A DNA stretch of 64,000 nt from Rhodobacteraceae bacterium LNNU 3342 (lineage in GTDB: Bacteria; Pseudomonadota; Alphaproteobacteria; Rhodobacterales; Rhodobacteraceae), in assembly GCA_008711135.1 (NCBI GenBank), contig VUAW01000012.1, positions 1-64,000 on the forward strand. The letters are read 5' to 3'. Shown piece after piece: positions 1 through 64,000 of the stretch (positions are counted from its first letter, which is position 1; the number at the start of each line of letters is the position of its first letter). Below the pieces are notes generated by a model. The model saw only the letters and a list, made by a program, of their open reading frames with translations. It was not told the DNA's origin and did no database searches. A program made the position numbers and the translations under genes.

Positions 1-118
1 GGTGGATCACGTTGACAGGACGCGCCGCGCTCAGCGCCTCGACGGTTTCCCGGACCAGGGTGTTGGAAACGGAGGCATCGCCGCTGATGGCGCTGTCGAT
101 GGCAAGGATGGTGGTCAT
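1..118 (-). CDS. azoR: FMN-dependent NADH-azoreductase-like protein, N-terminal part
   Basis: Only the first 39 codons are in the window; the gene runs off the left edge. The visible start reads MTTILAIDSAISGDASVSN, which resembles the first beta strand and phosphate-binding loop of the flavodoxin-like AzoR/acyl-carrier-protein phosphodiesterase family. Those enzymes are FMN-dependent NAD(P)H quinone or azo reductases. The gene is divergent from the LysR regulator at 230, a common arrangement in which the regulator controls the reductase. The call rests on a short N-terminus, so a related flavodoxin-fold quinone reductase is possible. Confidence 0.6.
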   Translation of the reverse strand, partial: MTTILAIDSAISGDASVSNTLVRETVEALSAARPVNVIH

Positions 119-229
119 GTGGGGCCTCATGGCGGATGCGATTGTTGACCCGCCGAATATGAAGTTGCGCGAACAGAGACGCTAGCCGCATAGTATGCAC
201 GACACTTTTGCAGAAACAGGAACGCCCAG
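119..229. promoter_or_regulatory. Divergent intergenic region between azoR-like gene and lysR
   Basis: This 111-base gap separates two divergently transcribed genes, so both promoters should lie here. LysR proteins usually bind such gaps at T-N11-A sites. I could not single out one convincing site by eye, so only the general role is claimed. Confidence 0.4.
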
Positions 230-1132
230 GTGCCTGAACTCAACGATATCCAAGTCTTTGTCGAGGTGCTGGAATGCGGCAGCCTGTCCCGGGCGGCGGG
301 ACAGCTGGGAATGTCGAAGTCAATGATCAGCCGTCGCCTGTCGCGGCTGGAGGCGGACCTCGGCCGGCCGCTTCTTGCTCGGACCACGCGCGGCCTTTCA
401 CTGACAGAAGCAGGTGCGGACTTCCGTCCCTTTGCCGAGCGCATGGTCGCGGATCTGCAGGCCGCCCGCGATGCCCTGAGCCAACAGGGAGAGGCGAGGG
501 GACGCCTGCGCCTGACTGCGCCTACGTCCTTGGGCATCACCCATCTTGCGCCGGTGCTGGCAGAACTGGCGCTGCGCCATCCGCATCTTGAGGTCAGCTG
601 CAGCTACAGCGATCATCTGGTCGACCTTGTGGGCGGCGGGCTTGATGCGGCGGTGCGCATCGGCGCCCTTGCTGATTCAAGCATGATCGCGCGTCGGATC
701 GCGCCGATCCGGTCGGCGCTGGTGGCGAGTCCGGAGTATCTGAAGGCGCGCGGCACGCCCATGACCCCTGCCGATCTTGCCGGGCACGACGCGATTCCGC
801 ATGGAAATGAGGTCTGGCGTTTCCAGCACAACGGACGGACCTTCACCCATCGTCCCCGCGGCCGGTACGTCGCCGACAGTGGCCCCGCGGAACTTGCGGG
901 AGTAGTGGCGGGGCTCGGGATCGCGATGATGCCGATGTTCCTGATCGGGGCGGCGCTTCAGCGAGGCGAGGTCGTGACGGTGCTCGACGAATACGAGCCC
1001 CCGGAACTGGGGCTTTACGTCGTGCGGCCCCCACCGGCAGAGCCGGTTCCACGAAAGATCCGGGTGCTGACAGAGATCATGGTGGAGAAGTTCGGCCGCG
1101 CGGGCTGGGATGCCGGCGGACCACAAGCCTGA
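230..1132 (+). CDS. LysR family transcriptional regulator
   Basis: This 300-residue protein has the standard LysR layout. A winged helix-turn-helix fills roughly residues 1-60, including GSLSRAAGQLGMSKSMISRR, followed by a linker and a two-lobed effector-binding domain to about residue 290. The start is GTG at 230. The sequence looks most like the CrgA/YafC-type subgroup that often controls quinone or azo reductases. The divergent azoR-like gene is the likely target, which is inferred from position. The effector is unknown. Confidence 0.85.
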   Translation: MPELNDIQVFVEVLECGSLSRAAGQLGMSKSMISRRLSRLEADLGRPLLARTTRGLSLTEAGADFRPFAERMVADLQAARDALSQQGEARGRLRLTAPTSLGITHLAPVLAELALRHPHLEVSCSYSDHLVDLVGGGLDAAVRIGALADSSMIARRIAPIRSALVASPEYLKARGTPMTPADLAGHDAIPHGNEVWRFQHNGRTFTHRPRGRYVADSGPAELAGVVAGLGIAMMPMFLIGAALQRGEVVTVLDEYEPPELGLYVVRPPPAEPVPRKIRVLTEIMVEKFGRAGWDAGGPQA

Positions 1133-1506
1133 TCGGCTAGTGTGCCGGCCGCGGGCATCCCGCCTCGCGTAGAGTACGGCAGGTGGCGCAAAAACATGCC
1201 AATATGGCGTCTTTGGCTCGGCGATCGCAGCGCCCCATGCCAGACCAGCAGTCCGAACTAGTCGCGGAGGCGATCAGCGGTGCCAGGACGATGCGCATCA
1301 CCGGCGCCGCCAACATGGCGTGAACAATGACATCGGCCGCTACAGGTGGTCAGAAATACGGCTGTACCAGTCGACTGGGTCGCTCGGGCATTGGCCATAC
1401 GGGTTCATCCACGACATGATGCTGGTTTTCGTGGCTACTGCCGTGACAAGTTCGTCCAAAATCTCTAGAGTGGCGGCTTGCCCTGCTTCAACCTCGATAG
1501 CTGCTC
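1133..1506. other. 374-base stretch without a convincing gene
   Basis: No ORF here has recognisable protein features. A 71-codon frame at 1320-1535 runs into paaX and resembles nothing I know. A 28-codon frame from 1233 to 1322 ends quickly. The base composition is slightly less GC-rich than in the neighbouring genes. The promoter of paaX presumably lies in the last hundred bases. It may be decayed coding sequence, but I could not assign it. Confidence 0.4.
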
Positions 1507-2385
1507 ATGACGATGACGGACGCCGCCCTCAATGATCCGTCGCATGGCGTGTCTTGCCCCGTGCGTCAGATCCTTTCGTCGGCGCCCCCGCGTGCGTCTT
1601 CCTTCATCGTCACGATCTATGGCGACGTGGTGGAGCCGCGCGGTGGTGTCCTTTGGATGGGGACGCTGATCGACTGCTGTGCGCGCCACGGGATCAGCGA
1701 GAGCCTTGTGCGCACCGCGGTGTCGCGTCTTGTGGCTGCAGGACGGCTGGAGGGGCAGCGGATCGGGCGCAAGAGCTTCTATCGCCTCTCGGACGCGGGC
1801 CGCCGAGAGTTCCGCGCCGCCGCACGTATCGTCTTTGCGCCCCCGCCGCTGCCGACCGGGTGGCTGGTTGCCTTGGGCGAAGAGGAGGCCGCGCTTCCGC
1901 CGGGCTGGATACGCCTTGCGCCCGGGACCGCCATCGCGCCGGAACATGAGGGGATGGCGTTGCCTGATCGTACGGTAATGTCCGCCAGCAGCATCGCTGG
2001 TGATGCCTATCTGCCGGACTTTGCCGCAAGACATTGGCCGTTGACCGAGGTAGCCGACACCTATCGCGACTTTATGGCCCGTTTCGCCTACCTGCCAGAG
2101 GACGAAGTGCTGGCGCGACTTGAGCCGGGCGAGGCGCTCGCCCTGCGTCTTCGGCTTGTGGACGAATACCGGCGTGCGGCCCTTACAGATCCGCGCCTGC
2201 CTGCGGCTGCCTTGCCCGCGGATTGGCCGGCATCCCAAGCCCGGGGCGCGTTCCGGCGGATCTACCTTGCCCTGACGCCGGCAAGCGAACGCTTCATCGG
2301 CCAAAGCTTTGCTGATTCGGAAGGCTTGTTGCCAGAGGCGACAGTCGAGACGCAGCAGCGGACGGCGGATCTTGGTACCTCCTGA
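1507..2385 (+). CDS. paaX: PaaX family phenylacetyl-CoA-responsive repressor
   Basis: PaaX proteins repress phenylacetate genes until phenylacetyl-CoA binds. The 292-residue product has the expected layout. A winged helix-turn-helix covers about residues 30-105, with SSFIVTIYGDVVEPRGG and the recognition segment ISESLVRTAVSRLVAAGRLE, followed by the middle and C-terminal PaaX domains ending in an RRIYLALTPASERF-like stretch. The length fits the family (about 300 residues). It sits directly upstream of the paa catabolic genes in the same direction. A second in-frame ATG lies six bases downstream, so the exact start is open. A TetR repressor in the same island suggests layered control. Confidence 0.9.
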   Translation: MTMTDAALNDPSHGVSCPVRQILSSAPPRASSFIVTIYGDVVEPRGGVLWMGTLIDCCARHGISESLVRTAVSRLVAAGRLEGQRIGRKSFYRLSDAGRREFRAAARIVFAPPPLPTGWLVALGEEEAALPPGWIRLAPGTAIAPEHEGMALPDRTVMSASSIAGDAYLPDFAARHWPLTEVADTYRDFMARFAYLPEDEVLARLEPGEALALRLRLVDEYRRAALTDPRLPAAALPADWPASQARGAFRRIYLALTPASERFIGQSFADSEGLLPEATVETQQRTADLGTS

Positions 2386-2483
2386 CAAGATGTTGTCTTC
2401 GGAGAAAAATTTCCTGCCGGACTAAACATCACACGAATTGTAGAATTTATTATTTTATTGTGACGCTTCTGAGGGTACATTCA

Positions 2484-2497
2484 TGACCGAGCGGTCA
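2484..2497. promoter_or_regulatory. Palindromic operator upstream of paaJ
   Basis: TGACCGAGCGGTCA is a perfect 14-base inverted repeat with TGACCG and CGGTCA arms. It lies 36 bases before the paaJ start in an AT-rich promoter stretch. A related sequence ending in the same CGGTCA is found at 14317-14332 in front of paaG and the ABC transporter. TetR repressors of phenylacetate and fatty-acid genes bind ACCG...CGGT palindromes, so the TetR protein at 10991-11590 is the most likely ligand. PaaX is the alternative. Confidence 0.6.
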
Positions 2498-2532
2498 ATG
2501 AATCCTGTTTGCGGCCGCCGAGGAGGGCCCGC

Positions 2533-3738
2533 ATGACTGACGCCTTCATCTGTGACGCTGTTCGGACGCCCATAGGGCGTTACGCTGGGGCGCTGTCGGC
2601 CGTTCGGACGGACGATCTTGCTGCCATTCCGCTGCGGGCCTTGATGGAACGGAACGGCAGGGTTGACTGGCAAGCCGTGGATGACGTGATCCTTGGCTGC
2701 GCCAATCAGGCGGGCGAGGACAATCGCAACGTGGCGCGTATGGCGGCGCTGCTGGCCGGTCTGCCGGTCGAGGTGCCCGGCACGACGATCAACCGGCTTT
2801 GCGGCTCGGGCATGGACGCAATCGGAATGGCCGCCCGCGCGATCCGGGCAGGTGACGGCGATCTGCTGCTTGCGGGCGGGGTGGAAAGCATGAGCCGCGC
2901 GCCCTTTGTCATGGGCAAGGCGACCACTGCCTTTTCCCGATCCGCCGAGATCTATGACACCACCATTGGCTGGCGGTTCCCCAATCCGCAGATGCAGAAG
3001 CTTTTCGGCACCCACTCGATGCCCGAGACCGCCGACAACGTGGCCGAAGACTATGGCATCAGCCGTGAGGATCAGGACGCGTTTGCCGTGCGCAGCCAAC
3101 AGCGTTGGGCCGCAGCACAGGAAGCCGGCCTGTTCGCGGAGGAGATCGTTCCGGTCACCATCCCGCAGCGCAAGGGCGATGCGATCGTGTTCGACACTGA
3201 CGAACATCCGCGCCCCGGCACCACCGTGGAACAACTGGCCAGGTTGCGGGGCGTGAATGGACCGGATCTGACTGTCACCGCGGGCAACGCGTCCGGGGTG
3301 AACGATGCGGCGGCAGCGGCGATCATCGCGTCCGAGGCCGCCGCCAAGGTGAACGGGCTCGTCCCGCAGGTGCGGATCGTGGCAATGGCCGCGGCTGGCG
3401 TGGCGCCGCGCGTCATGGGGATCGGCCCGGTTCCGGCCGCGCGGAAGGTGCTTGAACGCGCCGGACTGACACTGAACCAGATGGATGTGATAGAGTTGAA
3501 CGAGGCCTTTGCCGCGCAGGGTCTTGCAGTGCTGCGCGAGCTTGGTCTGCCCGACGATGCGTCGCATGTGAACGCCAACGGCGGCTCGATCGCCTTGGGT
3601 CATCCGCTTGGCATGTCCGGGACGCGCCTGGTCATGACGGCGACCCGGCAGCTGCATCGTACGGGTGGTCGCTACGCGCTGTGCATGATGTGCGTTGGCG
3701 TCGGGCAGGGGATCGCCATGATCCTTGAACGGGTCTGA
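2533..3738 (+). CDS. paaJ: 3-oxoadipyl-CoA / 3-oxo-5,6-dehydrosuberyl-CoA thiolase
   Basis: This thiolase catalyses the CoA-dependent cleavages at the end of phenylacetate degradation, releasing acetyl-CoA and succinyl-CoA. The 401-residue product has the nucleophilic Cys in [11 protein letters not shown] near residue 90, the NEAFAAQ segment, the His of [14 protein letters not shown] near 356 and the second Cys in CVGVGQG near 386. ATG at 2533 is chosen because GAGGAGGG lies just upstream; an in-frame TTG at 2509 would place that ribosome site inside the gene. It heads the paa operon, and the clean palindrome at 2484-2497 lies in its promoter. A PcaF role in the beta-ketoadipate pathway is chemically equivalent for the last step. 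Confidence 0.92.
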
Positions 3739-3756
3739 ACAAGGGGGAACACGTCC

Positions 3757-4755
3757 ATGTATGCGCAGATGGTGAAGTCGGAAGGCATGAAGTCGGCGGA
3801 GGAGATGACTCCCGAGGAACGCGCCTTCCAGAACCGCATCGACCGGAATGAGAAGATCGAGCCGAAAGAGTGGATGCCTGAGGGCTATCGAAAGACGCTG
3901 ATCCGCCAGATCGGTCAGCACGCCCACAGCGAGATCGTTGGTCAGCTGCCCGAAGGCAACTGGATCACCCGCGCCCCCACACTGGAACGCAAGGCGATCC
4001 TGCTGGCCAAGGTGCAGGACGAGGCAGGGCACGGGCTTTACCTGTACAGCGCCGCCGAAACGCTGGGCGTCAGCCGGGATGAGCTGATGGAAAAGCTGCA
4101 TTCGGGCGCGATGAAGTACAGTTCGATCTTCAATTACCCGACACTGACTTGGGCCGACATGGGCGCGGTGGGCTGGCTGGTCGACGGCGCTGCGATCATG
4201 AACCAGGTGCCGCTGCAGCGGACCTCTTATGGCCCCTACAGCCGCGCGATGATCCGCATCTGCAAGGAAGAAAGCTTCCACCAGCGGCAGGGCTATGCGA
4301 TCATGATGAAAATGGCGCAGGGCACGCCTGAGCAGAAGGAAATGGCGCAGGACGCGCTGAACCGCTTTTGGTACCCGGCGCTGATGATGTTCGGCCCGTC
4401 CGACAAGGACTCAGTCCATTCCGCGCAATCGATGGCGTGGAAGATCAAGATGAACACGAACGACGAGCTGCGCCAGAAGTTCGTCGACGAAACGGTTCCG
4501 CAGGCGGAGTACTTGGGCCTGACCGTTCCCGACGAAACGCTGCGCTGGAACGAAGAGCGTGGGCATTATGATTTCGCCGAGCCCGACTGGAACGAGTTCT
4601 TCGAGGTCATCAAGGGCAATGGTCCCTGCAACCGCGAACGGCTGGAGGCGCGGCGTACGGCTTGGGAGGAGGGCCGCTGGTTCCGCGAGGGGCTGATGGC
4701 TTATGCCGAGAAGTCCGCCGCGCGCCGCAAGGCCGCGCCGCATGCCGCCGAATAA
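3757..4755 (+). CDS. paaA: Ring 1,2-phenylacetyl-CoA epoxidase, catalytic subunit PaaA
   Basis: PaaA is the di-iron oxygenase subunit that converts phenylacetyl-CoA to the ring 1,2-epoxide. The 332-residue product has the ferritin-like helical bundle with carboxylate and His ligands. [13 protein letters not shown] supplies an early Glu, [12 protein letters not shown] (around residue 88) an ExxH, and [13 protein letters not shown] (around residue 171) the second ExxH. Length and motifs match the family. It follows paaJ by 18 bases and precedes paaB by 11, so all belong to one transcript. Confidence 0.96.
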
Positions 4756-4766
4756 GGGAGGAATTG

Positions 4767-5054
4767 ATGTCCAGAAAAGAATGGCCGCTTTGGGAAATCT
4801 TCATCCGCGGCCAGCACGGGCTGAACCACCGCCACGTCGGCAGCCTGCATGCTCCGGATGCCGAGATGGCGATCCGCAACGCCCGCGACGTCTACACTCG
4901 ACGGAAAGAGGGCGTCTCGATCTGGGTGGTCAGATCTGCTGACATCACCGCCTCGGCCCCGTCAGAAAAGGGCCCGATGTTCGATCCGGCGGAAAGCAAG
5001 GTCTACCGGCACCCGACCTTCTTCGATATTCCCGATGAAGTGGGGCATATGTGA
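4767..5054 (+). CDS. paaB: Phenylacetyl-CoA epoxidase subunit PaaB
   Basis: PaaB is a small structural subunit bridging PaaAC dimers in the epoxidase complex. The 95-residue product starts MSRKEWPLWEIFIRGQHGLN and contains HVGSLHAPDAEMAIRNARDVYTRR, both typical of PaaB. ATG at 4767 is chosen because AGGGAGGAA precedes it closely and the resulting length fits the family; the frame also stays open upstream into paaA. Its stop overlaps the start of paaC, consistent with coupled translation. Confidence 0.95.
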   Translation: MSRKEWPLWEIFIRGQHGLNHRHVGSLHAPDAEMAIRNARDVYTRRKEGVSIWVVRSADITASAPSEKGPMFDPAESKVYRHPTFFDIPDEVGHM

Positions 5055-5908
5055 TGCCGTCGCTGCCCGACATGACGACGCCTGATGTGGTCGCGCTGGC
5101 CGAACGCGCGGCGGCGTCCCAGCCCCATGACCCGCATCTGGAGGATGTGGACCTTCGGCCCGCATTCTTTGACTGGCTGTGCAGGATGGGGGACAACACG
5201 CTGATCCTCGGGCACCGTATTTCCGAATGGTGCGGCCATGGCCCTGTGCTGGAAGAGGACATCGCGCTGGCAAACACTGCGCTGGACCTGATTGGCCACA
5301 CGCAGATGTGGCTGGGCCTTGCTGCCGAGGTTGAGGGCGAGGGCCGAACCGCCGACGACCTCGCCTTCCTGCGCGACGCGATGCGGTTCCGGAACCTGCA
5401 GTTGCTGGAGCTTCCGAACCGCGACATGGCCGTGACGCTGATGCGAGAGTTCCTGTTCGACGCATGGCACTTCGAGATGTTGACGGCGCTGTGCGGTTCG
5501 CAAAGCCCCCGGGTGGCAGAAATCGCCGCAAAGGCGTTGAAGGAGGTCAGCTACCACCTTGAACGGTCGTCCGACCTGATCGTCCGGCTGGGCGACGGGT
5601 CCGAGGAAAGCCACCGGCGCATGCAGGACGCGCTGGACCGGCTGTGGCCCTACCTGGGCGAGATGTTTGTTGAAGACGCCGTCGACAAGGCCGTGGCAGA
5701 GGCCGGAATCGCCCCGCGCCCAGCCGACCTTCGCGGCGCGTGGGAGCAGACGGTGAACGAGGTTCTGGAAGAGGCGACGCTGGCCAGCCCCGACACCCGC
5801 ATGGACGTCCACCAGGGCGGCAAGCAAGGCCGGCATACCGAGCATCTGGGCTATATCCTGGCGGAAATGCAGTTCCTGCAGCGCGCTTATCCTGGTGCAA
5901 GCTGGTAA
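5054..5908 (+). CDS. paaC: Phenylacetyl-CoA epoxidase subunit PaaC
   Basis: PaaC is the ferritin-like partner of PaaA that forms the heterodimer core but does not itself activate oxygen. The 284-residue product contains GDNTLILGHRISEWCGHGP, DIALANTALDLIGHTQMW and DAWHFEMLTAL, all hallmarks of PaaC, and ends with HTEHLGYILAEMQFLQRAYPGASW. The ATG at 5054 overlaps the paaB stop (TGATG); a GTG one codon upstream is an alternative start. The next gene, paaD, begins five bases after the stop. Confidence 0.94.
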   Translation: MPSLPDMTTPDVVALAERAAASQPHDPHLEDVDLRPAFFDWLCRMGDNTLILGHRISEWCGHGPVLEEDIALANTALDLIGHTQMWLGLAAEVEGEGRTADDLAFLRDAMRFRNLQLLELPNRDMAVTLMREFLFDAWHFEMLTALCGSQSPRVAEIAAKALKEVSYHLERSSDLIVRLGDGSEESHRRMQDALDRLWPYLGEMFVEDAVDKAVAEAGIAPRPADLRGAWEQTVNEVLEEATLASPDTRMDVHQGGKQGRHTEHLGYILAEMQFLQRAYPGASW

Positions 5909-5913
5909 CCGCC

Positions 5914-6435
5914 ATGGCCGAGACGCTGCCATCCGTCGAACAGGTGTGGGTTTGGCTCGGGGATGTGCCGGACCCGGAAATCCCTGTCGTGTCTGTCACC
6001 GAACTGGGCATTGTCCGCGACGTGAGGTGGGATGATGACACCCTTGTGGTGGCCGTCACCCCGACATATTCGGGCTGCCCGGCAACCGCCGTGATCGACC
6101 TCGCGATCGAGGCGCGGCTGCGAGAGCAGGGCATCACTCGGCTACGGATAGAACGGCGCCTGTCTCCGCCCTGGACCACAGACTGGATCACCAAGGGCGC
6201 GCGGGAAAAGCTGCGCGCTTATGGGATTGCGCCGCCGGTGGACGGAACGGCGTCAGACGGGCGGACGGCGGCGCGGGCGGCACGGATGACGGGGCGGACG
6301 AACCTCGTGATCGCCTGCCCCCGCTGCGGGTCGTCGCATACGGAACGGATCAGCCAGTTCGGCTCCACACCCTGCAAGGCCAGTTATCGCTGCACGGATT
6401 GTCTTGAACCGTTCGACTATTTCAAATGCCACTGA
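5914..6435 (+). CDS. paaD: PaaD, Fe-S assembly-type maturation factor with zinc ribbon
   Basis: PaaD is thought to help mature the iron cofactors of the epoxidase complex. The 173-residue product begins with a MIP18/DUF59 domain (about residues 10-100, with VPDPEIPVVSVTELGIVRDV and the conserved Cys of TPTYSGCPAT). It ends in a zinc-ribbon-like tail with CPRCGS near 130 and CTDCLEPFDYFKCH at the terminus. ATG at 5914 gives the family-like N-terminus; the frame is open further upstream only as an overlap with paaC. It is translated between paaC and paaE as in most paa operons. Confidence 0.92.
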   Translation: MAETLPSVEQVWVWLGDVPDPEIPVVSVTELGIVRDVRWDDDTLVVAVTPTYSGCPATAVIDLAIEARLREQGITRLRIERRLSPPWTTDWITKGAREKLRAYGIAPPVDGTASDGRTAARAARMTGRTNLVIACPRCGSSHTERISQFGSTPCKASYRCTDCLEPFDYFKCH

Positions 6436-6492
6436 GGCTGATGCCCCCGGGGTCCGCATATGCCCCGGATATGTCCGGACAGGAGGCCAGAC

Positions 6493-7569
6493 ATGCCCCG
6501 TTTCCATCCCCTTGAGGTGACAGGCGTCCGCAAGGAGACCCGCGATGCCGTCGTAGTCACGCTCAAGCCGCGCGACGCCGATGCAGAGGCGTTTGCCTTC
6601 AGGCAGGGCCAGTACCTGACATTTCGCCGTGCCTTCGACGGCGAGGAACTGCGGCGGTCCTATTCAATCTGTTCCGGGCTAGACGAAGGTTGCCTACGCG
6701 TCGGTATCAAGCGCGTGGACGGTGGCGCGTTTTCCACCTGGGCCAACGAAGAACTGAAGCCCGGGGACGTGTTGGAGGCGATGCCGCCGCAGGGTCGCTT
6801 CTTCACGGTCATTGAGCCTGACGCCGCCCGGAGTTACCTGGGCTTTGCCGCCGGATCGGGGATCACCCCGGTGCTGTCAATCATCAAGACTGTGCTGGCG
6901 CGGGAGCCGCAATCGACCTTCACCCTGATCTATGCCAACCGGCAGACCAGCTCGATCATGTTCCGCGAGGAGCTTGAGGATCTGAAGAACCTCCATCTCG
7001 GCCGGTTCTCTGTCATTCACATCCTCGAGGCCGAGGGGCAGGAGATCGACCTGTTCACCGGCCGCATCGACAGCGAAAAGATGGACATGCTGTTCCGGCT
7101 GTGGATCGATGCTGAAAGCGTCGACACCGCCTTCATCTGCGGGCCCGAGCCGATGATGCTGACCATCGCGGAAAGCCTGCGCCGCCACAGGTTGACCGAG
7201 GATCAGATCAAGTTCGAGCTTTTCGCCTCGTCTCAACCCGGTCGGGCAAAGGCGCGGGCCGTTTCTCAGGCGGCGGCGGCTTCGGCCAGCGATTGTGAGG
7301 TTCTGGTGACGCTGGACGGCACCACCCGCAGTTTCCGCATGCCGAAAGACGGCACCTCGGTTCTGGATGCTGCAGTCCAGAACCACATGGACACGCCCTA
7401 TTCCTGCAAGGCGGGCGTCTGTTCAACCTGCCGCGCAAAGGTGCTGGAGGGCGAGGTGGAAATGGAAGTGAACCACGCGCTGGAAGATTACGAGGTTCGC
7501 GCAGGCTATGTCCTTTCGTGCCAGTGCATTCCGCTCTCGGATCGGGTGGTGCTCAGCTATGACGAATGA
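6493..7569 (+). CDS. paaE: Phenylacetyl-CoA epoxidase reductase PaaE
   Basis: PaaE passes electrons from NADPH through FAD and a 2Fe-2S cluster to PaaA. The 358-residue product has an N-terminal FAD-binding barrel (RSYSICSG near residue 57), an NAD(P) domain (FAAGSGITPVLSIIKT near 120 and FICGPEPMM near 215), and a C-terminal plant-type ferredoxin domain with CKAGVCSTCRAKV and a final Cys near the end. ATG at 6493 follows AGGAGG at 6481; an in-frame ATG at 6460 lies before that site and is rejected. The last bases overlap the next start. Confidence 0.95.
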   Translation: MPRFHPLEVTGVRKETRDAVVVTLKPRDADAEAFAFRQGQYLTFRRAFDGEELRRSYSICSGLDEGCLRVGIKRVDGGAFSTWANEELKPGDVLEAMPPQGRFFTVIEPDAARSYLGFAAGSGITPVLSIIKTVLAREPQSTFTLIYANRQTSSIMFREELEDLKNLHLGRFSVIHILEAEGQEIDLFTGRIDSEKMDMLFRLWIDAESVDTAFICGPEPMMLTIAESLRRHRLTEDQIKFELFASSQPGRAKARAVSQAAAASASDCEVLVTLDGTTRSFRMPKDGTSVLDAAVQNHMDTPYSCKAGVCSTCRAKVLEGEVEMEVNHALEDYEVRAGYVLSCQCIPLSDRVVLSYDE

Positions 7570-8317
7570 TGCCGAAACCATGCCGCTCGCGGATTACCTG
7601 GCGCAGGGGGGCAAGCTGACCTCGCCGGAAAACGTGCCGCCGCGCTATCGGGGCGAACTTCTGCGACTGATGTCATCCTTCGTGGATAGTGAGCTTGCCG
7701 GGTCTGCCGGCTTTGCCGCTGCGATCAACTGGGCGCCCGGCATCAAGGAGCGGATCGCGGCGAGCCGGATCACGCTGGAAAAGGCAGATCATGCCGAACG
7801 CGTGCTGGACCTGATGGAAGGGTTCGGCACCGACAAGGCGCGCTACACCCAGTCGCATGACTGGGCGGCGCGCGGGCCGCGGGAGGCCGTTCTTGACCCG
7901 CGCCGCCACGGCAGCGACATGCGCCTGTCCGTCTTTCACTACCCACTGACGGGCTGGACGGATGCCGTGGTGATGAACGTGTTGATGGGCAGCGCCACGG
8001 TCCATGCTGTCAGCGAATTGGCGTCGGGGTCGTACCAGCCGCTTGGCGAGGTCCTGCGCGAGATCCTTCCGCGAGAGCGCCGCCACATGGAGCTGGGGCT
8101 GGAAGGGCTCGCGAAGATACTGCCCGAAAAGCGGGACGAGGCCCGCGCGTCAGTTCAATACTGGCTGCCGCGGGTGGCAGAAACCTTTGGCCCCGCGCAG
8201 TCCGAACGCCTTGAACGGCTGAAGGCAATGGGCCTGCGGCAGACTGACAATGAGACCTTGCGTCAGCGCTGGGGCGCCGAGATCGGGGCGACGCTCGCCT
8301 CTCTGCAACTGGATTGA
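7559..8317 (+). CDS. PaaA/PaaC-like ferritin-family protein of the paa operon
   Basis: This 252-residue protein looks like the phenylacetic acid catabolic (PaaA/PaaC) ferritin-like family but is an additional member beside the full paaABCDE set. It has SSFVDSELAGSAGFAAAIN near residue 40, LEKADHAERVLDLM near 75 and LPRERRHMELGLEGL near 178. Aligned by eye with PaaA, the first ExxH position reads KADH, with Lys in place of Glu, whereas the second ExxH (ERRH) is kept. It may therefore bind metal poorly or act as a scaffold, as PaaC does. The start overlaps the end of paaE by 11 bases, and paaZ follows after nine bases, so it is firmly inside the operon. The function is unknown. Confidence 0.8.
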   Translation: MTNDAETMPLADYLAQGGKLTSPENVPPRYRGELLRLMSSFVDSELAGSAGFAAAINWAPGIKERIAASRITLEKADHAERVLDLMEGFGTDKARYTQSHDWAARGPREAVLDPRRHGSDMRLSVFHYPLTGWTDAVVMNVLMGSATVHAVSELASGSYQPLGEVLREILPRERRHMELGLEGLAKILPEKRDEARASVQYWLPRVAETFGPAQSERLERLKAMGLRQTDNETLRQRWGAEIGATLASLQLD

Positions 8318-8326
8318 GGAGGAGCC

Positions 8327-10393
8327 ATGCTGGATTCGGGACATACGGCGCGGCGGCTGGAAAGCTATGTTCAAGGCCGCTGGCAACCCGGCACGGGCGA
8401 GGGCAAGCCTTTGGCCAACGCGGCCACCGGGGTGACGCATGCGTTGATTTCTTCTGAAGGGATCGATTTTGCCGGCGCGCTCGACTGGGGGCGCGAGGTG
8501 GGAGGTCCGGCGCTGCGCCGGCACACGATCCACGAACGCGCCCTGATGTTGCGCGCCATCGGTAAAAAGCTGATGGAGATGAAGGACGAGTTTCACGCCG
8601 AAAGCCTTGCCACCGGCGCCACACCACAGGATGCCTGGCCCGACATCGACGGCGGCATCGGCACCTTGCTGACCTTCGCGTCAAAGGCGCGACGCGAACT
8701 GCCCAACACCAAGGTCCTGACCGAAGGCGCGGTAGAGCCTTTGTCGCGGGACGGCACCTTTGTCGGGCAGCATATCCTGACGCCGATGCAGGGTGTCGCG
8801 ATCCACATCAACGCCTACAACTTCCCCGTCTGGGGGATGCTTGAAAAGATCGCGCCCTCGCTGATCGCGGGCGTTCCCTGCCTTGTGAAGCCAGCCTCGC
8901 AGACGGCCTACCTGACGGAACTTGTGGTGCGCCGGATGCTTGCGATGGACATCCTGCCGGTCGGCGCGTTGCAGCTGGTATGCGGAAGCGCCGGGGACCT
9001 GCTGGATCATGTGACGGGCCAGGACATCGTGACCTTCACCGGTTCGGCGGCGACGGGGCAAAAGCTGCGGACGCATCCGGCTGTGGTCGGCAATTCCGTG
9101 CGGTTCACGATGGAAGCGGACAGCCTCAACGCCTCGATCCTTGGTCCGGACGCCGGGCCGGGTACACCCGAATTTGATCTGTTCGTCCGCGAGGTTCAGC
9201 GCGAGATGACGTCGAAGGCCGGACAGAAATGCACCGCGATCCGGCGGGTGCTGGTGCCGAAGCAGCATGAGGAAGCCGTGATCGAGGCGCTGTCAGCGCG
9301 TCTTTCCTCTACGCCCATCGGAATGCCTGACGATGCCTCGGCGCGGATGGGGGCGCTTGCGTCGGTCGATGAGCGGGACGGTGTGCGGGAAAAGATCGCC
9401 GTCATCGCGCAAGAGGCAGAGATCGTCTTCGGCAACCCCAACCAAGTGACCCTGGTTTCCGGCGACTCAAGCAAGGGGGCCTTCATGTCACCGGTGCTGC
9501 TGCGCTGCGATGACGCCATGCGTGCCATCGCGCCGCATGAGGTCGAGGCGTTCGGCCCCGTGGCCACCGTGATGACCTATGACGATCTTGATCAGGCAGT
9601 GACACTGGCCAAGAAGGGCAAGGGCTCGCTGGTATCATCGGTCTTCACCGACGACACTGACGTGGTGGCAGCAATGGTGGTGGGACTTGCGTCGTTCCAC
9701 GGCCGGGTGATGATCGGCAACCGCGACAGCGCCAAAAGCTCTACCGGGCATGGGTCGCCGCTTGCGCCGCTGGTGCATGGCGGGCCGGGCCGTGCGGGCG
9801 GGGGCGAGGAAATGGGCGGCATGCGCGGGGTCAAGCACTTCATGCAGCGCACTGCGGTTCAGGGAACGCCGCGCCTGCTTTCTGCCGTGACAGGGCAGTG
9901 GGTGCCCGGCGGGCCAAGCCGCACCGATGTTCATCCGTTTCGCAAGGCGCTGGCGGAACTGCGCGTCGGCGACCAGATCGTGACCGAGGCGCGAGAAGTG
10001 ACGCGTGAGGATGTCGAACATTTCGCCGAATTCACGGGCGATACCTTCTATGCCCACATGGATAGCGACGCCGCCAAGGCGAACCCGTTCTTCGAGGATC
10101 GCGTGGCGCATGGCTACCTTATCGCCTCATTCGCGGCAGGGCTGTTCGTACAGCCTGATCCGGGGCCGGTATTGGCCAATTATGGGGTCGACAACCTCCG
10201 CTTCCTGACCCCGGTCTATTTCGGCGACAGCCTGCGCGTCCGGCTGACCTGCAAGGAGATCAACCCGCGCGAAAACGCTGTCTATGGCGAGGTGCGCTGG
10301 GACTGCCAGGTGACGAACCAGAAGAACGATGTCGTGGCACAGTATGACGTGCTGACCATGGTGGCCAAGACCTGGCCGTTGGAGGAGACATGA
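8327..10393 (+). CDS. paaZ: PaaZ: oxepin-CoA hydrolase / semialdehyde dehydrogenase fusion
   Basis: PaaZ opens the oxepin-CoA ring hydrolytically and oxidises the resulting aldehyde to 3-oxo-5,6-dehydrosuberyl-CoA. The 688-residue product is a fusion. An aldehyde dehydrogenase spans about residues 1-525, with the general-base Glu in MEADSLNASIL near 263 and the nucleophilic Cys in GQKCTAIRR near 302. A MaoC-type (R)-hydratase follows to the end, with the Asp/His pair in TGDTFYAHMD near 572 and 577. Both active sites look intact. GAGGAGG precedes the start. The final TGA overlaps the paaY ATG by four bases. Confidence 0.96.
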   Translation: MLDSGHTARRLESYVQGRWQPGTGEGKPLANAATGVTHALISSEGIDFAGALDWGREVGGPALRRHTIHERALMLRAIGKKLMEMKDEFHAESLATGATPQDAWPDIDGGIGTLLTFASKARRELPNTKVLTEGAVEPLSRDGTFVGQHILTPMQGVAIHINAYNFPVWGMLEKIAPSLIAGVPCLVKPASQTAYLTELVVRRMLAMDILPVGALQLVCGSAGDLLDHVTGQDIVTFTGSAATGQKLRTHPAVVGNSVRFTMEADSLNASILGPDAGPGTPEFDLFVREVQREMTSKAGQKCTAIRRVLVPKQHEEAVIEALSARLSSTPIGMPDDASARMGALASVDERDGVREKIAVIAQEAEIVFGNPNQVTLVSGDSSKGAFMSPVLLRCDDAMRAIAPHEVEAFGPVATVMTYDDLDQAVTLAKKGKGSLVSSVFTDDTDVVAAMVVGLASFHGRVMIGNRDSAKSSTGHGSPLAPLVHGGPGRAGGGEEMGGMRGVKHFMQRTAVQGTPRLLSAVTGQWVPGGPSRTDVHPFRKALAELRVGDQIVTEAREVTREDVEHFAEFTGDTFYAHMDSDAAKANPFFEDRVAHGYLIASFAAGLFVQPDPGPVLANYGVDNLRFLTPVYFGDSLRVRLTCKEINPRENAVYGEVRWDCQVTNQKNDVVAQYDVLTMVAKTWPLEET

Positions 10394-11007
10394 GCGTCTG
10401 GTCATGGAACGGAATCGTGCCGGTGGTTGACCCCACCGCCTTCATCCATCCTGACGCCGTGCTGATCGGTGACGTGATCATCGGCGCCGGCTGTTATATC
10501 GGGGCTGGTGCCGTGCTGCGGGGCGACTTTGGTCGGATCACCCTGCGGCCCGGGTCGAACTTCCAGGAAACATGCGTGGCCCATGCCTTTCCCGGCAAGG
10601 ATGTTCTGGTCGAGGAACTTGGCCACATTGGCCACGGCGCTGTGCTGCACGGGTGCCGGATCGGTCGGAATGCGATGGTGGGCATGAATGCCGTCGTGAT
10701 GGACGAGGCGGTAATCGGCGAAAACTCCATTCTTGGGGCCGCCGCCTTCGTCAAGGCAGGCGCGCAGATACCGGCGAACAGCATGGCGGTAGGGTCACCG
10801 GCCCGCGTGGTCCGGGCGCTGACAGCGGAAGAGATCAACTGGAAGCGCCGGGGAACGGGCGTCTATCAACAGCTGGCACTGGAGGCGTTCGGCAAATTGG
10901 CACCCGCGACCCCGCTGACGGAAGTCGAACCCGATCGTCGCCGCGTGGAGGCACCAGAATACGACCCGCTGTTTGTCGAACGGCGCGGGTTCAGCGAACG
11001 GCCTTGA
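10390..11007 (+). CDS. paaY: PaaY, gamma-carbonic-anhydrase-fold thioesterase
   Basis: PaaY proteins are hexapeptide-repeat trimers that hydrolyse dead-end CoA thioesters arising during phenylacetate degradation. The 205-residue product shows repeating hexapeptide turns from about residue 15 to 150 and His residues in VAHAFPG and GHIGHGAVLHGCRIG that match the metal site of gamma-class carbonic anhydrases. The ATGA overlap with paaZ indicates coupled translation. Its 3' end overlaps the convergent TetR gene by 17 bases, so the two operons meet tail to tail without a spacer. Confidence 0.93.
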   Translation: MSVWSWNGIVPVVDPTAFIHPDAVLIGDVIIGAGCYIGAGAVLRGDFGRITLRPGSNFQETCVAHAFPGKDVLVEELGHIGHGAVLHGCRIGRNAMVGMNAVVMDEAVIGENSILGAAAFVKAGAQIPANSMAVGSPARVVRALTAEEINWKRRGTGVYQQLALEAFGKLAPATPLTEVEPDRRRVEAPEYDPLFVERRGFSERP

Positions 11008-11590
11008 CCCCTTCCAAGATTAGGGTCGTCGCAACCCGCGCGTAGTCTTGGCGGCTGACCGCCCCGCCGTCGCGGAACCACATGTAGACCCAGTTCATCA
11101 TACCGAACAGCGACATGGTGACCGGCATCAGCAGCGGGCGATCCGGGTTGTCGAGATCGGGATGAATTTCACGAATGATAGTTGAAAAGTAGCGGACGAT
11201 GCGGCGTTCGACCTGCATGATCTGCTGGCGCTGTTCATCCGAAAGCGCGGGCCCTGCGTTCAACTGCACCTTGTGCTGGTCATCGGCGCCCTTGTAGGCC
11301 TCCAGCATTGTCAGAACCAGCTTTTCCAGCCGCTGCTGATGCGGCAGGTTCGGATCAACAGCCTGCTCCAATGCCTTTTCCAAGTCTTCAAGATGCGTGT
11401 GGATGATCGCAAAGATCAGCGCGTCCTTGGACGGGTAGTAATGATAAAGCAGCGACTTCGACACGCCCGCCTCGCTGGCGATCTGCGACATCGAGGCCTT
11501 TTCCATGCCCTGCGTCGCGAACACATGCGCCGCTGTGAGGAGAAGCTGGTGCTGCTTCTCCTCGAAGTTCTCTGCTCGCGTCCTTGCCAT
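10991..11590 (-). CDS. paaR: TetR family repressor of the phenylacetate island
   Basis: The 199-residue product has an N-terminal TetR helix-turn-helix, with ASMSQIASEAGVSKSLLYHY and FPS/YPSKDALI-type residues at about 30-55, and a C-terminal ligand domain. It is the last gene of the minus-strand paaG-paaI-paaK unit. TetR repressors in paa clusters answer to phenylacetyl-CoA or related thioesters. The ACCG/CGGT palindromes at 2484-2497 and 14317-14332 are its most plausible targets. The symbol reflects position and family rather than proven orthology, because the name PaaR is used for more than one regulator. Confidence 0.82.
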   Translation of the reverse strand: MARTRAENFEEKQHQLLLTAAHVFATQGMEKASMSQIASEAGVSKSLLYHYYPSKDALIFAIIHTHLEDLEKALEQAVDPNLPHQQRLEKLVLTMLEAYKGADDQHKVQLNAGPALSDEQRQQIMQVERRIVRYFSTIIREIHPDLDNPDRPLLMPVTMSLFGMMNWVYMWFRDGGAVSRQDYARVATTLILEGVKAVR

Positions 11591-11683
11591 GAGCGACGGG
11601 ATTCCTTTGTGTTCCAGTTCCCAATGGAGAGGGTGTCGACCCTTTAGTGCGAGTATCTGGAATCTTCCAGCGGCGCGTCGGCA

Positions 11684-12991
11684 CTACTTTGGCCGACTGT
11701 CGACGACGCGCTTCGCCTTTCCTTCGGAACGGGTGATGAAGTCAGGATCATGGACCACGACCTGCGCCGAAACCCCGATGACCGACTTGATGTAATGCGC
11801 CAGCTCGTTTTTCGACGCTGCCCGTGCCTCGGGGGCGCAGCGGTCGGCCGTGCATTCCACATGCACCACCATCGCATCCATGCGACCGTCGCGGATCAAC
11901 TCGATCTGGAAATGCGGCGCCAGCCCGGCACATTTCAGGATCTGTTCCTCAACCTGCGTCGGGAAGACGTTGACGCCGCGAAGGATGATCATGTCGTCAC
12001 AGCGGCCGGTGATCTTTTCGATCCTGCGCATGCTGCGTGCCGTACCCGGCAGGATCCGTGTCAGGTCCCGCGTCCGGTAGCGGATCATCGGCAGGCCTTC
12101 CTTGGTCAGCGTGGTGAACACCAGTTCGCCCATCTGGCCGTCCGGCAGCACCTCGCCCGTCTGCGGGTCGATGATTTCGGGATAGAAGTGATCTTCCCAG
12201 ACATGAAGGCCGTCTTTCGTTTCCACGCATTCGCAGGCGACGCCCGGGCCCATCACTTCGGACAGGCCATAGATGTCCACCGCTTGCATGTCGAACGCAT
12301 GCTCGATTTCCTGACGCAGGGCGTTCGTCCAAGGTTCAGCGCCAAAGATCCCGACCCGCAGCGAACTTTGGCGCGGATCAAGCCCCTGACGGTGGAACTC
12401 GTCCAGGATCGAGAGCATGTAGGACGGCGTCACCATGATGATGCGCGGCTTGAAGTCGTTGATCAGCGTGACCTGCCGTTCCGTCATGCCTCCCGAGATC
12501 GGGACCACCGTACAGCCGAGCCGTTCTGCCCCGTAATGCGCCCCAAGGCCGCCGGTGAAAAGGCCATAGCCGTAAGCAATATGGGCGATGTCACCCTTGC
12601 GGCCACCGCTGGCGCGGATCGACCGCGCCACTACGTCAGCCCAATGATCAATGTCGTTCTTGGTGTAGCCCACAACCGTCGGCTTCCCTGTCGTGCCCGA
12701 GGAAGCGTGGATCCGCACCAGCTGTTCGCGCGGGACGGCGAACATGCCAAAGGGGTAGGTGTCCCGCAGGTCCTGCTTCATCGTGAACGGGAACTTCGCG
12801 AGGTCGGCCAAGGTCTGGAAGCCATCGGGGTGGGCGCCATGCTCATCAAGACGCTTGCGGTAGAAGGGCGAGTTCTCATACGCGTGCCGCAGTGACCATG
12901 CCATGCGTCTTTCCTGAAGCGCGGTGATCTCGTCGCGGCTGGCGATTTCGATGGGCTCGAGAATTTCCTGATCGGGTGTCATGTCGTTCAT
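11684..12991 (-). CDS. paaK: Phenylacetate-CoA ligase
   Basis: PaaK activates phenylacetate to phenylacetyl-CoA with ATP. The 435-residue product has the adenylate-forming signature HASSGTTGKPTVVGYT near residue 95, YGLSEVMGPGVACEC near 240, RYRTRDLTRILPG near 305 and the C-terminal ITGRCDDMIILRGVNVFP near 330. All are typical of PaaK and not of general AMP ligases. AGGAG lies upstream of the ATG. It follows paaI by 22 bases in the same minus-strand unit, with the TetR gene 93 bases downstream. Confidence 0.95.
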   Translation of the reverse strand: MNDMTPDQEILEPIEIASRDEITALQERRMAWSLRHAYENSPFYRKRLDEHGAHPDGFQTLADLAKFPFTMKQDLRDTYPFGMFAVPREQLVRIHASSGTTGKPTVVGYTKNDIDHWADVVARSIRASGGRKGDIAHIAYGYGLFTGGLGAHYGAERLGCTVVPISGGMTERQVTLINDFKPRIIMVTPSYMLSILDEFHRQGLDPRQSSLRVGIFGAEPWTNALRQEIEHAFDMQAVDIYGLSEVMGPGVACECVETKDGLHVWEDHFYPEIIDPQTGEVLPDGQMGELVFTTLTKEGLPMIRYRTRDLTRILPGTARSMRRIEKITGRCDDMIILRGVNVFPTQVEEQILKCAGLAPHFQIELIRDGRMDAMVVHVECTADRCAPEARAASKNELAHYIKSVIGVSAQVVVHDPDFITRSEGKAKRVVDSRPK

Positions 12992-13013
12992 CGGCTCCTC
13001 CCTTGAACGTCGT

Positions 13014-13466
13014 TCAGCTGTTGCCCTCGGGCAGAAACGTGCGGTTGGTGGTCCGCGAGTGGCCCCGGAACTCGGCGATCACAGTTCCGTCCTCGTGCGT
13101 GATCCGGACGTCATAGATGCCGGAACGGCCCTTGCGCGAAACCTCGCGCGCGGTGGCTGTCAGCCTGTCCCCGCGCGCACCCGGGGCGATGTAGGTGATG
13201 GCGCAGTGCTGGGCGACGGTCATCTGGTTGTAGGTGTTGCAGGCAAAGGCGAAGGCGCTGTCCGCAAGCGTAAACAGGTAGCCGCCATGGGCATTGCCGT
13301 GGCCGTTGGTCATTTGGTCGGTCAGCGTCATCGCCAGCGTCGCCTCGCCCGGGGCAATGTGCAGCAGTTGCATTCCCAGCCGCTGTGACGCGCTGTCGTC
13401 GTTCCACATCGCCTTGGCGCATGCTTCGGCAAGTTCCTGCGGGGACATTCCGGCTACGTCTTTCAT
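13014..13466 (-). CDS. paaI: Hydroxyphenylacetyl-CoA thioesterase PaaI
   Basis: PaaI is a hotdog-fold thioesterase that rescues CoA from stalled or hydroxylated phenylacetyl-CoA. The 150-residue product contains NGHGNAHGGYLFTLADSAFA near residue 53, which carries the catalytic Asp and the hotdog helix, and ITYIAPGARGDRLTATA. Starting at 13466 places the ATG one base after the paaG stop and matches the family length; a longer frame starting at 13502 would overlap paaG and lacks family similarity in the added residues. Confidence 0.92.
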   Translation of the reverse strand: MKDVAGMSPQELAEACAKAMWNDDSASQRLGMQLLHIAPGEATLAMTLTDQMTNGHGNAHGGYLFTLADSAFAFACNTYNQMTVAQHCAITYIAPGARGDRLTATAREVSRKGRSGIYDVRITHEDGTVIAEFRGHSRTTNRTFLPEGNS

Positions 13467-13467
13467 T

Positions 13468-14262
13468 CTAGCGGCCCCGGAACTGCGCAGGGCGCTTTTC
13501 AAGAAACGCCGTCACGCCTTCGGCATAGTCGTCGCTGCGCCCCGCCTGACGCTGGCAATCGCATTCGGCGTCCAGATGACTGTCGAAATCGCGGTTCGCG
13601 GCCTCCTGGATCAGTCGCTTGGTCAGCCCCAGCCCCAGCGTCGGTCCCGCGGCCAGACGCTGGGCAAGAGCGCTCGCCTCTGGCAGCAGCGCGTCGTCAT
13701 CCAGTGCCTTCCAGATCAGGCCCCATTCGGCGGCGGTTTCCGCAAGCAGGGGCTCTGCCGTCATCGTCAGCGCCTTGGCGCGCGGCTCACCAAGGATGCG
13801 GGTCAGCGTCCAGCTGCCGCCTGCGTCAGGGATCAACCCGATCTTGGAAAAGGCCTGGATGAATTTCGCGGATTTCGCTGCCAGGACGATATCGCATGCA
13901 AAGGCTATATTGGCGCCGGCTCCCGCAGCCACCCCGTTGACCGCGCAGATTACCGGCTTTTCCAGCGCCCGGATCAGCCGCAGCGCGGGGTTGTAGAACG
14001 TCTCAAGCGTGTGCCCAAGATCCGGCCTTTCCGTGTTCTTACGCGGATCGCGGTCACCCAAGTCCTGACCCGCGCAGAAGCCCCGACCCGCTCCGGTCAG
14101 AAGAACGGCACGGATCTCTTCATCCTCATGTGCCCGCTCAAGTTGCGACCGCAGGGCCAGATGCATTTCCTCATTGAAGGAATTCAGCTTGTCCGGGCGG
14201 TTCAGCGTGAGCTTCAAGACGCCGGATTCGACCTCTGCCAGAACAGTGGGGCTTGTTGTCAT
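13468..14262 (-). CDS. paaG: 1,2-epoxyphenylacetyl-CoA isomerase PaaG
   Basis: PaaG isomerises the ring epoxide to oxepin-CoA and belongs to the crotonase superfamily. The 264-residue product has the oxyanion-hole segments GRGFCAGQDLGDRDP near residue 57 and AVNGVAAGAGANIAFACDI near 105. The Asp in the IPDAGGSW segment near 140 matches the PaaG catalytic residue. It is the first gene of the minus-strand unit. Its promoter shares the 173-base gap with the divergent ABC transporter, where an operator-like repeat lies. Confidence 0.93.
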   Translation of the reverse strand: MTTSPTVLAEVESGVLKLTLNRPDKLNSFNEEMHLALRSQLERAHEDEEIRAVLLTGAGRGFCAGQDLGDRDPRKNTERPDLGHTLETFYNPALRLIRALEKPVICAVNGVAAGAGANIAFACDIVLAAKSAKFIQAFSKIGLIPDAGGSWTLTRILGEPRAKALTMTAEPLLAETAAEWGLIWKALDDDALLPEASALAQRLAAGPTLGLGLTKRLIQEAANRDFDSHLDAECDCQRQAGRSDDYAEGVTAFLEKRPAQFRGR

Positions 14263-14316
14263 TGGGTCCTCTCCATGGCCCTCTCCCCGGGGCCAATGGA
14301 GATAACAGTTGCATAA

Positions 14317-14332
14317 ACCGTCCGGTCGGTCA
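14317..14332. promoter_or_regulatory. Operator-like repeat between paaG and the ABC transporter
   Basis: ACCGTCCGGTCGGTCA contains ACCG and CGGT arms in inverted orientation and ends with the same CGGTCA found in the paaJ operator at 2484-2497; both are followed by ATG/AATG-type AT bases. It is located in the divergent gap, 54 bases before paaG and 103 bases before the transporter gene, so one repressor could control both. The TetR protein at 10991-11590 is the likely binder. Confidence 0.55.
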
Positions 14333-14435
14333 ATGTTCAGAGCATGGCTTTGGGAGGAGCCGGGCGTGAATCAGGGCGGCGCGAAAAGCGCCTCCGATCA
14401 GCGCGCCTTCAAGGGGATAAGCTAGGGAGGACGAC

Positions 14436-15578
14436 ATGAAGTTCACATCGAGTACTGCGGTGATCGCGCTGATGGCGGCGGCGATGCCCTTCGCAGCGCA
14501 GGCTGAAATCCGGCTCGGGGCCAGTGTTTCGGCCACCGGCCCGGCTGCGTTCCTCGGCGACCCCGAGGCCAAGACCATCGAGATGATGGTTGAGGAGATC
14601 AACGCCAGCGGCGGCATCAACGGCGAGCAGATCGCCCTGACCCTTTATGACGACGGAGGCGACCCGAACAAGGCGCGCACCTTCGCGACGCGCCTCGTCG
14701 AGGATGACGAGGTGGTGGCCATCATCGGCGGCTCGACCACCGGCACGACGATGTCCATCCTCGACGTGGCGCAGGAAGAGGGCATCCCCTTCATTTCCTT
14801 GGCGGGCGCTATTTCGATCATCGACCCGGTGCGCGAATACGTCTTCAAGACCCCGCATACCGACCGCATGGCCTGCGAAAAGATCTTTGCCGACATGCAG
14901 GCCCGCGACATTTCCCGCATCGGACTTATTTCCGGAACCGACGGCTTTGGCGCATCCATGCAGGCTGAATGCAAGGAGGTCGCAGGCGACAGCGGGATCG
15001 AGATCGTGGCGGACGAAACCTATGGCCCGCAAGATGCCGACATGACCCCGCAGCTGACGCGCATCCGCAATACTGGCGATGTGCAGGCGGTGCTGAACGC
15101 GGGCTTTGGGCAGGGACCTGCGATTGTGACGCGCAACTACGCGCAACTGGGCTTCGAAATCCCGCTGTACCAAAGTCACGGTGTCGCCTCGAACGCCTTC
15201 ATCGACTTGGTGGGGGCAGAGGCTGCGGAGGGGGTGCGCCTGCCGGGCACGGCGCTGCTGATCGCCGACCAGCTGTCCGAGGACGATCCGCAGTATCAGG
15301 TCACGACCGACTATACGGCGCTTTACCGCGCAAAATACAGTGATGAACCTTCGACCTTCGCGGGCTATGCCCATGACGCCGTTCTACTGATGGCAGACGC
15401 AATTGCCCGCGCGGGCAGCACCGATCCTGATGACATCCGCGATGCGCTGGAGGCGACCTCGGGCTTCGTCGGCACCACGGGCACCTATACCTTCTCGCCC
15501 GAGGATCATCTGGGCCTCGACCTCAGCGCCTTCCGCATGCTGGAGATCAACGACGGCGACTGGACGCAGTTGGATTGA
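14436..15578 (+). CDS. LIV-type ABC transporter substrate-binding protein
   Basis: The 380-residue product has a Sec signal peptide (residues 1-23, MKFTSSTAVIALMAAAMPFA with an AQA cleavage site) and a periplasmic type-I binding fold of the Peripla_BP_6 class. GASVSATGPAAFLGDPEAKTI and IIGGSTTGTTMSILDVAQEE are typical of the branched-chain amino acid binding family, many members of which bind aromatic acids. Its place between phenylacetate genes suggests phenylacetate, phenylalanine or a related aromatic as substrate; this is inferred. AGGGAGGA precedes the ATG. Permease and ATPase genes follow. Confidence 0.9.
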   Translation: MKFTSSTAVIALMAAAMPFAAQAEIRLGASVSATGPAAFLGDPEAKTIEMMVEEINASGGINGEQIALTLYDDGGDPNKARTFATRLVEDDEVVAIIGGSTTGTTMSILDVAQEEGIPFISLAGAISIIDPVREYVFKTPHTDRMACEKIFADMQARDISRIGLISGTDGFGASMQAECKEVAGDSGIEIVADETYGPQDADMTPQLTRIRNTGDVQAVLNAGFGQGPAIVTRNYAQLGFEIPLYQSHGVASNAFIDLVGAEAAEGVRLPGTALLIADQLSEDDPQYQVTTDYTALYRAKYSDEPSTFAGYAHDAVLLMADAIARAGSTDPDDIRDALEATSGFVGTTGTYTFSPEDHLGLDLSAFRMLEINDGDWTQLD

Positions 15579-15639
15579 TCCTGTCCCGGTCGGGTGCTGC
15601 CCCGACCGGCTTCCCCAACCCCGGAGGTCAGGAAGGCTC

Positions 15640-16512
15640 ATGGACGCCCTGCTGCAATTCATCTTCTCCGGCATGACGGTCGGCGCGGTCTATGCGCTGG
15701 TCGCGCTGGGGTTCACAATCATCTACAACGCGTCAGACGTGGTGAACTTCGCGCAGGGCGAATTCGTCATGCTGGGCGGCATGATCACCGTGTTCACCTA
15801 CATGGCGGGCGTGCCGCTGCCGCTGGCCGCGGTGCTGGCGATCGTTGCCACCGCCGCGGTCGGTGTGGCCCTGAACAAGCTGGCGATCGAGCCCGCGCGC
15901 GGGGCGCCGGTTGTTTCGCTCATCATCATCACCATCGGGGCCTCGATCCTGATCCGGGGTGCGGCGCAATTGATCTTCGACAAGCAGTTGCACCGGTTTC
16001 CGGCCTTTTCTGGCGACGCGCCGCTGCGGGTGATGGGGGCGACGATCCTGCCGCAAAGCCTCTGGGTGATCGGCGGCGCGATCCTGGTCTTCGTCGGGCT
16101 GTGGCTGTTCTTTACGCGCACACTGACGGGCAAGGCGGTGCTGGCGACCGCGAACAACCGTGTGGCGGCGCAGCTTGTGGGCATCAACACTAACTGGGTG
16201 ATGACCCTGTCCTTTGGCCTTTCCGCGGCCATCGGCGCCTTTGCAGGGGTTCTGGTGACGCCGATCACGCTGGTCAGCTATGACATCGGCGTGGGCCTTG
16301 CGCTCAAGGGCTTCGCAGGGGCCATGCTGGGCGGCATGGGCAACCCCAAGGGTGCGCTGGTGGGCGGGCTGTTGCTTGGGCTGCTGGAGGCTATGACGGC
16401 GGGCTACCTGAGTTCGCAGTACAAGGATGCGGTGGCCTTCATCGTCATCCTTGCCGTGCTCTTCGTGATGCCGCACGGCCTCTTCGGAAGCAAGTCGGTG
16501 GAGCGCGTCTGA
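15640..16512 (+). CDS. LIV-type ABC transporter permease (LivH-like)
   Basis: This 290-residue inner-membrane protein is mostly hydrophobic, with about eight membrane segments. It carries the family opening GMTVGAVYALVALGFTIIYN and FAQGEFVMLGGM, and the C-terminal GFAGAMLGGMGNPKGALVGG that contacts the ATPase. ATG at 15640 follows GGAGG-like bases (15622-15634); the frame is open upstream into the previous gene. It pairs with the next permease, whose ATG overlaps this stop by one base. Confidence 0.92.
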   Translation: MDALLQFIFSGMTVGAVYALVALGFTIIYNASDVVNFAQGEFVMLGGMITVFTYMAGVPLPLAAVLAIVATAAVGVALNKLAIEPARGAPVVSLIIITIGASILIRGAAQLIFDKQLHRFPAFSGDAPLRVMGATILPQSLWVIGGAILVFVGLWLFFTRTLTGKAVLATANNRVAAQLVGINTNWVMTLSFGLSAAIGAFAGVLVTPITLVSYDIGVGLALKGFAGAMLGGMGNPKGALVGGLLLGLLEAMTAGYLSSQYKDAVAFIVILAVLFVMPHGLFGSKSVERV

Positions 16513-17468
16513 TGGGTTCCCGCCGCAAATGGATCCAGCTTGCGGTGCTGGCCGCGCTGATCATCGTGCTGCCGTTCTTCTTTCCGTCCAGCTACTATTA
16601 TCGGGTGGGCGCGCTGATCTTCGTCAATGCTCTGGCGGTGGTGGGGATGGTGATCCTGATCGGCTATGCCGGACAGATCAGCCTGGGTCACGCGGGCTTT
16701 GCCGGTATCGGGGCTTATGCCTGTGCATTGGCCCCTGAATATCTTGGACTGCACCCGGGGCTGGCCCTGATCCTGGGGGCGGTTACATCGGGCGTGCTTG
16801 CCTTGCTGATCGGGCGGCCCATCCTGCGGCTCAAGGGCTATTATCTTGGCGTCGCGACCCTAGGGTTCGGCATTCTCGTTTCGATGGTCCTGACAAATGA
16901 ACGTGCGCTGACAGGCGGGCCTGATGGGATGTCCGTGGCGGACCCGGGGTTGCGAGGAATGCTGCGGGATCTTGGATGGCGGCTGTCAGTGGGTGAACTT
17001 TGGTATGGCGTCAGCGCGATCGCATTGCTGATCGGCGCGTGGGTCGCGCTGAACTTGTTCGACAGCCCCACCGGACGGGCAATGCGCGCGCTGCACGGGT
17101 CAGAGGTTGCGGCCTCGACCGTGGGCGTTGACGTGGCACGGCAGAAGCTGCGGGCCTTCGTGATCTCGGCCCTCTATGCTTCGGTGTCGGGTTCGCTGCT
17201 GGCGCTTCAGAACGGGTTCATCACCCCTGATGTCGCGGGCTTCATGCACTCGATCGAGATGGTGACGATGGCGGTGCTTGGCGGCGTCGGCTCGGTTCTG
17301 GGCGGAACGCTTGGCGCGGCGATTTTGACCACGCTGCCGCAGGTGCTGACGATCTTCGCCGAATATGAACAGCTGGTGCTGGGCGCAGTCATGATCCTTG
17401 TCATGATCTTCCTGCCGCAGGGGCTGCTGCCCTCGATCGCTCGCCGCTTCCGGGGGAGGGACGAATGA
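16512..17468 (+). CDS. LIV-type ABC transporter permease (LivM-like)
   Basis: The second membrane subunit of the aromatic/branched-chain type importer has 318 residues. LIGYAGQISLGHAGFAGIGAYA near residue 50 and the C-terminal MLGGVGSVLGG-like AVLGGVGSVLGGTLGAAIL are LivM hallmarks. The start overlaps the previous stop and the end overlaps the ATPase start by four bases, so all subunits are translationally coupled. Confidence 0.92.
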   Translation: MGSRRKWIQLAVLAALIIVLPFFFPSSYYYRVGALIFVNALAVVGMVILIGYAGQISLGHAGFAGIGAYACALAPEYLGLHPGLALILGAVTSGVLALLIGRPILRLKGYYLGVATLGFGILVSMVLTNERALTGGPDGMSVADPGLRGMLRDLGWRLSVGELWYGVSAIALLIGAWVALNLFDSPTGRAMRALHGSEVAASTVGVDVARQKLRAFVISALYASVSGSLLALQNGFITPDVAGFMHSIEMVTMAVLGGVGSVLGGTLGAAILTTLPQVLTIFAEYEQLVLGAVMILVMIFLPQGLLPSIARRFRGRDE

Positions 17469-18250
17469 ACCTGTTGGAGGTCAAGGGCCTTGGCATCAGC
17501 TTTGGCGGGCTGAAGGCGGTCGACGATGTCAGCTTTGCGGTGAAGCCCGGTGAAATTGTCTCGGTCATCGGCCCGAACGGTGCAGGCAAGACGACGCTGT
17601 TCAACATGATTTCGGGGATATACTTGCCAAGCCGGGGCAGCGTGACGCTCAAGGGGCAGGACGTGACCGGAACCGCCCCCCACAAGCTGGCCGAGATGGG
17701 GCTCTCGCGAACGTTCCAGAACCTTCAGGTCTTTCAGGAGATGACGGTGCTGGAGAACGTTCTGGCCGGCTACCACCTGCGCGTACGCGGCTCGATCCTC
17801 GCGGACCTGTTGTCGCTGCCCTCCATGCGCCGTCGTGCCGCGACCGCGCGTGAAGGAGCGCAGGCACTGCTGACCCGGGTACGGCTGGACAAGGCGGCTG
17901 GGCAGGAAGCGGGCAGCCTGTCCTATGGCGCGCTGAAGCGGCTGGAGATCGCGCGGGCGCTGGCGCTGAACCCGTCGATCCTGTTGCTGGACGAGCCGGC
18001 AGCCGGGTGCAACGCAGTGGAGACTGAAGAGATCGACCACCTGATTGCGGAACTTGCCGCGTCTGGTATCGCGATCCTGCTGGTGGAACATGACATGAAG
18101 CTGGTGATGCGGATTTCGAACCACATCGTCGTGCTGGACCACGGCGAGAAGATCGCCGAGGGTGACCCGGTAACCGTCAGCCGCAATCCTCAGGTCATCG
18201 CAGCCTATCTGGGCGCCGACCACGCGGAGGCGACACATGCTGACAGTTGA
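17465..18250 (+). CDS. LIV-type ABC transporter ATPase (LivG-like)
   Basis: This 261-residue ATPase energises the importer. It has the Walker A motif GPNGAGKTTLFNMISG near residue 36, the LivG-type signature SRTFQNLQVFQEMTVLENV, and Walker B LLLDEPAAGCN near 172. In the usual LSGGQ position it reads LSYGALKRLEIARAL, which is normal for LivG subunits. The Walker B flank has CN where most relatives have MN. It overlaps the next ATPase by 14 bases. Confidence 0.93.
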   Translation: MNLLEVKGLGISFGGLKAVDDVSFAVKPGEIVSVIGPNGAGKTTLFNMISGIYLPSRGSVTLKGQDVTGTAPHKLAEMGLSRTFQNLQVFQEMTVLENVLAGYHLRVRGSILADLLSLPSMRRRAATAREGAQALLTRVRLDKAAGQEAGSLSYGALKRLEIARALALNPSILLLDEPAAGCNAVETEEIDHLIAELAASGIAILLVEHDMKLVMRISNHIVVLDHGEKIAEGDPVTVSRNPQVIAAYLGADHAEATHADS

Positions 18251-18938
18251 GGGGCTGCGATCGCGCTATGGCCGGATTGAAGTGCTGCACGGCATCGACC
18301 TGCAGGTCAACACGGGCGAAATCGTGACGGTGGTCGGGGCGAACGGGGCAGGGAAGACAACCTTGCTGAGATGCCTGTCCGGTACGCAGCCAGCCAGCGA
18401 CGGGCGTATTACCTTCCGGGGCGAAAGCATCACCGCGGTGCCCGCGCATCGGCGGCTGAAGCGGGGGTTGGCGCAATCACCCGAAGGCCGGCAGATCTTC
18501 ACCAACCTGTCGGTCGAGGAGAACCTGCGCCTTGGAGCCTTCCTGTTCAAGGATGAGCGGGTTGATCAGGACATGGCCGAAGCCTTCGCGATGTTCCCGA
18601 TCCTGAAGGAAAAGCGGAACCTTGCTGCAGGCGGCCTTTCCGGAGGGCAGCAACAGATGCTGGCCATCGCCCGGGCGCTGATGGGGCGTCCGTCATGCCT
18701 GTTGCTTGATGAACCCTCCATGGGCCTTGCTCCTTTGCTGGTAGCGCAGATCTTCGAGGTGGTCACCGATTTGAGGGGCCGCGGGGTGACGGTGCTTCTG
18801 GTGGAACAGAACGCCTTCGGGGCGTTGAAGATCGCCGACCGTGGGTATGTAATGGAAACCGGGCGGATCTCGATGTCGGGCGCCGCAGCTGAACTGATCG
18901 CGGACCCGCGGATCCGCGAAGCCTATCTGGGGCTTTGA
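18237..18938 (+). CDS. LIV-type ABC transporter ATPase (LivF-like)
   Basis: The second ATPase (233 residues) has GANGAGKTTLLRCLSG near residue 33, the LivF segment AQSPEGRQIFTNLSVEENLRLG, the signature LSGGQQQMLAIARALM and Walker B LLLDEPSMGLAPLL. It completes a five-subunit importer. The next gene, the hydratase/dehydrogenase fusion, starts two bases after the stop, tying the transporter to CoA-ester catabolism in one transcript. Confidence 0.94.
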   Translation: MLTVEGLRSRYGRIEVLHGIDLQVNTGEIVTVVGANGAGKTTLLRCLSGTQPASDGRITFRGESITAVPAHRRLKRGLAQSPEGRQIFTNLSVEENLRLGAFLFKDERVDQDMAEAFAMFPILKEKRNLAAGGLSGGQQQMLAIARALMGRPSCLLLDEPSMGLAPLLVAQIFEVVTDLRGRGVTVLLVEQNAFGALKIADRGYVMETGRISMSGAAAELIADPRIREAYLGL

Positions 18939-18939
18939 C

Positions 18940-20874
18940 ATGGACGTTCTGACCTGCCGCCGTGATGGAAACATCGCCATCGTAACAATCAACAACCCGC
19001 CGGTGAACGCGTTGTCAGCCGCTGTGCGTCAGGGGTTGTGGCAGATGGTGGAAACGCTGGATGCCGATGATGCGGTGCAGGCCGTGGTCCTGATCTGCGC
19101 AGGTCGCACCTTCATCGCGGGTGCCGACGTGCGCGAGTTCGGGCAGCCCCCGGTCGAGCCGCACTTGCCGGACGTCGTGGATCGTATCGAGGCCGCCCGC
19201 AAGCCTTGGGTCGCAGCCATCCACGGCACCGCCCTTGGCGGCGGGTTCGAGGTGGCGATGGGCTGCCGCTTCCGCGTCGCTGCGTCCGATGCCAAGGTGG
19301 GGCTGCCAGAGGTCGGGCTGGGCCTGATCCCGGGGGCCTCTGGCACGGTGCGGACACCTAGGCTCGGCGGTGTTACCGCGGCGGTGGAGCTGGTCACATC
19401 GGGGGTGCCGGTGGGAGCGGCCAGGGCCTGCCAAGCCGGCTTGATAGATGCCGTTATCGAGGGTGATCTGGAGGGCGAAGCGGTGCGCTTTGCGCGCGCC
19501 GCGCTGGAGAGGGAACTGCCGCATCCTGCGTCACAGCGCCCGATTGAGCCGATGCCGGAAGAATTCTGGGCCGAGGCGCGCAAGTCGGCGGGCAAGACGG
19601 GGCATCAGGCGCCGCTGCGGGCGCTCGATAGCATCCGCTTTGCCACCGAACATCCATTTGCTGAAGCGATGCGGCACGAGCGCGAGATTTTCCTGGAACT
19701 GCGCATCTCGTCCGAGGCCGCGGCGCTGCGGCATGTGTTCTTTGCCGAACGCGCGGCACCACGCCCGGCCCGCCTGAAGGACATCACCCTGTGGCCACTG
19801 TCGACGATTGGCGTGGTCGGTGGCGGCACAATGGGGGCGGGCATCGCCGCCGCCTGCCGGAATGCCGGCCTGCCGGTCGTACTGATTGAACGCGATGGCG
19901 AGGCGGTTGCCAAGGGCGTTGCCAATATCGCCGGGATATTCGCGGGCTCGGTCAAGCGCGGCAAGCTGAGCGCCGAGGCGCAGGCAGAACGGATGGCTGG
20001 CGTCACCGCCACCATTGATTACGCCGCGTTGGCAGATTGCGACCTCGTGGTCGAGGCCGTGTTCGAGGAGATCGGCGTCAAGCGCGCGGTGTTCCGGCAG
20101 CTTGGCCAAGTTTGCCGGGCTGACGCCATCCTGGCCACGAACACATCTTATCTGGATCCTCGCGCCATCGCTGATGGCCTTCCGCATCCGGAGCGCTTCA
20201 TCGGGCTGCACTTCTTCAGTCCCGCCCACGTGATGAAGCTGGTCGAGATCGTACCGACCGATGACACCGTACCCGAGGTGCTGGCTACCGTCTTTGCGCT
20301 TTCCCAGAAGCTTGGCAAATTTCCGGTCCAATCGGGCATCTGCGAAGGCTTCATCGGCAATCGCATCCTGAAGCGCTATCGCGCCGAGGCGGAAACCCTT
20401 GTCTGCGACGGCGTCGCCATCGCCGCTGTGGACGCGGCGATGCGGAGCTTCGGCTTCAAGATGGGGCCGTTTGAGTCGCAGGATCTGGGCGGGCTAGACA
20501 TTGCTTTTTTGCAGCGGGAGGGGCTGCGGGCGGCGGGGCAGAATGTTCCTGACACGCTGTGCGACATTCTGGTCCGCGCGGGCCGCAAGGGGCAAAAGAC
20601 CGGCGGCGGCTGGTATGACTACCCCGCAGGAAGCCGCGCGCCGCAGGTGTCAGCGGAAACGGAGAGGCTGCTTTCGGCCCATGTCGCGGCAGGCCGGGAC
20701 GTGGATGCCGACCAGATCATCTCCCGCCTTTTGAGTGCTATGGCCCACGAGGGGCAGGCGATCCTAAACGAGGGCATCGCAGCCAGTGCCGCAGACATCG
20801 ATCTTGTAGAGATCCACGGCTATGGCTTCCCGCGTTGGAAGGGTGGGCCGATGTTCCTTGCCGGTAAGGTCTGA
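18940..20874 (+). CDS. Fused enoyl-CoA hydratase / 3-hydroxyacyl-CoA dehydrogenase
   Basis: The 644-residue product joins a crotonase domain (about residues 1-200) to a 3-hydroxyacyl-CoA dehydrogenase (about 285-640). Hydratase Glu residues occur in GGGFEVAMGCR and GLPEVGLGLIPGA. The NAD loop is VVGGGTMGAGIA near 290 and the catalytic His lies in LHFFSPAHVMKLVEIVP near 424. In this island it can perform the steps normally done by PaaF and PaaH, which have no separate genes here; that is inferred from the pathway. It resembles FadJ-like proteins but is shorter than E. coli FadB or FadJ. General fatty-acid oxidation is the alternative role. Confidence 0.88.
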   Translation: MDVLTCRRDGNIAIVTINNPPVNALSAAVRQGLWQMVETLDADDAVQAVVLICAGRTFIAGADVREFGQPPVEPHLPDVVDRIEAARKPWVAAIHGTALGGGFEVAMGCRFRVAASDAKVGLPEVGLGLIPGASGTVRTPRLGGVTAAVELVTSGVPVGAARACQAGLIDAVIEGDLEGEAVRFARAALERELPHPASQRPIEPMPEEFWAEARKSAGKTGHQAPLRALDSIRFATEHPFAEAMRHEREIFLELRISSEAAALRHVFFAERAAPRPARLKDITLWPLSTIGVVGGGTMGAGIAAACRNAGLPVVLIERDGEAVAKGVANIAGIFAGSVKRGKLSAEAQAERMAGVTATIDYAALADCDLVVEAVFEEIGVKRAVFRQLGQVCRADAILATNTSYLDPRAIADGLPHPERFIGLHFFSPAHVMKLVEIVPTDDTVPEVLATVFALSQKLGKFPVQSGICEGFIGNRILKRYRAEAETLVCDGVAIAAVDAAMRSFGFKMGPFESQDLGGLDIAFLQREGLRAAGQNVPDTLCDILVRAGRKGQKTGGGWYDYPAGSRAPQVSAETERLLSAHVAAGRDVDADQIISRLLSAMAHEGQAILNEGIAASAADIDLVEIHGYGFPRWKGGPMFLAGKV

Positions 20875-20892
20875 GGTCCATCAGCCGCGCGT

Positions 20893-21336
20893 TTAATCCT
20901 TGATCGTGCGCAGCACCAGATTGGTCTGCGCGCTCGCAACGGCCGGCATCGAGAACAGGAATTCCTCCAGAAACCGGTTATAGGCCTCCAAGTCGCGGCA
21001 GACCACGTGCAGGTGGTAGTCGGACGCACCGGTGGTTGCCCAGCAGGCGCGGATCTCCTCCTTGGTGCGCACCATTCGGATGAAGTCCGTGACCAGTCCC
21101 TGATCGTGCCGGGTGAGGTGGACGTGGACGATCGCCTTGAACGTCAGGCCCAGCACCGTTTCGTCCAAATCGACCGTGTAGCGCCGGATCGCGCCGCTTT
21201 CTTCCAGTGCCCGCACCCTCCGCCAGCAGGACGAGGGGGATAAACCCACCCTTTCGGCAAGTAGGTTATTGGAGGTTCGACTGTCGCGTTGAAGCTCGCG
21301 CAGGATCTTGCGGTCGGTTTCGTCTTCGCTTGGCAA
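20893..21336 (-). CDS. Lrp/AsnC family transcriptional regulator
   Basis: The 147-residue product has an N-terminal helix-turn-helix, with TDRKILRELQRDSRTSNNLL and VGLSPSSCWRRVRALEESG (about residues 7-50), and a C-terminal RAM effector domain. The start appears to be TTG at 21336 with AGGTG upstream. It is divergent from the arylpyruvate oxidoreductase gene across 131 bases. Lrp members usually sense amino acids, so control of that gene by an aromatic amino acid is a reasonable inference. Confidence 0.85.
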   Translation of the reverse strand: MPSEDETDRKILRELQRDSRTSNNLLAERVGLSPSSCWRRVRALEESGAIRRYTVDLDETVLGLTFKAIVHVHLTRHDQGLVTDFIRMVRTKEEIRACWATTGASDYHLHVVCRDLEAYNRFLEEFLFSMPAVASAQTNLVLRTIKD

Positions 21337-21467
21337 GATGTTTCACCTGATGTGGGTCTTCTGACAACCTTATTCATGAACATGCGCCCAAGCCATCACT
21401 TTGGGCAGTTTTTTCGCAGGTACCCGCGTAAACTGGGCGCGGCCAATGCTCGAGGGGAGGAAGAGCG

Positions 21468-24400
21468 ATGACCCGTCACGACAGCACGTTCGACACGTAC
21501 CAGCTGAACGACCGCTATGACCGGACCAAGGGGCGCGTCTTCCTGACGGGTACGCAGGCGCTGGTGCGGGTGATGCTGGATCAGGCGCGGCGTGACCGGC
21601 AGGCGGGGCGAAACACTGCAGGTTTCGTTTCCGGCTATCGCGGGTCGCCACTGGGCGGGCTCGATCAGGAATTGTGGCGCATCGGCGAACGGCTGGAACA
21701 AGACCGGATCGAGTTTCTGCCCGCCGTGAATGAGGATCTGGGCGCGACCGCCGTGCTTGGCGCACAGCAGGCGGTGCTGGACCCTGCCTGCACGGTCGAT
21801 GGCGTTTTTTCGATGTGGTATGGCAAGGGTCCGGGCGTAGACCGATCTGGCGACGCTCTGAAGCACGGCAACGCCTACGGCAGCTCGCCCAAAGGCGGGG
21901 TGCTGGTGGTGGCCGGGGACGATCACGGCTGCGTTTCGTCCTCAATGCCGCATCAATCAGACGTGGCCTTCATGTCTTGGTTCATGCCCACGCTGAATCC
22001 CGCCACCATCCGCGAGTATTTGGAGTTCGGCGAGTACGGGTTCGCCCTGTCGCGGTTTTCCGGAACTTGGGTCGGCTTCAAGGCAATCTCTGAAACCGTG
22101 GAGGCCGGGCAATCAATTGAACTGCCAGAGGACCGGGTGTTCATCCAGCCCGATTTCATCGGCCCACCCGGCGGCATTCATGTGCGCCTGTCGGACATGC
22201 CGAGCCCCGAGATCGAGACCCGCATCGGCCACAAGCTGTGCGCGGTAGAGGCGTTCGTCGAAGCCAATCCGATTGACCGCCGTATCTACAACCTGCCGGA
22301 GGCGCGGTTCGGCATCGTCACCACGGGCAAGGGCCATCTGGACACGATGGAGGCACTGCGCCTTCTGAGGCTGGACGAGGCTGCATGCCGCCGGCTGGGC
22401 ATCGACATCTACAAGGTCGGCATGGTCTGGCCGCTGGCGCGCCGAGACGCGCTTGCCTTCGTCACCGGCAAGGACGAGGTCTTGGTGATCGAGGAAAAGC
22501 GCGGCATCATCGAAAGCCAGTTCAAGGAATATTTCTATGACTGGCCAGGCGCGAAGCCGCGCAAGATGGTTGGCAAGCACCGGGCTGCAGGCGATCCGTT
22601 GCTGCCCTGGACGGGCGAGCTTTCACCCTTGATGCTGGTGCCGGTACTGGCCGAACGGCTGCATGCCTTCTTCCCTGAAGAGGGACTGGATGAAAGGGCG
22701 CGCAAGCTGGCCGAAATCCCCGCGCCGGTGCTTCAGGTCTCCGGCGCGACACGGACTCCCTATTTCTGTTCGGGCTGCCCCCATAACAGTTCCACCAAGC
22801 TGCCCGAGGGCAGCATGGCTGGAAGCGGCATCGGCTGTCACGTCATGGCCGGATGGATGGACCGCAGCACGCTTGGCTATGCGCAGATGGGCGGGGAGGG
22901 CGTCGCGCTTGCCGTGGCGCAACGTTGGAACGGCGGCAAGCACATGTTCCAGAACCTGGGTGAGGGAACGTGGTACCACTCGGGATCACTCGCCATCCGG
23001 CAGGCGGTCGCGACAGGCGCCAACATAACCTACAAGATCCTTTACAATGACGCGGTGGCGATGACCGGTGGCCAGCCGGTTGACGGACCGGTCAGCGTCG
23101 CGGCAATCGCCCATAGCTGCCGCGCAGAGGGGGTGAGCCGTATCGCGCTGGTCAGTGATCAGCCCGAAAAGTTCACAGTGGCCGATTTCCCCACGGGCAT
23201 CACAATCCATGACCGGGCAGAGCTTGACGCGGTTCAGCGCGAGCTGCGAGAGATCGCAGGGGTAACCGTCCTGATCTATGAGCAGACCTGTGCCACCGAA
23301 AAACGCCGCCGCCGCAAGCGCGGCAAGATGGACGACCCGAAGAAGTTTGTCTTCATCAACGAACTGGTCTGCGAAGGTTGCGGCGACTGTTCGAAAGAGT
23401 CAAACTGCCTGAGCGTCGAGCCGGTCGAAACGCCCTTGGGCCGCAAGCGCAAGATCAACCTGTCGAGCTGCAACAAGGACTTCTCCTGCCTCAACGGCTT
23501 CTGCCCCAGCTTCGTGACCATCGAGGGCGGCCGACGCCGCAAGCCCACGCCTGCCGGTCTGGATGTGGAGGCGCTGCGGGCGAGCCTGCCGCAGCCCCGG
23601 ATCCCGGAACTGGACGGGCCTTTTGACCTGCTGGTGGCGGGGGTAGGTGGCACCGGCGTCGTCACGGTCGGAGCCCTGATCACGATGGCCGCCCATCTTG
23701 AGGGGCGCGGCTCCAGCGTGCTGGACTTCACCGGTTTTGCGCAGAAGTTCGGGACCGTCCTTGGCTACGTCCGCATCAGCCGGACGCCAGAGGAGATCTT
23801 TCAGGTGCGGATCGAGCGGGGCCACGCGGATGCCGTAATCGGCTGTGACGCGGTGGTCTGTTCCTCGCCAAAGGCGTCGGTGCATTATCGGGCTGGCACC
23901 CAAGTGGTGCTGAACCAAGCCGAGATGCCGACCGGAGACCTGGTGCTGCACCGGGACGCGGACCTGAAGATCGCGGCGCGGGAGGCGCTGATCCGCAGAA
24001 CGGTGGGCGAGGAAAACGTCATCGGCTTCAATGCCAACATGGCGGCCGAAGCGCTGATGGGCGACGCGGTTTTCGCCAACATCATGTTGCTTGGCGCCGC
24101 GTGGCAGCGGGGCCTGGTGCCGGTAAGCGAGCTTGCCCTGAAGCAGGCAATCCTGTTGAACGGGATGGCTGTCGAAAAGAACGGCAGGGCCTTCGATTTG
24201 GGCCGTGTCATGGCCGCCGATCCACAGGCATTGGCGCCTCATATGAAAAGGACTGTTCCGGGCCCGCAGACGCTGGACGAGGTAATCCGTCATCGGGCCG
24301 ACTTCCTCACCGCCTATCAGGATGCGGCCTACGCGCGGCGCTATGCTGATCGGATCGCGCGGTTTCGGGAGGCTTTGCCCGCAGAGGCGGGCGACGCGCC

Positions 24401-24884
24401 AGTCATGGCGGCGGCCAAATCGCTGTTCCGGCTCATGGCCTACAAGGACGAATATGAGGTTGGCCGCCTTCATGCCGACCCGGCCTTTGCAGACAGTGTC
24501 GCCGAACACTTCGAGGGCGACTACAAGATCAAGTATCATCTTGCCCCGCCCTTGCTGCCCACGGCCCCTGATAATCGCGGTCGCCCGCTGAAGCGGAGCT
24601 TTGGCCCCTGGATGCGCCACGGGATGAAGCTTCTGGCGCGGATGAAGGTATTGCGGGGGACCCCGTTCGACATCTTTGCTCGGACAGAGGACCGGAAGCT
24701 GGATCGCGCGCTGATCACGTGGTTCGAAGAGGTCTTGGATCACGTGGAGCGGAACTTCAGAGTGATGGGAGCCGAAAAGGCGGTTGTGATCCTGTCCGCG
24801 CCGATGGAAATTCGTGGCTATGGACCCCTAAGACACTCTGCGGCAGATCGAGTGAGGGCGGCTGTGGCAAATATGCTCAACTGA
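21468..24884 (+). CDS. Indolepyruvate (arylpyruvate):ferredoxin oxidoreductase, fused subunits
   Basis: This 1138-residue enzyme decarboxylates arylpyruvates oxidatively to arylacetyl-CoA using thiamine diphosphate and Fe-S clusters. It joins IorA-like and IorB-like parts in one chain, as is common in proteobacteria. The N-terminus holds the pyrimidine-binding part (FVSGYRGSPLGGLDQEL, AVNEDLGAT). The TPP-binding part starts near TPYFCSGCPHNSSTK at about 430. A Cys-rich cluster region (VCEGCGDCSKESNC, CNKDFSCLNGFCPSF) spans about 631-685, and the gamma-like domain (GVGGTGVVTVG) begins near 725. Phenylpyruvate would give phenylacetyl-CoA directly, bypassing PaaK. GGGGAGGAAGAG precedes the start. 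Confidence 0.9.
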   Translation: MTRHDSTFDTYQLNDRYDRTKGRVFLTGTQALVRVMLDQARRDRQAGRNTAGFVSGYRGSPLGGLDQELWRIGERLEQDRIEFLPAVNEDLGATAVLGAQQAVLDPACTVDGVFSMWYGKGPGVDRSGDALKHGNAYGSSPKGGVLVVAGDDHGCVSSSMPHQSDVAFMSWFMPTLNPATIREYLEFGEYGFALSRFSGTWVGFKAISETVEAGQSIELPEDRVFIQPDFIGPPGGIHVRLSDMPSPEIETRIGHKLCAVEAFVEANPIDRRIYNLPEARFGIVTTGKGHLDTMEALRLLRLDEAACRRLGIDIYKVGMVWPLARRDALAFVTGKDEVLVIEEKRGIIESQFKEYFYDWPGAKPRKMVGKHRAAGDPLLPWTGELSPLMLVPVLAERLHAFFPEEGLDERARKLAEIPAPVLQVSGATRTPYFCSGCPHNSSTKLPEGSMAGSGIGCHVMAGWMDRSTLGYAQMGGEGVALAVAQRWNGGKHMFQNLGEGTWYHSGSLAIRQAVATGANITYKILYNDAVAMTGGQPVDGPVSVAAIAHSCRAEGVSRIALVSDQPEKFTVADFPTGITIHDRAELDAVQRELREIAGVTVLIYEQTCATEKRRRRKRGKMDDPKKFVFINELVCEGCGDCSKESNCLSVEPVETPLGRKRKINLSSCNKDFSCLNGFCPSFVTIEGGRRRKPTPAGLDVEALRASLPQPRIPELDGPFDLLVAGVGGTGVVTVGALITMAAHLEGRGSSVLDFTGFAQKFGTVLGYVRISRTPEEIFQVRIERGHADAVIGCDAVVCSSPKASVHYRAGTQVVLNQAEMPTGDLVLHRDADLKIAAREALIRRTVGEENVIGFNANMAAEALMGDAVFANIMLLGAAWQRGLVPVSELALKQAILLNGMAVEKNGRAFDLGRVMAADPQALAPHMKRTVPGPQTLDEVIRHRADFLTAYQDAAYARRYADRIARFREALPAEAGDAPVMAAAKSLFRLMAYKDEYEVGRLHADPAFADSVAEHFEGDYKIKYHLAPPLLPTAPDNRGRPLKRSFGPWMRHGMKLLARMKVLRGTPFDIFARTEDRKLDRALITWFEEVLDHVERNFRVMGAEKAVVILSAPMEIRGYGPLRHSAADRVRAAVANMLN

Positions 24885-25165
24885 GAACGGAAGGCGTCAT
24901 CCATGGCGCGTCGTAGGACAGCGAGATGCATCAGGGGCAGCTGACAGCTGCAGAAATGGCGGGTAGCCACAGTCGGTTTGAGCAGTGTCAGCGGACAGAT
25001 GTGCTACTGCCACGCTCCGGGTGTTACCTGTAACGCGGATTATGTTGTGACGAGCCATATCGAGGCTGGCTACAAATTGACGCCTGTCTGCAACATGCCG
25101 CGGCTGGTTCAGGATGATCAATAGTTGCGCTGGACGGATTGCGGTTGCGCCTTATCTGCGTGGGC
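24885..25165. other. 281-base gap with one palindrome
   Basis: I see no gene here. Within it, 25022-25035 reads TGTTACCTGTAACG, an inverted repeat with GTTAC and GTAAC arms resembling operators of gluconate-type LacI-family repressors. It lies 131 bases before the SDR gene. Confidence 0.35.
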
Positions 25166-25843
25166 ATGAAACAGGCAATTGTAACAGGCGGCGCCGGCTT
25201 GCTTGGCGCGAGGATTTGCTTGGCCTTGAAGGAACGAGGATGGGACGTGGCCTCCTTTGACCTTGAGGCGGGGCCAAGGGATGTGCGGCACGTCAAGTGC
25301 GACGTGGCGGATGAGGGCTCTGTTCGGGATGCGTATGCCGAGTTGGGCTCGGACGGGCTTGACCTGTTGGTGAACAACGCCGGCATTGCGGACCCGGTAA
25401 CGGGACCGATCACGGAACTGTCCTTGCAGGACTGGCGGCGCGTGACCGACAGCCATCTGACCGGGGCCTTTTTGATGACGCGGGCGGCGGTGCCTATCCT
25501 GCGCGATGGCGGCAGCATCGTGAACATGGCCTCCACCCGGGCGTTCATGTCCGAGCCACAAACCGAGGCTTATGCGGCAGCGAAAGGCGGCCTTGTCGCC
25601 CTTACGCATGCCCTCGCGGTCAGTCTGGGGCCACGCTTGCGGGTCAATGCCATCGCACCCGGCTGGATCAGTGGCGAAAGCGACCTCCGCAAAGTCGATC
25701 ATGCGCAGCATCCCGTAGGCAGGGTCGGCCGCCCCGAGGATGTGGCCCAAGCAGTCATCTACCTGACCGAGGCTGGCTTCATGACCGGCCAGGTGCTGGT
25801 GCTTGACGGCGGCATGACTCGCAAGATGATCTACGCGGAATAG
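25166..25843 (+). CDS. Short-chain dehydrogenase/reductase
   Basis: This 225-residue NAD(P)-dependent oxidoreductase has the cofactor loop TGGAGLLGARI near residue 8, NNAG near 79, the catalytic Ser in SIVNMASTR near 122 and the YxxxK motif in YAAAKGG near 140. The acidic residue in ASFDLEAG after the second strand suggests NAD rather than NADP. The ATG at 25166 is chosen because the cofactor loop normally starts 5-10 residues from the N-terminus; the frame opens earlier, at 25139. The substrate is unknown. A sugar or polyol is suggested weakly by the upstream gluconate-operator-like repeat. Confidence 0.82.
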   Translation: MKQAIVTGGAGLLGARICLALKERGWDVASFDLEAGPRDVRHVKCDVADEGSVRDAYAELGSDGLDLLVNNAGIADPVTGPITELSLQDWRRVTDSHLTGAFLMTRAAVPILRDGGSIVNMASTRAFMSEPQTEAYAAAKGGLVALTHALAVSLGPRLRVNAIAPGWISGESDLRKVDHAQHPVGRVGRPEDVAQAVIYLTEAGFMTGQVLVLDGGMTRKMIYAE

Positions 25844-25848
25844 CCGCG

Positions 25849-26004
25849 TCAGGCGCCGCCTAGCGGGACAATCACCTTGCCGGTGCCGTCGCAATCTGGA
25901 CACTTGCCGCCGTCGACCGTGCCGGTTCCCTCGCAATTGCGGCAGATATTCTCGCCCGCACCGGGGGTGTTTTCGGGGACTTCTTCGGGGTTTTGCTCGC
26001 TCAT
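25849..26004 (-). CDS. 51-residue DnaJ-type zinc-finger protein
   Basis: This small gene encodes an acidic N-terminal tail followed by two CxxCxGTG repeats (CRNCEGTG near residue 21 and CPDCDGTG near 35). The four Cys could bind one zinc ion as in half of the DnaJ central domain. It ends VIVPLGGA. A Shine-Dalgarno-like AAAGGAGGATGCC stands before the ATG at 26004. Similar tiny CxxCxGxG proteins occur next to varied genes; the role is unknown, perhaps protein binding or chaperone assistance. It converges with the SDR gene across five bases. Confidence 0.72.
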   Translation of the reverse strand: MSEQNPEEVPENTPGAGENICRNCEGTGTVDGGKCPDCDGTGKVIVPLGGA

Positions 26005-26055
26005 GGCATCCTCCTTTGGCTGATTAACCAGCGCGACAGGCGGAAGTTCCGAAAA

Positions 26056-26442
26056 TCAGACCAGCATTACCGGCCCGCCATAGTCCGCCACCCGGCGATC
26101 AGCAGTCAAAAGCGTCAGCCCCTCGGCCATGGCTTGGGCAATCAGCAATCGGTCAAACGGGTCGCCATGAAGCGGCGGCAGCGTCGTCAAGGAAAGAACA
26201 TGCCGCCCCTCGATCGGGATTTCACGGTAGCCGTTGGCAAGCAGCCCAGCCCGCAGCACGCCAGGATCGGTGCGGAAGTCGGGCCGGCCAAGGCCACGCT
26301 TGATCGCGACCTCCCAGATGCTGGCCACGCTGAACCACAGGACGTTGGCGCTGTCCTTGATCAGGGCGTCCGCGCGCTTGGACATCAGATCCTCGCGCGC
26401 GGCCGACCACAGCAGCAGATGCGTGTCGAGTAGAAGGTTCAC
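26056..26442 (-). CDS. PIN-domain toxin (VapC-like ribonuclease)
   Basis: The 128-residue product has the PIN fold with acidic residues in LLLDTHLLLW (Asp near 6), SVASIWEVAIK (Glu near 43), HGDPFDRLLIAQA (Asp near 92-96) and LLTADRRV (Asp near 114). PIN toxins cleave RNA and are neutralised by a partner protein. Its start overlaps the antitoxin stop by four bases (ATGA), which supports a toxin-antitoxin operon. The sequence belongs to the group that contains LHGDPFDR, often paired with Phd-type partners. Confidence 0.88.
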   Translation of the reverse strand: MNLLLDTHLLLWSAAREDLMSKRADALIKDSANVLWFSVASIWEVAIKRGLGRPDFRTDPGVLRAGLLANGYREIPIEGRHVLSLTTLPPLHGDPFDRLLIAQAMAEGLTLLTADRRVADYGGPVMLV

Positions 26443-26690
26443 GCGTCGCGCCCGTCCGCCCGTCCTTCGAACATGGCCTGAATTTCATCAGCGAACATCG
26501 TGTCGAAATCTTCGGGGACTTCGACTTGATCCTTCAGGAAACCGGTGCGGCGGGGCTCCTCTGCCTCGATCATCACAACCTTGACCAAGGGCTTGCCCGC
26601 GCGCGCGATGACAAAGGGCTCGCCCTTCGCCGCCCCCTCCACCAGCCTTGACAGATGGGTTTTTGCCTCGTGCATGTTGACGGTTTTCAT
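26439..26690 (-). CDS. Phd/YefM-type antitoxin
   Basis: The 83-residue product begins MKTVNMHEAKTHLSRLVEGA and continues GEPFVIARAGKPLVKVV, the Phd/YefM DNA-binding and dimerisation fold. The C-terminal 30 residues are acidic and probably thread onto the PIN toxin encoded next. Antitoxins of this class repress their own promoter. The 49-base gap to the Fsr-like gene on the right is too short to hold more than the promoter. Confidence 0.86.
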   Translation of the reverse strand: MKTVNMHEAKTHLSRLVEGAAKGEPFVIARAGKPLVKVVMIEAEEPRRTGFLKDQVEVPEDFDTMFADEIQAMFEGRADGRDA

Positions 26691-26739
26691 GATGGCCCCC
26701 GGCTTAGTCCATCAAACTTAGTTCACCATGATTATCCGT

Positions 26740-27933
26740 TCAAGGCCGTCCTTCGCGGGTGCGGGGCAGAAACACGGTCAGCAGCCCCAGAAGCGGCAGG
26801 AAGGCACAGATCTGGTAGACGAACGCGATCCCGCGGGCATCGGCCACCACGCCCAGCACCGCGGCGGCGATCCCGCCCATCCCGAAGGCAAACCCGAAGA
26901 AGATCCCCGCGATGAGGCCGACACGACCCGGCACCAATTCCTGTGCAAAGACGACAATCGCTGGAAAGGCCGAGGACAGGATGACGCCGATGAGCATCGA
27001 AAGCACCCCCGTCCAGAACAGGTCGACATGCGGCAGCAGCAACGTGAATGGCAGAACGCCGAGGATGGAGAACCAGATCACCGTCAGCGGCCCGAAGCGG
27101 TCGCCGATCGGCCCGCCAAAGATCACGCCCACTGCGGCTGCGCCCAGGAAGAGGAACAGCATCAGCTGCGACTGCTGTGTCGTCAGCCCAAAGCGTTCGA
27201 TCAGGAAGAAGGTATAATAGCTGCTGATGCTCGCGGTGTAGATGTTCTTGCTGAAGACCAGCAGCGCCAGCACCGTGATGGCACCGATGACGCGCCGTCG
27301 CGACAGCGTCGGCCCGCCCGCCGCCCGGCGTGCACCCCGCGCCGTTTGGCTATAGCGTGCATACCATTGTCCCACGTTCCACAGGATCAGCACCCCCAGC
27401 AACGCGAGCACTGAAAACCACGCGATGCTTGGTCGCCCTAGCGGAACGACGATGAACGCCGCCAGCAGCGGCCCTGCCGCCGTTCCGAAATTTCCGCCCA
27501 CCTGGAACAGGGACTGCGCAGTGCCGTAACGCCCGCCCGAAGCTAACCGGGCGACCCGCGAGGCTTCGGGATGAAATACGGCTGAACCAAGGCCGATCAG
27601 CATCGCCCCTGCCAGCAGGAACATATAGCTTTCAGCACTGGCCAACATCAGCAAGCCAAACAATGACGCCCCCATCCCTATCGGGAGCGAATAAGGCATC
27701 GGGCGTCGGTCCGTGACCATGCCCACCACCGGCTGCAAAAGCGATGCCGTGCCCTGAAAGGCAAAGGTCATCATCCCGATCTGCCAGAAGCTGAGCGCAA
27801 ATTCCTGTTGAAGAACGGGATAAAGGGCGGCGAGCAGCGACTGCATCACGTCGTTCAGGAAATGGCACAGGCTGATGGCAAGGATCACCATCCAGGTTGT
27901 CGTGTCAGGTGCGCTTCGTTCGGCTAGGGTCAT
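26740..27933 (-). CDS. fsr: Fosmidomycin-resistance-type MFS efflux protein
   Basis: This 397-residue major facilitator has about 12 membrane segments. Its opening SLCHFLNDVMQSLLAALYPVL matches the Fsr subgroup, as do VGMVTDRRPMPY (motif A between helices 2 and 3) and IGLGSAVFHPEASRVAR near residue 118. Fsr proteins export fosmidomycin and some other compounds; many relatives have unknown natural substrates. It is monocistronic on the minus strand. The symbol indicates subfamily resemblance. Confidence 0.8.
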   Translation of the reverse strand: MTLAERSAPDTTTWMVILAISLCHFLNDVMQSLLAALYPVLQQEFALSFWQIGMMTFAFQGTASLLQPVVGMVTDRRPMPYSLPIGMGASLFGLLMLASAESYMFLLAGAMLIGLGSAVFHPEASRVARLASGGRYGTAQSLFQVGGNFGTAAGPLLAAFIVVPLGRPSIAWFSVLALLGVLILWNVGQWYARYSQTARGARRAAGGPTLSRRRVIGAITVLALLVFSKNIYTASISSYYTFFLIERFGLTTQQSQLMLFLFLGAAAVGVIFGGPIGDRFGPLTVIWFSILGVLPFTLLLPHVDLFWTGVLSMLIGVILSSAFPAIVVFAQELVPGRVGLIAGIFFGFAFGMGGIAAAVLGVVADARGIAFVYQICAFLPLLGLLTVFLPRTREGRP

Positions 27934-28167
27934 GCGATGTTCCTGTCCCGACGTGGTGCCGGAGACGGGGCTGCCGGCTGCGAAACCGTTTTGGCCGCTG
28001 ACGCAGCATCAAGCAATAGGGATTTGCCCACATATCGCTGATGTTTCGGCCGCGCTTGCGTTCTGAAGATATACTACTAAAATACTCGGATTAGGGATGG
28101 AAGTTGCAGGCCGCGCGCTGTAAACGTGGCCCGTTGGCATCAACGCTACAAACTAAACGGATTTTTC

Positions 28168-28605
28168 ATGAAGACGGATCTACTTTCATGGCAGTTCTGG
28201 GCCTTGGCCTCGGCAGGATTTGCGGCACTGACGGCCATTCTGGCCAAGGTGGGGGTTGAAAATGTCGGCAGCGATCTTGCCACCTGGATCCGCACCATCG
28301 TGGTCCTGCTGGTTGTCAGCGCGATTTTGTTCGCGAGCGGCCAGTTCCAGCCCCTGCATACGATTTCTGGCAAAAGCTATGTCTTCCTCGCGCTGTCCGG
28401 CATGGCGACGGGCGCGTCATGGATCTGCTATTTCCGGGCGCTGAAGCTAGGCGAAGCCGCGCGGGTCGCGCCGCTCGACAAGTTGAGCGTCGTCATGGTC
28501 GCGGTCTTTGGTGTGCTGTTCCTAGGGGAAAACCTGAGCCTGCCAAACTGGCTTGGCATCGCGCTCATCGCGGGCGGGGCAGTACTCGTTTCCTACCGGG
28601 GCTGA
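28168..28605 (+). CDS. Small EamA-family membrane transporter
   Basis: The 145-residue product is a single EamA/DMT repeat with about five hydrophobic segments. It starts SWQFWALASAGFAALTAILAKVG and ends LGIALIAGGAVLVSYRG. Short EamA proteins of this type act as homodimers or heterodimers. The conserved AALKLGEAARVAPLDKLS-like stretch (RALKLGEAARVAPLDKLS) near residue 95 is typical of the family. ATG at 28168 is preferred; an in-frame ATG at 28126 adds a charged leader without similarity. The substrate is unknown. Confidence 0.78.
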   Translation: MKTDLLSWQFWALASAGFAALTAILAKVGVENVGSDLATWIRTIVVLLVVSAILFASGQFQPLHTISGKSYVFLALSGMATGASWICYFRALKLGEAARVAPLDKLSVVMVAVFGVLFLGENLSLPNWLGIALIAGGAVLVSYRG

Positions 28606-28653
28606 GGCCCGGCAAGAAGATGCCGAAGCCGATGTAATGCTTTTCAGCATAAA

Positions 28654-28667
28654 TGATAACGGTTACA
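28654..28667. promoter_or_regulatory. LacI-type operator before the exported TIM-barrel gene
   Basis: TGATAACGGTTACA (reverse complement TGTAACCGTTATCA) has the central CG and TGTAA-type half-site seen at 35698-35711 and 41101-41114. It lies 32 bases before the start of the gene at 28699, a position suited to repression by the LacI-family protein encoded at 35795. Confidence 0.5.
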
Positions 28668-28698
28668 TTCTCGGCATCTTCAAAGATGGGAGGAAGTC

Positions 28699-29556
28699 AT
28701 GAAGACCTCTAATACCTGGAGCACCGCCCTTTCGACCACGGTTCTTGTCACGCTGATGGCGCTGCCGGCAGCCGCGCGCAGCCCGTCGGAACTGCCGATC
28801 GCGGTGCAGATGTACACGCTGCGCGACCATGGCCCTCTGGAGGAGCGTTTCGCCGCCGTGCAGGCTGCAGGTGTAACGGCCGTCGAAACGGTTGGTACGC
28901 ATGACGTCACTGCCGATGAACTGAACGCCCTGCTCTCGGAATACGGGCTTGAGGTGGTTTCGAGCCATACGCAACTTGCTGCGCTGCGCGATGACCTGAA
29001 CGCGGTTGTTGAGTTCAACAAGGCCGTGGGCAACGACACGATCGTCGTCCCCTACCTGACCGAAGAAATGCGCCCGACGGATGCTGATGGCTGGCGGGAA
29101 CTGGGCGAAGAGCTTGGCGGCTTCGCCGCCGACCTGGGCCAGGAGGGCATGCGCCTCGCCTATCACAACCACGACTTCGAGATGCAGGAGTTCGACGGCC
29201 GAACCGCGCTCGAGATCATGCTAGAGGCTGCGGGGCCAGAGGTTCTGGCGCAGATCGACCTCGCGTGGGTCGCCCGTGGCGGGCATGACCCGGCGGAATA
29301 CCTTGGCCTGTTCGACGGTCGCCTGTTTGCGGTGCACGCGAAGGACAACGCCCCTGAGGGCCAGGGCGAGCAAGAGCGCGGCTTCGCGGCCGTCGGAACC
29401 GGGGTACTTGACTGGGATACGATCCTTCCCGCAGCCCATGAAGCCGGAGCCGAGTGGTATATCATCGAGCATGACCTGCCGATCGATGCGGCCGAAGTCG
29501 TCCTCACCGGTGCGACCTTCCTGACCGAGAACCTGCCGGAAGAGGTCACTCGATAA
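28699..29556 (+). CDS. Exported xylose-isomerase-like TIM-barrel protein
   Basis: This 285-residue protein has a Sec signal peptide (residues 1-26, ending ALPAAARS) followed by a sugar phosphate isomerase/epimerase TIM barrel. Probable metal ligands lie in YHNHDFEMQEFDG near residue 155, DLAWVARGGHDP near 190 and VHAKDNAPEGQ near 213. Exported members of this family are found with glycoside 3-oxidation genes, where relatives act as 3-keto-glycoside lyases or isomerases. That role is inferred here from the GMC oxidoreductase and DUF1080 genes nearby. The cytochrome c gene follows immediately. AGGAAG precedes the start. Confidence 0.8.
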   Translation: MKTSNTWSTALSTTVLVTLMALPAAARSPSELPIAVQMYTLRDHGPLEERFAAVQAAGVTAVETVGTHDVTADELNALLSEYGLEVVSSHTQLAALRDDLNAVVEFNKAVGNDTIVVPYLTEEMRPTDADGWRELGEELGGFAADLGQEGMRLAYHNHDFEMQEFDGRTALEIMLEAAGPEVLAQIDLAWVARGGHDPAEYLGLFDGRLFAVHAKDNAPEGQGEQERGFAAVGTGVLDWDTILPAAHEAGAEWYIIEHDLPIDAAEVVLTGATFLTENLPEEVTR

Positions 29557-29886
29557 ATGACCAGCCGCACCAACACGATGGTTGCGTCCGCAGGGCTGGC
29601 TCTTTCGCTGGCCCTGCTTTCCAGAGCTGCACAGGCGGATGAGACGCAGGCCGCAGCGGCACTCTATCAACAGAATTGCGCTGCCTGCCACGGTCCGCAG
29701 GGCGAAGGGATCGCGATCTTCCCAGCGCTCGCAGATGTCGGGTCGCGGCTAGCGGCCGAGGATGTCGCGGAGATCCTTGAACATGGGCGCAACCAGATGC
29801 CGTCCTTCGATCACCTCGCTGATGAAGAGCGTGCCGCGTTGGTTGAATACCTGATCAGCGGCATGGGCGTCGAAAAGCAGGACTGA
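29557..29886 (+). CDS. Periplasmic c-type cytochrome
   Basis: This 109-residue protein has a signal peptide (about residues 1-27, ending RAAQA) and one haem site, CAACH near residue 44. The axial Met is probably in RNQMPSFDHL near 81. It begins directly after the stop of the preceding TIM-barrel gene. Small class I cytochromes of this kind accept electrons from membrane or periplasmic GMC dehydrogenases, so it may be the acceptor for the flavoenzyme at 38190-39875. That pairing is inferred. Confidence 0.88.
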   Translation: MTSRTNTMVASAGLALSLALLSRAAQADETQAAAALYQQNCAACHGPQGEGIAIFPALADVGSRLAAEDVAEILEHGRNQMPSFDHLADEERAALVEYLISGMGVEKQD

Positions 29887-29892
29887 AACAAA

Positions 29893-29914
29893 AAGGGCGT
29901 CCATCGGCGCCCTT
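29893..29914 (+). terminator. Terminator after the cytochrome c gene
   Basis: AAGGGCG and CGCCCTT form a seven-base-pair stem with an eight-base loop, followed by TCTCTT. It starts seven bases after the cytochrome stop and should end the plus-strand transcript. It is flanked by A residues and may work in both directions. Confidence 0.6.
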
Positions 29915-29943
29915 CTCTTGGCCAAAGCTGCTCCGCAAACAAA

Positions 29944-29970
29944 GAGGCCGCGCGATCAACGCGCGGCCTC
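29944..29970 (-). terminator. Terminator of the CUT2 sugar transporter operon
   Basis: GAGGCCGCGCG and CGCGCGGCCTC make a perfect 11-base-pair stem with a five-base ATCAA loop. On the minus strand it is followed by TTTGTTTG, as expected of an intrinsic terminator. It lies 20 bases beyond the stop of the binding-protein gene at 29990. Confidence 0.75.
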
Positions 29971-29989
29971 CTGTCTTGGTTAGGATGCC

Positions 29990-30925
29990 TTAGTACGGGC
30001 TGTTCTCGAAGTAGAAGTTCTCGGCGTTCTCGGGGGTGATCAGTTCCGAGGCGATGATGAACTCTCCGGTGATCGGGGCGCTGGTCATGAAATGCAGCGC
30101 CGTAAGTTCGATCGCGGTTGAGATCATCGAGGGCGGGTAGGTTACGTTCACCGGGATCTGGGGATCGCCCTGCTGAATGCGCTGGACCATCTCTTTCATG
30201 CCGGCGCCGCCCACGACCCACATTTCGTCCTGACGACCGGATTGTTCGATGGCGGCAAGTGCACCCATGGCCTGATCGTCATCGGCGGCCCAGACGGCGT
30301 CGATTTCGCCAAAGCGGGACAGGTAGTCCTGCATCACGGTGAAGGCGTCGTCGCGGTTGAAGTTGCCATGCTCCATCGCAAGGACCTCGATCCCGGAACC
30401 TTCGATCGCCTCCTGAAAGCCCGCGACGCGTTCGTTGTCGATGGTGGAGGCGATGCCGCGGATCACAACGATCTTGTCGCCTTCCGAAAGCGTCTGGGCG
30501 AAGTATTCCCCTGCCGTGCGGCCAAAGCTCGTGTTGTCGCCGGCGACGTAGAGATCCTCGATCCCGTCCTGCGCGAGGCCGCGGTCGACGACCGTGGTCC
30601 AGACGCCGCTTTCCTTGATCCGGCGCACCGGGTCAGTGAGCGGCTCAGACTCGAACGGCAGCACAACCAGCGCGTCGATGTTCCGGGTCGCGACCATGTC
30701 TTCAAGGTCGCTGACCTGCGTGCTGGGATCAGGAGTGGTGGTCAGCACGAATTGCAGGTCCGGATAACGCTCGCCCAGTTCCCGAATGGTTTGTTCCGCG
30801 TGGAAGTTCAGCGCGCCGGCCCAGCCGTGGGTGGCCGCGGGGATCGAGACCCCGATGGTCTGTGCAGCAACCGGAGCGGCAAGCACGCCCACCAGCGCAG
30901 TCGTCGCAATCAACATTTTCGTCAT
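29990..30925 (-). CDS. CUT2-type ABC sugar-binding protein
   Basis: The 311-residue product has a signal peptide (residues 1-22, MTKMLIATTALVGVLAAPVA with an AQ end) and the periplasmic ribose-binding-like fold. VVLPFESEPLTDPVRRIKESG and VWAADDDQAMGALAAIEQSG are typical of CUT2 sugar-binding proteins. The start at 30925 is chosen because it yields the signal peptide and has GGGAGGGAAATCC upstream; the longer open frame overlaps the permease. It is the last gene of the minus-strand unit. The substrate may be a monosaccharide or keto-sugar from the surrounding pathway. Confidence 0.9.
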   Translation of the reverse strand: MTKMLIATTALVGVLAAPVAAQTIGVSIPAATHGWAGALNFHAEQTIRELGERYPDLQFVLTTTPDPSTQVSDLEDMVATRNIDALVVLPFESEPLTDPVRRIKESGVWTTVVDRGLAQDGIEDLYVAGDNTSFGRTAGEYFAQTLSEGDKIVVIRGIASTIDNERVAGFQEAIEGSGIEVLAMEHGNFNRDDAFTVMQDYLSRFGEIDAVWAADDDQAMGALAAIEQSGRQDEMWVVGGAGMKEMVQRIQQGDPQIPVNVTYPPSMISTAIELTALHFMTSAPITGEFIIASELITPENAENFYFENSPY

Positions 30926-30957
30926 GGATTTCCCTCCCGTTTGACGATGAAAGAGTT

Positions 30958-31959
30958 TCAGCGGCTGTTGCTGCGCTTGCGCTGCAGGACGACCGCAAGA
31001 ATGATGATGACGCCTTGGATGGCCCCGTTCAGATAGGGGCTGACCATGTCGGTCAGATTCAGGATGTTGCCAATAAGGCTCAGGATCAGGACGCCAACGA
31101 CCGTGCCCCAGATCCGTCCGAACCCACCCTTGAGCATGGTGCCCCCGATGATCACGGCAGCGATCGCCTCCAGTTCCCACAGGACACCGGTTGACGCCGA
31201 GGCCGAGCCGAGCCGGGGCACGTACATGATCACGGCGATGCCCACCAACAGGCCAAGCCCGATGAAGGTCAGCGTCCGAACCCGCGCCACGTTGACCGAA
31301 GAATACCGTGCCACCGTTTCGTTCGATCCGATGGCGGCGCAGTGGCGGCCGAAAGCCGTGTGCCGCATCACGATCTCGCCTAGGATCGCGATGACCGCGA
31401 AGACGATGATCGGCCAGCTGATGCCCATGATGCCGCCGTAATAGACGGGCCGGTAAATCTCGCGCATCGCGAAGTCGAGCGACAGGGTCCCGCCATCGGC
31501 CAGCCAGGTCACCAGACTGCGGTAAATGCCCATCGTGCCGAGGGTCACGATGAAGGCCTCGATCCCGATCTTGGCCACAAGCAGGCCGTTGATCGCCCCC
31601 GCAATCAGGCCCGCGACGATCGCGACAAGCATCCCCACCAGGATGATGCCGACCCCTGCCCCCATCACCGGGATCAGCGCGTTCATCACCAAGATCATCA
31701 GCCCGGCGATAAAGGCCGCCATGGACCCTACCGAAAGGTCAAGGCCACCCGCGGTAATCACAAAGGTCATGCCAACCGCGACGATGCCGATGAAGGCCGA
31801 CCGCGCCAGCACGTTGGTGATGTTGGCATAGCTCAGGAAGTTGGGGTTCAGGAACATGCCAAGGGCCACCAGCGCCAGAAGCGCGAGAATCGGGCCCAGA
31901 ACCCGAAGGTCGATGGACCAGCCCGCACTCTTGGGGCTGTCAGTGGTTGCAGTGCTCAT
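30958..31959 (-). CDS. CUT2-type ABC sugar permease
   Basis: This 333-residue inner-membrane protein is of the RbsC/XylH family. NVLARSAFIGIVAVGMTFVITAGG-type residues lie near 50, followed by GLDLSVGSMAAF, and the C-terminal GGTMLKGGFGRIWGTVVGVLIL matches the family. About eight to ten membrane segments are visible. Its ATG overlaps the ATPase stop by four bases. The C-terminal tail is basic (QRKRSNSR). Confidence 0.92.
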   Translation of the reverse strand: MSTATTDSPKSAGWSIDLRVLGPILALLALVALGMFLNPNFLSYANITNVLARSAFIGIVAVGMTFVITAGGLDLSVGSMAAFIAGLMILVMNALIPVMGAGVGIILVGMLVAIVAGLIAGAINGLLVAKIGIEAFIVTLGTMGIYRSLVTWLADGGTLSLDFAMREIYRPVYYGGIMGISWPIIVFAVIAILGEIVMRHTAFGRHCAAIGSNETVARYSSVNVARVRTLTFIGLGLLVGIAVIMYVPRLGSASASTGVLWELEAIAAVIIGGTMLKGGFGRIWGTVVGVLILSLIGNILNLTDMVSPYLNGAIQGVIIILAVVLQRKRSNSR

Positions 31960-33461
31960 GCGGCGGTCTCCTTGCTCCCCTCGCCGAGTCCCATCGCAAG
32001 ACGGACGATGGCGCGTTCATTTACGTCCTCACCGCTGACTTCCCCCGACACGCGGCCCGCATGCATGACAAGCACGCGGTCGGCCAGGCCAATCAGTTCC
32101 GGCATTTCCGACGATATCACGATGATGCTGCGACCCTCGCTCGCAAGGCGATGGATCAGGTCATAGATCTGCTGCTTGGTCCCGATGTCGATCCCGCGCG
32201 TCGGCTCGTCGATGATGACGATCTGCGGGTCCGGCAGCATCGTCTTGGCCAGAAGCAGTTTCTGCTGGTTGCCGCCGGACATGTTGCCTACGGCAATGCC
32301 ACGCCCCCCGGCGCGGATCTGGAAATCCTGGATGGCGCGAGTCAGCGCCTCCTCTTCCTTGCGGCGGCTGATCAAAGGGCGCCCGAACGCCGAAAGCATC
32401 GGCAGAGTCAGGTTTTCCCGCATGCCTTTTTCAAGCAGCAGACCGGCGCCCTTCCGATCCTCGGTCAGGTAGACCAGCCCGCGACGCGTGGCCTCCGCAA
32501 CCGACGCTGCGGGCAGCTCCTTTCCGAAGAGAGTGACGCGGCCGGTGCGAGGCCGCAGACCGGCGATCGCCTCGACCAGTTCGGTGCGCCCGGCGCCGAT
32601 CAGGCCGCCGATGCCAAGGATCTCTCCTCGGCGGAGGGTGAGAGAGGCGTGCGACACATGACCCGGCACATGAATGTCCGCGGCTTCCAGCACGACCTCT
32701 CCGCCGCCGCGACGCTTGGGCGGGAACAGGTCCGACAGCTCACGGCCAACCATGGCCGTGGCCATGGTGTCTTCGGTGAATTCATCGATCGGCCCGCTGG
32801 CGACAACGGAACCGTCGCGTAGCACGGTCACGCGGTCCGCGATCCGCTTAACCTCTCCCAGCTTGTGAGAGGTGTAGAGGATCGCGCATCCCTCTACCCG
32901 CAGACGGTTGATCTGCTCGAACAGGACCTCGGTCTCGCTTTCCGTTAGTACGGCGGTCGGTTCGTCCATGATCAGGACACGAACTTTTCGCGAAAGCGCC
33001 TTGGCAATTTCCACCATCTGCTTGTCAGGGACAGAAATCGTCGAGACGCGCGCTGTCGGGCTGACCCGGCAATCAAGCCGCGCCAGAAGCTCCGCAGTGC
33101 GCTTTTGCATGGTCTTGTGGTCAAGCAGCAGCCCGCGCCGGATTTCCCGGCCCAGGAACACGTTCTGCTCGACACTCAGATGTTCTGCGAGGTTGAACTC
33201 CTGGTGGATCATCACGATGCCAGCGGCTTCGGCTGCATCACTGTTCGCGAACCTTGCCAGTTGCCCATCCAGTTCCACCGTTCCGGTGGTGGCATCCAGA
33301 TAACCGCTCAGGATCTTCATCGTGGTCGATTTGCCTGCCCCGTTCTCTCCAATCAGGGCGTGCACCTCTCCCGGGCGCAGGTCGAAGTTGACCCCGTGAA
33401 GGATCTCGATGGGCCCAAAGCTCTTGGTGACATTCCGGAGGGCAAGGACCGGTGCCGTCAT
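31956..33461 (-). CDS. CUT2-type ABC sugar ATPase, two nucleotide-binding domains
   Basis: This 501-residue ATPase has duplicated nucleotide-binding domains as in RbsA and XylG. The first has GENGAGKSTTMKILSG near residue 36 and MDEPTAVLTESE near 165. The second has GLIGAGRTELVEAIAG near 284, the signature MSGGNQQKLLLAKTML near 396 and IIDEPTRGIDIGT near 417. The second Walker A is degenerate (Arg for Lys), which is normal for this family. ATG at 33461 gives an ATGA overlap with the preceding gene; an in-frame ATG at 33479 is less likely. Confidence 0.93.
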   Translation of the reverse strand: MTAPVLALRNVTKSFGPIEILHGVNFDLRPGEVHALIGENGAGKSTTMKILSGYLDATTGTVELDGQLARFANSDAAEAAGIVMIHQEFNLAEHLSVEQNVFLGREIRRGLLLDHKTMQKRTAELLARLDCRVSPTARVSTISVPDKQMVEIAKALSRKVRVLIMDEPTAVLTESETEVLFEQINRLRVEGCAILYTSHKLGEVKRIADRVTVLRDGSVVASGPIDEFTEDTMATAMVGRELSDLFPPKRRGGGEVVLEAADIHVPGHVSHASLTLRRGEILGIGGLIGAGRTELVEAIAGLRPRTGRVTLFGKELPAASVAEATRRGLVYLTEDRKGAGLLLEKGMRENLTLPMLSAFGRPLISRRKEEEALTRAIQDFQIRAGGRGIAVGNMSGGNQQKLLLAKTMLPDPQIVIIDEPTRGIDIGTKQQIYDLIHRLASEGRSIIVISSEMPELIGLADRVLVMHAGRVSGEVSGEDVNERAIVRLAMGLGEGSKETAA

Positions 33462-34612
33462 GTCCGCAGCTCCGTCCACGCGGCGTTCCGCTTGGCGGAA
33501 CGGACGCAGGCATCCACGAAGGCCACGCCATCAAGCCCCTCGGCAATTCCCGGAAGCAGCAGCCCCTCTGGCACAGGCTGGCCTGCCTGCCGCGCGCGGA
33601 TCGCGGTAGCCGCGGCGGTGTAGATGTTGGCGAAACCTTCCAGATATCCTTCCGGATGGCCCGATGGCGTACGCGAAACCGCGGCGGCCGCAGCACCTGT
33701 GCCGGGACCTCCCCGGGTCAGTCGGCGTGTCGGCTCGCCGTGTGGGGTGAACCACAGGTAGTTCGGGTCCTCCTGATGCCACGACAGGCCGCCCCTGTCG
33801 CCAAAGACCCGCAGGCGCAGCCCGTTTTCATGCCCCGGCGCCACTTGGCTGCACCAAAGCACGCCCTTGGCCCCGCCTTGATAGCGCAGAAGGATATTCG
33901 CATTGTCATCAAGTTGCCGCCCCGGCACGAAAGAGGCCAGATCGGCGGCAAGGCTGTCCAGCTTCAAGCCGGTCACGAAGCCTGCCAGATGGAAGGCGTG
34001 CGTGCCGATGTCGCCGATGGAACCGCCTGCACCCGCGCGGGCTGGGTCGGCGCGCCATTCCGCCTGCTTCGACCCTTGGGCTTCGACCGCATCGGTCATC
34101 CAGTCTTGCGGATATTCAACCTGCACGACCCTAATGGTGCCGATGTCGCCCGCCGCGATCATCTCGCGCGCCTGCCGGATCATCGGGTAGCCGGAGTAAT
34201 TGTGGGTCAGTACGAAGAGCGCGTCGCTTTGTTCGGCAACCTGCGCAAGCTTGCGCGCCTCGGCCATCGTCGCCGTCAGCGGCTTGTCGCAGATCACGTG
34301 GATGCCGCGACGAAGGTACTCGCGCGCAACGGGATAGTGAAGGTGGTTGGGGGTGCAGATGGCGACGGCCTCGATACCATCCTTCAGCCGCGCCTCTCGC
34401 TGCGCCATCTTGGCGAAATCGTCATAGCTCCGGTCTTCGGCAATGCCGAGCGTGGCGGCGCTGGCCCGCGCCTTGTCGGGCGTCGAGGACAGCGCGCCGG
34501 CGACGAGCCGGAATTCACCGTCAAGCCGCGCCGCAAAGCGATGGACTGCCCCGATGAAGGCGCCCGAGCCGCCGCCGACCATCCCGAGCCTGATAGGTTC
34601 ATGCCGCTCCAT
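33458..34612 (-). CDS. Gfo/Idh/MocA family oxidoreductase
   Basis: This 384-residue NAD(P)-dependent enzyme begins IRLGMVGGGSGAFIGAVHR and carries the EKP-equivalent DKPLTATMAEARKL near residue 108. It thus belongs to the sugar oxidoreductases that include glucose-fructose oxidoreductase and inositol dehydrogenases. GSIGDIGTHAFHLAGFVTG near 195 supplies the catalytic Asp/His. In glycoside 3-oxidation pathways such enzymes can reduce 3-keto-sugars to hexoses in the cytoplasm, which fits the transporter context but is not shown. It follows the isomerase gene by three bases. Confidence 0.88.
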   Translation of the reverse strand: MERHEPIRLGMVGGGSGAFIGAVHRFAARLDGEFRLVAGALSSTPDKARASAATLGIAEDRSYDDFAKMAQREARLKDGIEAVAICTPNHLHYPVAREYLRRGIHVICDKPLTATMAEARKLAQVAEQSDALFVLTHNYSGYPMIRQAREMIAAGDIGTIRVVQVEYPQDWMTDAVEAQGSKQAEWRADPARAGAGGSIGDIGTHAFHLAGFVTGLKLDSLAADLASFVPGRQLDDNANILLRYQGGAKGVLWCSQVAPGHENGLRLRVFGDRGGLSWHQEDPNYLWFTPHGEPTRRLTRGGPGTGAAAAAVSRTPSGHPEGYLEGFANIYTAAATAIRARQAGQPVPEGLLLPGIAEGLDGVAFVDACVRSAKRNAAWTELRT

Positions 34613-34615
34613 GTC

Positions 34616-35677
34616 TCAGCCCCCCAGCCCGAGGATCTTGCGGTTCGCGGCCGTGTCGATGCCGCTGTTCGCGAAGTCATCGAACGCACGTTCCGTTACC
34701 CGGATGATGTGATCCCGCACGAACTGCGCCCCCTCGCGCGCGCCATCTTCGGGATGCTTGAGCGCACATTCCCATTCCACCACGGCCCAGCCGTCGAATC
34801 CCATTGCGGTAAGCTTGGAGAAGATCGCGCCGAAGTCCACCTGCCCGTCGCCGGGACTGCGGAAACGGCCAGCGCGGTCAACCCAGCCCTGATAGCCGCC
34901 ATAGACGCCCTGCCGCCCCGTCGGGTTGAATTCCGCGTCCTTGACGTGGAACATCCCGATCCGCTCTGCATAAACATCGAGGTTCTGCAGGTAGTCCAGT
35001 TGCTGAAGCACGTAATGCGACGGATCATACAGCATCCGCGCCCGACGATGCTGATCCACACGGTCCAGAAACATCTCGAAGCTGATCCCGTCGTGCAGAT
35101 CCTCGCCCGGATGGATCTCGAAACAGATGTCGACGCCACGCTCCTCCGCATGGTCGAGGATCGGGCGCCACCGGGCAGCAAGCTCGTCGAACGCGGCCTC
35201 GATCAGCCCCGCCGGGCGCTGCGGCCACGGATAGACATAGGGCCAGGCAAGGGCCCCCGAGAACGCCGCGATCCGATCGATGCCAAGGCGGGCCGCCGCG
35301 TCGATAGTCTTGCGCATCTGGTCGGTCGCCCAAGCTTGTCGCGCCGCGCTGTTGCCGCGAACGGCCTCAGGGGCGAAGCCGTCGAAAAGCTGGTCATAGG
35401 CCGGATGAACGGCAACAAGCTGGCCCTGCATGTGGGCGGAAAGCTCGCAAATCTCCACTTTGGAAGCCGCCGCAAGGCCCTTCAGGTCGTCGCAGTAGGT
35501 TGTCGACTCTGCGGCCTTGTCGAGATCCATCAAGCTGGTGGCACCAGATGGCACCTGAACCGCGGCGTACCCGCAGTCAGCCGCCCAGCGGGTGATCGTC
35601 TCAAAGTTGTGGAATGGCGCAGTGTCGCCAACGAATTGCGCAAGAAAGAGGCCCGGGCCTTTGATCGTCTGCATCAT
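34616..35677 (-). CDS. Cytoplasmic sugar phosphate isomerase/epimerase-like TIM barrel
   Basis: The 353-residue product has no signal peptide and a xylose-isomerase-like TIM barrel. Metal-site residues are visible in FEIHPGEDLHD near 187, YDPSHYVLQQLDY near 221, IGMFHVKDAEFNP near 245 and WAVVEWECALKHP near 300. It heads the transporter operon, divergent from the LacI gene. Two adjacent ATG codons (35677 and 35674) follow AAGGGGG; the second has the better spacing, so the true start may be one codon in. It probably isomerises or cleaves the imported keto-sugar. Confidence 0.85.
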   Translation of the reverse strand: MMQTIKGPGLFLAQFVGDTAPFHNFETITRWAADCGYAAVQVPSGATSLMDLDKAAESTTYCDDLKGLAAASKVEICELSAHMQGQLVAVHPAYDQLFDGFAPEAVRGNSAARQAWATDQMRKTIDAAARLGIDRIAAFSGALAWPYVYPWPQRPAGLIEAAFDELAARWRPILDHAEERGVDICFEIHPGEDLHDGISFEMFLDRVDQHRRARMLYDPSHYVLQQLDYLQNLDVYAERIGMFHVKDAEFNPTGRQGVYGGYQGWVDRAGRFRSPGDGQVDFGAIFSKLTAMGFDGWAVVEWECALKHPEDGAREGAQFVRDHIIRVTERAFDDFANSGIDTAANRKILGLGG

Positions 35678-35697
35678 CCCCCCTTGGCGATCACGGA

Positions 35698-35711
35698 TGT
35701 AATCGTTTACG
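35698..35711. promoter_or_regulatory. LacI-type operator in the divergent promoter region
   Basis: TGTAATCGTTTACG has near-symmetric TGTAA and TTTAC arms around CG, the geometry of LacI-family operators. It lies 21 bases upstream of the isomerase ATG and about 85 bases before the LacI start, so it could repress the transporter operon and autoregulate. A second AT-rich repeat (TTAC-ATACAA-GTAA) follows at about 35719-35732. Confidence 0.6.
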
Positions 35712-35794
35712 TAGACCATTACATACAAGTAAACGGCGCACAAGTCTGTTCGGAGAGCCAATTAGTGCCTAAGATCAAGATCAGGGAGAAGAAC

Positions 35795-36817
35795 GTGAAA
35801 CAGTCAGTCGGCGCCGTACGAATCAAGGATATAGCTCGCATGGCGGGGGTATCGGTGGCAACTGTCAGCCGCACCCTTGCCAACCCTGAAATCGTGTCCG
35901 AGGCGACGCGCGATGCGGTTCGGGCTGCGATTGCCGAGACGGGTTATACGGTGAATCAGGCGGCGAGGAACCTGCGGCAGAAGCGGGTCGGGGGAATCGT
36001 TGCCTTGGTCCCGAATCTCGCGAACCCGTTCTTCTCGAAGATCTTGTCCGGCATCTCATCTGTCCTGCGCGAGGAACGGCTCAACCTTCTAGTTGCAGAC
36101 ACGATGGCCGGTGCAGAGGCGCGGGAGGCGCTGATCGCCTATGCCAACCGGTCACATGCGGACGGGCTGATCGTCCTTGACGGCACCCTGCCGCCCGAAA
36201 TCTTTCGCCGCAGTGGCTGCCCGCCCGTCGTGTTGGCTTGCGAAACAATTGACGGTCTGGACACGGCAAGCGTCGTTGCCGACAACGCCGGCGGTGCCCG
36301 GCTTGCGGTGGAGCATCTGGCCGGCCTCGGGCATCGCCACATCGCGCATCTGGCAGGGCCTGAACAGAACTCGCTCACCGTCGATCGCAAACGCGGGTTT
36401 GAGGCAACAATGGCCGAACAGGGGCTGGACCCCCGCCCGGAATGGATGCTGCGCGGGGACTTTTCGCTGGCGTCGGGCCGAAACGCGGCGCGGCAGCTGC
36501 TGGACATGGCCACCCGCCCCACCGCAATCTTCTGCGACAACGATGAAATGGCCTGCGGGCTGATTGGGGAACTGCTGAAGAACGGCATCTCGGTGCCGGG
36601 GGACCTGTCAGTAGCGGGCTTTGACAATGTCGATTTTTCCGCTCACATCACCCCTGCCCTTACAACCGTGCGCCAGCACCGAGACGCGCTTGGAGAGGCC
36701 GCAGCGAGGGTCATGCTTGGCTTGCTGGACGGCCAGCCTGCCACAGACCGGATCGTCCTACCGGTTGAGCTTGTGATCCGTGATAGCACCGCGCCCCTCG
36801 ACCCGGGGCGCGGCTGA
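35795..36817 (+). CDS. LacI family transcriptional regulator
   Basis: The 340-residue repressor has a LacI helix-turn-helix, IKDIARMAGVSVATVSRTLA near residue 10, the hinge helix region NQAARNLRQKRVGG near 50, and a sugar-binding domain to about residue 335 (VALVPNLANPFFSKILSGI and FDNVDFSAHITPALTTV). GTG at 35795 is chosen because AGGGAGAAG lies just upstream; an earlier in-frame GTG at 35765 would add ten residues. It is divergent from the sugar transporter operon. Similar operators at 28654, 35698, 40824 and 41101 suggest that it controls the whole island. Confidence 0.9.
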   Translation: MKQSVGAVRIKDIARMAGVSVATVSRTLANPEIVSEATRDAVRAAIAETGYTVNQAARNLRQKRVGGIVALVPNLANPFFSKILSGISSVLREERLNLLVADTMAGAEAREALIAYANRSHADGLIVLDGTLPPEIFRRSGCPPVVLACETIDGLDTASVVADNAGGARLAVEHLAGLGHRHIAHLAGPEQNSLTVDRKRGFEATMAEQGLDPRPEWMLRGDFSLASGRNAARQLLDMATRPTAIFCDNDEMACGLIGELLKNGISVPGDLSVAGFDNVDFSAHITPALTTVRQHRDALGEAAARVMLGLLDGQPATDRIVLPVELVIRDSTAPLDPGRG

Positions 36818-36823
36818 GGTCGG

Positions 36824-37588
36824 TCAGCCGTCAGAAAGGTCCCGCACCCAGATGTTGCGGAACGCCACCTCGGATGCATGATCCTGAAGGGAAAGCGGCG
36901 CGCAGCCATGCGCAGTGTAAGAGGGGGCACCGATCCATTCGGTCGTTCCATGGATCTCCACGTGGTTCTGCACAAGCACGCCGTTGTGCAGCACGGTCAC
37001 GAAGGCCGGCGTTTCCAGATCGCCATCCGCGTCGAAGCGCGGCGCCGTGAAGATGATGTCATAGCTCTGCCACTCTCCCGGCGGCCGCGAGGCGTTCACC
37101 AGCGGGATGTGCTGCTTGTAAACCGACGCCGCCTGCCCGTTCGGATACGTTTCATTCTCGTAGGAATCGAGCACTTGGATTTCATATCGCTCCTGCAGGA
37201 ACACGCCGCTGTTGCCACGGTCCTGCCCGTCCATTCCTCCAATTTCCTCAGGGGTCCGCCATTCAATGTGAAGCTGCATGTCGCAGAAGTCACGCTTGGT
37301 GCGGATACCGCCCGTGCCCATCCCGACCACCATGGCATCACCGTCGACCCGCCACGCGGCGGGCGCGCCCTCCTCTCCTTCCCACTCGTCCAACCCGCTG
37401 CCGTCGAAAAGCACGATGGCATCGGAAGGAACACCATCGGCGGGCGCCTCTACGACCGGCGGGACGGGTTCCCAAACCTCGGTCTCTGCAGCAAGCGCGC
37501 GACGGCGCGCAGCCTCATCGTCCTGGGCAACCGCAGCCACAGGCATGGCGGCAGCGACCGCCAGAAAAAGCAGCCTTGTTCCCATCAT
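36824..37588 (-). CDS. Exported DUF1080 (3-keto-disaccharide hydrolase-type) protein
   Basis: The 254-residue product has a Sec signal peptide (residues 1-22, ending AAVAQ) and a DUF1080 jelly-roll domain. IVLFDGSGLDEWEGEEG opens the domain near 58, QLHIEWRTPEEIGG lies near 105 and GNSGVFLQERYEIQVLDSY near 130; all three are core family segments. DUF1080 proteins include 3-keto-disaccharide and 3-keto-glycoside hydrolases. GGAGGAGG precedes the ATG at 37588, ruling out the upstream frame extension. A hairpin separates it from the preceding gene. The next gene on the opposite strand converges within six bases. Confidence 0.87.
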   Translation of the reverse strand: MMGTRLLFLAVAAAMPVAAVAQDDEAARRRALAAETEVWEPVPPVVEAPADGVPSDAIVLFDGSGLDEWEGEEGAPAAWRVDGDAMVVGMGTGGIRTKRDFCDMQLHIEWRTPEEIGGMDGQDRGNSGVFLQERYEIQVLDSYENETYPNGQAASVYKQHIPLVNASRPPGEWQSYDIIFTAPRFDADGDLETPAFVTVLHNGVLVQNHVEIHGTTEWIGAPSYTAHGCAPLSLQDHASEVAFRNIWVRDLSDG

Positions 37589-37611
37589 TTTATCCTCCTC
37601 CAGAAAGACAA

Positions 37612-37636
37612 AGGCCGCCGGCGATCCCGGCGGCCT
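37612..37636 (-). terminator. Intercistronic hairpin before the DUF1080 gene
   Basis: AGGCCGCCGG and CCGGCGGCCT form a perfect ten-base-pair stem with a five-base loop, followed on the minus strand by TTTGTCTTTC. It lies between the small-subunit stop (37642) and the DUF1080 start (37588). It could partially terminate transcription or protect the upstream mRNA, giving less hydrolase than dehydrogenase. Confidence 0.6.
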
Positions 37637-37641
37637 GCGCG

Positions 37642-38193
37642 TCAGGTTGCCCAAGCCGGCTGACCGGCCTCGTATGGCATGTTCCCGTCATAGCGCCCCG
37701 GCACCGCTAGATAGCGCAGCACCTCAGTGGCGCCGACCCGCGACGTGAAGAAGCCAAAGATCGTGAGCTGCTTCATCATCGTGAAGTAATGGGGATCTTT
37801 CTGATCCGCAGCCTCGCGCGCCTCACGGTTCAGAACGCTCAGCATCGCGTGGCGTTCCTCGTCGCTCAGGTCGACAAAGGCCTTGCTATGCTGTTCTTGG
37901 CTGAGGGCCTCGATCAACTGAAGCCCGCTCTGGAAAAGCTCCTGCTCCTCGGGGGTGTAGCAGTTGCTGACGAACGTGGTCATGAACCTGCCCACTTCGG
38001 CATCCTTCGCACCGGGGGTGTCTGTGCGCGGGATGATCGTTTCCGCCAGTTCATCGAGCATCAGGACGTCATCCTCAGTGAACAGGTTTTCGACCGACTC
38101 GGTGGGAATGTAGGCAAGGGCGCCGGTCGCCCCGAACATGCCCATCCCGGTCGAGGCGGCGATCATCTTGAGAAGCTGGCGACGATCCATCAC
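37642..38193 (-). CDS. Gluconate 2-dehydrogenase subunit 3-type protein
   Basis: The 183-residue product begins MMDRRQLLKMIAASTGMG, a twin-arginine export signal followed by a hydrophobic stretch. The rest matches the small subunit found with GMC-type periplasmic dehydrogenases (DELAETIIPRTDTPGAKDAEV near 47, FFTSRVGATEVLRY near 150). In such complexes the small subunit carries the export signal for the flavoprotein. Its ATG overlaps the stop of the GMC gene by four bases, supporting a stable complex. Confidence 0.9.
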   Translation of the reverse strand: MMDRRQLLKMIAASTGMGMFGATGALAYIPTESVENLFTEDDVLMLDELAETIIPRTDTPGAKDAEVGRFMTTFVSNCYTPEEQELFQSGLQLIEALSQEQHSKAFVDLSDEERHAMLSVLNREAREAADQKDPHYFTMMKQLTIFGFFTSRVGATEVLRYLAVPGRYDGNMPYEAGQPAWAT

Positions 38194-39875
38194 AGGTTAC
38201 CCCTTTTCAGTTCGTTCACGGCATGATCAACCGCCCGCGCCGTCAGTGCCATGTAGGTCAGCGACGGGTTCACGCAGGAGGACGAGGTCATGCAGGCGCC
38301 GTCGGTGACGAAGACGTTTGGCGCATCCCAGACTTGGTTGAACTCGTTCAGGACAGAGGTCTTCGGGTCGCGACCCATGCGGGCGGTTCCCATTTCGTGG
38401 ATGCCCATGCCCGGTGCATAGTCGCTTTCGGTTCCGCGCACGTCCCGGACGCCCGCCGCCTCCAGCATCTCCATCGCGTCCTGCTTCATGTCCTTGCGCA
38501 TCTCGCGCTCGTTCGCACCCAACTCGACGCTGATCGAAAGAACCGGCAGTCCCCACTTGTCCGTCACATCGCGGTTGAGCGAGATGCGGTTGTCGTGATT
38601 GGGGAGCATTTCGCCAAACCCCGTCATGCCGATCGTCCAGTCGCCCGGCTGGCTCAGGGTCTCCTTGAGGTCGACGCCGATGTTGAGTTCCGCGATCTCG
38701 CGCGTCCAGCCCTGCCGGCTGGCGGAACCTTGGTAGCCGAAGCCGCGCAGGTACGAGCGCTCTTCGCCGTCGATGTTGCGGAAGCGCGGTATGTAGAACC
38801 CGGCAGGCCGGCGTCCGTAGAAGTAGCGGTCCTCAAAGCCGTCGACGTGTCCGGTGGCGCCCACACGGAAGTGGTGGTCCATGACGTTGTGACCGAGTTC
38901 GCCGCTGCTGCTGCCAAGACCGCCTTCCCATACGTCAGTAGCAGAATTCATCAGGATCCAGGTGGAATTGAAGGCAGAGGCGTTGAGGAACACCACATCG
39001 GCGGTGTATTCATAGGTCAGGTTGGTTTCGGAATCGATGATCTCCACGCCCGTCGCGCGCTTGCTGTCCTTGTCGTAAAGAACCTGCCGCACGATCGAGA
39101 ATGGCCGCAACGTCAGCCGTCCCGTCGCCATGGCCGCCGGCAGCGTCGCCGACTGGGTGCTGAAATAGGCTCCGTACGGGCAGCCGAGCCAACATTTGTT
39201 CCGATACTGGCACGCCACGCGGTTCTGGTCAGGCCGGCTTTCGGTGATGTTGGCGACACGCGCGTTGATCAGGTGGCGCTTGCCACCGAATGCGGCACGC
39301 AGGCGTTCCGCGACATGTTCCTCCACCACGTTGAGCGGGATTGGCGGCAGGAACTCGCCGTCCGGAAGGATGTCCAGCCCTTCGCGCGTCCCGGAGATTC
39401 CGGCGAACCGCTCAACGTAATCGTACCATGGGGCAAGGTCGTCATAGCGGATGGGCCAGTCGACGCCCACGCCTTCACGGGCGTTGGCCTCGAAATCCGC
39501 GGGCGCAAGGCGGTAGGTCTGCCGCCCCCAGAGCAGCGACCGCCCACCGACGTGGTAGCCGCGAAACCAGTCAAAGCGCTTTTCCTCGACGTAGGGGCTG
39601 TCCTGCTCGTTCGCCCACATTCCGTGGGTCGCCTCGTTCAGCGGGTAGTCGCGGCGCAGGACCGGGAAGCGTTCGCGCATCTCCTGGGTGGGACGGCCGC
39701 GATGCGGATAGTCCCAAGCTTCCTTGCCTGCGTTCACATAATCTTTCACGTGCTCGATGTTGCGCCCACGTTCCAGCAGCAGCACCCGAAGCCCCTTTTC
39801 CGTCAGCTCCTTAGCGGCCCAGCCTCCGCTGATCCCGGAACCGACGACAATCGCGTCGTAGTGGTTTTCTGACAT
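38190..39875 (-). CDS. GMC-family FAD oxidoreductase, probable glycoside 3-dehydrogenase large subunit
   Basis: This 561-residue flavoprotein has the FAD-binding loop VVGSGISGGWAAKELTEKG near residue 10 and ERGRNIEHV. The GMC C-terminal active-site region carries HEMGTARMG near 490, SSCVNPSLTYMALTARAVDH near 530 and GACMTSSSC. A Cys-rich segment NKCWLGCPYGAYFS near 230 is shared with gluconate 2-dehydrogenase and glucoside 3-dehydrogenase large subunits. It lacks its own signal peptide and is presumably exported with the twin-arginine small subunit. With the cytochrome and DUF1080 genes it fits oxidation of sugars at carbon 3; gluconate or another polyol is the alternative substrate. Confidence 0.85.
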   Translation of the reverse strand: MSENHYDAIVVGSGISGGWAAKELTEKGLRVLLLERGRNIEHVKDYVNAGKEAWDYPHRGRPTQEMRERFPVLRRDYPLNEATHGMWANEQDSPYVEEKRFDWFRGYHVGGRSLLWGRQTYRLAPADFEANAREGVGVDWPIRYDDLAPWYDYVERFAGISGTREGLDILPDGEFLPPIPLNVVEEHVAERLRAAFGGKRHLINARVANITESRPDQNRVACQYRNKCWLGCPYGAYFSTQSATLPAAMATGRLTLRPFSIVRQVLYDKDSKRATGVEIIDSETNLTYEYTADVVFLNASAFNSTWILMNSATDVWEGGLGSSSGELGHNVMDHHFRVGATGHVDGFEDRYFYGRRPAGFYIPRFRNIDGEERSYLRGFGYQGSASRQGWTREIAELNIGVDLKETLSQPGDWTIGMTGFGEMLPNHDNRISLNRDVTDKWGLPVLSISVELGANEREMRKDMKQDAMEMLEAAGVRDVRGTESDYAPGMGIHEMGTARMGRDPKTSVLNEFNQVWDAPNVFVTDGACMTSSSCVNPSLTYMALTARAVDHAVNELKRGNL

Positions 39876-39902
39876 GGTTTCCTCCTCTTGGACTTTGCGC
39901 GA

Positions 39903-40802
39903 TCAGACGTCGCAGATCTCGATTGCCTGCCGGAGCGAGGCCGCCGCTGCGTCGGGTGTCTTGTCGCGGGGAATGAATTCCTGCGCCACGTAGCCGGTGA
40001 AGCCGGTTTCCACGATGGCCCTGCAGATTGCCGGATAATTCAGTTCCTGGGTGTTATCGATTTCATTTCGGCCCGGATTTCCTGCCGTATGGTAGTGGCC
40101 GAAGTATTCGTGGTTGTCGCGAATGGTGCGGATGATGTCACCTTCGCTGATCTGCATGTGGTATATGTCGTAAAGCAGCTTGAAGTTCGGCGAGCCGATC
40201 CGCCGGCAAAGTTCGATGCCCCAGGCGGTGTTGTCGCACAGGTAGTCCGGGTGGTTCACCTTGCTGTTGAGCAACTCCATATGCAGCATGACGCTGCGTT
40301 CTTCTGCCTGGCCGATGATTTCCTTCAGGCCGGCCTCGGCGGCGCGCAGCCCGTCTTCAGGGTCCATGTCGCGACGGTTGCCGCTGAAGCAGATCAGGTG
40401 CACGTAGCCGGGGTCGGCCACCAGGTCGATATGGGCGCGGTACCGCTCGATCAGCGCCGGATGGAACTGCGGGTCGGCCCAGCCGTCCGTCAGGTTCAGC
40501 TCGGCCCCATTGCACATCGAGCAATCAATGCCATTGGCCGCAAGCGTTGGCCAGTCTTCCGACCCGACCAGGTCGATAGCGGAAAAACCGGTCTCTTGCA
40601 CCAGCGTGCAAAGTTCATCAAGCGAGAGGAAATCATAGGTCCAGCGGGCCACCGAATGGCGGATGTTCCCGGCAAGCGCCCCTTGGGGGTTTGCCCCCTG
40701 CGCATGTGCGGCGGCGGTAAATGACACCCCCGTGGCAAGCCCCGCCGCCCCTGCGAGAGAGGCCCGCAGGACCTCCCTTCTGGTCGTAAAACTGTTACTC
40801 AT
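39903..40802 (-). CDS. Tat-exported hydroxypyruvate-isomerase-like TIM barrel
   Basis: This 299-residue product opens with a twin-arginine signal, TTRREVLRASLAGAAGL, ending near AAAHAQ at residue 35. A xylose-isomerase-like barrel follows, resembling hydroxypyruvate isomerase; metal-site residues appear in LHMELLNSKVNHPDY near 170, LLYDIYHMQISEGD near 208, GHYHTAGNPGRNEID near 235 and YVAQEFIPRDKTP near 273. Members beside GMC/DUF1080 genes may process keto-sugars in the periplasm. It is the first gene of the minus-strand unit, 27 bases before the GMC gene. Confidence 0.82.
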   Translation of the reverse strand: MSNSFTTRREVLRASLAGAAGLATGVSFTAAAHAQGANPQGALAGNIRHSVARWTYDFLSLDELCTLVQETGFSAIDLVGSEDWPTLAANGIDCSMCNGAELNLTDGWADPQFHPALIERYRAHIDLVADPGYVHLICFSGNRRDMDPEDGLRAAEAGLKEIIGQAEERSVMLHMELLNSKVNHPDYLCDNTAWGIELCRRIGSPNFKLLYDIYHMQISEGDIIRTIRDNHEYFGHYHTAGNPGRNEIDNTQELNYPAICRAIVETGFTGYVAQEFIPRDKTPDAAAASLRQAIEICDV

Positions 40803-40823
40803 TACAAACTAACCTTGGATCAG

Positions 40824-40837
40824 TGTAAACGTCAGCA
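40824..40837. promoter_or_regulatory. Possible LacI-type half-site before the Tat TIM-barrel gene
   Basis: TGTAAACGTCAGCA shares the TGTAAnCG half-site with the other putative operators of this island but has a poor second half. It lies 21 bases upstream of the gene starting at 40802. Confidence 0.3.
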
Positions 40838-41100
40838 AGCCCCGCGCAGCCGCGCGAGACGCGGTGCGGCAGATCCGCTGCCTGAACATGAAGTCAGCAA
40901 GACACAGCCGTCCCGGGCCTTTGGCCAGAACGACGCGCCCGCGCAGGACCGGCTAGGTTTCCAGCGCCACCACGCATCCTGTTACGGCGGAACTGGCTGC
41001 TGACCGGCTGGGCGCACAACTGTCGCGTGGCATGGCTTTCTCCTCCCCCTCAACCACCATCCAAAGTGCGGTGGCCTCTCCGTCCCGCTACAGCAGGTTC

Positions 41101-41114
41101 TAGAATCGATTACA
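41101..41114. promoter_or_regulatory. LacI-type operator upstream of the oxidoreductase operon
   Basis: TAGAATCGATTACA (reverse complement TGTAATCGATTCTA) matches the site at 35698 over TGTAATCG. It lies about 300 bases upstream of the minus-strand operon start, far enough that it may work with the nearer half-site at 40824 through looping. Confidence 0.45.
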
Positions 41115-41421
41115 TCCTAAGATGGAGGTGGATTTGCCGCAAGACTCGATGTTGCACCGCAGGGGCTTCAGCGTCCGTAGGCGCTTCCTTGGCTGCCGCA
41201 TCCGCCGTGGCGATCAACTACGGCGAGAAGTTTACTGCGCCGAGGGATGATTGGCGGAATGAGTTCCGCTGCTGCCTTCTGAACGCTTTGGTACGTCCGC
41301 CGAGCTTGGACCTTCCATCTGCGGACGTCTGTCGGCCGCCGCGCGGAACCTTTCCCGTTCCAGCGCATTAAGGCGTCGGCTTCCTTGGCAGACGGTCTGC
41401 GCTCGGACCTTGGGATCGCGA

Positions 41422-44400
41422 ATGGAAGAACAAGCCCCCACTGGACTCGAGGCCATAGGCCTGCTGCGCCGCGCCGAAGACAAAGACCGGGACATCCTCC
41501 ACATCACGCTGGGCGAGCGCCATGCTGAGGCGCTGGCGCGATTTCTTGCGGGCGCCTTGCCCGATCGGCAGGTGCTACTGTTTCCTCCTTGGGATTGCCT
41601 GCCATATGATACGGCGTCGCCTACGCCCGAGGCGATGGGACGCAGGATGGATGTCCTGCGCCAGCTTTCGGCGTCCGGGTCGGGCCGCATCGTTATTGCC
41701 CCGTTGCGCGCGATGGGTCAGCGGCTTCCGCCGCCCGAGGTGGTGCGGGTGTGCGCCCTCTCCGTCAACCAGCCGCTCGATGTCGAGAGCCTGCGCGACT
41801 TCTGCCTTTCCTCCGGGTACGAGATCGACGACCGCATCGATGAGCCGGGCGAGGCCGCCTTTCGCGGCGCCACGGTGGAGTTGTTTCCAGGTGGGCACAG
41901 CCTGCCGTGCCGGATCGAACTGACGGACGGCATCATCACCGCGATCCGCACGTATGATCCAGCCACGCAGCGCTCGCTCGCCTCGCTTGCGGAACTTGCC
42001 GTCGTGCCGGTGACCGAACTTCCGCCGTCGAGCTCAGACGATGAACGTCCGCGCGGTGCGGAACATCGCCTCCCTGAAGCTTACGAGGTGATGACAACGC
42101 TTGCCGAATATCTGCCTGCCGCAAAGATCACTGCGGCCACTAATATCAAGCGCTCTGTCGAGAATGCCATTGCCCGGATCAACGAGGCGCACAACGACGG
42201 ACGCCGTCTGGCCGAAGATCGCGGACCAAAGCCGCTGCCGCCAGAGGCGCTTTACCTCGATCAGCAGGAGTGGGCGGATCTGCTTGGCCAAGCGGACATC
42301 CTGCCGGCAGAGCCGTGGGAAGCCCTTCCACAGTTTGCGCTGGACCGGCGGCCGCGCAACCGGCTCGCGCAGTTTCTGGCGGCAGAGGCAACCAAAGGCC
42401 GCCGCGTGATCTTCTGCGCTCATTCAGAGGCAGAGCGCGGCCGGATACTGCGCATGGCCGTGCAGGCGTCGGGAGAACCGCCCGAGCCGGTTGCCGACTG
42501 GGCCAGCGCCATCTGCGCAAAGAGCAGCGCGGCGCTGCTTGCCGACCTCGACAGTGGCTTCGTCGCCTCCGACGCCGGCCTGACGATTATCTCCGCCGCT
42601 GATCTTCTGGGCACACGGGCAGAGCAACCCGGCCTGCTGACCCCGGCGGCAGAAGTGGAGCAGCTTGAGGTTACAGGCTTCGCAATCGGCGATCTGGTGG
42701 TTCATGAGGATCATGGCCTGGCGCGGCTGGACGGGCTGGAGCGTCTTGATCACTCCGACGGCGCCGAAGCCGCACGACTGGTCTTTGCCGATGACGAGCG
42801 GCTTCTGGTCCCCGCTGCCGAGGCTGGGCGCATCTGGCGCTATGGCGCCGACGTAGGCGGGTTGAAGGTTGACCGGCTGGGCAGCGTGGCCTGGCAGAAG
42901 CGCCGGACGGGAATCGAAAAGGCGCTAGACACGCTGGCGCACCGGCTTGCAGAACTGGCCGCGCGCCGCGCTGGCGAAGCCGCGCCCAAGCTGGCCCCGC
43001 CGCAACAGGCGTTTGAGCGGTTCGTTGCCCGCTTCCCCTACCCGCTCACGCCGGGGCAAAGGCAGGCGGCCTTGGCGGTAAGCAAGGACATGGCGTCTGG
43101 CCATCCGATGAACCGGCTGGTGATCGGCGACGTGGGCTTTGGCAAGACCGAGGTAGCGCTGCGTGCCGCCGCCGCCGCTGCCCTTTCAGGGGCGCAGGTG
43201 GCGGTTTGCGCCCCAACCACCGTGCTCGCGCGACAGCATTACGAAACCTTCCGCCGGCGCTTTGCCGGTTTCGGTATCAACGTCGCCCATCTTTCGCGTT
43301 TGGTTACTGGAAAAGAGGCCGCCTTCGTCCGCGAGGGGCTCGCAGATGGGACGGTGCAGGTGGTGGTGGGGACCCATCCGCTCGCTTCTGACAAGGTGCG
43401 GTTCGCGAACCTCGGCCTGTTGGTCATTGATGAGGAGCAGCGGTTCGGCTCTGCGCACAAGACCAAGCTGCGCAGCCCGGGCGATGCTGTGCACCTGCTA
43501 TCGATGACCGCCACGCCAATCCCCCGGACGCTGCAGACCGCGCTGGTGGGGCTTCAGGACCTAAGCGTGATCACCACCCCGCCGCTCCGCCGCCGGCCAA
43601 TCCGGACGTTAATCGCCGATGCTGATGGCGCCACCGTGCGGCAGGCGCTGGTGCGCGAACGACGAAGAGGCGGGCAAAGCTTCGTCGTCGTGCCGCGCGT
43701 TGCGGATATCGCGGAAACCGAGGCGATGCTGCGCGAGTTGCTGCCACGTTTCACGGTGCGGATCGCCCACGGCGCCATGCCCGCCCGCGAGATCGACCAG
43801 GAGATGCTGGCCTTTGCGAACGGCGACGGCGACATCCTTTTGGCCACCAGCATCATCGAGAGTGGTCTGGACGTCGCGCGTGCAAACACGATGATCGTGA
43901 TGCGGCCATCGCTTTTCGGGCTGGCCCAGTTGCATCAGCTCCGCGGGCGCGTGGGCCGGGGGGCGTTGCAGGCGTACTGTTACCTGATGGCCCAGGAGGG
44001 TGAGGAGCTGGGCGACGACGCACGCAAGCGGCTTGGTACGCTCCAGGCATTTGACCGGCTGGGCGCCGGGTTGGAGATCAGCGCCGCCGATCTTGAACAT
44101 CGCGGTGCGGGTGATCTGCTGGGCGATCGGCAGGCCGGCCACGTCCAGCGGGTGGGGCTGGGGCTTTATCAGGAAATGCTGGCCATGGCGTTGGCCCGCG
44201 CGAAGGATCTCCCCCCTGCGCCGCCCTCTGCAGACATCCAAGGCTACAGCGGCTTCATCCCCGACGATTATATCCCAGAGCCGGAACTCCGCATGGACTT
44301 GTATCACCGCGCCGCCCGGACGAACGCCGCAAATCAAATCACAGCGCTGGGGGAAGAGATTACTGACCGCTTTGGTCCGCTCCCGGACGCAGTCGAGGCG

Positions 44401-44646
44401 CTGCTCGACGCCGCGCGCATACGCGTTCTGGCGGGGGCATTGCGGATGACGCATTGCTCTGCCGGACCAGTTGGTATCGCCCTGCGGTTCCATGAAGATG
44501 TGGATGTACCCGCTGATTTCGCACGGGTGATCCGAGCGGTTCCAGATCTCGAATGGGATGGCGAGCGTCTTGTGCTGCACCGTCCATGTGAAGACCCGCG
44601 TGATCAGATGCGGATCATGGCCGACCTCATGGAACGGCTGGCGTGA
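41422..44646 (+). CDS. Divergent Mfd-like transcription-repair coupling translocase
   Basis: The 1074-residue product has Mfd architecture. A UvrB-like N-terminal part carries LLFPPWDCLPYDTASPTPE near 55, the RNA-polymerase-interaction domain starts near GDLVVHEDHGLARLDGLERL at 423, and the RecG-type motor has Walker A GDVGFGKTEVALRAA near 570, the DEEQRFGS box near 669, SMTATPIPRTLQ near 694 and QLHQLRGRVGRG near 836. A C-terminal TRCF domain follows. It is shorter than typical Mfd (about 1150) and reads DEEQ where canonical Mfd has DEEH. It may be the organism's only Mfd or a second, specialised copy; the window cannot decide. The ATG at 41422 is preferred over an upstream TTG at 41410. Confidence 0.82.
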   Translation: MEEQAPTGLEAIGLLRRAEDKDRDILHITLGERHAEALARFLAGALPDRQVLLFPPWDCLPYDTASPTPEAMGRRMDVLRQLSASGSGRIVIAPLRAMGQRLPPPEVVRVCALSVNQPLDVESLRDFCLSSGYEIDDRIDEPGEAAFRGATVELFPGGHSLPCRIELTDGIITAIRTYDPATQRSLASLAELAVVPVTELPPSSSDDERPRGAEHRLPEAYEVMTTLAEYLPAAKITAATNIKRSVENAIARINEAHNDGRRLAEDRGPKPLPPEALYLDQQEWADLLGQADILPAEPWEALPQFALDRRPRNRLAQFLAAEATKGRRVIFCAHSEAERGRILRMAVQASGEPPEPVADWASAICAKSSAALLADLDSGFVASDAGLTIISAADLLGTRAEQPGLLTPAAEVEQLEVTGFAIGDLVVHEDHGLARLDGLERLDHSDGAEAARLVFADDERLLVPAAEAGRIWRYGADVGGLKVDRLGSVAWQKRRTGIEKALDTLAHRLAELAARRAGEAAPKLAPPQQAFERFVARFPYPLTPGQRQAALAVSKDMASGHPMNRLVIGDVGFGKTEVALRAAAAAALSGAQVAVCAPTTVLARQHYETFRRRFAGFGINVAHLSRLVTGKEAAFVREGLADGTVQVVVGTHPLASDKVRFANLGLLVIDEEQRFGSAHKTKLRSPGDAVHLLSMTATPIPRTLQTALVGLQDLSVITTPPLRRRPIRTLIADADGATVRQALVRERRRGGQSFVVVPRVADIAETEAMLRELLPRFTVRIAHGAMPAREIDQEMLAFANGDGDILLATSIIESGLDVARANTMIVMRPSLFGLAQLHQLRGRVGRGALQAYCYLMAQEGEELGDDARKRLGTLQAFDRLGAGLEISAADLEHRGAGDLLGDRQAGHVQRVGLGLYQEMLAMALARAKDLPPAPPSADIQGYSGFIPDDYIPEPELRMDLYHRAARTNAANQITALGEEITDRFGPLPDAVEALLDAARIRVLAGALRMTHCSAGPVGIALRFHEDVDVPADFARVIRAVPDLEWDGERLVLHRPCEDPRDQMRIMADLMERLA

Positions 44647-44765
44647 ACGCCCGGCGGTACCGTTGCGGCGCACGCATAGCGACCTTTCCGAATGCTGCGT
44701 TGCGGCGTTCGAGTCCAAGGACTAAGTTTTCCCCAACAAAACCCATGATACGAAAGAGCTAAAAA

Positions 44766-44954
44766 GTGTCTGCCGCAATCGCCGTTACCGCACCTCAGTT
44801 CCGGAACTTCTTCGCACCGGTAGTGTCCGCCGTGAAAGTCGTACGTGCCGCAATCGCAGTCTCTTCGGCAGTAGAGCGGAACCTCCGTCCCGCCGACGTG
44901 GACCTGCGCGAACTGGGTATCGCGCCAACCGCCTTCGCCTCGATCAAGTACTGA
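44766..44954 (+). CDS. Small DUF1127-like hypothetical protein
   Basis: The 62-residue product starts at GTG and has a hydrophobic middle (FFAPVVSAVKVVRAAIAVSS) and the C-terminal DVDLRELGIAPTAFASIKY. The LRELGI ending resembles short alphaproteobacterial DUF1127-type proteins, some of which bind RNA. AAAGAG lies upstream. It stands alone between the Mfd-like gene and the DUF1190 gene. Similarity is weak, so it could be a spurious frame. Confidence 0.45.
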   Translation: MSAAIAVTAPQFRNFFAPVVSAVKVVRAAIAVSSAVERNLRPADVDLRELGIAPTAFASIKY

Positions 44955-44999
44955 GCCAATCGCCCGCTAGTGCGGGAAACGGGCACGATCACCTTTGGC

Positions 45000-45593
45000 T
45001 TAACCGCCGACCGACCCGCCTGAGGCACGTGACCCGCCAAATCCCCCCGAACGGGCGACAGTCGCGCGGCTCATCGGCGGCGCGTGAACCGTTGCGGCCG
45101 GCCGCTGGAAGTTCGACGCGCGAAGCGTCGCGTTCCCGTTGTTGGACCTGAAAGTCGTCGTGCCGCCGGCGGTCGTGTAATTGCCGGCGCTGGTCCGGTA
45201 AAGCGGCTGCGCCAAAGCGGCGCGATTACCGGAACTCATCATGTTGCCCATCATGTACCCCATCATGAGCGGCATGAAGATCGACCCGCCACCGGCGCGG
45301 GTTTCTGCCTGGCAGGGGCCGCCGTGCTGCTCTTCGCACAGCGCCTGCTCGTCATAGCGGGGCGCAGTTTCGCGATGGACCTGCTCTGCCTCGGCAAAGG
45401 ACGTTTGGCAGTCTGTAGGTGTGTACCACGTTGCCGACTGTTCAGCTTGCGCCATGCAGGCATCCACGCTTGGGAACACCGAGGTTTCCACCTGCTCTTC
45501 CCGGCAGGCGCCAAGCGAAAAGGCCGCCGCCCCCACAAGCACCAGACGAACCTTGCCGGAGCGCATCTTGCGGTGTTTCCTGATGCTGCTCAT
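45000..45593 (-). CDS. DUF1190 (YgiB-like) lipoprotein
   Basis: The 197-residue product has a lipoprotein signal ending SLGAC near residue 29, then the DUF1190 core with FPSVDACMAQ near 38 and YTPTDCQTSFAEAEQVH near 55. A Gly/Met-rich stretch (MPLMMGYMMGNMMSSGNRAA) and a low-complexity Ser/Gly tail follow. Starting at 45593 places AGGAGA six bases upstream and gives the signal peptide; the frame is open further upstream. It precedes the YgiC-like gene on the 3' side of that unit, as ygiB pairs with ygiC in enterobacteria. The function is unknown. Confidence 0.83.
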   Translation of the reverse strand: MSSIRKHRKMRSGKVRLVLVGAAAFSLGACREEQVETSVFPSVDACMAQAEQSATWYTPTDCQTSFAEAEQVHRETAPRYDEQALCEEQHGGPCQAETRAGGGSIFMPLMMGYMMGNMMSSGNRAALAQPLYRTSAGNYTTAGGTTTFRSNNGNATLRASNFQRPAATVHAPPMSRATVARSGGFGGSRASGGSVGG

Positions 45594-45654
45594 GCCGATC
45601 TCCTGTCTTCTGTTCCTGCCGGGTGATCCCCTTGGGGATGCAGCACGCCGGCCT

Positions 45655-46848
45655 TCACGGGTGGATATAGTGCGGTTTGAAGCAACTTGTCCCCTTTGTA
45701 ATCCGCGACCGATCTTCGCGGATGCCCATCCCCAAGCAGGCTTGGCCAATGATCCACGCGCCAATCACAGGGCGGAAGCCGTCGAACACCGGCATGTCGT
45801 GTAACGCCTGGACGATCATCGGGTAACTGTCATATCCCCGATCCGCCGAAGCTTCCAGCGTGCCGCCGTCTTTGTTGATCGTGATGCTGGCCCCTTCGCG
45901 TGAAAACAGCGGCTTGGTCACGGTTCCTCGTGCAAGGGCGGCTGAGGAACGCTGCACGATCTCTGTCTGGTTGACGAAGTCGTCAGCGAAGAAGGATGGC
46001 AGCAGGTTCGGGTGCCCTTCGAACATCTGCCACAGAACCGGAAGGATGCCCTTGTTCGACACCAACGCTTTCCAAGCAGGCTCCAGGAAGCGGCAGCCCG
46101 ACTGCGCAATGTGATGCGCGAAGTCATCGCGCAGCATGTCCTCCCAAGGGTAAAGCTTGAAGAGCGCGCCGATCACGCGTCCTTCATCGTCGGCGAATTG
46201 CCCCTGATCGGTGATGCCTATTTTCCTGATATCGACGAAATGGGCCCCCATCTCCGCCCCCCGCGCCGCCCACGCGATCGTCTCTACAGTCGAATAATCC
46301 TCGATCAGATCCTCGAATGCCGTGAAGTGGACATGGGTGCCGGGCAGGAAAATCTCGCGGAAGCGGTCGATGAAGGCTTCGTGGAGGCCATTGAACTGGT
46401 CGGCGCCCTCCGGCAGTACGCCCGCCGCGATCTGGTCTTCCAGCCACTGCCATTGGAATGACGCGGCTTCGTAAAGGCAGGTGGGTGTGTCGGCATTGTA
46501 CTCGATCATCTTTGCCGGGCCGTTTCCGTCGTAGATCAGATCGAACCGTCCATAAAGCTCCGGCTCCTGCTCGGCCCAAGAGTGCGCGACCAGATCCCAA
46601 TGATCCGTAGGGATCTCAAGGCGCCGCATCAACTCCTCGGAGGCAACAATGTGCGCTACGGCTTCCCGGCACATGGCGTGAAGCTCTGCCGCAGGACTTT
46701 CAATCCCATCCTCAATCTCTTCAAGATCGAAGGCATAGACGGTTCCCTCGTCCCAGTAAGGCTCCCCTTCGGTCGAGTAAAACCTGAAGCCCGCTTCTTC
46801 CGCCTTTGCCTGCCAGTCGGGCCGGGAACCCAGCGCGATGCGCTCCAT
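45655..46848 (-). CDS. Glutathionylspermidine synthase-like (YgiC) ATP-grasp protein
   Basis: The 397-residue product belongs to the preATP-grasp family of the C-terminal synthetase domain of GspSA. EYNADTPTCLYEAASFQWQW near residue 125, LFKLYPWEDMLRDDFA near 240, EPAWKALVSNKGILPVLW near 270 and KPLFSREGASITI near 325 form the expected ATP and metal site. YgiC homologues do not make glutathionylspermidine in the known cases, and their substrate is uncertain. ATG at 46848 has AAAGGAG seven bases upstream; two earlier ATG codons are badly spaced. The DUF1190 gene lies 61 bases downstream, suggesting joint function. Confidence 0.85.
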   Translation of the reverse strand: MERIALGSRPDWQAKAEEAGFRFYSTEGEPYWDEGTVYAFDLEEIEDGIESPAAELHAMCREAVAHIVASEELMRRLEIPTDHWDLVAHSWAEQEPELYGRFDLIYDGNGPAKMIEYNADTPTCLYEAASFQWQWLEDQIAAGVLPEGADQFNGLHEAFIDRFREIFLPGTHVHFTAFEDLIEDYSTVETIAWAARGAEMGAHFVDIRKIGITDQGQFADDEGRVIGALFKLYPWEDMLRDDFAHHIAQSGCRFLEPAWKALVSNKGILPVLWQMFEGHPNLLPSFFADDFVNQTEIVQRSSAALARGTVTKPLFSREGASITINKDGGTLEASADRGYDSYPMIVQALHDMPVFDGFRPVIGAWIIGQACLGMGIREDRSRITKGTSCFKPHYIHP

Positions 46849-46949
46849 CTGCATTCTCCTTTCGAACAAGTAGCTTCCGGCCGGGTCCGCGCTACATCCC
46901 GGGTCCTGAGGTACTGCAACTTGTGTTCACATAACGTAAGGAGGTCTTA

Positions 46950-47117
46950 ATGCCACGTTTGATGCTCGCCCTGTTCGGCGGAATGATGTTCCTGCTGCCG
47001 GCCTGCGGTGACAATGCGACGGAACGCGCGGCGACCGGCGGGCTTGGTGGTGCGGTGATTGCCGGCCCGGCAGGCGCCGTCGTTGGCGGCACGATCGGCG
47101 CCGCCACGGCTGAATGA
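46950..47117 (+). CDS. Tiny glycine-rich lipoprotein
   Basis: The 55-residue product has a lipoprotein-type signal, LFGGMMFLLPACGDN, with the lipobox Cys at about residue 19. A glycine-zipper-like tail (ATGGLGGAVIAGPAGAVVGG) that could pack in a membrane follows. AAGGAGG lies seven bases before the ATG. Small exported glycine-zipper lipoproteins like this are widespread in alphaproteobacteria and of unknown role. Confidence 0.65.
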   Translation: MPRLMLALFGGMMFLLPACGDNATERAATGGLGGAVIAGPAGAVVGGTIGAATAE

Positions 47118-47248
47118 GCCTTTTCGGCCTGCATTCCGTATCGACACGGCCAACCTGCTGCTCATGCGGCGGGTTGGCCCTCTGACAGCAGCGCATCTTG
47201 CCCTGCAGGGGCCGTTCCCCTAGCCTTTCCGAAACGGGGAGGGAAAAG

Positions 47249-48535
47249 ATGACACGCACTTACGGCTTCGACACGCTGCAGGTTCACGCCGGCGCCCGGC
47301 CTGATCCCGCGACCGGCGCGCGGCAGGTGCCGATCTATCAGACCACCGCCTATGTCTTCCGCGACGCAGACCATGCGGCAGCACTCTTCAACCTGCAGGA
47401 AGTGGGCTACATCTATTCGCGCCTCACAAATCCGACGGTTGCCGCGCTCCAGGAACGGGTGGCAGCACTTGAAGGTGGCGCAGGCGCGGTCTGTTGTTCC
47501 TCGGGCCACGCGGCGCAGATCATGGCGTTGTTTCCACTGATGGCTCCGGGGCGGAACATCATCGCCTCAACCCGGCTTTACGGTGGCACCGTCACGCAGT
47601 TCAGCCATACCATCCGGCGCTTCGGCTGGTCAGCCAAGTTCGTGGACTTTGACGATCTTGATGCGATGCGGGCGGCGATCGACGATGATACCCGTGCCAT
47701 CTTCTGTGAAAGCATCGCGAACCCAGGTGGTTATATTACCGATCTGGATGCGGTCGCGCAGGTGGCCGAAGCTGCGGGCCTGCCGCTGATCGTCGATAAC
47801 ACCAGCGCCACGCCATACCTGTGCCGCCCGATCGACCACGGGGCGACGCTGGTTGTTCATTCCGCGACCAAGTACCTGACCGGCAACGGCACGGTTACGG
47901 GAGGCGTCGTCGTGGACAGCGGCCGGTTCGACTGGTCAACTAGTGACAAGTTCCCCTCACTCGCCGCGCCAGAGCCCGCCTATCACGGGTTGGAGTTTCA
48001 CCGCACCTTTGGCCCCTTGGCCTTCACCTTCCATTCCATCGCCGTTGGACTGCGGGACTTGGGGATGACCATGAACCCGCAGGGTGCCCATTACACGCTG
48101 ATGGGGATCGAAACGCTGAGCCTGCGGATGGAGCGTCACGTGGCCAACGCGCGCAAGGTGGCCGAGTGGTTGCAGAACGATCCACGCGTGGAAGGCGTGA
48201 CCTATGCCGGTCTCCCCTCGTCTCCCTATCACGATCGCATCGCACGGATCTGCCCCAAGGGCGCCGGGGCCCTGTTCACCGTCGCGATAAAGGGCGGATA
48301 TGAAGCCTGCGTCAAGCTTGTCGGCAGCCTGGAGCTTTTCAGTCACGTGGCGAACCTGGGGGACACCCGTTCGTTGATCATCCATTCCGCCTCGACGACG
48401 CACCGGCAACTGACGCCCGAACAGCAGTTCGCGGCGGGGGCGGCGCCCAACATGGTGCGCCTTTCGATCGGGATCGAGGATCCGGACGACCTTATTGCGG
48501 ATTTGGATCAGGCGCTGACAAAGGCGGTCGCTTGA
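47249..48535 (+). CDS. O-acetylhomoserine sulfhydrylase-type PLP enzyme
   Basis: This 428-residue enzyme belongs to the Cys/Met metabolism PLP family. The aminocarboxypropyltransferase (MetY) signature begins GFDTLQVHAGARPDPATGARQ, with YSRLTNPTVAALQERVAALEGG near 60 and the PLP Lys in VVHSATKYLTGNGTVTGGV near 208. It would make homocysteine from O-acetylhomoserine and sulfide. The ATG at 47249 has GGAGGG upstream; the frame opens earlier, at 47198. It is a single gene, ending at a hairpin. Confidence 0.87.
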   Translation: MTRTYGFDTLQVHAGARPDPATGARQVPIYQTTAYVFRDADHAAALFNLQEVGYIYSRLTNPTVAALQERVAALEGGAGAVCCSSGHAAQIMALFPLMAPGRNIIASTRLYGGTVTQFSHTIRRFGWSAKFVDFDDLDAMRAAIDDDTRAIFCESIANPGGYITDLDAVAQVAEAAGLPLIVDNTSATPYLCRPIDHGATLVVHSATKYLTGNGTVTGGVVVDSGRFDWSTSDKFPSLAAPEPAYHGLEFHRTFGPLAFTFHSIAVGLRDLGMTMNPQGAHYTLMGIETLSLRMERHVANARKVAEWLQNDPRVEGVTYAGLPSSPYHDRIARICPKGAGALFTVAIKGGYEACVKLVGSLELFSHVANLGDTRSLIIHSASTTHRQLTPEQQFAAGAAPNMVRLSIGIEDPDDLIADLDQALTKAVA

Positions 48536-48545
48536 TCAACAGTCC

Positions 48546-48567
48546 CCCGCGGCCGATGCGCCGCGGG
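48546..48567. terminator. Hairpin between convergent genes
   Basis: CCCGCGGC and GCCGCGGG form an eight-base-pair stem with a six-base loop between the stops of the plus-strand PLP enzyme and the minus-strand RND gene. There is no clear T-run on either side, so termination strength is uncertain. Confidence 0.45.
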
Positions 48568-48574
48568 AGCATCC

Positions 48575-51500
48575 TTACTCTGCCGGAATGGGTTCCGCGT
48601 GTTTGTTCCGTCCGACAAGCCGCGCAAAACGCGCACCCGCCCGTTCGCCAAGAACCAGCAGACAGGGCGTCAGCACCAGCGTAAGCAGCGTCGCGACTGT
48701 CAGACCGCCAGCGATGGCCGTCGAAAGCTCCATCCACATCTGCCCCGACGGCGCCCCGAAAGTGATGTCGCGGCCGAAGAAGTCGATGTTCATCCCCAGC
48801 ACCATTGGCATCAGCCCGAGCACCGTCGTGACCGAAGTCAGGAAGACCGGCCGCAGACGCAAGGCACCTGTTCGCAGTGCGGCCTCGACCGCCGCATAGC
48901 CGCGCGCGCGCATCTCGTTGAACGTGTCGATCAGCACGATGTTGTTGTTCACAACGATTCCGGCCAGGGCGATGATCCCGATCCCGCCCATCACCACCCC
49001 GAACGGACGTCCGGTGACCAGAAGCCCGATCAATACTCCCGCCGTGGAAAACACGATGGCCGACAGCACAAGAAACGCCTGGTACAGGCTGTTGAACTGC
49101 GTCACCAGCGCCAGCAGCATCAGGAAGATCGCGCTGATGAATGCCACCCCGAGGAAGGCCGCCGCATCGGCCTGATCCTCGGCCTCGCCGCCAAAGCTCA
49201 GGCTGACGCCGGGCGGCAGTTGTTCGTCCGCCATCGCGGCCTGAAGGCGCGCGATCTGGTCCGCGACAAGCAGACCATCAGCAACGTTGGCATCGATCGT
49301 GACGACGCGGTTGCCGTCGATGCGCGTGATCGTTCCGGTGCGCGGCGCCGGTTCCAGCGTCACGAAGTTGCGGATCGGAACCAGCCCGGCGGGCGTATTG
49401 AGCCGCAGGTATTCCAGCCGCTCCAGGTTGCGTTCATCAGCCGGAAAACGGACGCGGATGTCGACCTCATCCGTCGCATCGCCGGGACGATACTCGGCAA
49501 GCTGCACACCAGTAGTGAGTAGCCGCACCGCCTGCCCCAGCGTCGTGATGTCGGCCCCATAGCGGGCGGCCTCGATCCGGTCCACCGCCAGCCGCCATTC
49601 CACGCCCGGCCGCGCGAGGTTGTCGTCGACGTCTGTGAAGCCGCCCACAGCATCCATCGCCTGCCGGATACGCGTCGCGGTGGCCAAGGCTGGCTCTGCT
49701 GGCCCGGTTATGCGCAATTGTACCGGCTTGCCTTGGCCTGGGCCGCTTTGCTGTTCCTGGATCTGGATGTCGATCCCTGCGATGTCGCTTGTGCGAGCGC
49801 GCACCTCGTCCAAAATTTGCGTCGCGGGTCGGCGCTGATCCCACGGCAGCAGATCAAGCTGCAGCACGCCGATCGTGTCCTGCGACTGGTTGGTGCCACC
49901 GCCCCGGCTGATGGTGCGGGCATAGACGTACTCGATCCCCTCCATCCCCGTGACACGCTCCTCGACCCGGCGCACGAGCGCGTCCTTTTCCCAGACGGAC
50001 AGGTTATCGCGCGAGGTAATCTGCACCTGCGCCACCTCGGGCTCCTGTGAAGGAAAGAAGGTCGTCCCGTGGCCCATGGCCGCATAGGCGGTATAGGTCG
50101 CCACCAGAAGCGCAATCGCCGTCAGAAGCACCTTGCCCGGATGGCGCAGCAGCCGTGGCAGGATGTTGACATAGATCCGCGTGCTGCCGGCCAAATCGGC
50201 TAGGTCGCCGGATTCAGCCGCGCGCTCGGCAACCGCGGCTTCGGACCCGGCTCGGCGCTTGCCCCCCATGATCCCGCCCAGCACCGGCACAAAGATCAGC
50301 GCCATCGCAAGCGAGGCGGAAAGTGTCACGATCACGGTGAGCGGCAGGAACTTCATGAACTCGCCGACGATCCCGGTCCAGAACAACAGCGGGAAGAACA
50401 CCGCCAGCGTCGTCGCGGTCGAAGCGATAATCGGCCAAGCCATCCGTTTCGCGGCCTCGGCATAGGCATCGTGGGGCGAGGCGCCTTCGCTCAGCCGCCG
50501 GTCCGCAAGCTCGATGGTGACGATCGCGCCGTCCACCAGCATCCCCACCACGAGGATGAGCGAAAAGAGCACGATCATGTTCATGGTGAAGCCCATGAAG
50601 TGCAGGATCGCGATCCCTGCGAGGAACGAACCCGGAATGGCAAGTCCCACAAGAATTCCGGACCGGACGCCAAGCGCCGCGATGATCACCACCATCACCA
50701 GCAGGATCGCGGTGATGACGTTGTTCTCCAGGTCGGAAAGCAGGGTTTCGATCTGTTCGGATTCATCCTGCAGATAGGTGACCTCGATCGTTTCCGGCCA
50801 GGCCGGACGCGCCTGTTCCATCAGGTCGCGGATGCCCGCCACGGTGTCGATGATGTTGGCGCCGACGCGCTTGGTCACCTCAAGCGCGATCGCGGGTTCA
50901 CCATTGATGCGGGCAAAGCCTTCGGGGTCCTGAAAGGTGCTGCGGACCAGCGCAATATCGCCAAGCGTGACGACGGCGCCATTCTCCACCTTCACGGGGA
51001 TGGCGTGGACATCCTCCAGCGTCTCGATCACGCCGGGAACCTTGAGCGTCAGCCGCCCCGCGCCCGTGTCGATGGCCCCGGCAGCAACCAGCCGGTTGTT
51101 CCGCTGGATCTGGCCAAGAATTTCCTCGAACGAAATGTTGTAGGATTCAAGGGCCACCGGGTCGATCAGCACCTCGACCATCTCGTCGCGCTTGCCGCCA
51201 AGATCTACCTCAAGCACGCCGGGAAGCGCCTCGATCCGCGTCTTTATCTCATCTGCCATGGCAATAAGCGCGCGCTCCGGCACGGGGCCAGAGATCATGA
51301 CGGTCAGAACCGGGAACAGCGCCGTGTTCATCTCACGCACGACGGGCTCGTTCGCGCCACCGGGCAGGTCGCTTTTCGCAAGGTCTACGGCGTCCTTTAC
51401 GTCGTCCAGCGCCTGCTTGGAGTCGCCGCCAGCCTCGAACTCCAGGATCAGGTTCACGTAGCCGTCCGCTGCAGTCGAGCGTATCTCCTTCAGCCCTTCA

Positions 51501-51724
51501 ACGGATTGAAGCTGCGTCTCCAGCGGACGCAGCAGAAGCCGCTCGCCATCATCGGGCGAGATGCCTTCATAAGCAACGGACACATAGACGACCGGAATTC
51601 GGACCTCGGGCATCGACTCCTTCGGTATCGACACCCAAGCCATGGACCCTGCGGTCAGGAGCAGGGCAAGCAACACCAGAATGGTGCGCGCGTGGTCGAA
51701 GGACCAGCCGATCAGTCTGTTCAC
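48575..51724 (-). CDS. RND-family efflux transporter, inner-membrane pump
   Basis: This 1049-residue RND protein has two six-helix membrane blocks and two large periplasmic loops. It opens with MNRLIGWSFDHARTILVLLA and has the motif region LVVGMLVDGAIVTIELADRR near 400 (proton-relay Asp in VDGAI) and GIVVNNNIVLIDTFNEMRAR near 940. The MPEVRIPVVYVSVAYEG start and low similarity to AcrB suggest the CusA/AcrB-like HAE-type group with unknown substrate. It overlaps the adaptor stop by four bases. Confidence 0.88.
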   Translation of the reverse strand: MNRLIGWSFDHARTILVLLALLLTAGSMAWVSIPKESMPEVRIPVVYVSVAYEGISPDDGERLLLRPLETQLQSVEGLKEIRSTAADGYVNLILEFEAGGDSKQALDDVKDAVDLAKSDLPGGANEPVVREMNTALFPVLTVMISGPVPERALIAMADEIKTRIEALPGVLEVDLGGKRDEMVEVLIDPVALESYNISFEEILGQIQRNNRLVAAGAIDTGAGRLTLKVPGVIETLEDVHAIPVKVENGAVVTLGDIALVRSTFQDPEGFARINGEPAIALEVTKRVGANIIDTVAGIRDLMEQARPAWPETIEVTYLQDESEQIETLLSDLENNVITAILLVMVVIIAALGVRSGILVGLAIPGSFLAGIAILHFMGFTMNMIVLFSLILVVGMLVDGAIVTIELADRRLSEGASPHDAYAEAAKRMAWPIIASTATTLAVFFPLLFWTGIVGEFMKFLPLTVIVTLSASLAMALIFVPVLGGIMGGKRRAGSEAAVAERAAESGDLADLAGSTRIYVNILPRLLRHPGKVLLTAIALLVATYTAYAAMGHGTTFFPSQEPEVAQVQITSRDNLSVWEKDALVRRVEERVTGMEGIEYVYARTISRGGGTNQSQDTIGVLQLDLLPWDQRRPATQILDEVRARTSDIAGIDIQIQEQQSGPGQGKPVQLRITGPAEPALATATRIRQAMDAVGGFTDVDDNLARPGVEWRLAVDRIEAARYGADITTLGQAVRLLTTGVQLAEYRPGDATDEVDIRVRFPADERNLERLEYLRLNTPAGLVPIRNFVTLEPAPRTGTITRIDGNRVVTIDANVADGLLVADQIARLQAAMADEQLPPGVSLSFGGEAEDQADAAAFLGVAFISAIFLMLLALVTQFNSLYQAFLVLSAIVFSTAGVLIGLLVTGRPFGVVMGGIGIIALAGIVVNNNIVLIDTFNEMRARGYAAVEAALRTGALRLRPVFLTSVTTVLGLMPMVLGMNIDFFGRDITFGAPSGQMWMELSTAIAGGLTVATLLTLVLTPCLLVLGERAGARFARLVGRNKHAEPIPAE

Positions 51725-52902
51725 GACTCGTCTCCTTCAGCCACAACGTTGTCCGCTGCAGCGGTCATGGCTGGGGCCCGGGCGCAAAGTTCCGGTGACA
51801 GGTTGGCAGAAGCCAAGCCTTCCGGGGCGGCGGGCGCCGGTGCGCTTTGTCCCTCGGATACCCGCACCACGTCGCCCTCTTGTACGAAGCCTTGGCCGAT
51901 CGTGATTACACGAGCCTCTTCCGGAAGCCCGGACACCCAAAGGCCCTGCGCCTCCGCGCGCACAATCTCGATCTCATGAAAGCTCACCTTGCCCGCGGTG
52001 TCGGCAGTTTTGAGGCCCAGTTCCCCGCCCGTTCCCAATGCTAGGATTGCTGGGGAGACGAATTGCGCGGGAACTGTGTCGACCGGGATCGTCACCTCGG
52101 CGCTGATGCCGGACGGAACAGTGCCTGTTTCGTTGGGCGTCCGCACCTCGACGGCAAAAGTGCGGGTCGCCGGGTCGGCAGAGGTGGCGACGAAACAGAC
52201 CAAACCACGCTCCGTTTCGCCGGTGGCATAGGAGACCATGACTTCCCGGCCCGGCTCAACCTTGGCGCGGTCAAGTTGGCTGACGCGAACAGTCGTCCGC
52301 AGCGGCACGTTTTCTACGATGGTTACGACATCAGTACCTGCACCGACGAATTCGCCCACTTCGGCGGCGATATCATCTACCTGTCCACCGAACGGCGCCC
52401 GGATGAGGGTGTTGTCGATCTGCTCTTGAAGCCGGGCGACTTCCTCGCGCGCCGCTTGCAGAAGCGTCTCAAGCTCGCGCAACTGGGCCGCGGTGGCATA
52501 GCCGCTGGACTGAAGCCGTTGCTGCGCGTCGTAATCCCGCTGCCTGCGGTCGAGGACGGCCTCCGCCTCGCGCAGACGGCTGTCGAGTCCCTCCAGCGTC
52601 ATCCGGAACAGCGGCTGCCCCGCCTCTACCCGCGCGCCGCGATCCACCATGATCTCAGCCACGCGCCCGGAGGTTTCCGTGCGTGCCGGCGCCTTTCGGA
52701 ACGGCTGTACATCGCCTTGGCCCCGCACAAATCGTGCCACCGGCTGCGCCTGCAAGGTTGTCACCTCAACCAGGGGTGCCCGCGCCTCGGCCTGAGGGGG
52801 CGCGACGGCAGCCAACGGCTCGCTGAACAGCACGCCGGAGGCCAGCCAGCCGGCTGCGCCCAAGGCGAGTGCGCCTGCAACAGCGATGGATGAACGGGAC
52901 AT
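51721..52902 (-). CDS. RND periplasmic adaptor (membrane fusion) protein
   Basis: The 393-residue product has a membrane anchor (residues 5-25), a lipoyl-like and hairpin region (about 80-190, with QRDYDAQQRLQSSGYATAAQ in the coiled coil) and barrel domains (GQVDDIAAEVGEFVGAGTDV near 200). These are standard for HlyD/AcrA-type adaptors. The ATG at 52902 has AAGGAG seven bases upstream; an earlier frame start at 52971 lies inside the operator. It is the first gene of the pump operon and divergent from the TetR gene. Confidence 0.9.
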   Translation of the reverse strand: MSRSSIAVAGALALGAAGWLASGVLFSEPLAAVAPPQAEARAPLVEVTTLQAQPVARFVRGQGDVQPFRKAPARTETSGRVAEIMVDRGARVEAGQPLFRMTLEGLDSRLREAEAVLDRRQRDYDAQQRLQSSGYATAAQLRELETLLQAAREEVARLQEQIDNTLIRAPFGGQVDDIAAEVGEFVGAGTDVVTIVENVPLRTTVRVSQLDRAKVEPGREVMVSYATGETERGLVCFVATSADPATRTFAVEVRTPNETGTVPSGISAEVTIPVDTVPAQFVSPAILALGTGGELGLKTADTAGKVSFHEIEIVRAEAQGLWVSGLPEEARVITIGQGFVQEGDVVRVSEGQSAPAPAAPEGLASANLSPELCARAPAMTAAADNVVAEGDES

Positions 52903-52950
52903 GGAGGGCTCCTTCAACGACTCACCGCCGGACCTGCCGGCGTCTGAGGC

Positions 52951-52980
52951 ATATTGTAATCCGAATTCCAATTACAATAT
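52951..52980. promoter_or_regulatory. Palindromic operator between the RND operon and tetR
   Basis: ATATTGTAAT and ATTACAATAT are perfect ten-base inverted arms separated by ten bases (CCGAATTCCA), 48 bases before the adaptor ATG and 29 before the tetR ATG. A further half-site ATTGTAAT at 53003-53010 touches the tetR start codon. The layout fits binding by the TetR protein to both promoters. Confidence 0.75.
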
Positions 52981-53008
52981 GACATGCAGGAAATTGAGCG
53001 AGATTGTA

Positions 53009-53677
53009 ATGAACCGTCCTCTCCAGCCTCTTGCGCGCCGCACCGATGGCGCCGCCACCCGCGCCCAGCTGCTTGAGGCAGCGGGCGCCATCATCGCGGA
53101 AAAGGGCGTGGATCGCGCCACCGGCAAGGAAATCGCTGAAAGAGCGGGTGCCAGCACGAACGCGATCAACTATCATTTCGGAAGTATGGAGGGGCTGCAC
53201 GCAGCCGTTCTGGCGACGGCGCATCAAAGCCTTGCCTCGCTTGACGAGCTTCTGATGATCGCCCGAAGCACTGCCGCGCCAGAAGAAAAGCTGCGGCAGA
53301 TCCTCAAGCTGGTCGTTTCAGCAGCAATTCTGCCGCAAGAGCGGTCCTGGGCGCTGCCGGTGATTACGCGGGAATTTCTGTCGCCCTCTCCGGCACAGCG
53401 GTGTTTGGTCGATCGGGATCTGCTGCCCAAGAAGCAGCTTGTCATCAGTGTTCTTGCCCAATTCCTGGGCCGCCCGGTCGACGATCCGCTGGTGGCGCGA
53501 TGCAGCTTTTCCTTTTTCGCGCCGGTGATGATGCTGCTTTCGGCAGCCCGTGAAAGCCGGGCCGAGGCCTTCCCATGGATTGGCGAAGGTGAGGCTGCGG
53601 TCGAACGGCTGACAGCGCATCTTCATACCTTCCTCTTGGGTGGCCTGAAGGCGGCCAAGGCGGAAAGCAAAGGCTGA
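53009..53677 (+). CDS. TetR family regulator (CecR-like) of the RND pump
   Basis: This 222-residue protein has a TetR helix-turn-helix, ATRAQLLEAAGAIIAEKGVD and KEIAERAGASTNAINYHFGS, at about residues 16-65. Its C-terminal half resembles the CecR/DUF1956 type (YbiH). The ATG at 53009 removes an upstream extension that crosses the operator. It is divergent from the pump genes and separated by the palindrome at 52951-52980, so repression of the pump and itself is likely. The inducing ligand is unknown. Confidence 0.86.
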   Translation: MNRPLQPLARRTDGAATRAQLLEAAGAIIAEKGVDRATGKEIAERAGASTNAINYHFGSMEGLHAAVLATAHQSLASLDELLMIARSTAAPEEKLRQILKLVVSAAILPQERSWALPVITREFLSPSPAQRCLVDRDLLPKKQLVISVLAQFLGRPVDDPLVARCSFSFFAPVMMLLSAARESRAEAFPWIGEGEAAVERLTAHLHTFLLGGLKAAKAESKG

Positions 53678-53700
53678 CGCACACGTGTTTCCAATGAAAA

Positions 53701-53722
53701 GGGCCGCCCGGCGGGGCGGCCC
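53701..53722 (-). terminator. Terminator of the LigM-like gene (bidirectional)
   Basis: GGGCCGCCC and GGGCGGCCC make a nine-base-pair stem with a four-base loop. On the minus strand it is followed by TTTTC, nine bases after the LigM-like stop at 53731. It can also end the convergent tetR transcript. Confidence 0.65.
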
Positions 53723-53730
53723 AATCATGC

Positions 53731-55137
53731 TCAGGCGGACTTTTTCGTCCGCCAGCTTTCGGCATAGTTTTCCCGCGCCTCGCGGGCGTAAGGGGTAGCA
53801 GAAACGCGGACGCGGATTTCTGCCTGACGGTGCGGCTCGACCGAGGTCTTGCCGCTGCCGCCGTCGGGCTCGCCCCAGATCAGCGTGAGCACGTCACCCT
53901 CTTGCACGTCGGCATCGACCACCCCGAGCGATAGCATGCAGCGCTCGTTAAAGCTGTAGCCGTTGAACATCGACAGGCCGACCATCTTGTCGCCGTGCAT
54001 GATCTTGTCAAAGCTTGACGAGGCATAGTTCGGCTGCGGGAAGTCGATCCACTTCATGTTCTCTTCGCCGGGGCGGAAGGACGAGGCGATGACCTTGATC
54101 ACATCCTCGGCGTTCCACTCGAACGTCACCTTCTTGCGGCGCGGCTGTTCCTTGATCTTCTCAAGTGCCTCGCGGCCCACGAAGTCATGGTCGAACTTGA
54201 CGTAGATGCCGTAGCCGAGTTCGTAGGGGTTGGTGTAGTAGTCGCGGATGTCGTCGGACACAAAGCTGCCGCCGATCGACCCGGTCGCCTCGTAGCTTTG
54301 GGGACCCAGCCACTTGCGGTAATCTTCCAGTTCGGGGCTCGTGTAGATCCCCGGCAGCGGCGACGGGATCCAGCCGGACTCGAGCGTGTTGGTCGAGTAA
54401 GCCCGGGCGCCGACTTGGTGCAGATCAACGCCTGCCTCCTCAGCCGCCCTCAGGATGGCCTCGCGGACCTCGTCCTTTTCCTCGTAGGGACCCCAGATTT
54501 CCAGACCGGGCGCACCCGCCATGCCGTGACGCAGGGCGCGGACCTGACGGCCTGCGATGTTGATCCAGTCAACGTGGAAGAACTTGATGTCGGGGACGGT
54601 GCCGCCGTTCAGCTTCTCGAAAATCTTGGGCGCGTCGGGGCCTTGGATCTGGAAGCGATAATGGATGCGAGTAACCTGCTTGCCGTCGGGGCGGGACGGC
54701 GACCGCGGGCTGTGCGTCAGCTTGACGTCGTGCTTGCCGAGCGAGGCGTTGTAGAGCAGCCAGTTCGACGTCGGCGCGCGGCCCACCGAAAGGAACTTGT
54801 CCTCTGCCTCGCGGAACATGATGTGGTCGCCGATCACGTGCCCGTCCGGCGAGACCGGAACGAAGTGCTTGGCGCGGTTGGTGCCAAAGTTCGAGAAGCT
54901 GTTAATGGCCAGACCCTCAAGGAATTTTGCCGCGTCTGGGCCCTCGATCACCACCTCGTCCATGTGGTGCGACTGGTCAAACAGCACCGCGGATTCCCGC
55001 CAGGCGCGCTGTTCGCTACGCCAGTTCGTGAATTCCGGCGCAACGACTGGGTATACATACATCCCGATGCGTGAGTTTCTCAGTAGCTCCACCGGGTTGG
55101 TGCGTTGAATAATTTCATGAAGATTAGCGTCTGACAT
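53731..55137 (-). CDS. LigM/DesA-like tetrahydrofolate-dependent O-demethylase
   Basis: LigM moves the methyl group of vanillate or 3-O-methylgallate to tetrahydrofolate, giving protocatechuate or gallate. The 468-residue product matches LigM along its length. MLRNSRIGMYVYPVVAPEF-type residues open the chain near 20, then WAWRxSAVLFDQ-like RESAVLFDQSHHMDEV near 50, ALRHGMAGAPGLEIWGPYEE near 200, TLESGWIPSPLPGIYT near 250 and YVNPYE/YTNPYELGYGIYVKFDH near 300. The GcvT-like fold binds folate. The ATG at 55137 has GGAGGAG upstream. It sits beside the gallate-type ring-cleavage genes, which supports 3-O-methylgallate as substrate. Confidence 0.87.
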   Translation of the reverse strand: MSDANLHEIIQRTNPVELLRNSRIGMYVYPVVAPEFTNWRSEQRAWRESAVLFDQSHHMDEVVIEGPDAAKFLEGLAINSFSNFGTNRAKHFVPVSPDGHVIGDHIMFREAEDKFLSVGRAPTSNWLLYNASLGKHDVKLTHSPRSPSRPDGKQVTRIHYRFQIQGPDAPKIFEKLNGGTVPDIKFFHVDWINIAGRQVRALRHGMAGAPGLEIWGPYEEKDEVREAILRAAEEAGVDLHQVGARAYSTNTLESGWIPSPLPGIYTSPELEDYRKWLGPQSYEATGSIGGSFVSDDIRDYYTNPYELGYGIYVKFDHDFVGREALEKIKEQPRRKKVTFEWNAEDVIKVIASSFRPGEENMKWIDFPQPNYASSSFDKIMHGDKMVGLSMFNGYSFNERCMLSLGVVDADVQEGDVLTLIWGEPDGGSGKTSVEPHRQAEIRVRVSATPYAREARENYAESWRTKKSA

Positions 55138-55166
55138 TCCGACTCCTCCCGTTATGCCCGTCATGG

Positions 55167-55174
55167 TGTATACA
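55167..55174. promoter_or_regulatory. TGTATACA site before the LigM-like gene
   Basis: TGTATACA is a perfect palindrome 29 bases before the LigM-like start. The same TGTATnCA pattern is found at 55999-56006 and 56062-56069 near the GntR gene and the dioxygenase operon. The adjacent GntR/FCD regulator is the likely binder. Confidence 0.5.
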
Positions 55175-55220
55175 TTGAGAGCGGGCTGAGCCGGAAAAAT
55201 CAAGATATTTTCTGTGAAGA

Positions 55221-55958
55221 TCATCCAACAAGGAAGGACAGCGCCGGCACCTGATGCCGCAAGCTGCGGTCCTGCGAAAGGATGTAGTCCAGGTTTTGAC
55301 GGGCCAGCCGGGCATGTTCGCGCATCAGCGCCTCGGCCCGTGCGCCCTCTCGGGCATGGATCGCTTCGGCCACGCGCCGGTGCTGTTCCTGGGCAAGCTG
55401 AAGCGAATGGTGGAAGGCATCAGGCGCCGCTCGATCCGGCAGGAAGGCAGAGGGTGAGGCGAAGGGAAGGCTGGTGGCGCGCCCGACTTCTTCGCAAATC
55501 ATCCGGCTCCCGGGAAGGCGGGCCAGCGCGTCGTGGAACTCGGCATTCAGCTCTGAATAGCGTTCGAAATCGAGATCCTCACCGGCAGCGCCGGGAAAAC
55601 ATGAATCCAGTCGCGCCACGATGTCAAAGAACGCGTCCATACGCTCGGGCGGCACTCCTCGTTCAGCCGCAAGCCGCGCTGCGGTGCCCTCCAGAATCCC
55701 GCGAAGCTCGATCGCGTCGATTACGTCGGCTGCCGTAAAGCTGCGCACCGCAAAGCCGCCGCTGGAGACGCGCTCCAGAAGCCCCTCCTCAGCCAGACGC
55801 GACATCGCCTCGCGGACCGGGGTTCGGGAAACCTCAAGCTGCTCGGCCAGGTGAACCTCAAGCAGGCGGGTGCCACCGGGCAGTTCCCCGCTCAGGATGC
55901 GTTTGCGCAATTCACTCAGCGCGCGCCGGGTATGAGTGTTGGCCCCATCTGTCTTCAT
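55221..55958 (-). CDS. GntR family (FCD-type) regulator
   Basis: The 245-residue product has an N-terminal winged helix, ALSELRKRILSGELPGGTRL and LAEQLEVSRTPVREAMSRLA at about residues 12-65, and a C-terminal FCD ligand domain (NAEFHDALARLPGSRM near 145, AIHAREGARAEALMREHARL near 205). Such regulators often control aromatic-acid or sugar-acid catabolism. The ATG at 55958 follows AAGGTGGGGA; the longer frame to 56012 lacks the fold. It lies between the LigM-like gene and the divergent hydrolase-dioxygenase operon. Confidence 0.87.
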   Translation of the reverse strand: MKTDGANTHTRRALSELRKRILSGELPGGTRLLEVHLAEQLEVSRTPVREAMSRLAEEGLLERVSSGGFAVRSFTAADVIDAIELRGILEGTAARLAAERGVPPERMDAFFDIVARLDSCFPGAAGEDLDFERYSELNAEFHDALARLPGSRMICEEVGRATSLPFASPSAFLPDRAAPDAFHHSLQLAQEQHRRVAEAIHAREGARAEALMREHARLARQNLDYILSQDRSLRHQVPALSFLVG

Positions 55959-55998
55959 GTTCCCCACCTTGCCTTGGAAATACCCGCGTCGGGTATCG

Positions 55999-56006
55999 TG
56001 TATGCA
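55999..56006. promoter_or_regulatory. TGTATGCA site upstream of the GntR gene
   Basis: TGTATGCA sits in the wider imperfect palindrome GTGTATGCATAACAC, 41 bases before the GntR start. It belongs to the set of three TGTATnCA sites around this regulator and may mediate autoregulation. Confidence 0.45.
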
Positions 56007-56061
56007 TAACACGGCAAAAATCGCTTGATAAAGGCGCTACCCCACGTTAGCCCTAGAAAAA

Positions 56062-56069
56062 TGTATTCA
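56062..56069. promoter_or_regulatory. TGTATTCA site upstream of the hydrolase-ligAB operon
   Basis: TGTATTCA lies 28 bases before the alpha/beta hydrolase start and shares the TGTATnCA pattern with the other two sites. Its position suits repression of the plus-strand operon by the GntR protein. Confidence 0.4.
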
Positions 56070-56096
56070 TCGCGGTGAGGGAGGAGCCTAGCCTGC

Positions 56097-56798
56097 ATGA
56101 CAACAGCCATCCTGATTCCGGGGCTGATCTCTGACGCGCGCGTCTGGCGTCCAGTGGCTGCAGTTCTGGACTCCCACGTGCTCGTCCATCATGCCGATCT
56201 GACGCAGATGACCGGCATCACGCAAGCGGCCGAGGAGCTTCAGGCCAAGGTCGAAGGTCCGCTCTTGCTCGCCGGTCATTCTATGGGCGGCCGGATCGCG
56301 CTGGAAATGGCGCGGCTCGCCCCCGACCGGGTTCAGGGCATGATCCTGGCCAACACCGGCCACGGCCCCCGGCGCGAGGGGGAGGAGGTCAAGCGTCAGC
56401 AAATGATCGACCTCGGCTACCGCAGTATGGAGGAGTTGGTCGATACCTGGCTGCCCCCGATGGTGGATGTGGCGCGGCAGGACGATGCCGAATTGATGGC
56501 GGACCTGCGGGAAATGGCGCTCCTGGCCGATGCCGAGCAGCACGAACGGCAAATCCGAGCGTTGATGGATCGGCCCAATGCCTCGGCCTATCTGGACGCA
56601 ATTAAATGCCCGGTGCTGCTGATCGTAGGCCGCCAGGATAGATGGAGCCCGATCGCCCAGCACGAAGAGATCGCCGCCGCGGTGGCGGACGCGGAACTTG
56701 CCATTATTGAACATGCCGGTCACTTCGCGCCCGTGGAACGCCCAGAGGATGTGGTGTCGGTTGCGCGGGACTGGCTCAGCAGGAAGGTGCTCTCATGA
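56097..56798 (+). CDS. Alpha/beta hydrolase of the ring-cleavage operon
   Basis: The 233-residue product has the alpha/beta-hydrolase fold with the nucleophile elbow GHSMGGRIAL (Ser near residue 62), an acid in VGRQDRWSP near 180, and the His of HAGHFAPVERPEDV near 205. It leads a tight operon with ligA and ligB (ATGA overlap with ligA). It could release an aromatic acid from an ester or act on a ring-cleavage product; the pathway to gallate products does not require it, so the substrate is open. Confidence 0.82.
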   Translation: MTTAILIPGLISDARVWRPVAAVLDSHVLVHHADLTQMTGITQAAEELQAKVEGPLLLAGHSMGGRIALEMARLAPDRVQGMILANTGHGPRREGEEVKRQQMIDLGYRSMEELVDTWLPPMVDVARQDDAELMADLREMALLADAEQHERQIRALMDRPNASAYLDAIKCPVLLIVGRQDRWSPIAQHEEIAAAVADAELAIIEHAGHFAPVERPEDVVSVARDWLSRKVLS

Positions 56799-57136
56799 CT
56801 GACTCCTCTCGCATTCCCGATACGCCGCTATTCGACCGTGCGGGTTCCATCCGGGGCTACAAGCTCAACAAGATGGCAATGGCCCTAGGTGATCCTGCCA
56901 ACCGTGATGCTTTCCGTGAGAATGAAGAAGCGTTCCTCGACCGCTTCGGCTTGTCGGCCGAGGAGAAGGCAGCCGTCATGTCGCGGGACTGGCACGAAAT
57001 GGTGCGCCTGGGCGGCAACCTGTTCTTCATCCTGAAGATCTCTGCCGTCGATCCGGTGCCGATCACCCAGATCGGCGCGGCACAGGCGGGAATGGATCAC
57101 GCGGAATTTCTTGCGCAGCGGCTTGGAAAGGTCTGA
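56795..57136 (+). CDS. ligA: Protocatechuate/gallate 4,5-dioxygenase small subunit
   Basis: The 113-residue product matches the alpha subunit of LigAB-type extradiol dioxygenases. LFDRAGSIRGYKLNKMAMAL near residue 13, NREAF-like NRDAFRENEEAFLDRFGLSA near 35 and RLGGNLFFILKI near 70 are family segments. LigA covers the active site of LigB. Its gene overlaps the hydrolase gene by four bases and is two bases from ligB. Confidence 0.9.
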   Translation: MTDSSRIPDTPLFDRAGSIRGYKLNKMAMALGDPANRDAFRENEEAFLDRFGLSAEEKAAVMSRDWHEMVRLGGNLFFILKISAVDPVPITQIGAAQAGMDHAEFLAQRLGKV

Positions 57137-57138
57137 TC

Positions 57139-57981
57139 ATGGCGACAATCATTGGCGGGCTGGGTACCAGCCATGTTCCTTCCATCGGCGTGGCATTGGA
57201 CCGTGGTCTGCGCGACACCCCGGACTGGAAGCCGTTCTTTGACGGCTATGAGGTTGGGAAGGAGTGGATGCGCGAAGCGAAACCGGATGTGGCGGTGGTG
57301 ATCTTCAATGACCACGGCAACAGCTTCTTCCTTGACCGTGTTCCGACCTTCGCGGTCGGCGTCGCCGAAACCTACAAGCCGGTGGATGAAGGCTGGGGTC
57401 CCCGTGCCATCGCGCCGTTCGAAGGCGCGGTGGACCTGTCTTGGCATTTGGTCGACAAGCTGGTCGAACGGCACTTCGACCCGCTCGTGTGCCGGGAGAT
57501 TGACGTGGATCACGGGCTTCAGGTCCCAATGGAACTGTTCTTTGGTCGGCCCGAAGCTTGGCCGGTCAAGGTGGTCCCGATCTGGGTCAACACCATCCAG
57601 TACCCGATCCCCACTCCGCAACGCTGCTGGGACATGGGCCGCGTCCTGCGCGAGACGATCGAAAGCTTCCCCGGCGATGAACGCGTCGTGATCCTTGGTA
57701 CTGGCGGCCTGTCCCACCAGCTTCAGGGTGCGCGCGCGGGCTTCATCAACCGCGAGGCTGACATGGCCTGGCTCGACGGAATCGCGAACGACCCTGAACA
57801 CTACCGCAACATGACGCGAGAGGACTACGTCGAACAGTTCGGTTCAGAAGGCGCGGAACTCATCATGTGGCTGGTGATGCGCGGCGCGATGGACCCCAAG
57901 GTCAAGCTGATCCACAAACATTATCACGCCCCCGCTTCGATGACCGGCGCAGGGATGGTGGTTCTGGAAAACGAAGGCTGA
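57139..57981 (+). CDS. ligB: Protocatechuate/gallate 4,5-dioxygenase large subunit
   Basis: LigB is the iron(II) extradiol ring-opening subunit. The 280-residue product has the metal His in GTSHVPSIG at residue 12 and FNDHGNSFF at 59, the general base His in GTGGLSHQLQG near 195 and a Glu near 240 (GSEGAELIMW). The length fits LigB. With gallate as substrate it would form 4-oxalomesaconate; with protocatechuate it would form 4-carboxy-2-hydroxymuconate semialdehyde. The downstream genes fit the gallate route better, since no LigC or LigI gene is visible. Confidence 0.9.
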   Translation: MATIIGGLGTSHVPSIGVALDRGLRDTPDWKPFFDGYEVGKEWMREAKPDVAVVIFNDHGNSFFLDRVPTFAVGVAETYKPVDEGWGPRAIAPFEGAVDLSWHLVDKLVERHFDPLVCREIDVDHGLQVPMELFFGRPEAWPVKVVPIWVNTIQYPIPTPQRCWDMGRVLRETIESFPGDERVVILGTGGLSHQLQGARAGFINREADMAWLDGIANDPEHYRNMTREDYVEQFGSEGAELIMWLVMRGAMDPKVKLIHKHYHAPASMTGAGMVVLENEG

Positions 57982-57985
57982 AGCG

Positions 57986-58309
57986 ATGTTCGTACTAATG
58001 CGCTGCCTTCATCACCCGGGCCAGGATGCGGCCCGGGATGAACACCGTCCCGCCCACCGGGCCTGGGTTCAATCCGGGGGCGGGGGGAAGGTCTCCGTTC
58101 TCATCGGCTCGGCGCTTCTGGGTGAGGATGGCGCCTCGGCCGGCAACTTTGGTATTCTGGAGGCGCCGGACATGGCCGCCGCGCGTGCCTTTGCCGAAGG
58201 GGACCCCTTCAACGCGGCAGGCATCGTGGCATCTATCGAGCTGACGCCCCTTCCCGACGCGTTTCAGGCGGACCGGATCGCCAACCCGATGAGCCCGCGG
58301 CTCGGTTAA
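57986..58309 (+). CDS. YciI family protein
   Basis: The 107-residue product has the YciI/ferredoxin-like fold pattern, starting MFVLMRCLHHPGQDAARDEHR and containing IGSALLGEDGA and AAARAFAEGDPFNAAGIVAS, the core YciI segment with the His/Asp-like pair. YciI proteins sometimes accompany aromatic or muconolactone genes and may act on lactones; the role here is unknown. It is the last gene of the ligAB operon, five bases after ligB, and its stop overlaps the convergent dehydrogenase stop. Confidence 0.82.
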   Translation: MFVLMRCLHHPGQDAARDEHRPAHRAWVQSGGGGKVSVLIGSALLGEDGASAGNFGILEAPDMAAARAFAEGDPFNAAGIVASIELTPLPDAFQADRIANPMSPRLG

Positions 58310-59169
58310 GCCTCCTGCCCCGTCCGTGCAGCCAGCGCCTGCGTGATCGTCACGTCCAGGGCATCGGCGGCGCGGACACCACAACCGCCCATCCGATCCT
58401 GAACTGCCGCAATTTCATCCGCCAGCGCCCCGTGCAGACCAAGCGCCCGCAATGTTTCCGCACTCTCCCGCATCTCGGCGGCGCGGCGCTTGCCGTGGCG
58501 CAGGGTCCTTTCGAACTGGTACTGAGCAAAGTCGGGCCAGCCAAGACCGGGGAAGCTTCCGGAAAGCGATGTCATGATCTCGTCCCGGCAGCCAGACGCC
58601 TCGGCCGCCAGCAGGCATTCCACTGTAATCGCCTCCAAGCCCTTGACGAACAACGACCGGACCATCTTGATCGCCGTCGCCGCCCCGGGGACTGCGCCCG
58701 CTACGTTGAAGTTGAAGTCGAGCTGGGCCAACTCCTTGAGCAAGTCAGGCACATCGCCCGCTACCAGGACTGGCGTCCGGTGCCCACGTGGATGCACGGG
58801 CGCCATTACCGCCATATCGACGTAGAAGGCGCCTGCCTGTGCCACCAGATCCGCGCTTTCGCGTTTGCGCCCCGGCGAGACCGAATTGATGTCGATCACC
58901 ACCTGACCCTGCCGCAGATGCGGCCTTTGTACGTGCAACGCCTGAAGGCTCTGATCTGCTGTCACGGCGCTGATCAGCCAGTGGCAGTCGGCCAGAACTT
59001 CGTGATCGCCCGCTGCGACACCACGGATGCGCATCGCTTCGGCCATATCGCTGTTGGCGTCTGCCAACAACCGGTCGTGCGCGGCGAAGGACAGGCTGGC
59101 GTCCTGCGCGGCGAGGCTGTCGCAAAAGGCTCGGGCGGCCTCTCCGAAACCAAGAAAACCGATCTTCAT
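58306..59169 (-). CDS. DUF1932-type NAD(P)-dependent oxidoreductase
   Basis: This 287-residue protein has an N-terminal Rossmann domain (MKIGFLGFGEAARAFCDSLA) as in 6-phosphogluconate and 3-hydroxyisobutyrate dehydrogenases. The DUF1932 C-terminal domain begins near residue 185 (LAAEASGCRDEIMTSLSGSFP) and VAGAVPGAATAIKMVRSLFVKG near 155 holds the catalytic Lys. It might oxidise a hydroxy acid or semialdehyde in the aromatic pathway, possibly in place of LigC, which is of a different family. The ATG at 59169 has GGAGA upstream. It is the last gene of a minus-strand unit with the tautomerase, aldolase and hydratase genes. Confidence 0.8.
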   Translation of the reverse strand: MKIGFLGFGEAARAFCDSLAAQDASLSFAAHDRLLADANSDMAEAMRIRGVAAGDHEVLADCHWLISAVTADQSLQALHVQRPHLRQGQVVIDINSVSPGRKRESADLVAQAGAFYVDMAVMAPVHPRGHRTPVLVAGDVPDLLKELAQLDFNFNVAGAVPGAATAIKMVRSLFVKGLEAITVECLLAAEASGCRDEIMTSLSGSFPGLGWPDFAQYQFERTLRHGKRRAAEMRESAETLRALGLHGALADEIAAVQDRMGGCGVRAADALDVTITQALAARTGQEA

Positions 59170-59188
59170 GTTCAGATCTCCGCAAATA

Positions 59189-60232
59189 TCATGTGTAGAC
59201 GACACCATCGAAAAGCTTGCGCGCCGTGCGCAGGACCGCCGCCCGCGTCACCTGCCCGTCGCGGATCGTGGCGACGACGCTCATCTCTCCAGTTGGATGC
59301 TCAACTGAAAGCAGTTTCTCATCCCCGTCTGGCACTGCCGCGAGTTCCGCGGCAGGCCCGTGGGGAAGCAGGCAGGCGGTGGCGACGCTGACGGCGCCCA
59401 GCACGCCAATCGCCTTGTGACAGCGGTGCGGGATGAACGTCCGCGTCATGATCGCCCCGCCACGTTCTGCCGCCGATACCAGCGTCATCTTGGGGACTGA
59501 CTTCTCACGCACATTGCCCAGGTTCATCATCGGGCCCGCCCGAAGGCGGATCGCCTCCACCCGTGCGCGCAGGTCGGCATTCGCCTCCAGTTCCTCGGGC
59601 GGTTCTTGGCCCGTGACGCCCAGATCGGCCGCAGCCATGACCACGCATGGCATCCCATTGTCGATCAGCGTACAGGGAACACCCTCGATCACATCTACCG
59701 CCCGCCCCGTCGGCAGCAGCGCCCCACAGGATGAGCCTGCCGTATCAGCAAAGACAATGGGCACTGGCGCGGCCGTTCCCGGCACGCCGTCGATGCGTGC
59801 GTCCCCTGAATAGGTGACGGTGCCACCGGGGGTTTCGACTGTGGCTATGGCTATCTGGCCGGTGTTCTCCATGAAGATACGTACGTCAGTCCGCCCTTCT
59901 TGAGCCGGGGCCAGCCCCCGCTCGATCGCGAAGGGGCCAACGCCGGCCAGGATATTGCCGCAATTCTGCGCGTCAGTCACCACCGCCTGGTCGACGAAGA
60001 CCTGCAGGAACAGGTAATCGACATCCGCGTCGGGCCGCTGCGACTTCCGAACCACCGCCACCTTGGAGGTGAGGGGGTCCGCCCCGCCCATCCCGTCGAT
60101 CTGCCGCGGGTCAGGTGAGCCCATGATCCGCAGCAGGAAGGCATCCCGGTCGGCGGGCAGGTCGTCTGCAAGGAAGTAGCCCCCTTTGGAGGTCCCGCCC
60201 CGCATCCACATGGCCCGCACGCCGTCAGACAT
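59189..60232 (-). CDS. galD: PrpF/GalD-like 4-oxalomesaconate tautomerase
   Basis: GalD/LigU-type proteins isomerise the double bond of 4-oxalomesaconate. The 347-residue product has the PrpF/diaminopimelate-epimerase fold. The opening [36 protein letters not shown] near 90, [20 protein letters not shown] near 165 and [15 protein letters not shown] near 280 are core segments. It overlaps the aldolase gene by eight bases. The gallate-type neighbours support this over the methylaconitate isomerase role of PrpF. Confidence 0.83.
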
Positions 60233-60896
60233 ACTTCAGGCCCTTCTCCGCAAGCCGTTCGCGCATCTTGTAGATGTCGAGTCCAAGTTCACCGGCCGCC
60301 AGACGGTCACGCTTCTCCCCCTCGGCAGCGACGCGGACCCGCGCTTTCTCCAGTACAGTCTCGGCATTCTCGCGCGGAATGACGCAGACACCATCATCAT
60401 CGGCCACGATCACATCCCCCGGCCGGACATATGCCCCGGCACAGACCACCGGGATGTTAACCGAGCCAAGCGTCTCTTTCACCGTGCCCTGGGCGTGGAT
60501 GGCGCTGGACCAGACAAGAAAGCCCATCCGCCGCAGATCTGCCGTGTCGCGGACGCCGGCGTCGATGATCAGCGCCCCACACCCCCGCGCCATGGCCGAG
60601 GTCGCCAGCAGGTCACCGAAGTACCCGTCCGTGCATGTCGAGGTCGGAGCGAGCACGAGGATGTCGCCTTCGCGAAGCTGCTCGATCGCCACATGCAGCA
60701 TCCAGTTGTCGCCTGGCGGGGCGGAAATTGTGACGGCGCTCCCGGCGATGGTGCGGTCCATCTGGATCGGCCGCATCGCCGGACCCATGAGACCCGTCCG
60801 TCCCTGCGCCTCATGCACCGTCGCCACACCGCATTCGCCGAGCGCGCGGATTACATCGGCATCGGCACGTTCGATGTTCTGAACCACCACCCCCAT
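60225..60896 (-). CDS. galC: 4-carboxy-4-hydroxy-2-oxoadipate aldolase, RraA-like
   Basis: GalC/LigK cleaves 4-carboxy-4-hydroxy-2-oxoadipate to pyruvate and oxaloacetate. The 223-residue product has the RraA/HMG-aldolase fold with [20 protein letters not shown] near 32, [20 protein letters not shown] near 93 and [20 protein letters not shown] near 115, the Arg and Asp of GVRD forming the metal and substrate site. It overlaps the PIG-L gene start region and the GalD gene on either side, in one operon. Confidence 0.88.
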
Positions 60897-61624
60897 CAGA
60901 GTTCATCCACTGTGCGCGGGAAGATCGACTGGAAGCCCTCAGCATGGGTGGCCTTGCGCCCGCCCGACTGGCCGCCGGAGTTCCGCATGAAGTGGTTGCC
61001 GCGGTTCTCGCCGACGTTTTCATAGTAGTGCCAGAGGTGCTCCTGCCCCTCCATGCACTGGATCGCCTTCCACTTCTTTTCCCAGACCGGAGAGATGTCG
61101 AGGAAGACGTCCGGCTTCCATTTCATCTGCTCGGTCTGGTGCGGCTCGAACAGGTAAAGCTGCGGCGCGCCGAGGACCTTTTCCCCCGGATTGTGGCCCC
61201 AGGCCTGCGCGATCATCCGCGCCTCAAGCGCGACCGTCGTCGCATACATGTGGTCGGTGTTATAGGGGTCCCACTGCGAATGCGACAGCATGAAGGCGGG
61301 CTGCACCTTGCGGATCACGTCGACCAGCCGGTACTTCGCCTCGCGGTCAAGTTCCAGCGGGTAGTCGCCGCAGTCAAAGAACTGGATATCATGCACACCG
61401 AGCGCCTGGGCCGCGTTCTCTGCCTCGGTCCGGCGGGCGGCTTTGACCTTTTCCAGCGTCATGCCTTCCTGCTTCCAGAGCTTGGCGCTTTCGCCGCGCT
61501 CGCCATAGGACAGGCAGACGACTGTTACCTCATAGCCCTTTTCCTGATGCAGCGCGATCGCGCCGCCGCAGCGCCAGACAAAATCGGCGGAATGGGCGCT
61601 GATCACCAGTGCAGTCTTTGTCAT
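60896..61624 (-). CDS. galB: PIG-L family 4-oxalomesaconate hydratase-like protein
   Basis: GalB of gallate degraders is a PIG-L-fold zinc enzyme that hydrates 4-oxalomesaconate. The 242-residue product has the first metal-site segment as [20 protein letters not shown] at residue 8, where deacetylase members of the fold read AHPDDE; the second, [20 protein letters not shown], lies near 115. The altered first motif and the partners galC and galD support hydratase function over deacetylation. The ATG at 61624 begins the unit after the TRAP genes. Confidence 0.83.
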
Positions 61625-61682
61625 TGTCTTGCTCCTTTGCCGCTAGGGCGGCGTTTCGTACGCAGGTCCGGCATTTCCAGGC

Positions 61683-62987
61683 CTAGCGGATCATCGTGTT
61701 GGGAAGGATCAGCGCGATCTGCGGAAACGCCACCAGCAGCCCCAGCGCCACCAGCATCGCGACCCAGAAGGGCGCCACCCCGATGAAGATCTGTTCCAGC
61801 GGCACATGCCGCGCCACTGATTTGACGATGAAGATGTTCACACCCACGGGGGGCGAGATCAGCCCCATCTCCAGCGTCAGCACCACCAGCACCCCGAACC
61901 AGATCGGGTCGATCCCCAGCTGCACAATCACCGGGAAGAAGATCGGCAGCGTCAGGACCAGCATGGCAAAGCCTTCAAGGAAGCAGCCAAGCACAAGGTA
62001 GCAAAGCAGGATCAGCGCAAGCACACCCACCGCCGGCAGGTCGAGCGCAGCGAGGAACGTCCCCACCGCCTGAGGAATGTGACTCAGCGCCAGGAAGGGG
62101 TTGATCATATGCGCGGCGATCAGGATCAGCATTACTGTGGCGGTCGTGACGATGGAGTCCCGCCCCGCCTCCCACAGTGTGCGCAGTGACAGGCGGCGCA
62201 TCAGTGCCCCGGCGATGACCACAAGACCTGCGCCCACCGCCGCAGCCTCGACCGGAGAAAAGATGCCGCCATAAATGCCGCCGATCGTCAGCAGGATGAT
62301 CAGGATGATCGGCAGCGCCCGCCCTGTGGCCGCGCCCAGCTGCCTCAGGCTGCTCTTTGGCCCCGGCGGACCGAGTTCTGGCTTCAGCCAGCACAGGATC
62401 GTCACTGTCAGGATGAACAAGCCAAGCAGCATCAGCCCCGGCAGCACCCCGGCCAGGAACAGACGGCCGATCGATTGCTGTGTCAGGATCGCATAGATCA
62501 CAAAGCCTGTCGACGGCGGGATAAGGATGCCAAGCGTCCCGCCCGCAGCCACAACCCCTGTCGAAAGCCGCGAGTCGTAACCAAAACGCTCCATCTCGGC
62601 CATCGACACCTTGCCCATCGTCAAGGCTGCGGCCACCGATGACCCCGACAGCGCGGCGAACCCCCCGCACCCGATGACGGTGGCCGAGGCCAGTCCGCCC
62701 CGCACCGGCCCGACCAGTGCATAGGCCGCGTCATAAAGCGCGCGGCTCATGCCAGTGGCGCTGGCCACGTTGCCCATCAGGATGAACAGCGGGACGACCA
62801 CCAGTTCTGCCGAAGAGGCGAGAGTGAAGGTTTCAGAGGCCATGAGGCTCATCGCCGCCGGCAGCCCGCTCAGCGTCCAGATCCCGGCAAAGCCCACCGC
62901 GAACATTGCGAACGCAACCGGCACGCGCAGCATCAGCATGACGATCAGCGCCGCCATGCCGATGGTTCCGATCAAGGCGGGGGTCAT
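61683..62987 (-). CDS. TRAP transporter large membrane subunit (DctM-like)
   Basis: The 434-residue protein is highly hydrophobic with about 12 membrane segments and the DctM-type core. SSVAAALTMGKVSMAEMERF near residue 112 and GVVAAGGTLGILIPPSTGFV near 140 match the conserved cores, and MGLISPPVGVNIFIVKSVA near 365 is the second re-entrant loop. TRAP systems import organic acids with sodium. Its ATG overlaps the DctQ stop by four bases. Import of gallate, methylated gallate or a related aromatic acid is suggested by the neighbours. Confidence 0.9.
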   Translation of the reverse strand: MTPALIGTIGMAALIVMLMLRVPVAFAMFAVGFAGIWTLSGLPAAMSLMASETFTLASSAELVVVPLFILMGNVASATGMSRALYDAAYALVGPVRGGLASATVIGCGGFAALSGSSVAAALTMGKVSMAEMERFGYDSRLSTGVVAAGGTLGILIPPSTGFVIYAILTQQSIGRLFLAGVLPGLMLLGLFILTVTILCWLKPELGPPGPKSSLRQLGAATGRALPIILIILLTIGGIYGGIFSPVEAAAVGAGLVVIAGALMRRLSLRTLWEAGRDSIVTTATVMLILIAAHMINPFLALSHIPQAVGTFLAALDLPAVGVLALILLCYLVLGCFLEGFAMLVLTLPIFFPVIVQLGIDPIWFGVLVVLTLEMGLISPPVGVNIFIVKSVARHVPLEQIFIGVAPFWVAMLVALGLLVAFPQIALILPNTMIR

Positions 62988-63481
62988 GTACGCACCTCAC
63001 GCGGGGTCAGCAGCAGGGCCAGCGCGCGCAGCAGCATTCCCATTGCCGTCACCACGGCAAAGAAGCACAGCGCCCACTGGAAATGAGCCTTTGGCAGGCG
63101 GATCACGTTGGTCGAGAGGTTGAGCATCTGCGAAAGCCGCGACGAGTCATAAACAGTCCACGCGATGCCAAGGAAGATGACCGCCCCCAGCAAGGCGCTC
63201 AGGATGTCGGCCCAGCGGTTCAGCCAAGCCGGGAACAGGCGCTCGAACACGTCGACCACCACGTGGCCGCCGCGCCGGTCGCACAGGGCCATGCCGCCGA
63301 AGACGATGATCACCATGCCCATCTGGGCAATGTCCTGTGCCCCCGCCAGCGGCGCCCGCATGTTGCGCCCGATGACGTCGCGCAGGATAACTGCGACGAC
63401 AACGAACAGGCCCAGCGTCCCCACCGTGGCGCAGAGGCGGATCAGAAGATCCGCCTCTCGATCAATCTTCGGCAGCATCAA
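62984..63481 (-). CDS. TRAP transporter small membrane subunit (DctQ-like)
   Basis: The 165-residue product has four membrane segments. AQDIAQMGMVIIVFGGMALC near 45 and RRGGHVVVDVFERLFPAW near 68 match DctQ. Together with the DctM-like gene it forms the membrane part of the importer. It lies three bases from the binding-protein stop. Confidence 0.88.
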   Translation of the reverse strand: MMLPKIDREADLLIRLCATVGTLGLFVVVAVILRDVIGRNMRAPLAGAQDIAQMGMVIIVFGGMALCDRRGGHVVVDVFERLFPAWLNRWADILSALLGAVIFLGIAWTVYDSSRLSQMLNLSTNVIRLPKAHFQWALCFFAVVTAMGMLLRALALLLTPREVRT

Positions 63482-63484
63482 GGT

Positions 63485-64000
63485 TCACTCGCCCCGCATG
63501 GCAGCCAGGGCTTCCGCGCCACCGTTGACCTGCGCCACAAGCGTTTCCGTCAGCGGCGCCAGCACTTCGGCAAAGGCAGCAATTTCCTCGTCGCTCAACT
63601 CGATAACGGTCTTGCCAGCGGCCCGCACACCCTCCAGCGCTTGATCCGCGCGGGCGTTCCAGCCTTCCTCGGCGCTTTGCGACAGGACAAGGCCGCTGTG
63701 GGCGTCAATGGCGGCGCGATGTTCCTCTGATAACCCTTGGTAGCGGGCCTCGTTCATGACAAGGAAGAAGGTGATTTGGCCCAGCGGCGCGCCAATGCTG
63801 TAGCTGTTCGCGACCTCGTTCAGCTTGAAGTCATCAATCGCGCTGGAGCCCGTGATGATCCCGTCGATCAGGCCGGTCTGAAGCGCGTTGTACATCTCTC
63901 CCGCCGGCATCTGGACGGGCGTGCCGCCAAGCGCCTCGACCAGCGCGCCGGAAATCGAGCCCGACACGCGGATCTTAAGGCCGGCAACATCGGCTGGGCT
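63485..64000 (-). CDS. TRAP transporter substrate-binding protein (DctP-like), C-terminal part
   Basis: The last 171 residues are in the window; the N-terminus with its signal peptide lies beyond the right edge. The visible part has the DctP core KIRVSGSISGALVEALGGTP, then PAGEMYNALQTGLIDGIITG with the substrate-contact segment before it, and ends with the C-terminal helices. It is the first gene of the TRAP set on the minus strand as far as can be seen. Confidence 0.87.
   Translation of the reverse strand, partial: SPADVAGLKIRVSGSISGALVEALGGTPVQMPAGEMYNALQTGLIDGIITGSSAIDDFKLNEVANSYSIGAPLGQITFFLVMNEARYQGLSEEHRAAIDAHSGLVLSQSAEEGWNARADQALEGVRAAGKTVIELSDEEIAAFAEVLAPLTETLVAQVNGGAEALAAMRGE

Follow-up and report, generated by a model that had tools for sequence, protein, structure and literature searches.

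A candidate 3-O-methylgallate cleavage cluster with a YciI-family protein in a rhodobacterial genome

Much of the carbon in plant biomass sits in syringyl lignin units, and to our knowledge only a handful of pathways leading from syringate into central metabolism have been genetically defined. Loss of mgaC, which encodes an alpha/beta hydrolase, stops growth of Pseudomonas sp. NGC7 on syringate and PDC accumulates; the strain has no LigI, and the hydrolase is required after direct cleavage of 3-O-methylgallate (3MGA) (PMC12314914). In Novosphingobium aromaticivorans, LigAB converts 3MGA to CHMOD; PDC accumulates in a mutant that lacks LigI, DesC, and DesD (PMC8091115).

The window analyzed here, a 64,000-nucleotide stretch of a Rhodobacteraceae genome, ends in a gene cluster (Table 1) that we consider likely, judging from comparison with relatives, to serve the use of methoxylated lignin acids, with 3MGA being ring-cleaved directly and the methyl group lost afterwards. 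A LigAB-like dioxygenase and an alpha/beta hydrolase (ABH) lie in one operon, and GalD, GalB, and GalC are present while LigI was not found in the genome, as in NGC7. An earlier note on this DNA had named LigM, LigA, LigB, GalD, GalC, GalB, and a TRAP importer, and all of these are present as profile matches or ORFs; ABH, the YciI-family protein, the DUF1932 oxidoreductase, and the GntR regulator went unnamed.

Table 1. Genes of the cluster, with positions in the window and the basis of each assignment.
Feature	Position	Strand	Basis
LigM-type folate-dependent O-demethylase	53731..55224	-	NCBIfam LigM equivalog, 686 bits vs cut-off 580; LigM-side tree branch
GntR/FCD regulator	55221..56012	-	PF00392 + PF07729
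Alpha/beta hydrolase (ABH)	56097..56798	+	PF12697
LigA, small dioxygenase subunit	56795..57136	+	PF07746
LigB, catalytic dioxygenase subunit	57139..57981	+	PF02900
YciI-family protein	57986..58309	+	PF03795
DUF1932 NAD-binding protein (oxidoreductase)	58306..59208	-	PF09130 + PF03446
GalD, 4-oxalomesaconate tautomerase	59189..60232	-	NF033377 (OMA tautomerase), 529.5 bits vs 440
GalC/LigK, CHA aldolase	60225..60896	-	TIGR02798 (LigK/PcmE), 372.9 bits vs 304.5
GalB-like PIG-L protein, proposed hydratase	60896..61624	-	PF02585; GalC + GalD adjoin
TRAP DctM, large permease	61683..62987	-	ORF; named by similarity to TRAP proteins of annotated neighbours
TRAP DctQ, small permease	62984..63481	-	ORF
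TRAP DctP, binding protein	63485..64000	-	start beyond window, contig position 64513

In the proposed route, the TRAP importer would take up the acid, and syringate would be demethylated to 3MGA by LigM, by a second LigM/DesA-like protein that the genome encodes on contig C15, or by a VanA/VanB-like pair on contig C7. LigAB, which we propose acts on 3MGA directly, would open the ring to the methyl ester CHMOD. ABH, the proposed CHMOD methylesterase in the role of MgaC/DesC, would split this into methanol and 4-carboxy-2-hydroxymuconate; for the analogous MgaC there is genetic evidence. YciI would then isomerize this ring-cleavage acid to 4-oxalomesaconate, the weakest step of the scheme, and GalD, GalB, and GalC, by family assignment, would lead to pyruvate and oxaloacetate. 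As a side branch, LigM may divert some 3MGA to gallate, whose ring a catechol-2,3-dioxygenase-like protein from another part of the genome may open; LigM may also convert vanillate to protocatechuate, which PcaGH could use. The GalD-GalB-GalC lower pathway suggested by the earlier note is borne out by family and profile matches. For GalB these consist of the PIG-L family and the adjoining GalC and GalD, no NCBIfam family scoring above its cut-off, and its hydratase activity is predicted. The GntR/FCD protein is probably the regulator of the cluster; the 84-base gap between its gene and ABH was read, and we claim no operator there.

Patterns built from four ABH-linked LigB proteins picked out 96 alphaproteobacterial LigB loci, and the best 80 were surveyed, 66 of them with at least 20 kb of DNA. 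The counts are inflated by close relatives within Neorhizobium, Microvirga, and Pseudooceanicola, and three of the 80 genomes apparently were already in the survey of the family; some gene maps follow simple ORF rules, the counts being taken from other analyses. Among these best 80 of 96 loci, LigA is next to LigB in all 80, ABH next to LigA in 78, and YciI next to LigB in 76. The grouping exceeds chance, since ABH, LigA, LigB, and YciI all adjoin in 75. Homologues of GntR occur in 53 of the same 80 loci, of DUF1932 in 30, of DctM in 27, and of DctQ in 21; LigM, GntR, the four-gene block, and GalBCD are found together in 16. LigC occurs in none of the 80, and LigI in 12, all from Microvirga. 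Of the family's 295 genomes, 71 have GalB. Besides the one analyzed here these are 70, and 60 of them entered a second survey, in which 23 of the 60 loci have a DUF1932 homologue. The earlier note had seen a mixture of Sphingobium-type and Pseudomonas-type elements in a probable rhodobacterial genome; the rhodobacterial host is supported, and the combination of LigM and GalB is a common alphaproteobacterial arrangement.

LigB is the sole PF02900 protein found in the genome, and its residues His12, His59, His193, and Glu240 are invariant in our alignment (A1). In a tree that took in 20 of the 80 surveyed loci, the window LigB belongs to a clade of 21 rows (100/100), and DesB, SYK-6 LigB, and the clade of LigC-linked LigB proteins all lie outside it. 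LigA and LigB are separate chains, unlike the fused GalA. The gallate dioxygenase model gave 306.6 bits against 412, a cut-off that was set for a fused chain and that a single subunit would hardly attain. Glu377' of DesB aligned to Leu in 80/80 orthologs (best 80 of 96), in an alignment of sequences only that gives Ser for SYK-6 LigA where the published residue is Phe. A Roseomonas LigB next to an ABH relative (45% identity) groups with DesB, on long branches, and the one found near DesA in US6-1 is placed toward SYK-6 LigB; linkage to ABH therefore does not fix the LigB substrate. 3MGA, gallate, and protocatechuate are all substrates of LigAB-type enzymes (PMC8091115), and through this promiscuity the window LigAB may act on gallate too.

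The route through gallate, favored in the earlier note, would have LigM make gallate from 3MGA and LigAB act as a gallate dioxygenase yielding 4-oxalomesaconate directly, with ABH and YciI accessory. We judge this unlikely. It agrees with LigM lying on the SYK-6 LigM side of its tree, with LigC and LigI not being found, and with the annotation of the ABH-linked Roseomonas LigB as a gallate dioxygenase; yet it overlooks ABH and YciI in the operon, leaves their adjacency to LigA and LigB across the surveyed loci unexplained, and is at odds with both the Leu at Glu377' and the position of the window LigB off the DesB branch. We know of no task for ABH or YciI after gallate cleavage. Direct cleavage of 3MGA is favored because ABH and YciI are in the LigAB operon and because the hydrolase is required in NGC7. 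Less probable still is that vanillate yields protocatechuate which then undergoes 4,5-cleavage, DUF1932 and ABH taking the parts of LigC and LigI without being related to them. Vanillate is a LigM substrate in SYK-6, LigAB types cleave protocatechuate, and ABH weakly resembles the enol-lactonase PcaD (79 bits, with the cut-off at 256); however, PcaG, PcaH, and PobA exceed their cut-offs in this genome, the window LigB stands apart from the LigC-linked clade, and DUF1932 adjoins a true LigC in clusters of Nitratireductor and Azospirillum, where it is thus no LigC substitute. On this ground and for the presence of PcaGH, the route with DUF1932 in place of LigC was rejected. As a control for the direct-cleavage reading, 12 of the 60 GalB loci carry a protocatechuate-type LigB; each of the 12 has both LigC and LigI, and ABH is missing from all of them.

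That LigC and LigI are not visible, as the earlier note remarked, holds beyond the window. Neither matched at E 1e-8 in contig positions 62001-82000, which take in the flank just outside the window, where the note had placed the finding that would speak against it (ligC and ligI, with LigAB inactive on gallate). The LigI query matched nothing in the whole genome, and none of the genome's five PF04909 proteins matched any of four LigI references. The whole-genome LigC query gave just seven matches, all of the generic Gfo/Idh type, at 22-30% identity (at most 32% for part of one); four of the seven were compared with all LigC references. The pair of LigC and LigI expected for protocatechuate 4,5-cleavage was thus not found in the genome.

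LigM of SYK-6 converts 3MGA to gallate and also acts on vanillate. The window protein, called a LigM-like demethylase in the earlier note, is one by its score and by its branch with SYK-6 LigM (100/98) in a 26-row tree. The tree is what decides, because DesA proteins pass the LigM cut-off too (634.7, 616, and 660.1 bits). DesA was rejected as its identity: the DesA model gave 607 bits against 800, and the tree does not group it with DesA. Similarity of the ORF to SYK-6 LigM starts at residue 32, and translation probably begins within the ORF. Beside the block the demethylase varies, the place of the LigM-side protein being taken in relatives by DesA or a VanA-like protein. Among the best 80 of 96 LigB loci, 38 have a LigM of at least 65% identity and 15, mostly Microvirga, a VanA-like protein (12 with a reductase; one member with VanA_C), and 27 have neither LigM/DesA nor VanA-like proteins; the DesA of Chelativorans sp. 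J32 scores 875.7 bits against 800. None of the 39 LigM/DesA loci in this set has LigC or LigI.

An ABH alignment of six sequences has the usual triad residues Ser, Asp, and His in register. DesC and MgaC are given as only 13% identical (PMC12314914), and therefore the alpha/beta-hydrolase fold alone says little. Most proteins of the family that match ABH at E 1e-25 have 28-37% identity, as for general hydrolases. Identity of at least 40% was found in 10 other genomes, nine newly taken stretches and L062. ABH as an ordinary PcaD was rejected. LigAB and YciI come after ABH in three of the ten (L154, L156, and L157). ABH occurs with YciI and without LigAB in L158 and L161, without either in L155 and L160, alone on a 3.8 kb stretch in L159, with none of the cluster in L162, and with another LigAB type and no YciI in L062; L155, L158, L160, and L161 keep GntR, LigM, and TRAP genes beside ABH. 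Unrelated genes surround the relatives found in L162, in Sphingomonas R1, and in Sinorhizobium; like the four loci without LigAB, this counts against the direct-cleavage reading. In US6-1 an ABH relative (41%) is next to DesA (849.9 bits against 800) and not far from metF, purU, folD, LigAB, and an NTF2 protein. YciI matches TftG weakly (E 0.00079), and His9, His24, and Asp73 are among its residues conserved at 95% or more in 77 sequences. It occupies the slot of the SnoaL-type MgaD; since neither mgaD nor desD is described as essential (PMC12314914), the missing SnoaL-type isomerase does not exclude the 3MGA pathway.

A further candidate enzyme, f5, is a catechol-2,3-dioxygenase-like type I protein encoded on contig C4 of this genome (80% identity), with a gene for LysR beside it. 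Among the best 80 of 96 LigB loci, 20 contain f5, all 20 with GalB and 18 with LigM. Of the 60 GalB loci, 28 contain f5 and 13 contain LigB, and no locus has both (P 7e-5, a value that ignores kinship); all six full LigM genes adjoin f5, and a seventh (L083), cut at the end of its stretch, has f5 and also LigI. Genome-wide, f5 occurs in 0 of the 13 genomes with such a GalB-linked LigB, in 6 of 19 GalB genomes with neither f5 nor LigB in the locus, and in 2 of 20 that lack GalB. It does occur alongside LigB of the clade to which the window protein belongs, in the 20 LigB loci mentioned above and in this genome, which suits a division of labor. Two equal branches, in which LigAB, ABH, and YciI would cleave 3MGA while LigM also supplies gallate to be opened by f5, seem to us rather doubtful: the company f5 keeps with GalB and LigM fits them, but f5 scores close to the cut-off of the catechol 2,3-dioxygenase model (298.5 bits, cut-off 320.2), which a Roseomonas relative exceeds (349.6). 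Only tentatively do we put forward a two-branch 3MGA node in which YciI replaces the SnoaL-type MgaD/DesD and f5, with no relation to DesB/GalA, serves as a gallate dioxygenase that feeds GalD, GalB, and GalC. The literature titles and abstract openings searched named no type I gallate dioxygenase, which is not proof of absence from print.

If direct cleavage of 3MGA is correct, a cleavage block with YciI is spread over many alphaproteobacterial genera from soil and sea, hidden by annotation as protocatechuate dioxygenase, and the demethylases beside it (LigM, DesA, or VanA-like) are interchangeable. The second methoxyl group is predicted to leave as methanol, YciI would be a candidate isomerase family, and f5 a candidate gallate dioxygenase of another superfamily. 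Loss of the hydrolase should yield PDC, from which polymers can be built, as happens in NGC7 (PMC12314914).

Among known systems the kind of pathway is familiar, and the variant proposed here, with YciI and interchangeable demethylases, would be new. The plasmid cluster of Rhodococcus opacus DSM 44186 shares LigA-LigB-alpha/beta hydrolase-small protein, LigM/DesA-family proteins, GalB, and GalC; its hydrolase, however, has no blastp match to the window ABH at E 1e-3, its small protein is muconolactone-isomerase-like, and folate genes lie within the cluster. The syringate-type operon of Chelativorans sp. J32 (L207) has ABH-LigA-LigB-YciI, DUF1932, TRAP, and GalB-GalC-GalD in common with ours, but carries DesA instead of LigM, includes f5 and a MetF-like gene, and is all on one strand. 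The GalD, GalB-like, and GalC steps are those of the Pseudomonas putida gallate pathway (as described in PMC12314914), whose fused GalA is absent here. With Sphingobium SYK-6 and Novosphingobium DSM 12444 the cluster shares a LigM/DesA-family demethylase and, in the proposed route, conversion of 3MGA to CHMOD by LigAB and then a DesC/DesD-type conversion; these strains have LigI (PMC8091115), whereas here neither LigC nor LigI was found, the proposed hydratase is GalB-like, and YciI takes the second small-protein slot. The Mga system of NGC7, as described in PMC12314914, has in common with ours a two-subunit LigAB-like dioxygenase, an alpha/beta hydrolase, a small extra protein, GalD/GalB/GalC, a GntR-type regulator, and the lack of LigI; NGC7 uses the Rieske-type VanA1B1 and the SnoaL-type MgaD, whereas the window has LigM, YciI, DUF1932, and a TRAP importer.

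All the genes that the earlier note named in the cluster at 53731-64000 are present, and their scores agree with the names given; a GntR gene and genes for an alpha/beta hydrolase (ABH), a YciI protein, and a DUF1932 NAD-binding protein had been left unmentioned. LigC and LigI, which the earlier note did not see, were sought across the host genome (3.78 Mb, 62 contigs): the LigI query found no match, and the LigC query only matches of 22-30%. This genome encodes one PF02900 protein, and PcaG, PcaH, and PobA exceed the cut-offs in it. Beyond DctP, the contig continues with a protein of the size of an isoquinoline/xanthine dehydrogenase and with formate dehydrogenase genes. The formate dehydrogenase near the TRAP operon could use formate from demethylation as its substrate. 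The DUF1932 protein recurs with 4-oxalomesaconate genes whether LigC/LigI are present or absent.

Locations of the cluster genes, in left-to-right order, and of associated features
Feature	Location	Strand	Remark
RND-type efflux pump pair, TetR-type regulator	48575-53677		Adjoin cluster; ORF translations only
LigM		-	
GntR		-	
ABH	56097-56798	+	
LigA		+	
LigB		+	
YciI	57986-58309	+	
DUF1932	58306-59208	-	
GalD		-	
GalC		-	
GalB		-	
DctM		-	
DctQ		-	
DctP	to contig position 64513	-	Extends beyond window
Formate dehydrogenase subunits	L009:5389-8784		Contig C3, outside window
f5, catechol-2,3-dioxygenase-like	Contig C4, ~34.6-35.7 kb (L122:9633-10664)		Divergent LysR gene beside
Methionine synthase-like gene	L172:7546-8718; L246:10508-11635		Relatives, upstream of block

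The earlier note had LigM making gallate and LigAB cleaving it. Gallate cleavage gives 4-oxalomesaconate, without an ester to hydrolyze. From 3-O-methylgallate (3MGA) the cleavage product is CHMOD, a methyl ester; unless hydrolyzed, it closes to PDC with a half-life of ~70 min (PMC12314914). In Pseudomonas NGC7, 3MGA is linked to GalD/B/C by MgaAB, MgaC (an alpha/beta hydrolase), and MgaD; LigI is reported absent, and the strain mutated in mgaC fails to grow on syringate while PDC builds up (PMC12314914). LigAB of N. aromaticivorans converts 3MGA to CHMOD, and PDC accumulates in a strain that lacks LigI, DesC, and DesD (PMC8091115). The window's cluster most likely cleaves the 3MGA ring directly, and hydrolysis of the ester would come later. 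The genes of the earlier note are confirmed, and its interpretation finds support in part.

A LigB alignment scan of named genomes yielded relatives 70-89% identical, and the loci of the best 80 of 96 were compared. In these 80 loci, LigA always adjoins LigB; ABH stands next to LigA in 78 and YciI next to LigB in 76, and the complete set of four is contiguous in 75. LigC occurs in none of the 80, likewise at E 1e-10, and LigI in 12, Microvirga without exception. LigM/DesA-type genes occur in 39; 38 share at least 65% identity with the window's LigM, and the other (L207, Chelativorans J32) is DesA by score (875.7 vs 800) and tree. VanA-like genes are found in 15 (12 with a reductase; VanA_C and Rieske domains in the one member checked), and 27 loci have neither type. 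The full GalB, GalC, and GalD set is present in 32 and a MetF-like gene in 29. Ten of these best 80 of 96, Mesorhizobium L-8-3 and Agrobacterium larrymoorei among them, repeat the window's set of LigM, GntR, the four-gene block, DUF1932, and GalD/C/B; the supposed mixture of Sphingobium- and Pseudomonas-type elements is therefore a standing arrangement.

Four other loci (L155, L158, L160, L161) keep ABH with GntR, LigM, and TRAP though they lack LigAB; two have YciI. In three of these genomes (G229, G153, G097), a different LigAB type lies next to GalBCD and LigI; f5 is in none of the four. Upstream of the block, L172, six other Neorhizobium-type loci, and L246 carry a gene resembling cobalamin-independent methionine synthase (PF01717); the DesA cluster of N. 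pentaromativorans US6-1 has a similar annotation, yet the proteins are only 23% identical.

Within the family, GalB was found at E 1e-40 in 71 of 295 genomes, and its surroundings were read in 60 of the 70 others. By tblastn, these 60 loci contained f5 (28), LigB (13), LigC (12), LigI (17), LigM (6), DUF1932 (23), and, at 40% or above, ABH (1). All 12 loci with a protocatechuate-type LigB (at least 60% to Sphingobium TomTYG65 LigB) carry LigC and LigI, and none carries ABH. Each of the six loci with a full LigM contains f5 and lacks both LigC and LigI; one further LigM, incomplete at the stretch end (L083), shares its locus with f5 and LigI.

The f5 protein, of two-domain glyoxalase fold and close to the catechol 2,3-dioxygenase model (298.5 vs a cut-off of 320.2), fits a candidate gallate dioxygenase of another superfamily. 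It never shares one of the 60 family GalB loci with LigB (P 7e-5, a statistic that ignores kinship), and 19 loci have neither. Genome-wide, f5 occurs in 0/13 genomes with GalB-linked LigB, 6/19 whose GalB locus has neither, and 2/20 without GalB. Among the best 80 of 96 relatives, f5 and a window-clade LigB share 20 loci, 18 of them with LigM. It also recurs near GalB/GalC/GalD and LigM.

The LigB tree placed the window and its orthologs in a clade of 21 rows (support 100/100), separate from DesB and from SYK-6 LigB with the 12 LigC-linked LigBs (100/98). Two placements run against the 3MGA reading: the Roseomonas LigB linked to ABH joins DesB (100/99, on long branches), and the LigB that lies near DesA in US6-1 falls with SYK-6 LigB. 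Clade membership does not settle the substrate. The window's LigM groups with SYK-6 LigM (100/98), apart from DesA. Glu377' of DesB, the gallate-reading residue in PMC3962378, aligns with LigA Leu80, which is Leu in 80/80 orthologs (best 80 of 96 relatives). This alignment is given little weight, since it is of sequences only and shows Ser in SYK-6 LigA where that source has Phe.

In US6-1, DesA has next to it an ABH relative 41% identical to that of the window; metF, purU, folD, LigAB, and genes for an IclR regulator and an NTF2 protein are near. In Rhodococcus opacus, LigA-LigB-hydrolase-isomerase-like genes adjoin aminomethyltransferase and folate genes; the hydrolase looks non-homologous, and the small protein is muconolactone-isomerase-like. 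The R. opacus plasmid (L111) also carries GalB, GalC, and LigM/DesA-family proteins and likely bears an actinobacterial syringate/3MGA cluster. The grouping of LigAB with a hydrolase and a small protein thus recurs, and different families fill the small-protein slot (YciI, MIase, SnoaL).

Other pathway steps may be encoded elsewhere in the host genome by f5, two MetF-like genes (33-36%), a second LigM/DesA-like protein on contig C15 (538 bits DesA, 498 LigM, both below cut-offs), and a VanA/VanB-like pair on contig C7. This pair lies beside acyl-CoA synthetase, crotonase, amidohydrolase, and TRAP genes (L253), possibly a ferulate/sinapate upper pathway, and among the best 80 of 96 relatives, 14-15 loci have genes related to the pair next to the four-gene block.

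A pathway of this kind is already published, and the window probably encodes a variant of it. The window has YciI where the NGC7 Mga and DesC-DesD systems have MgaD/DesD, and LigM where NGC7 has VanA1B1; below ring cleavage, both the window and NGC7 have GalD/B/C.
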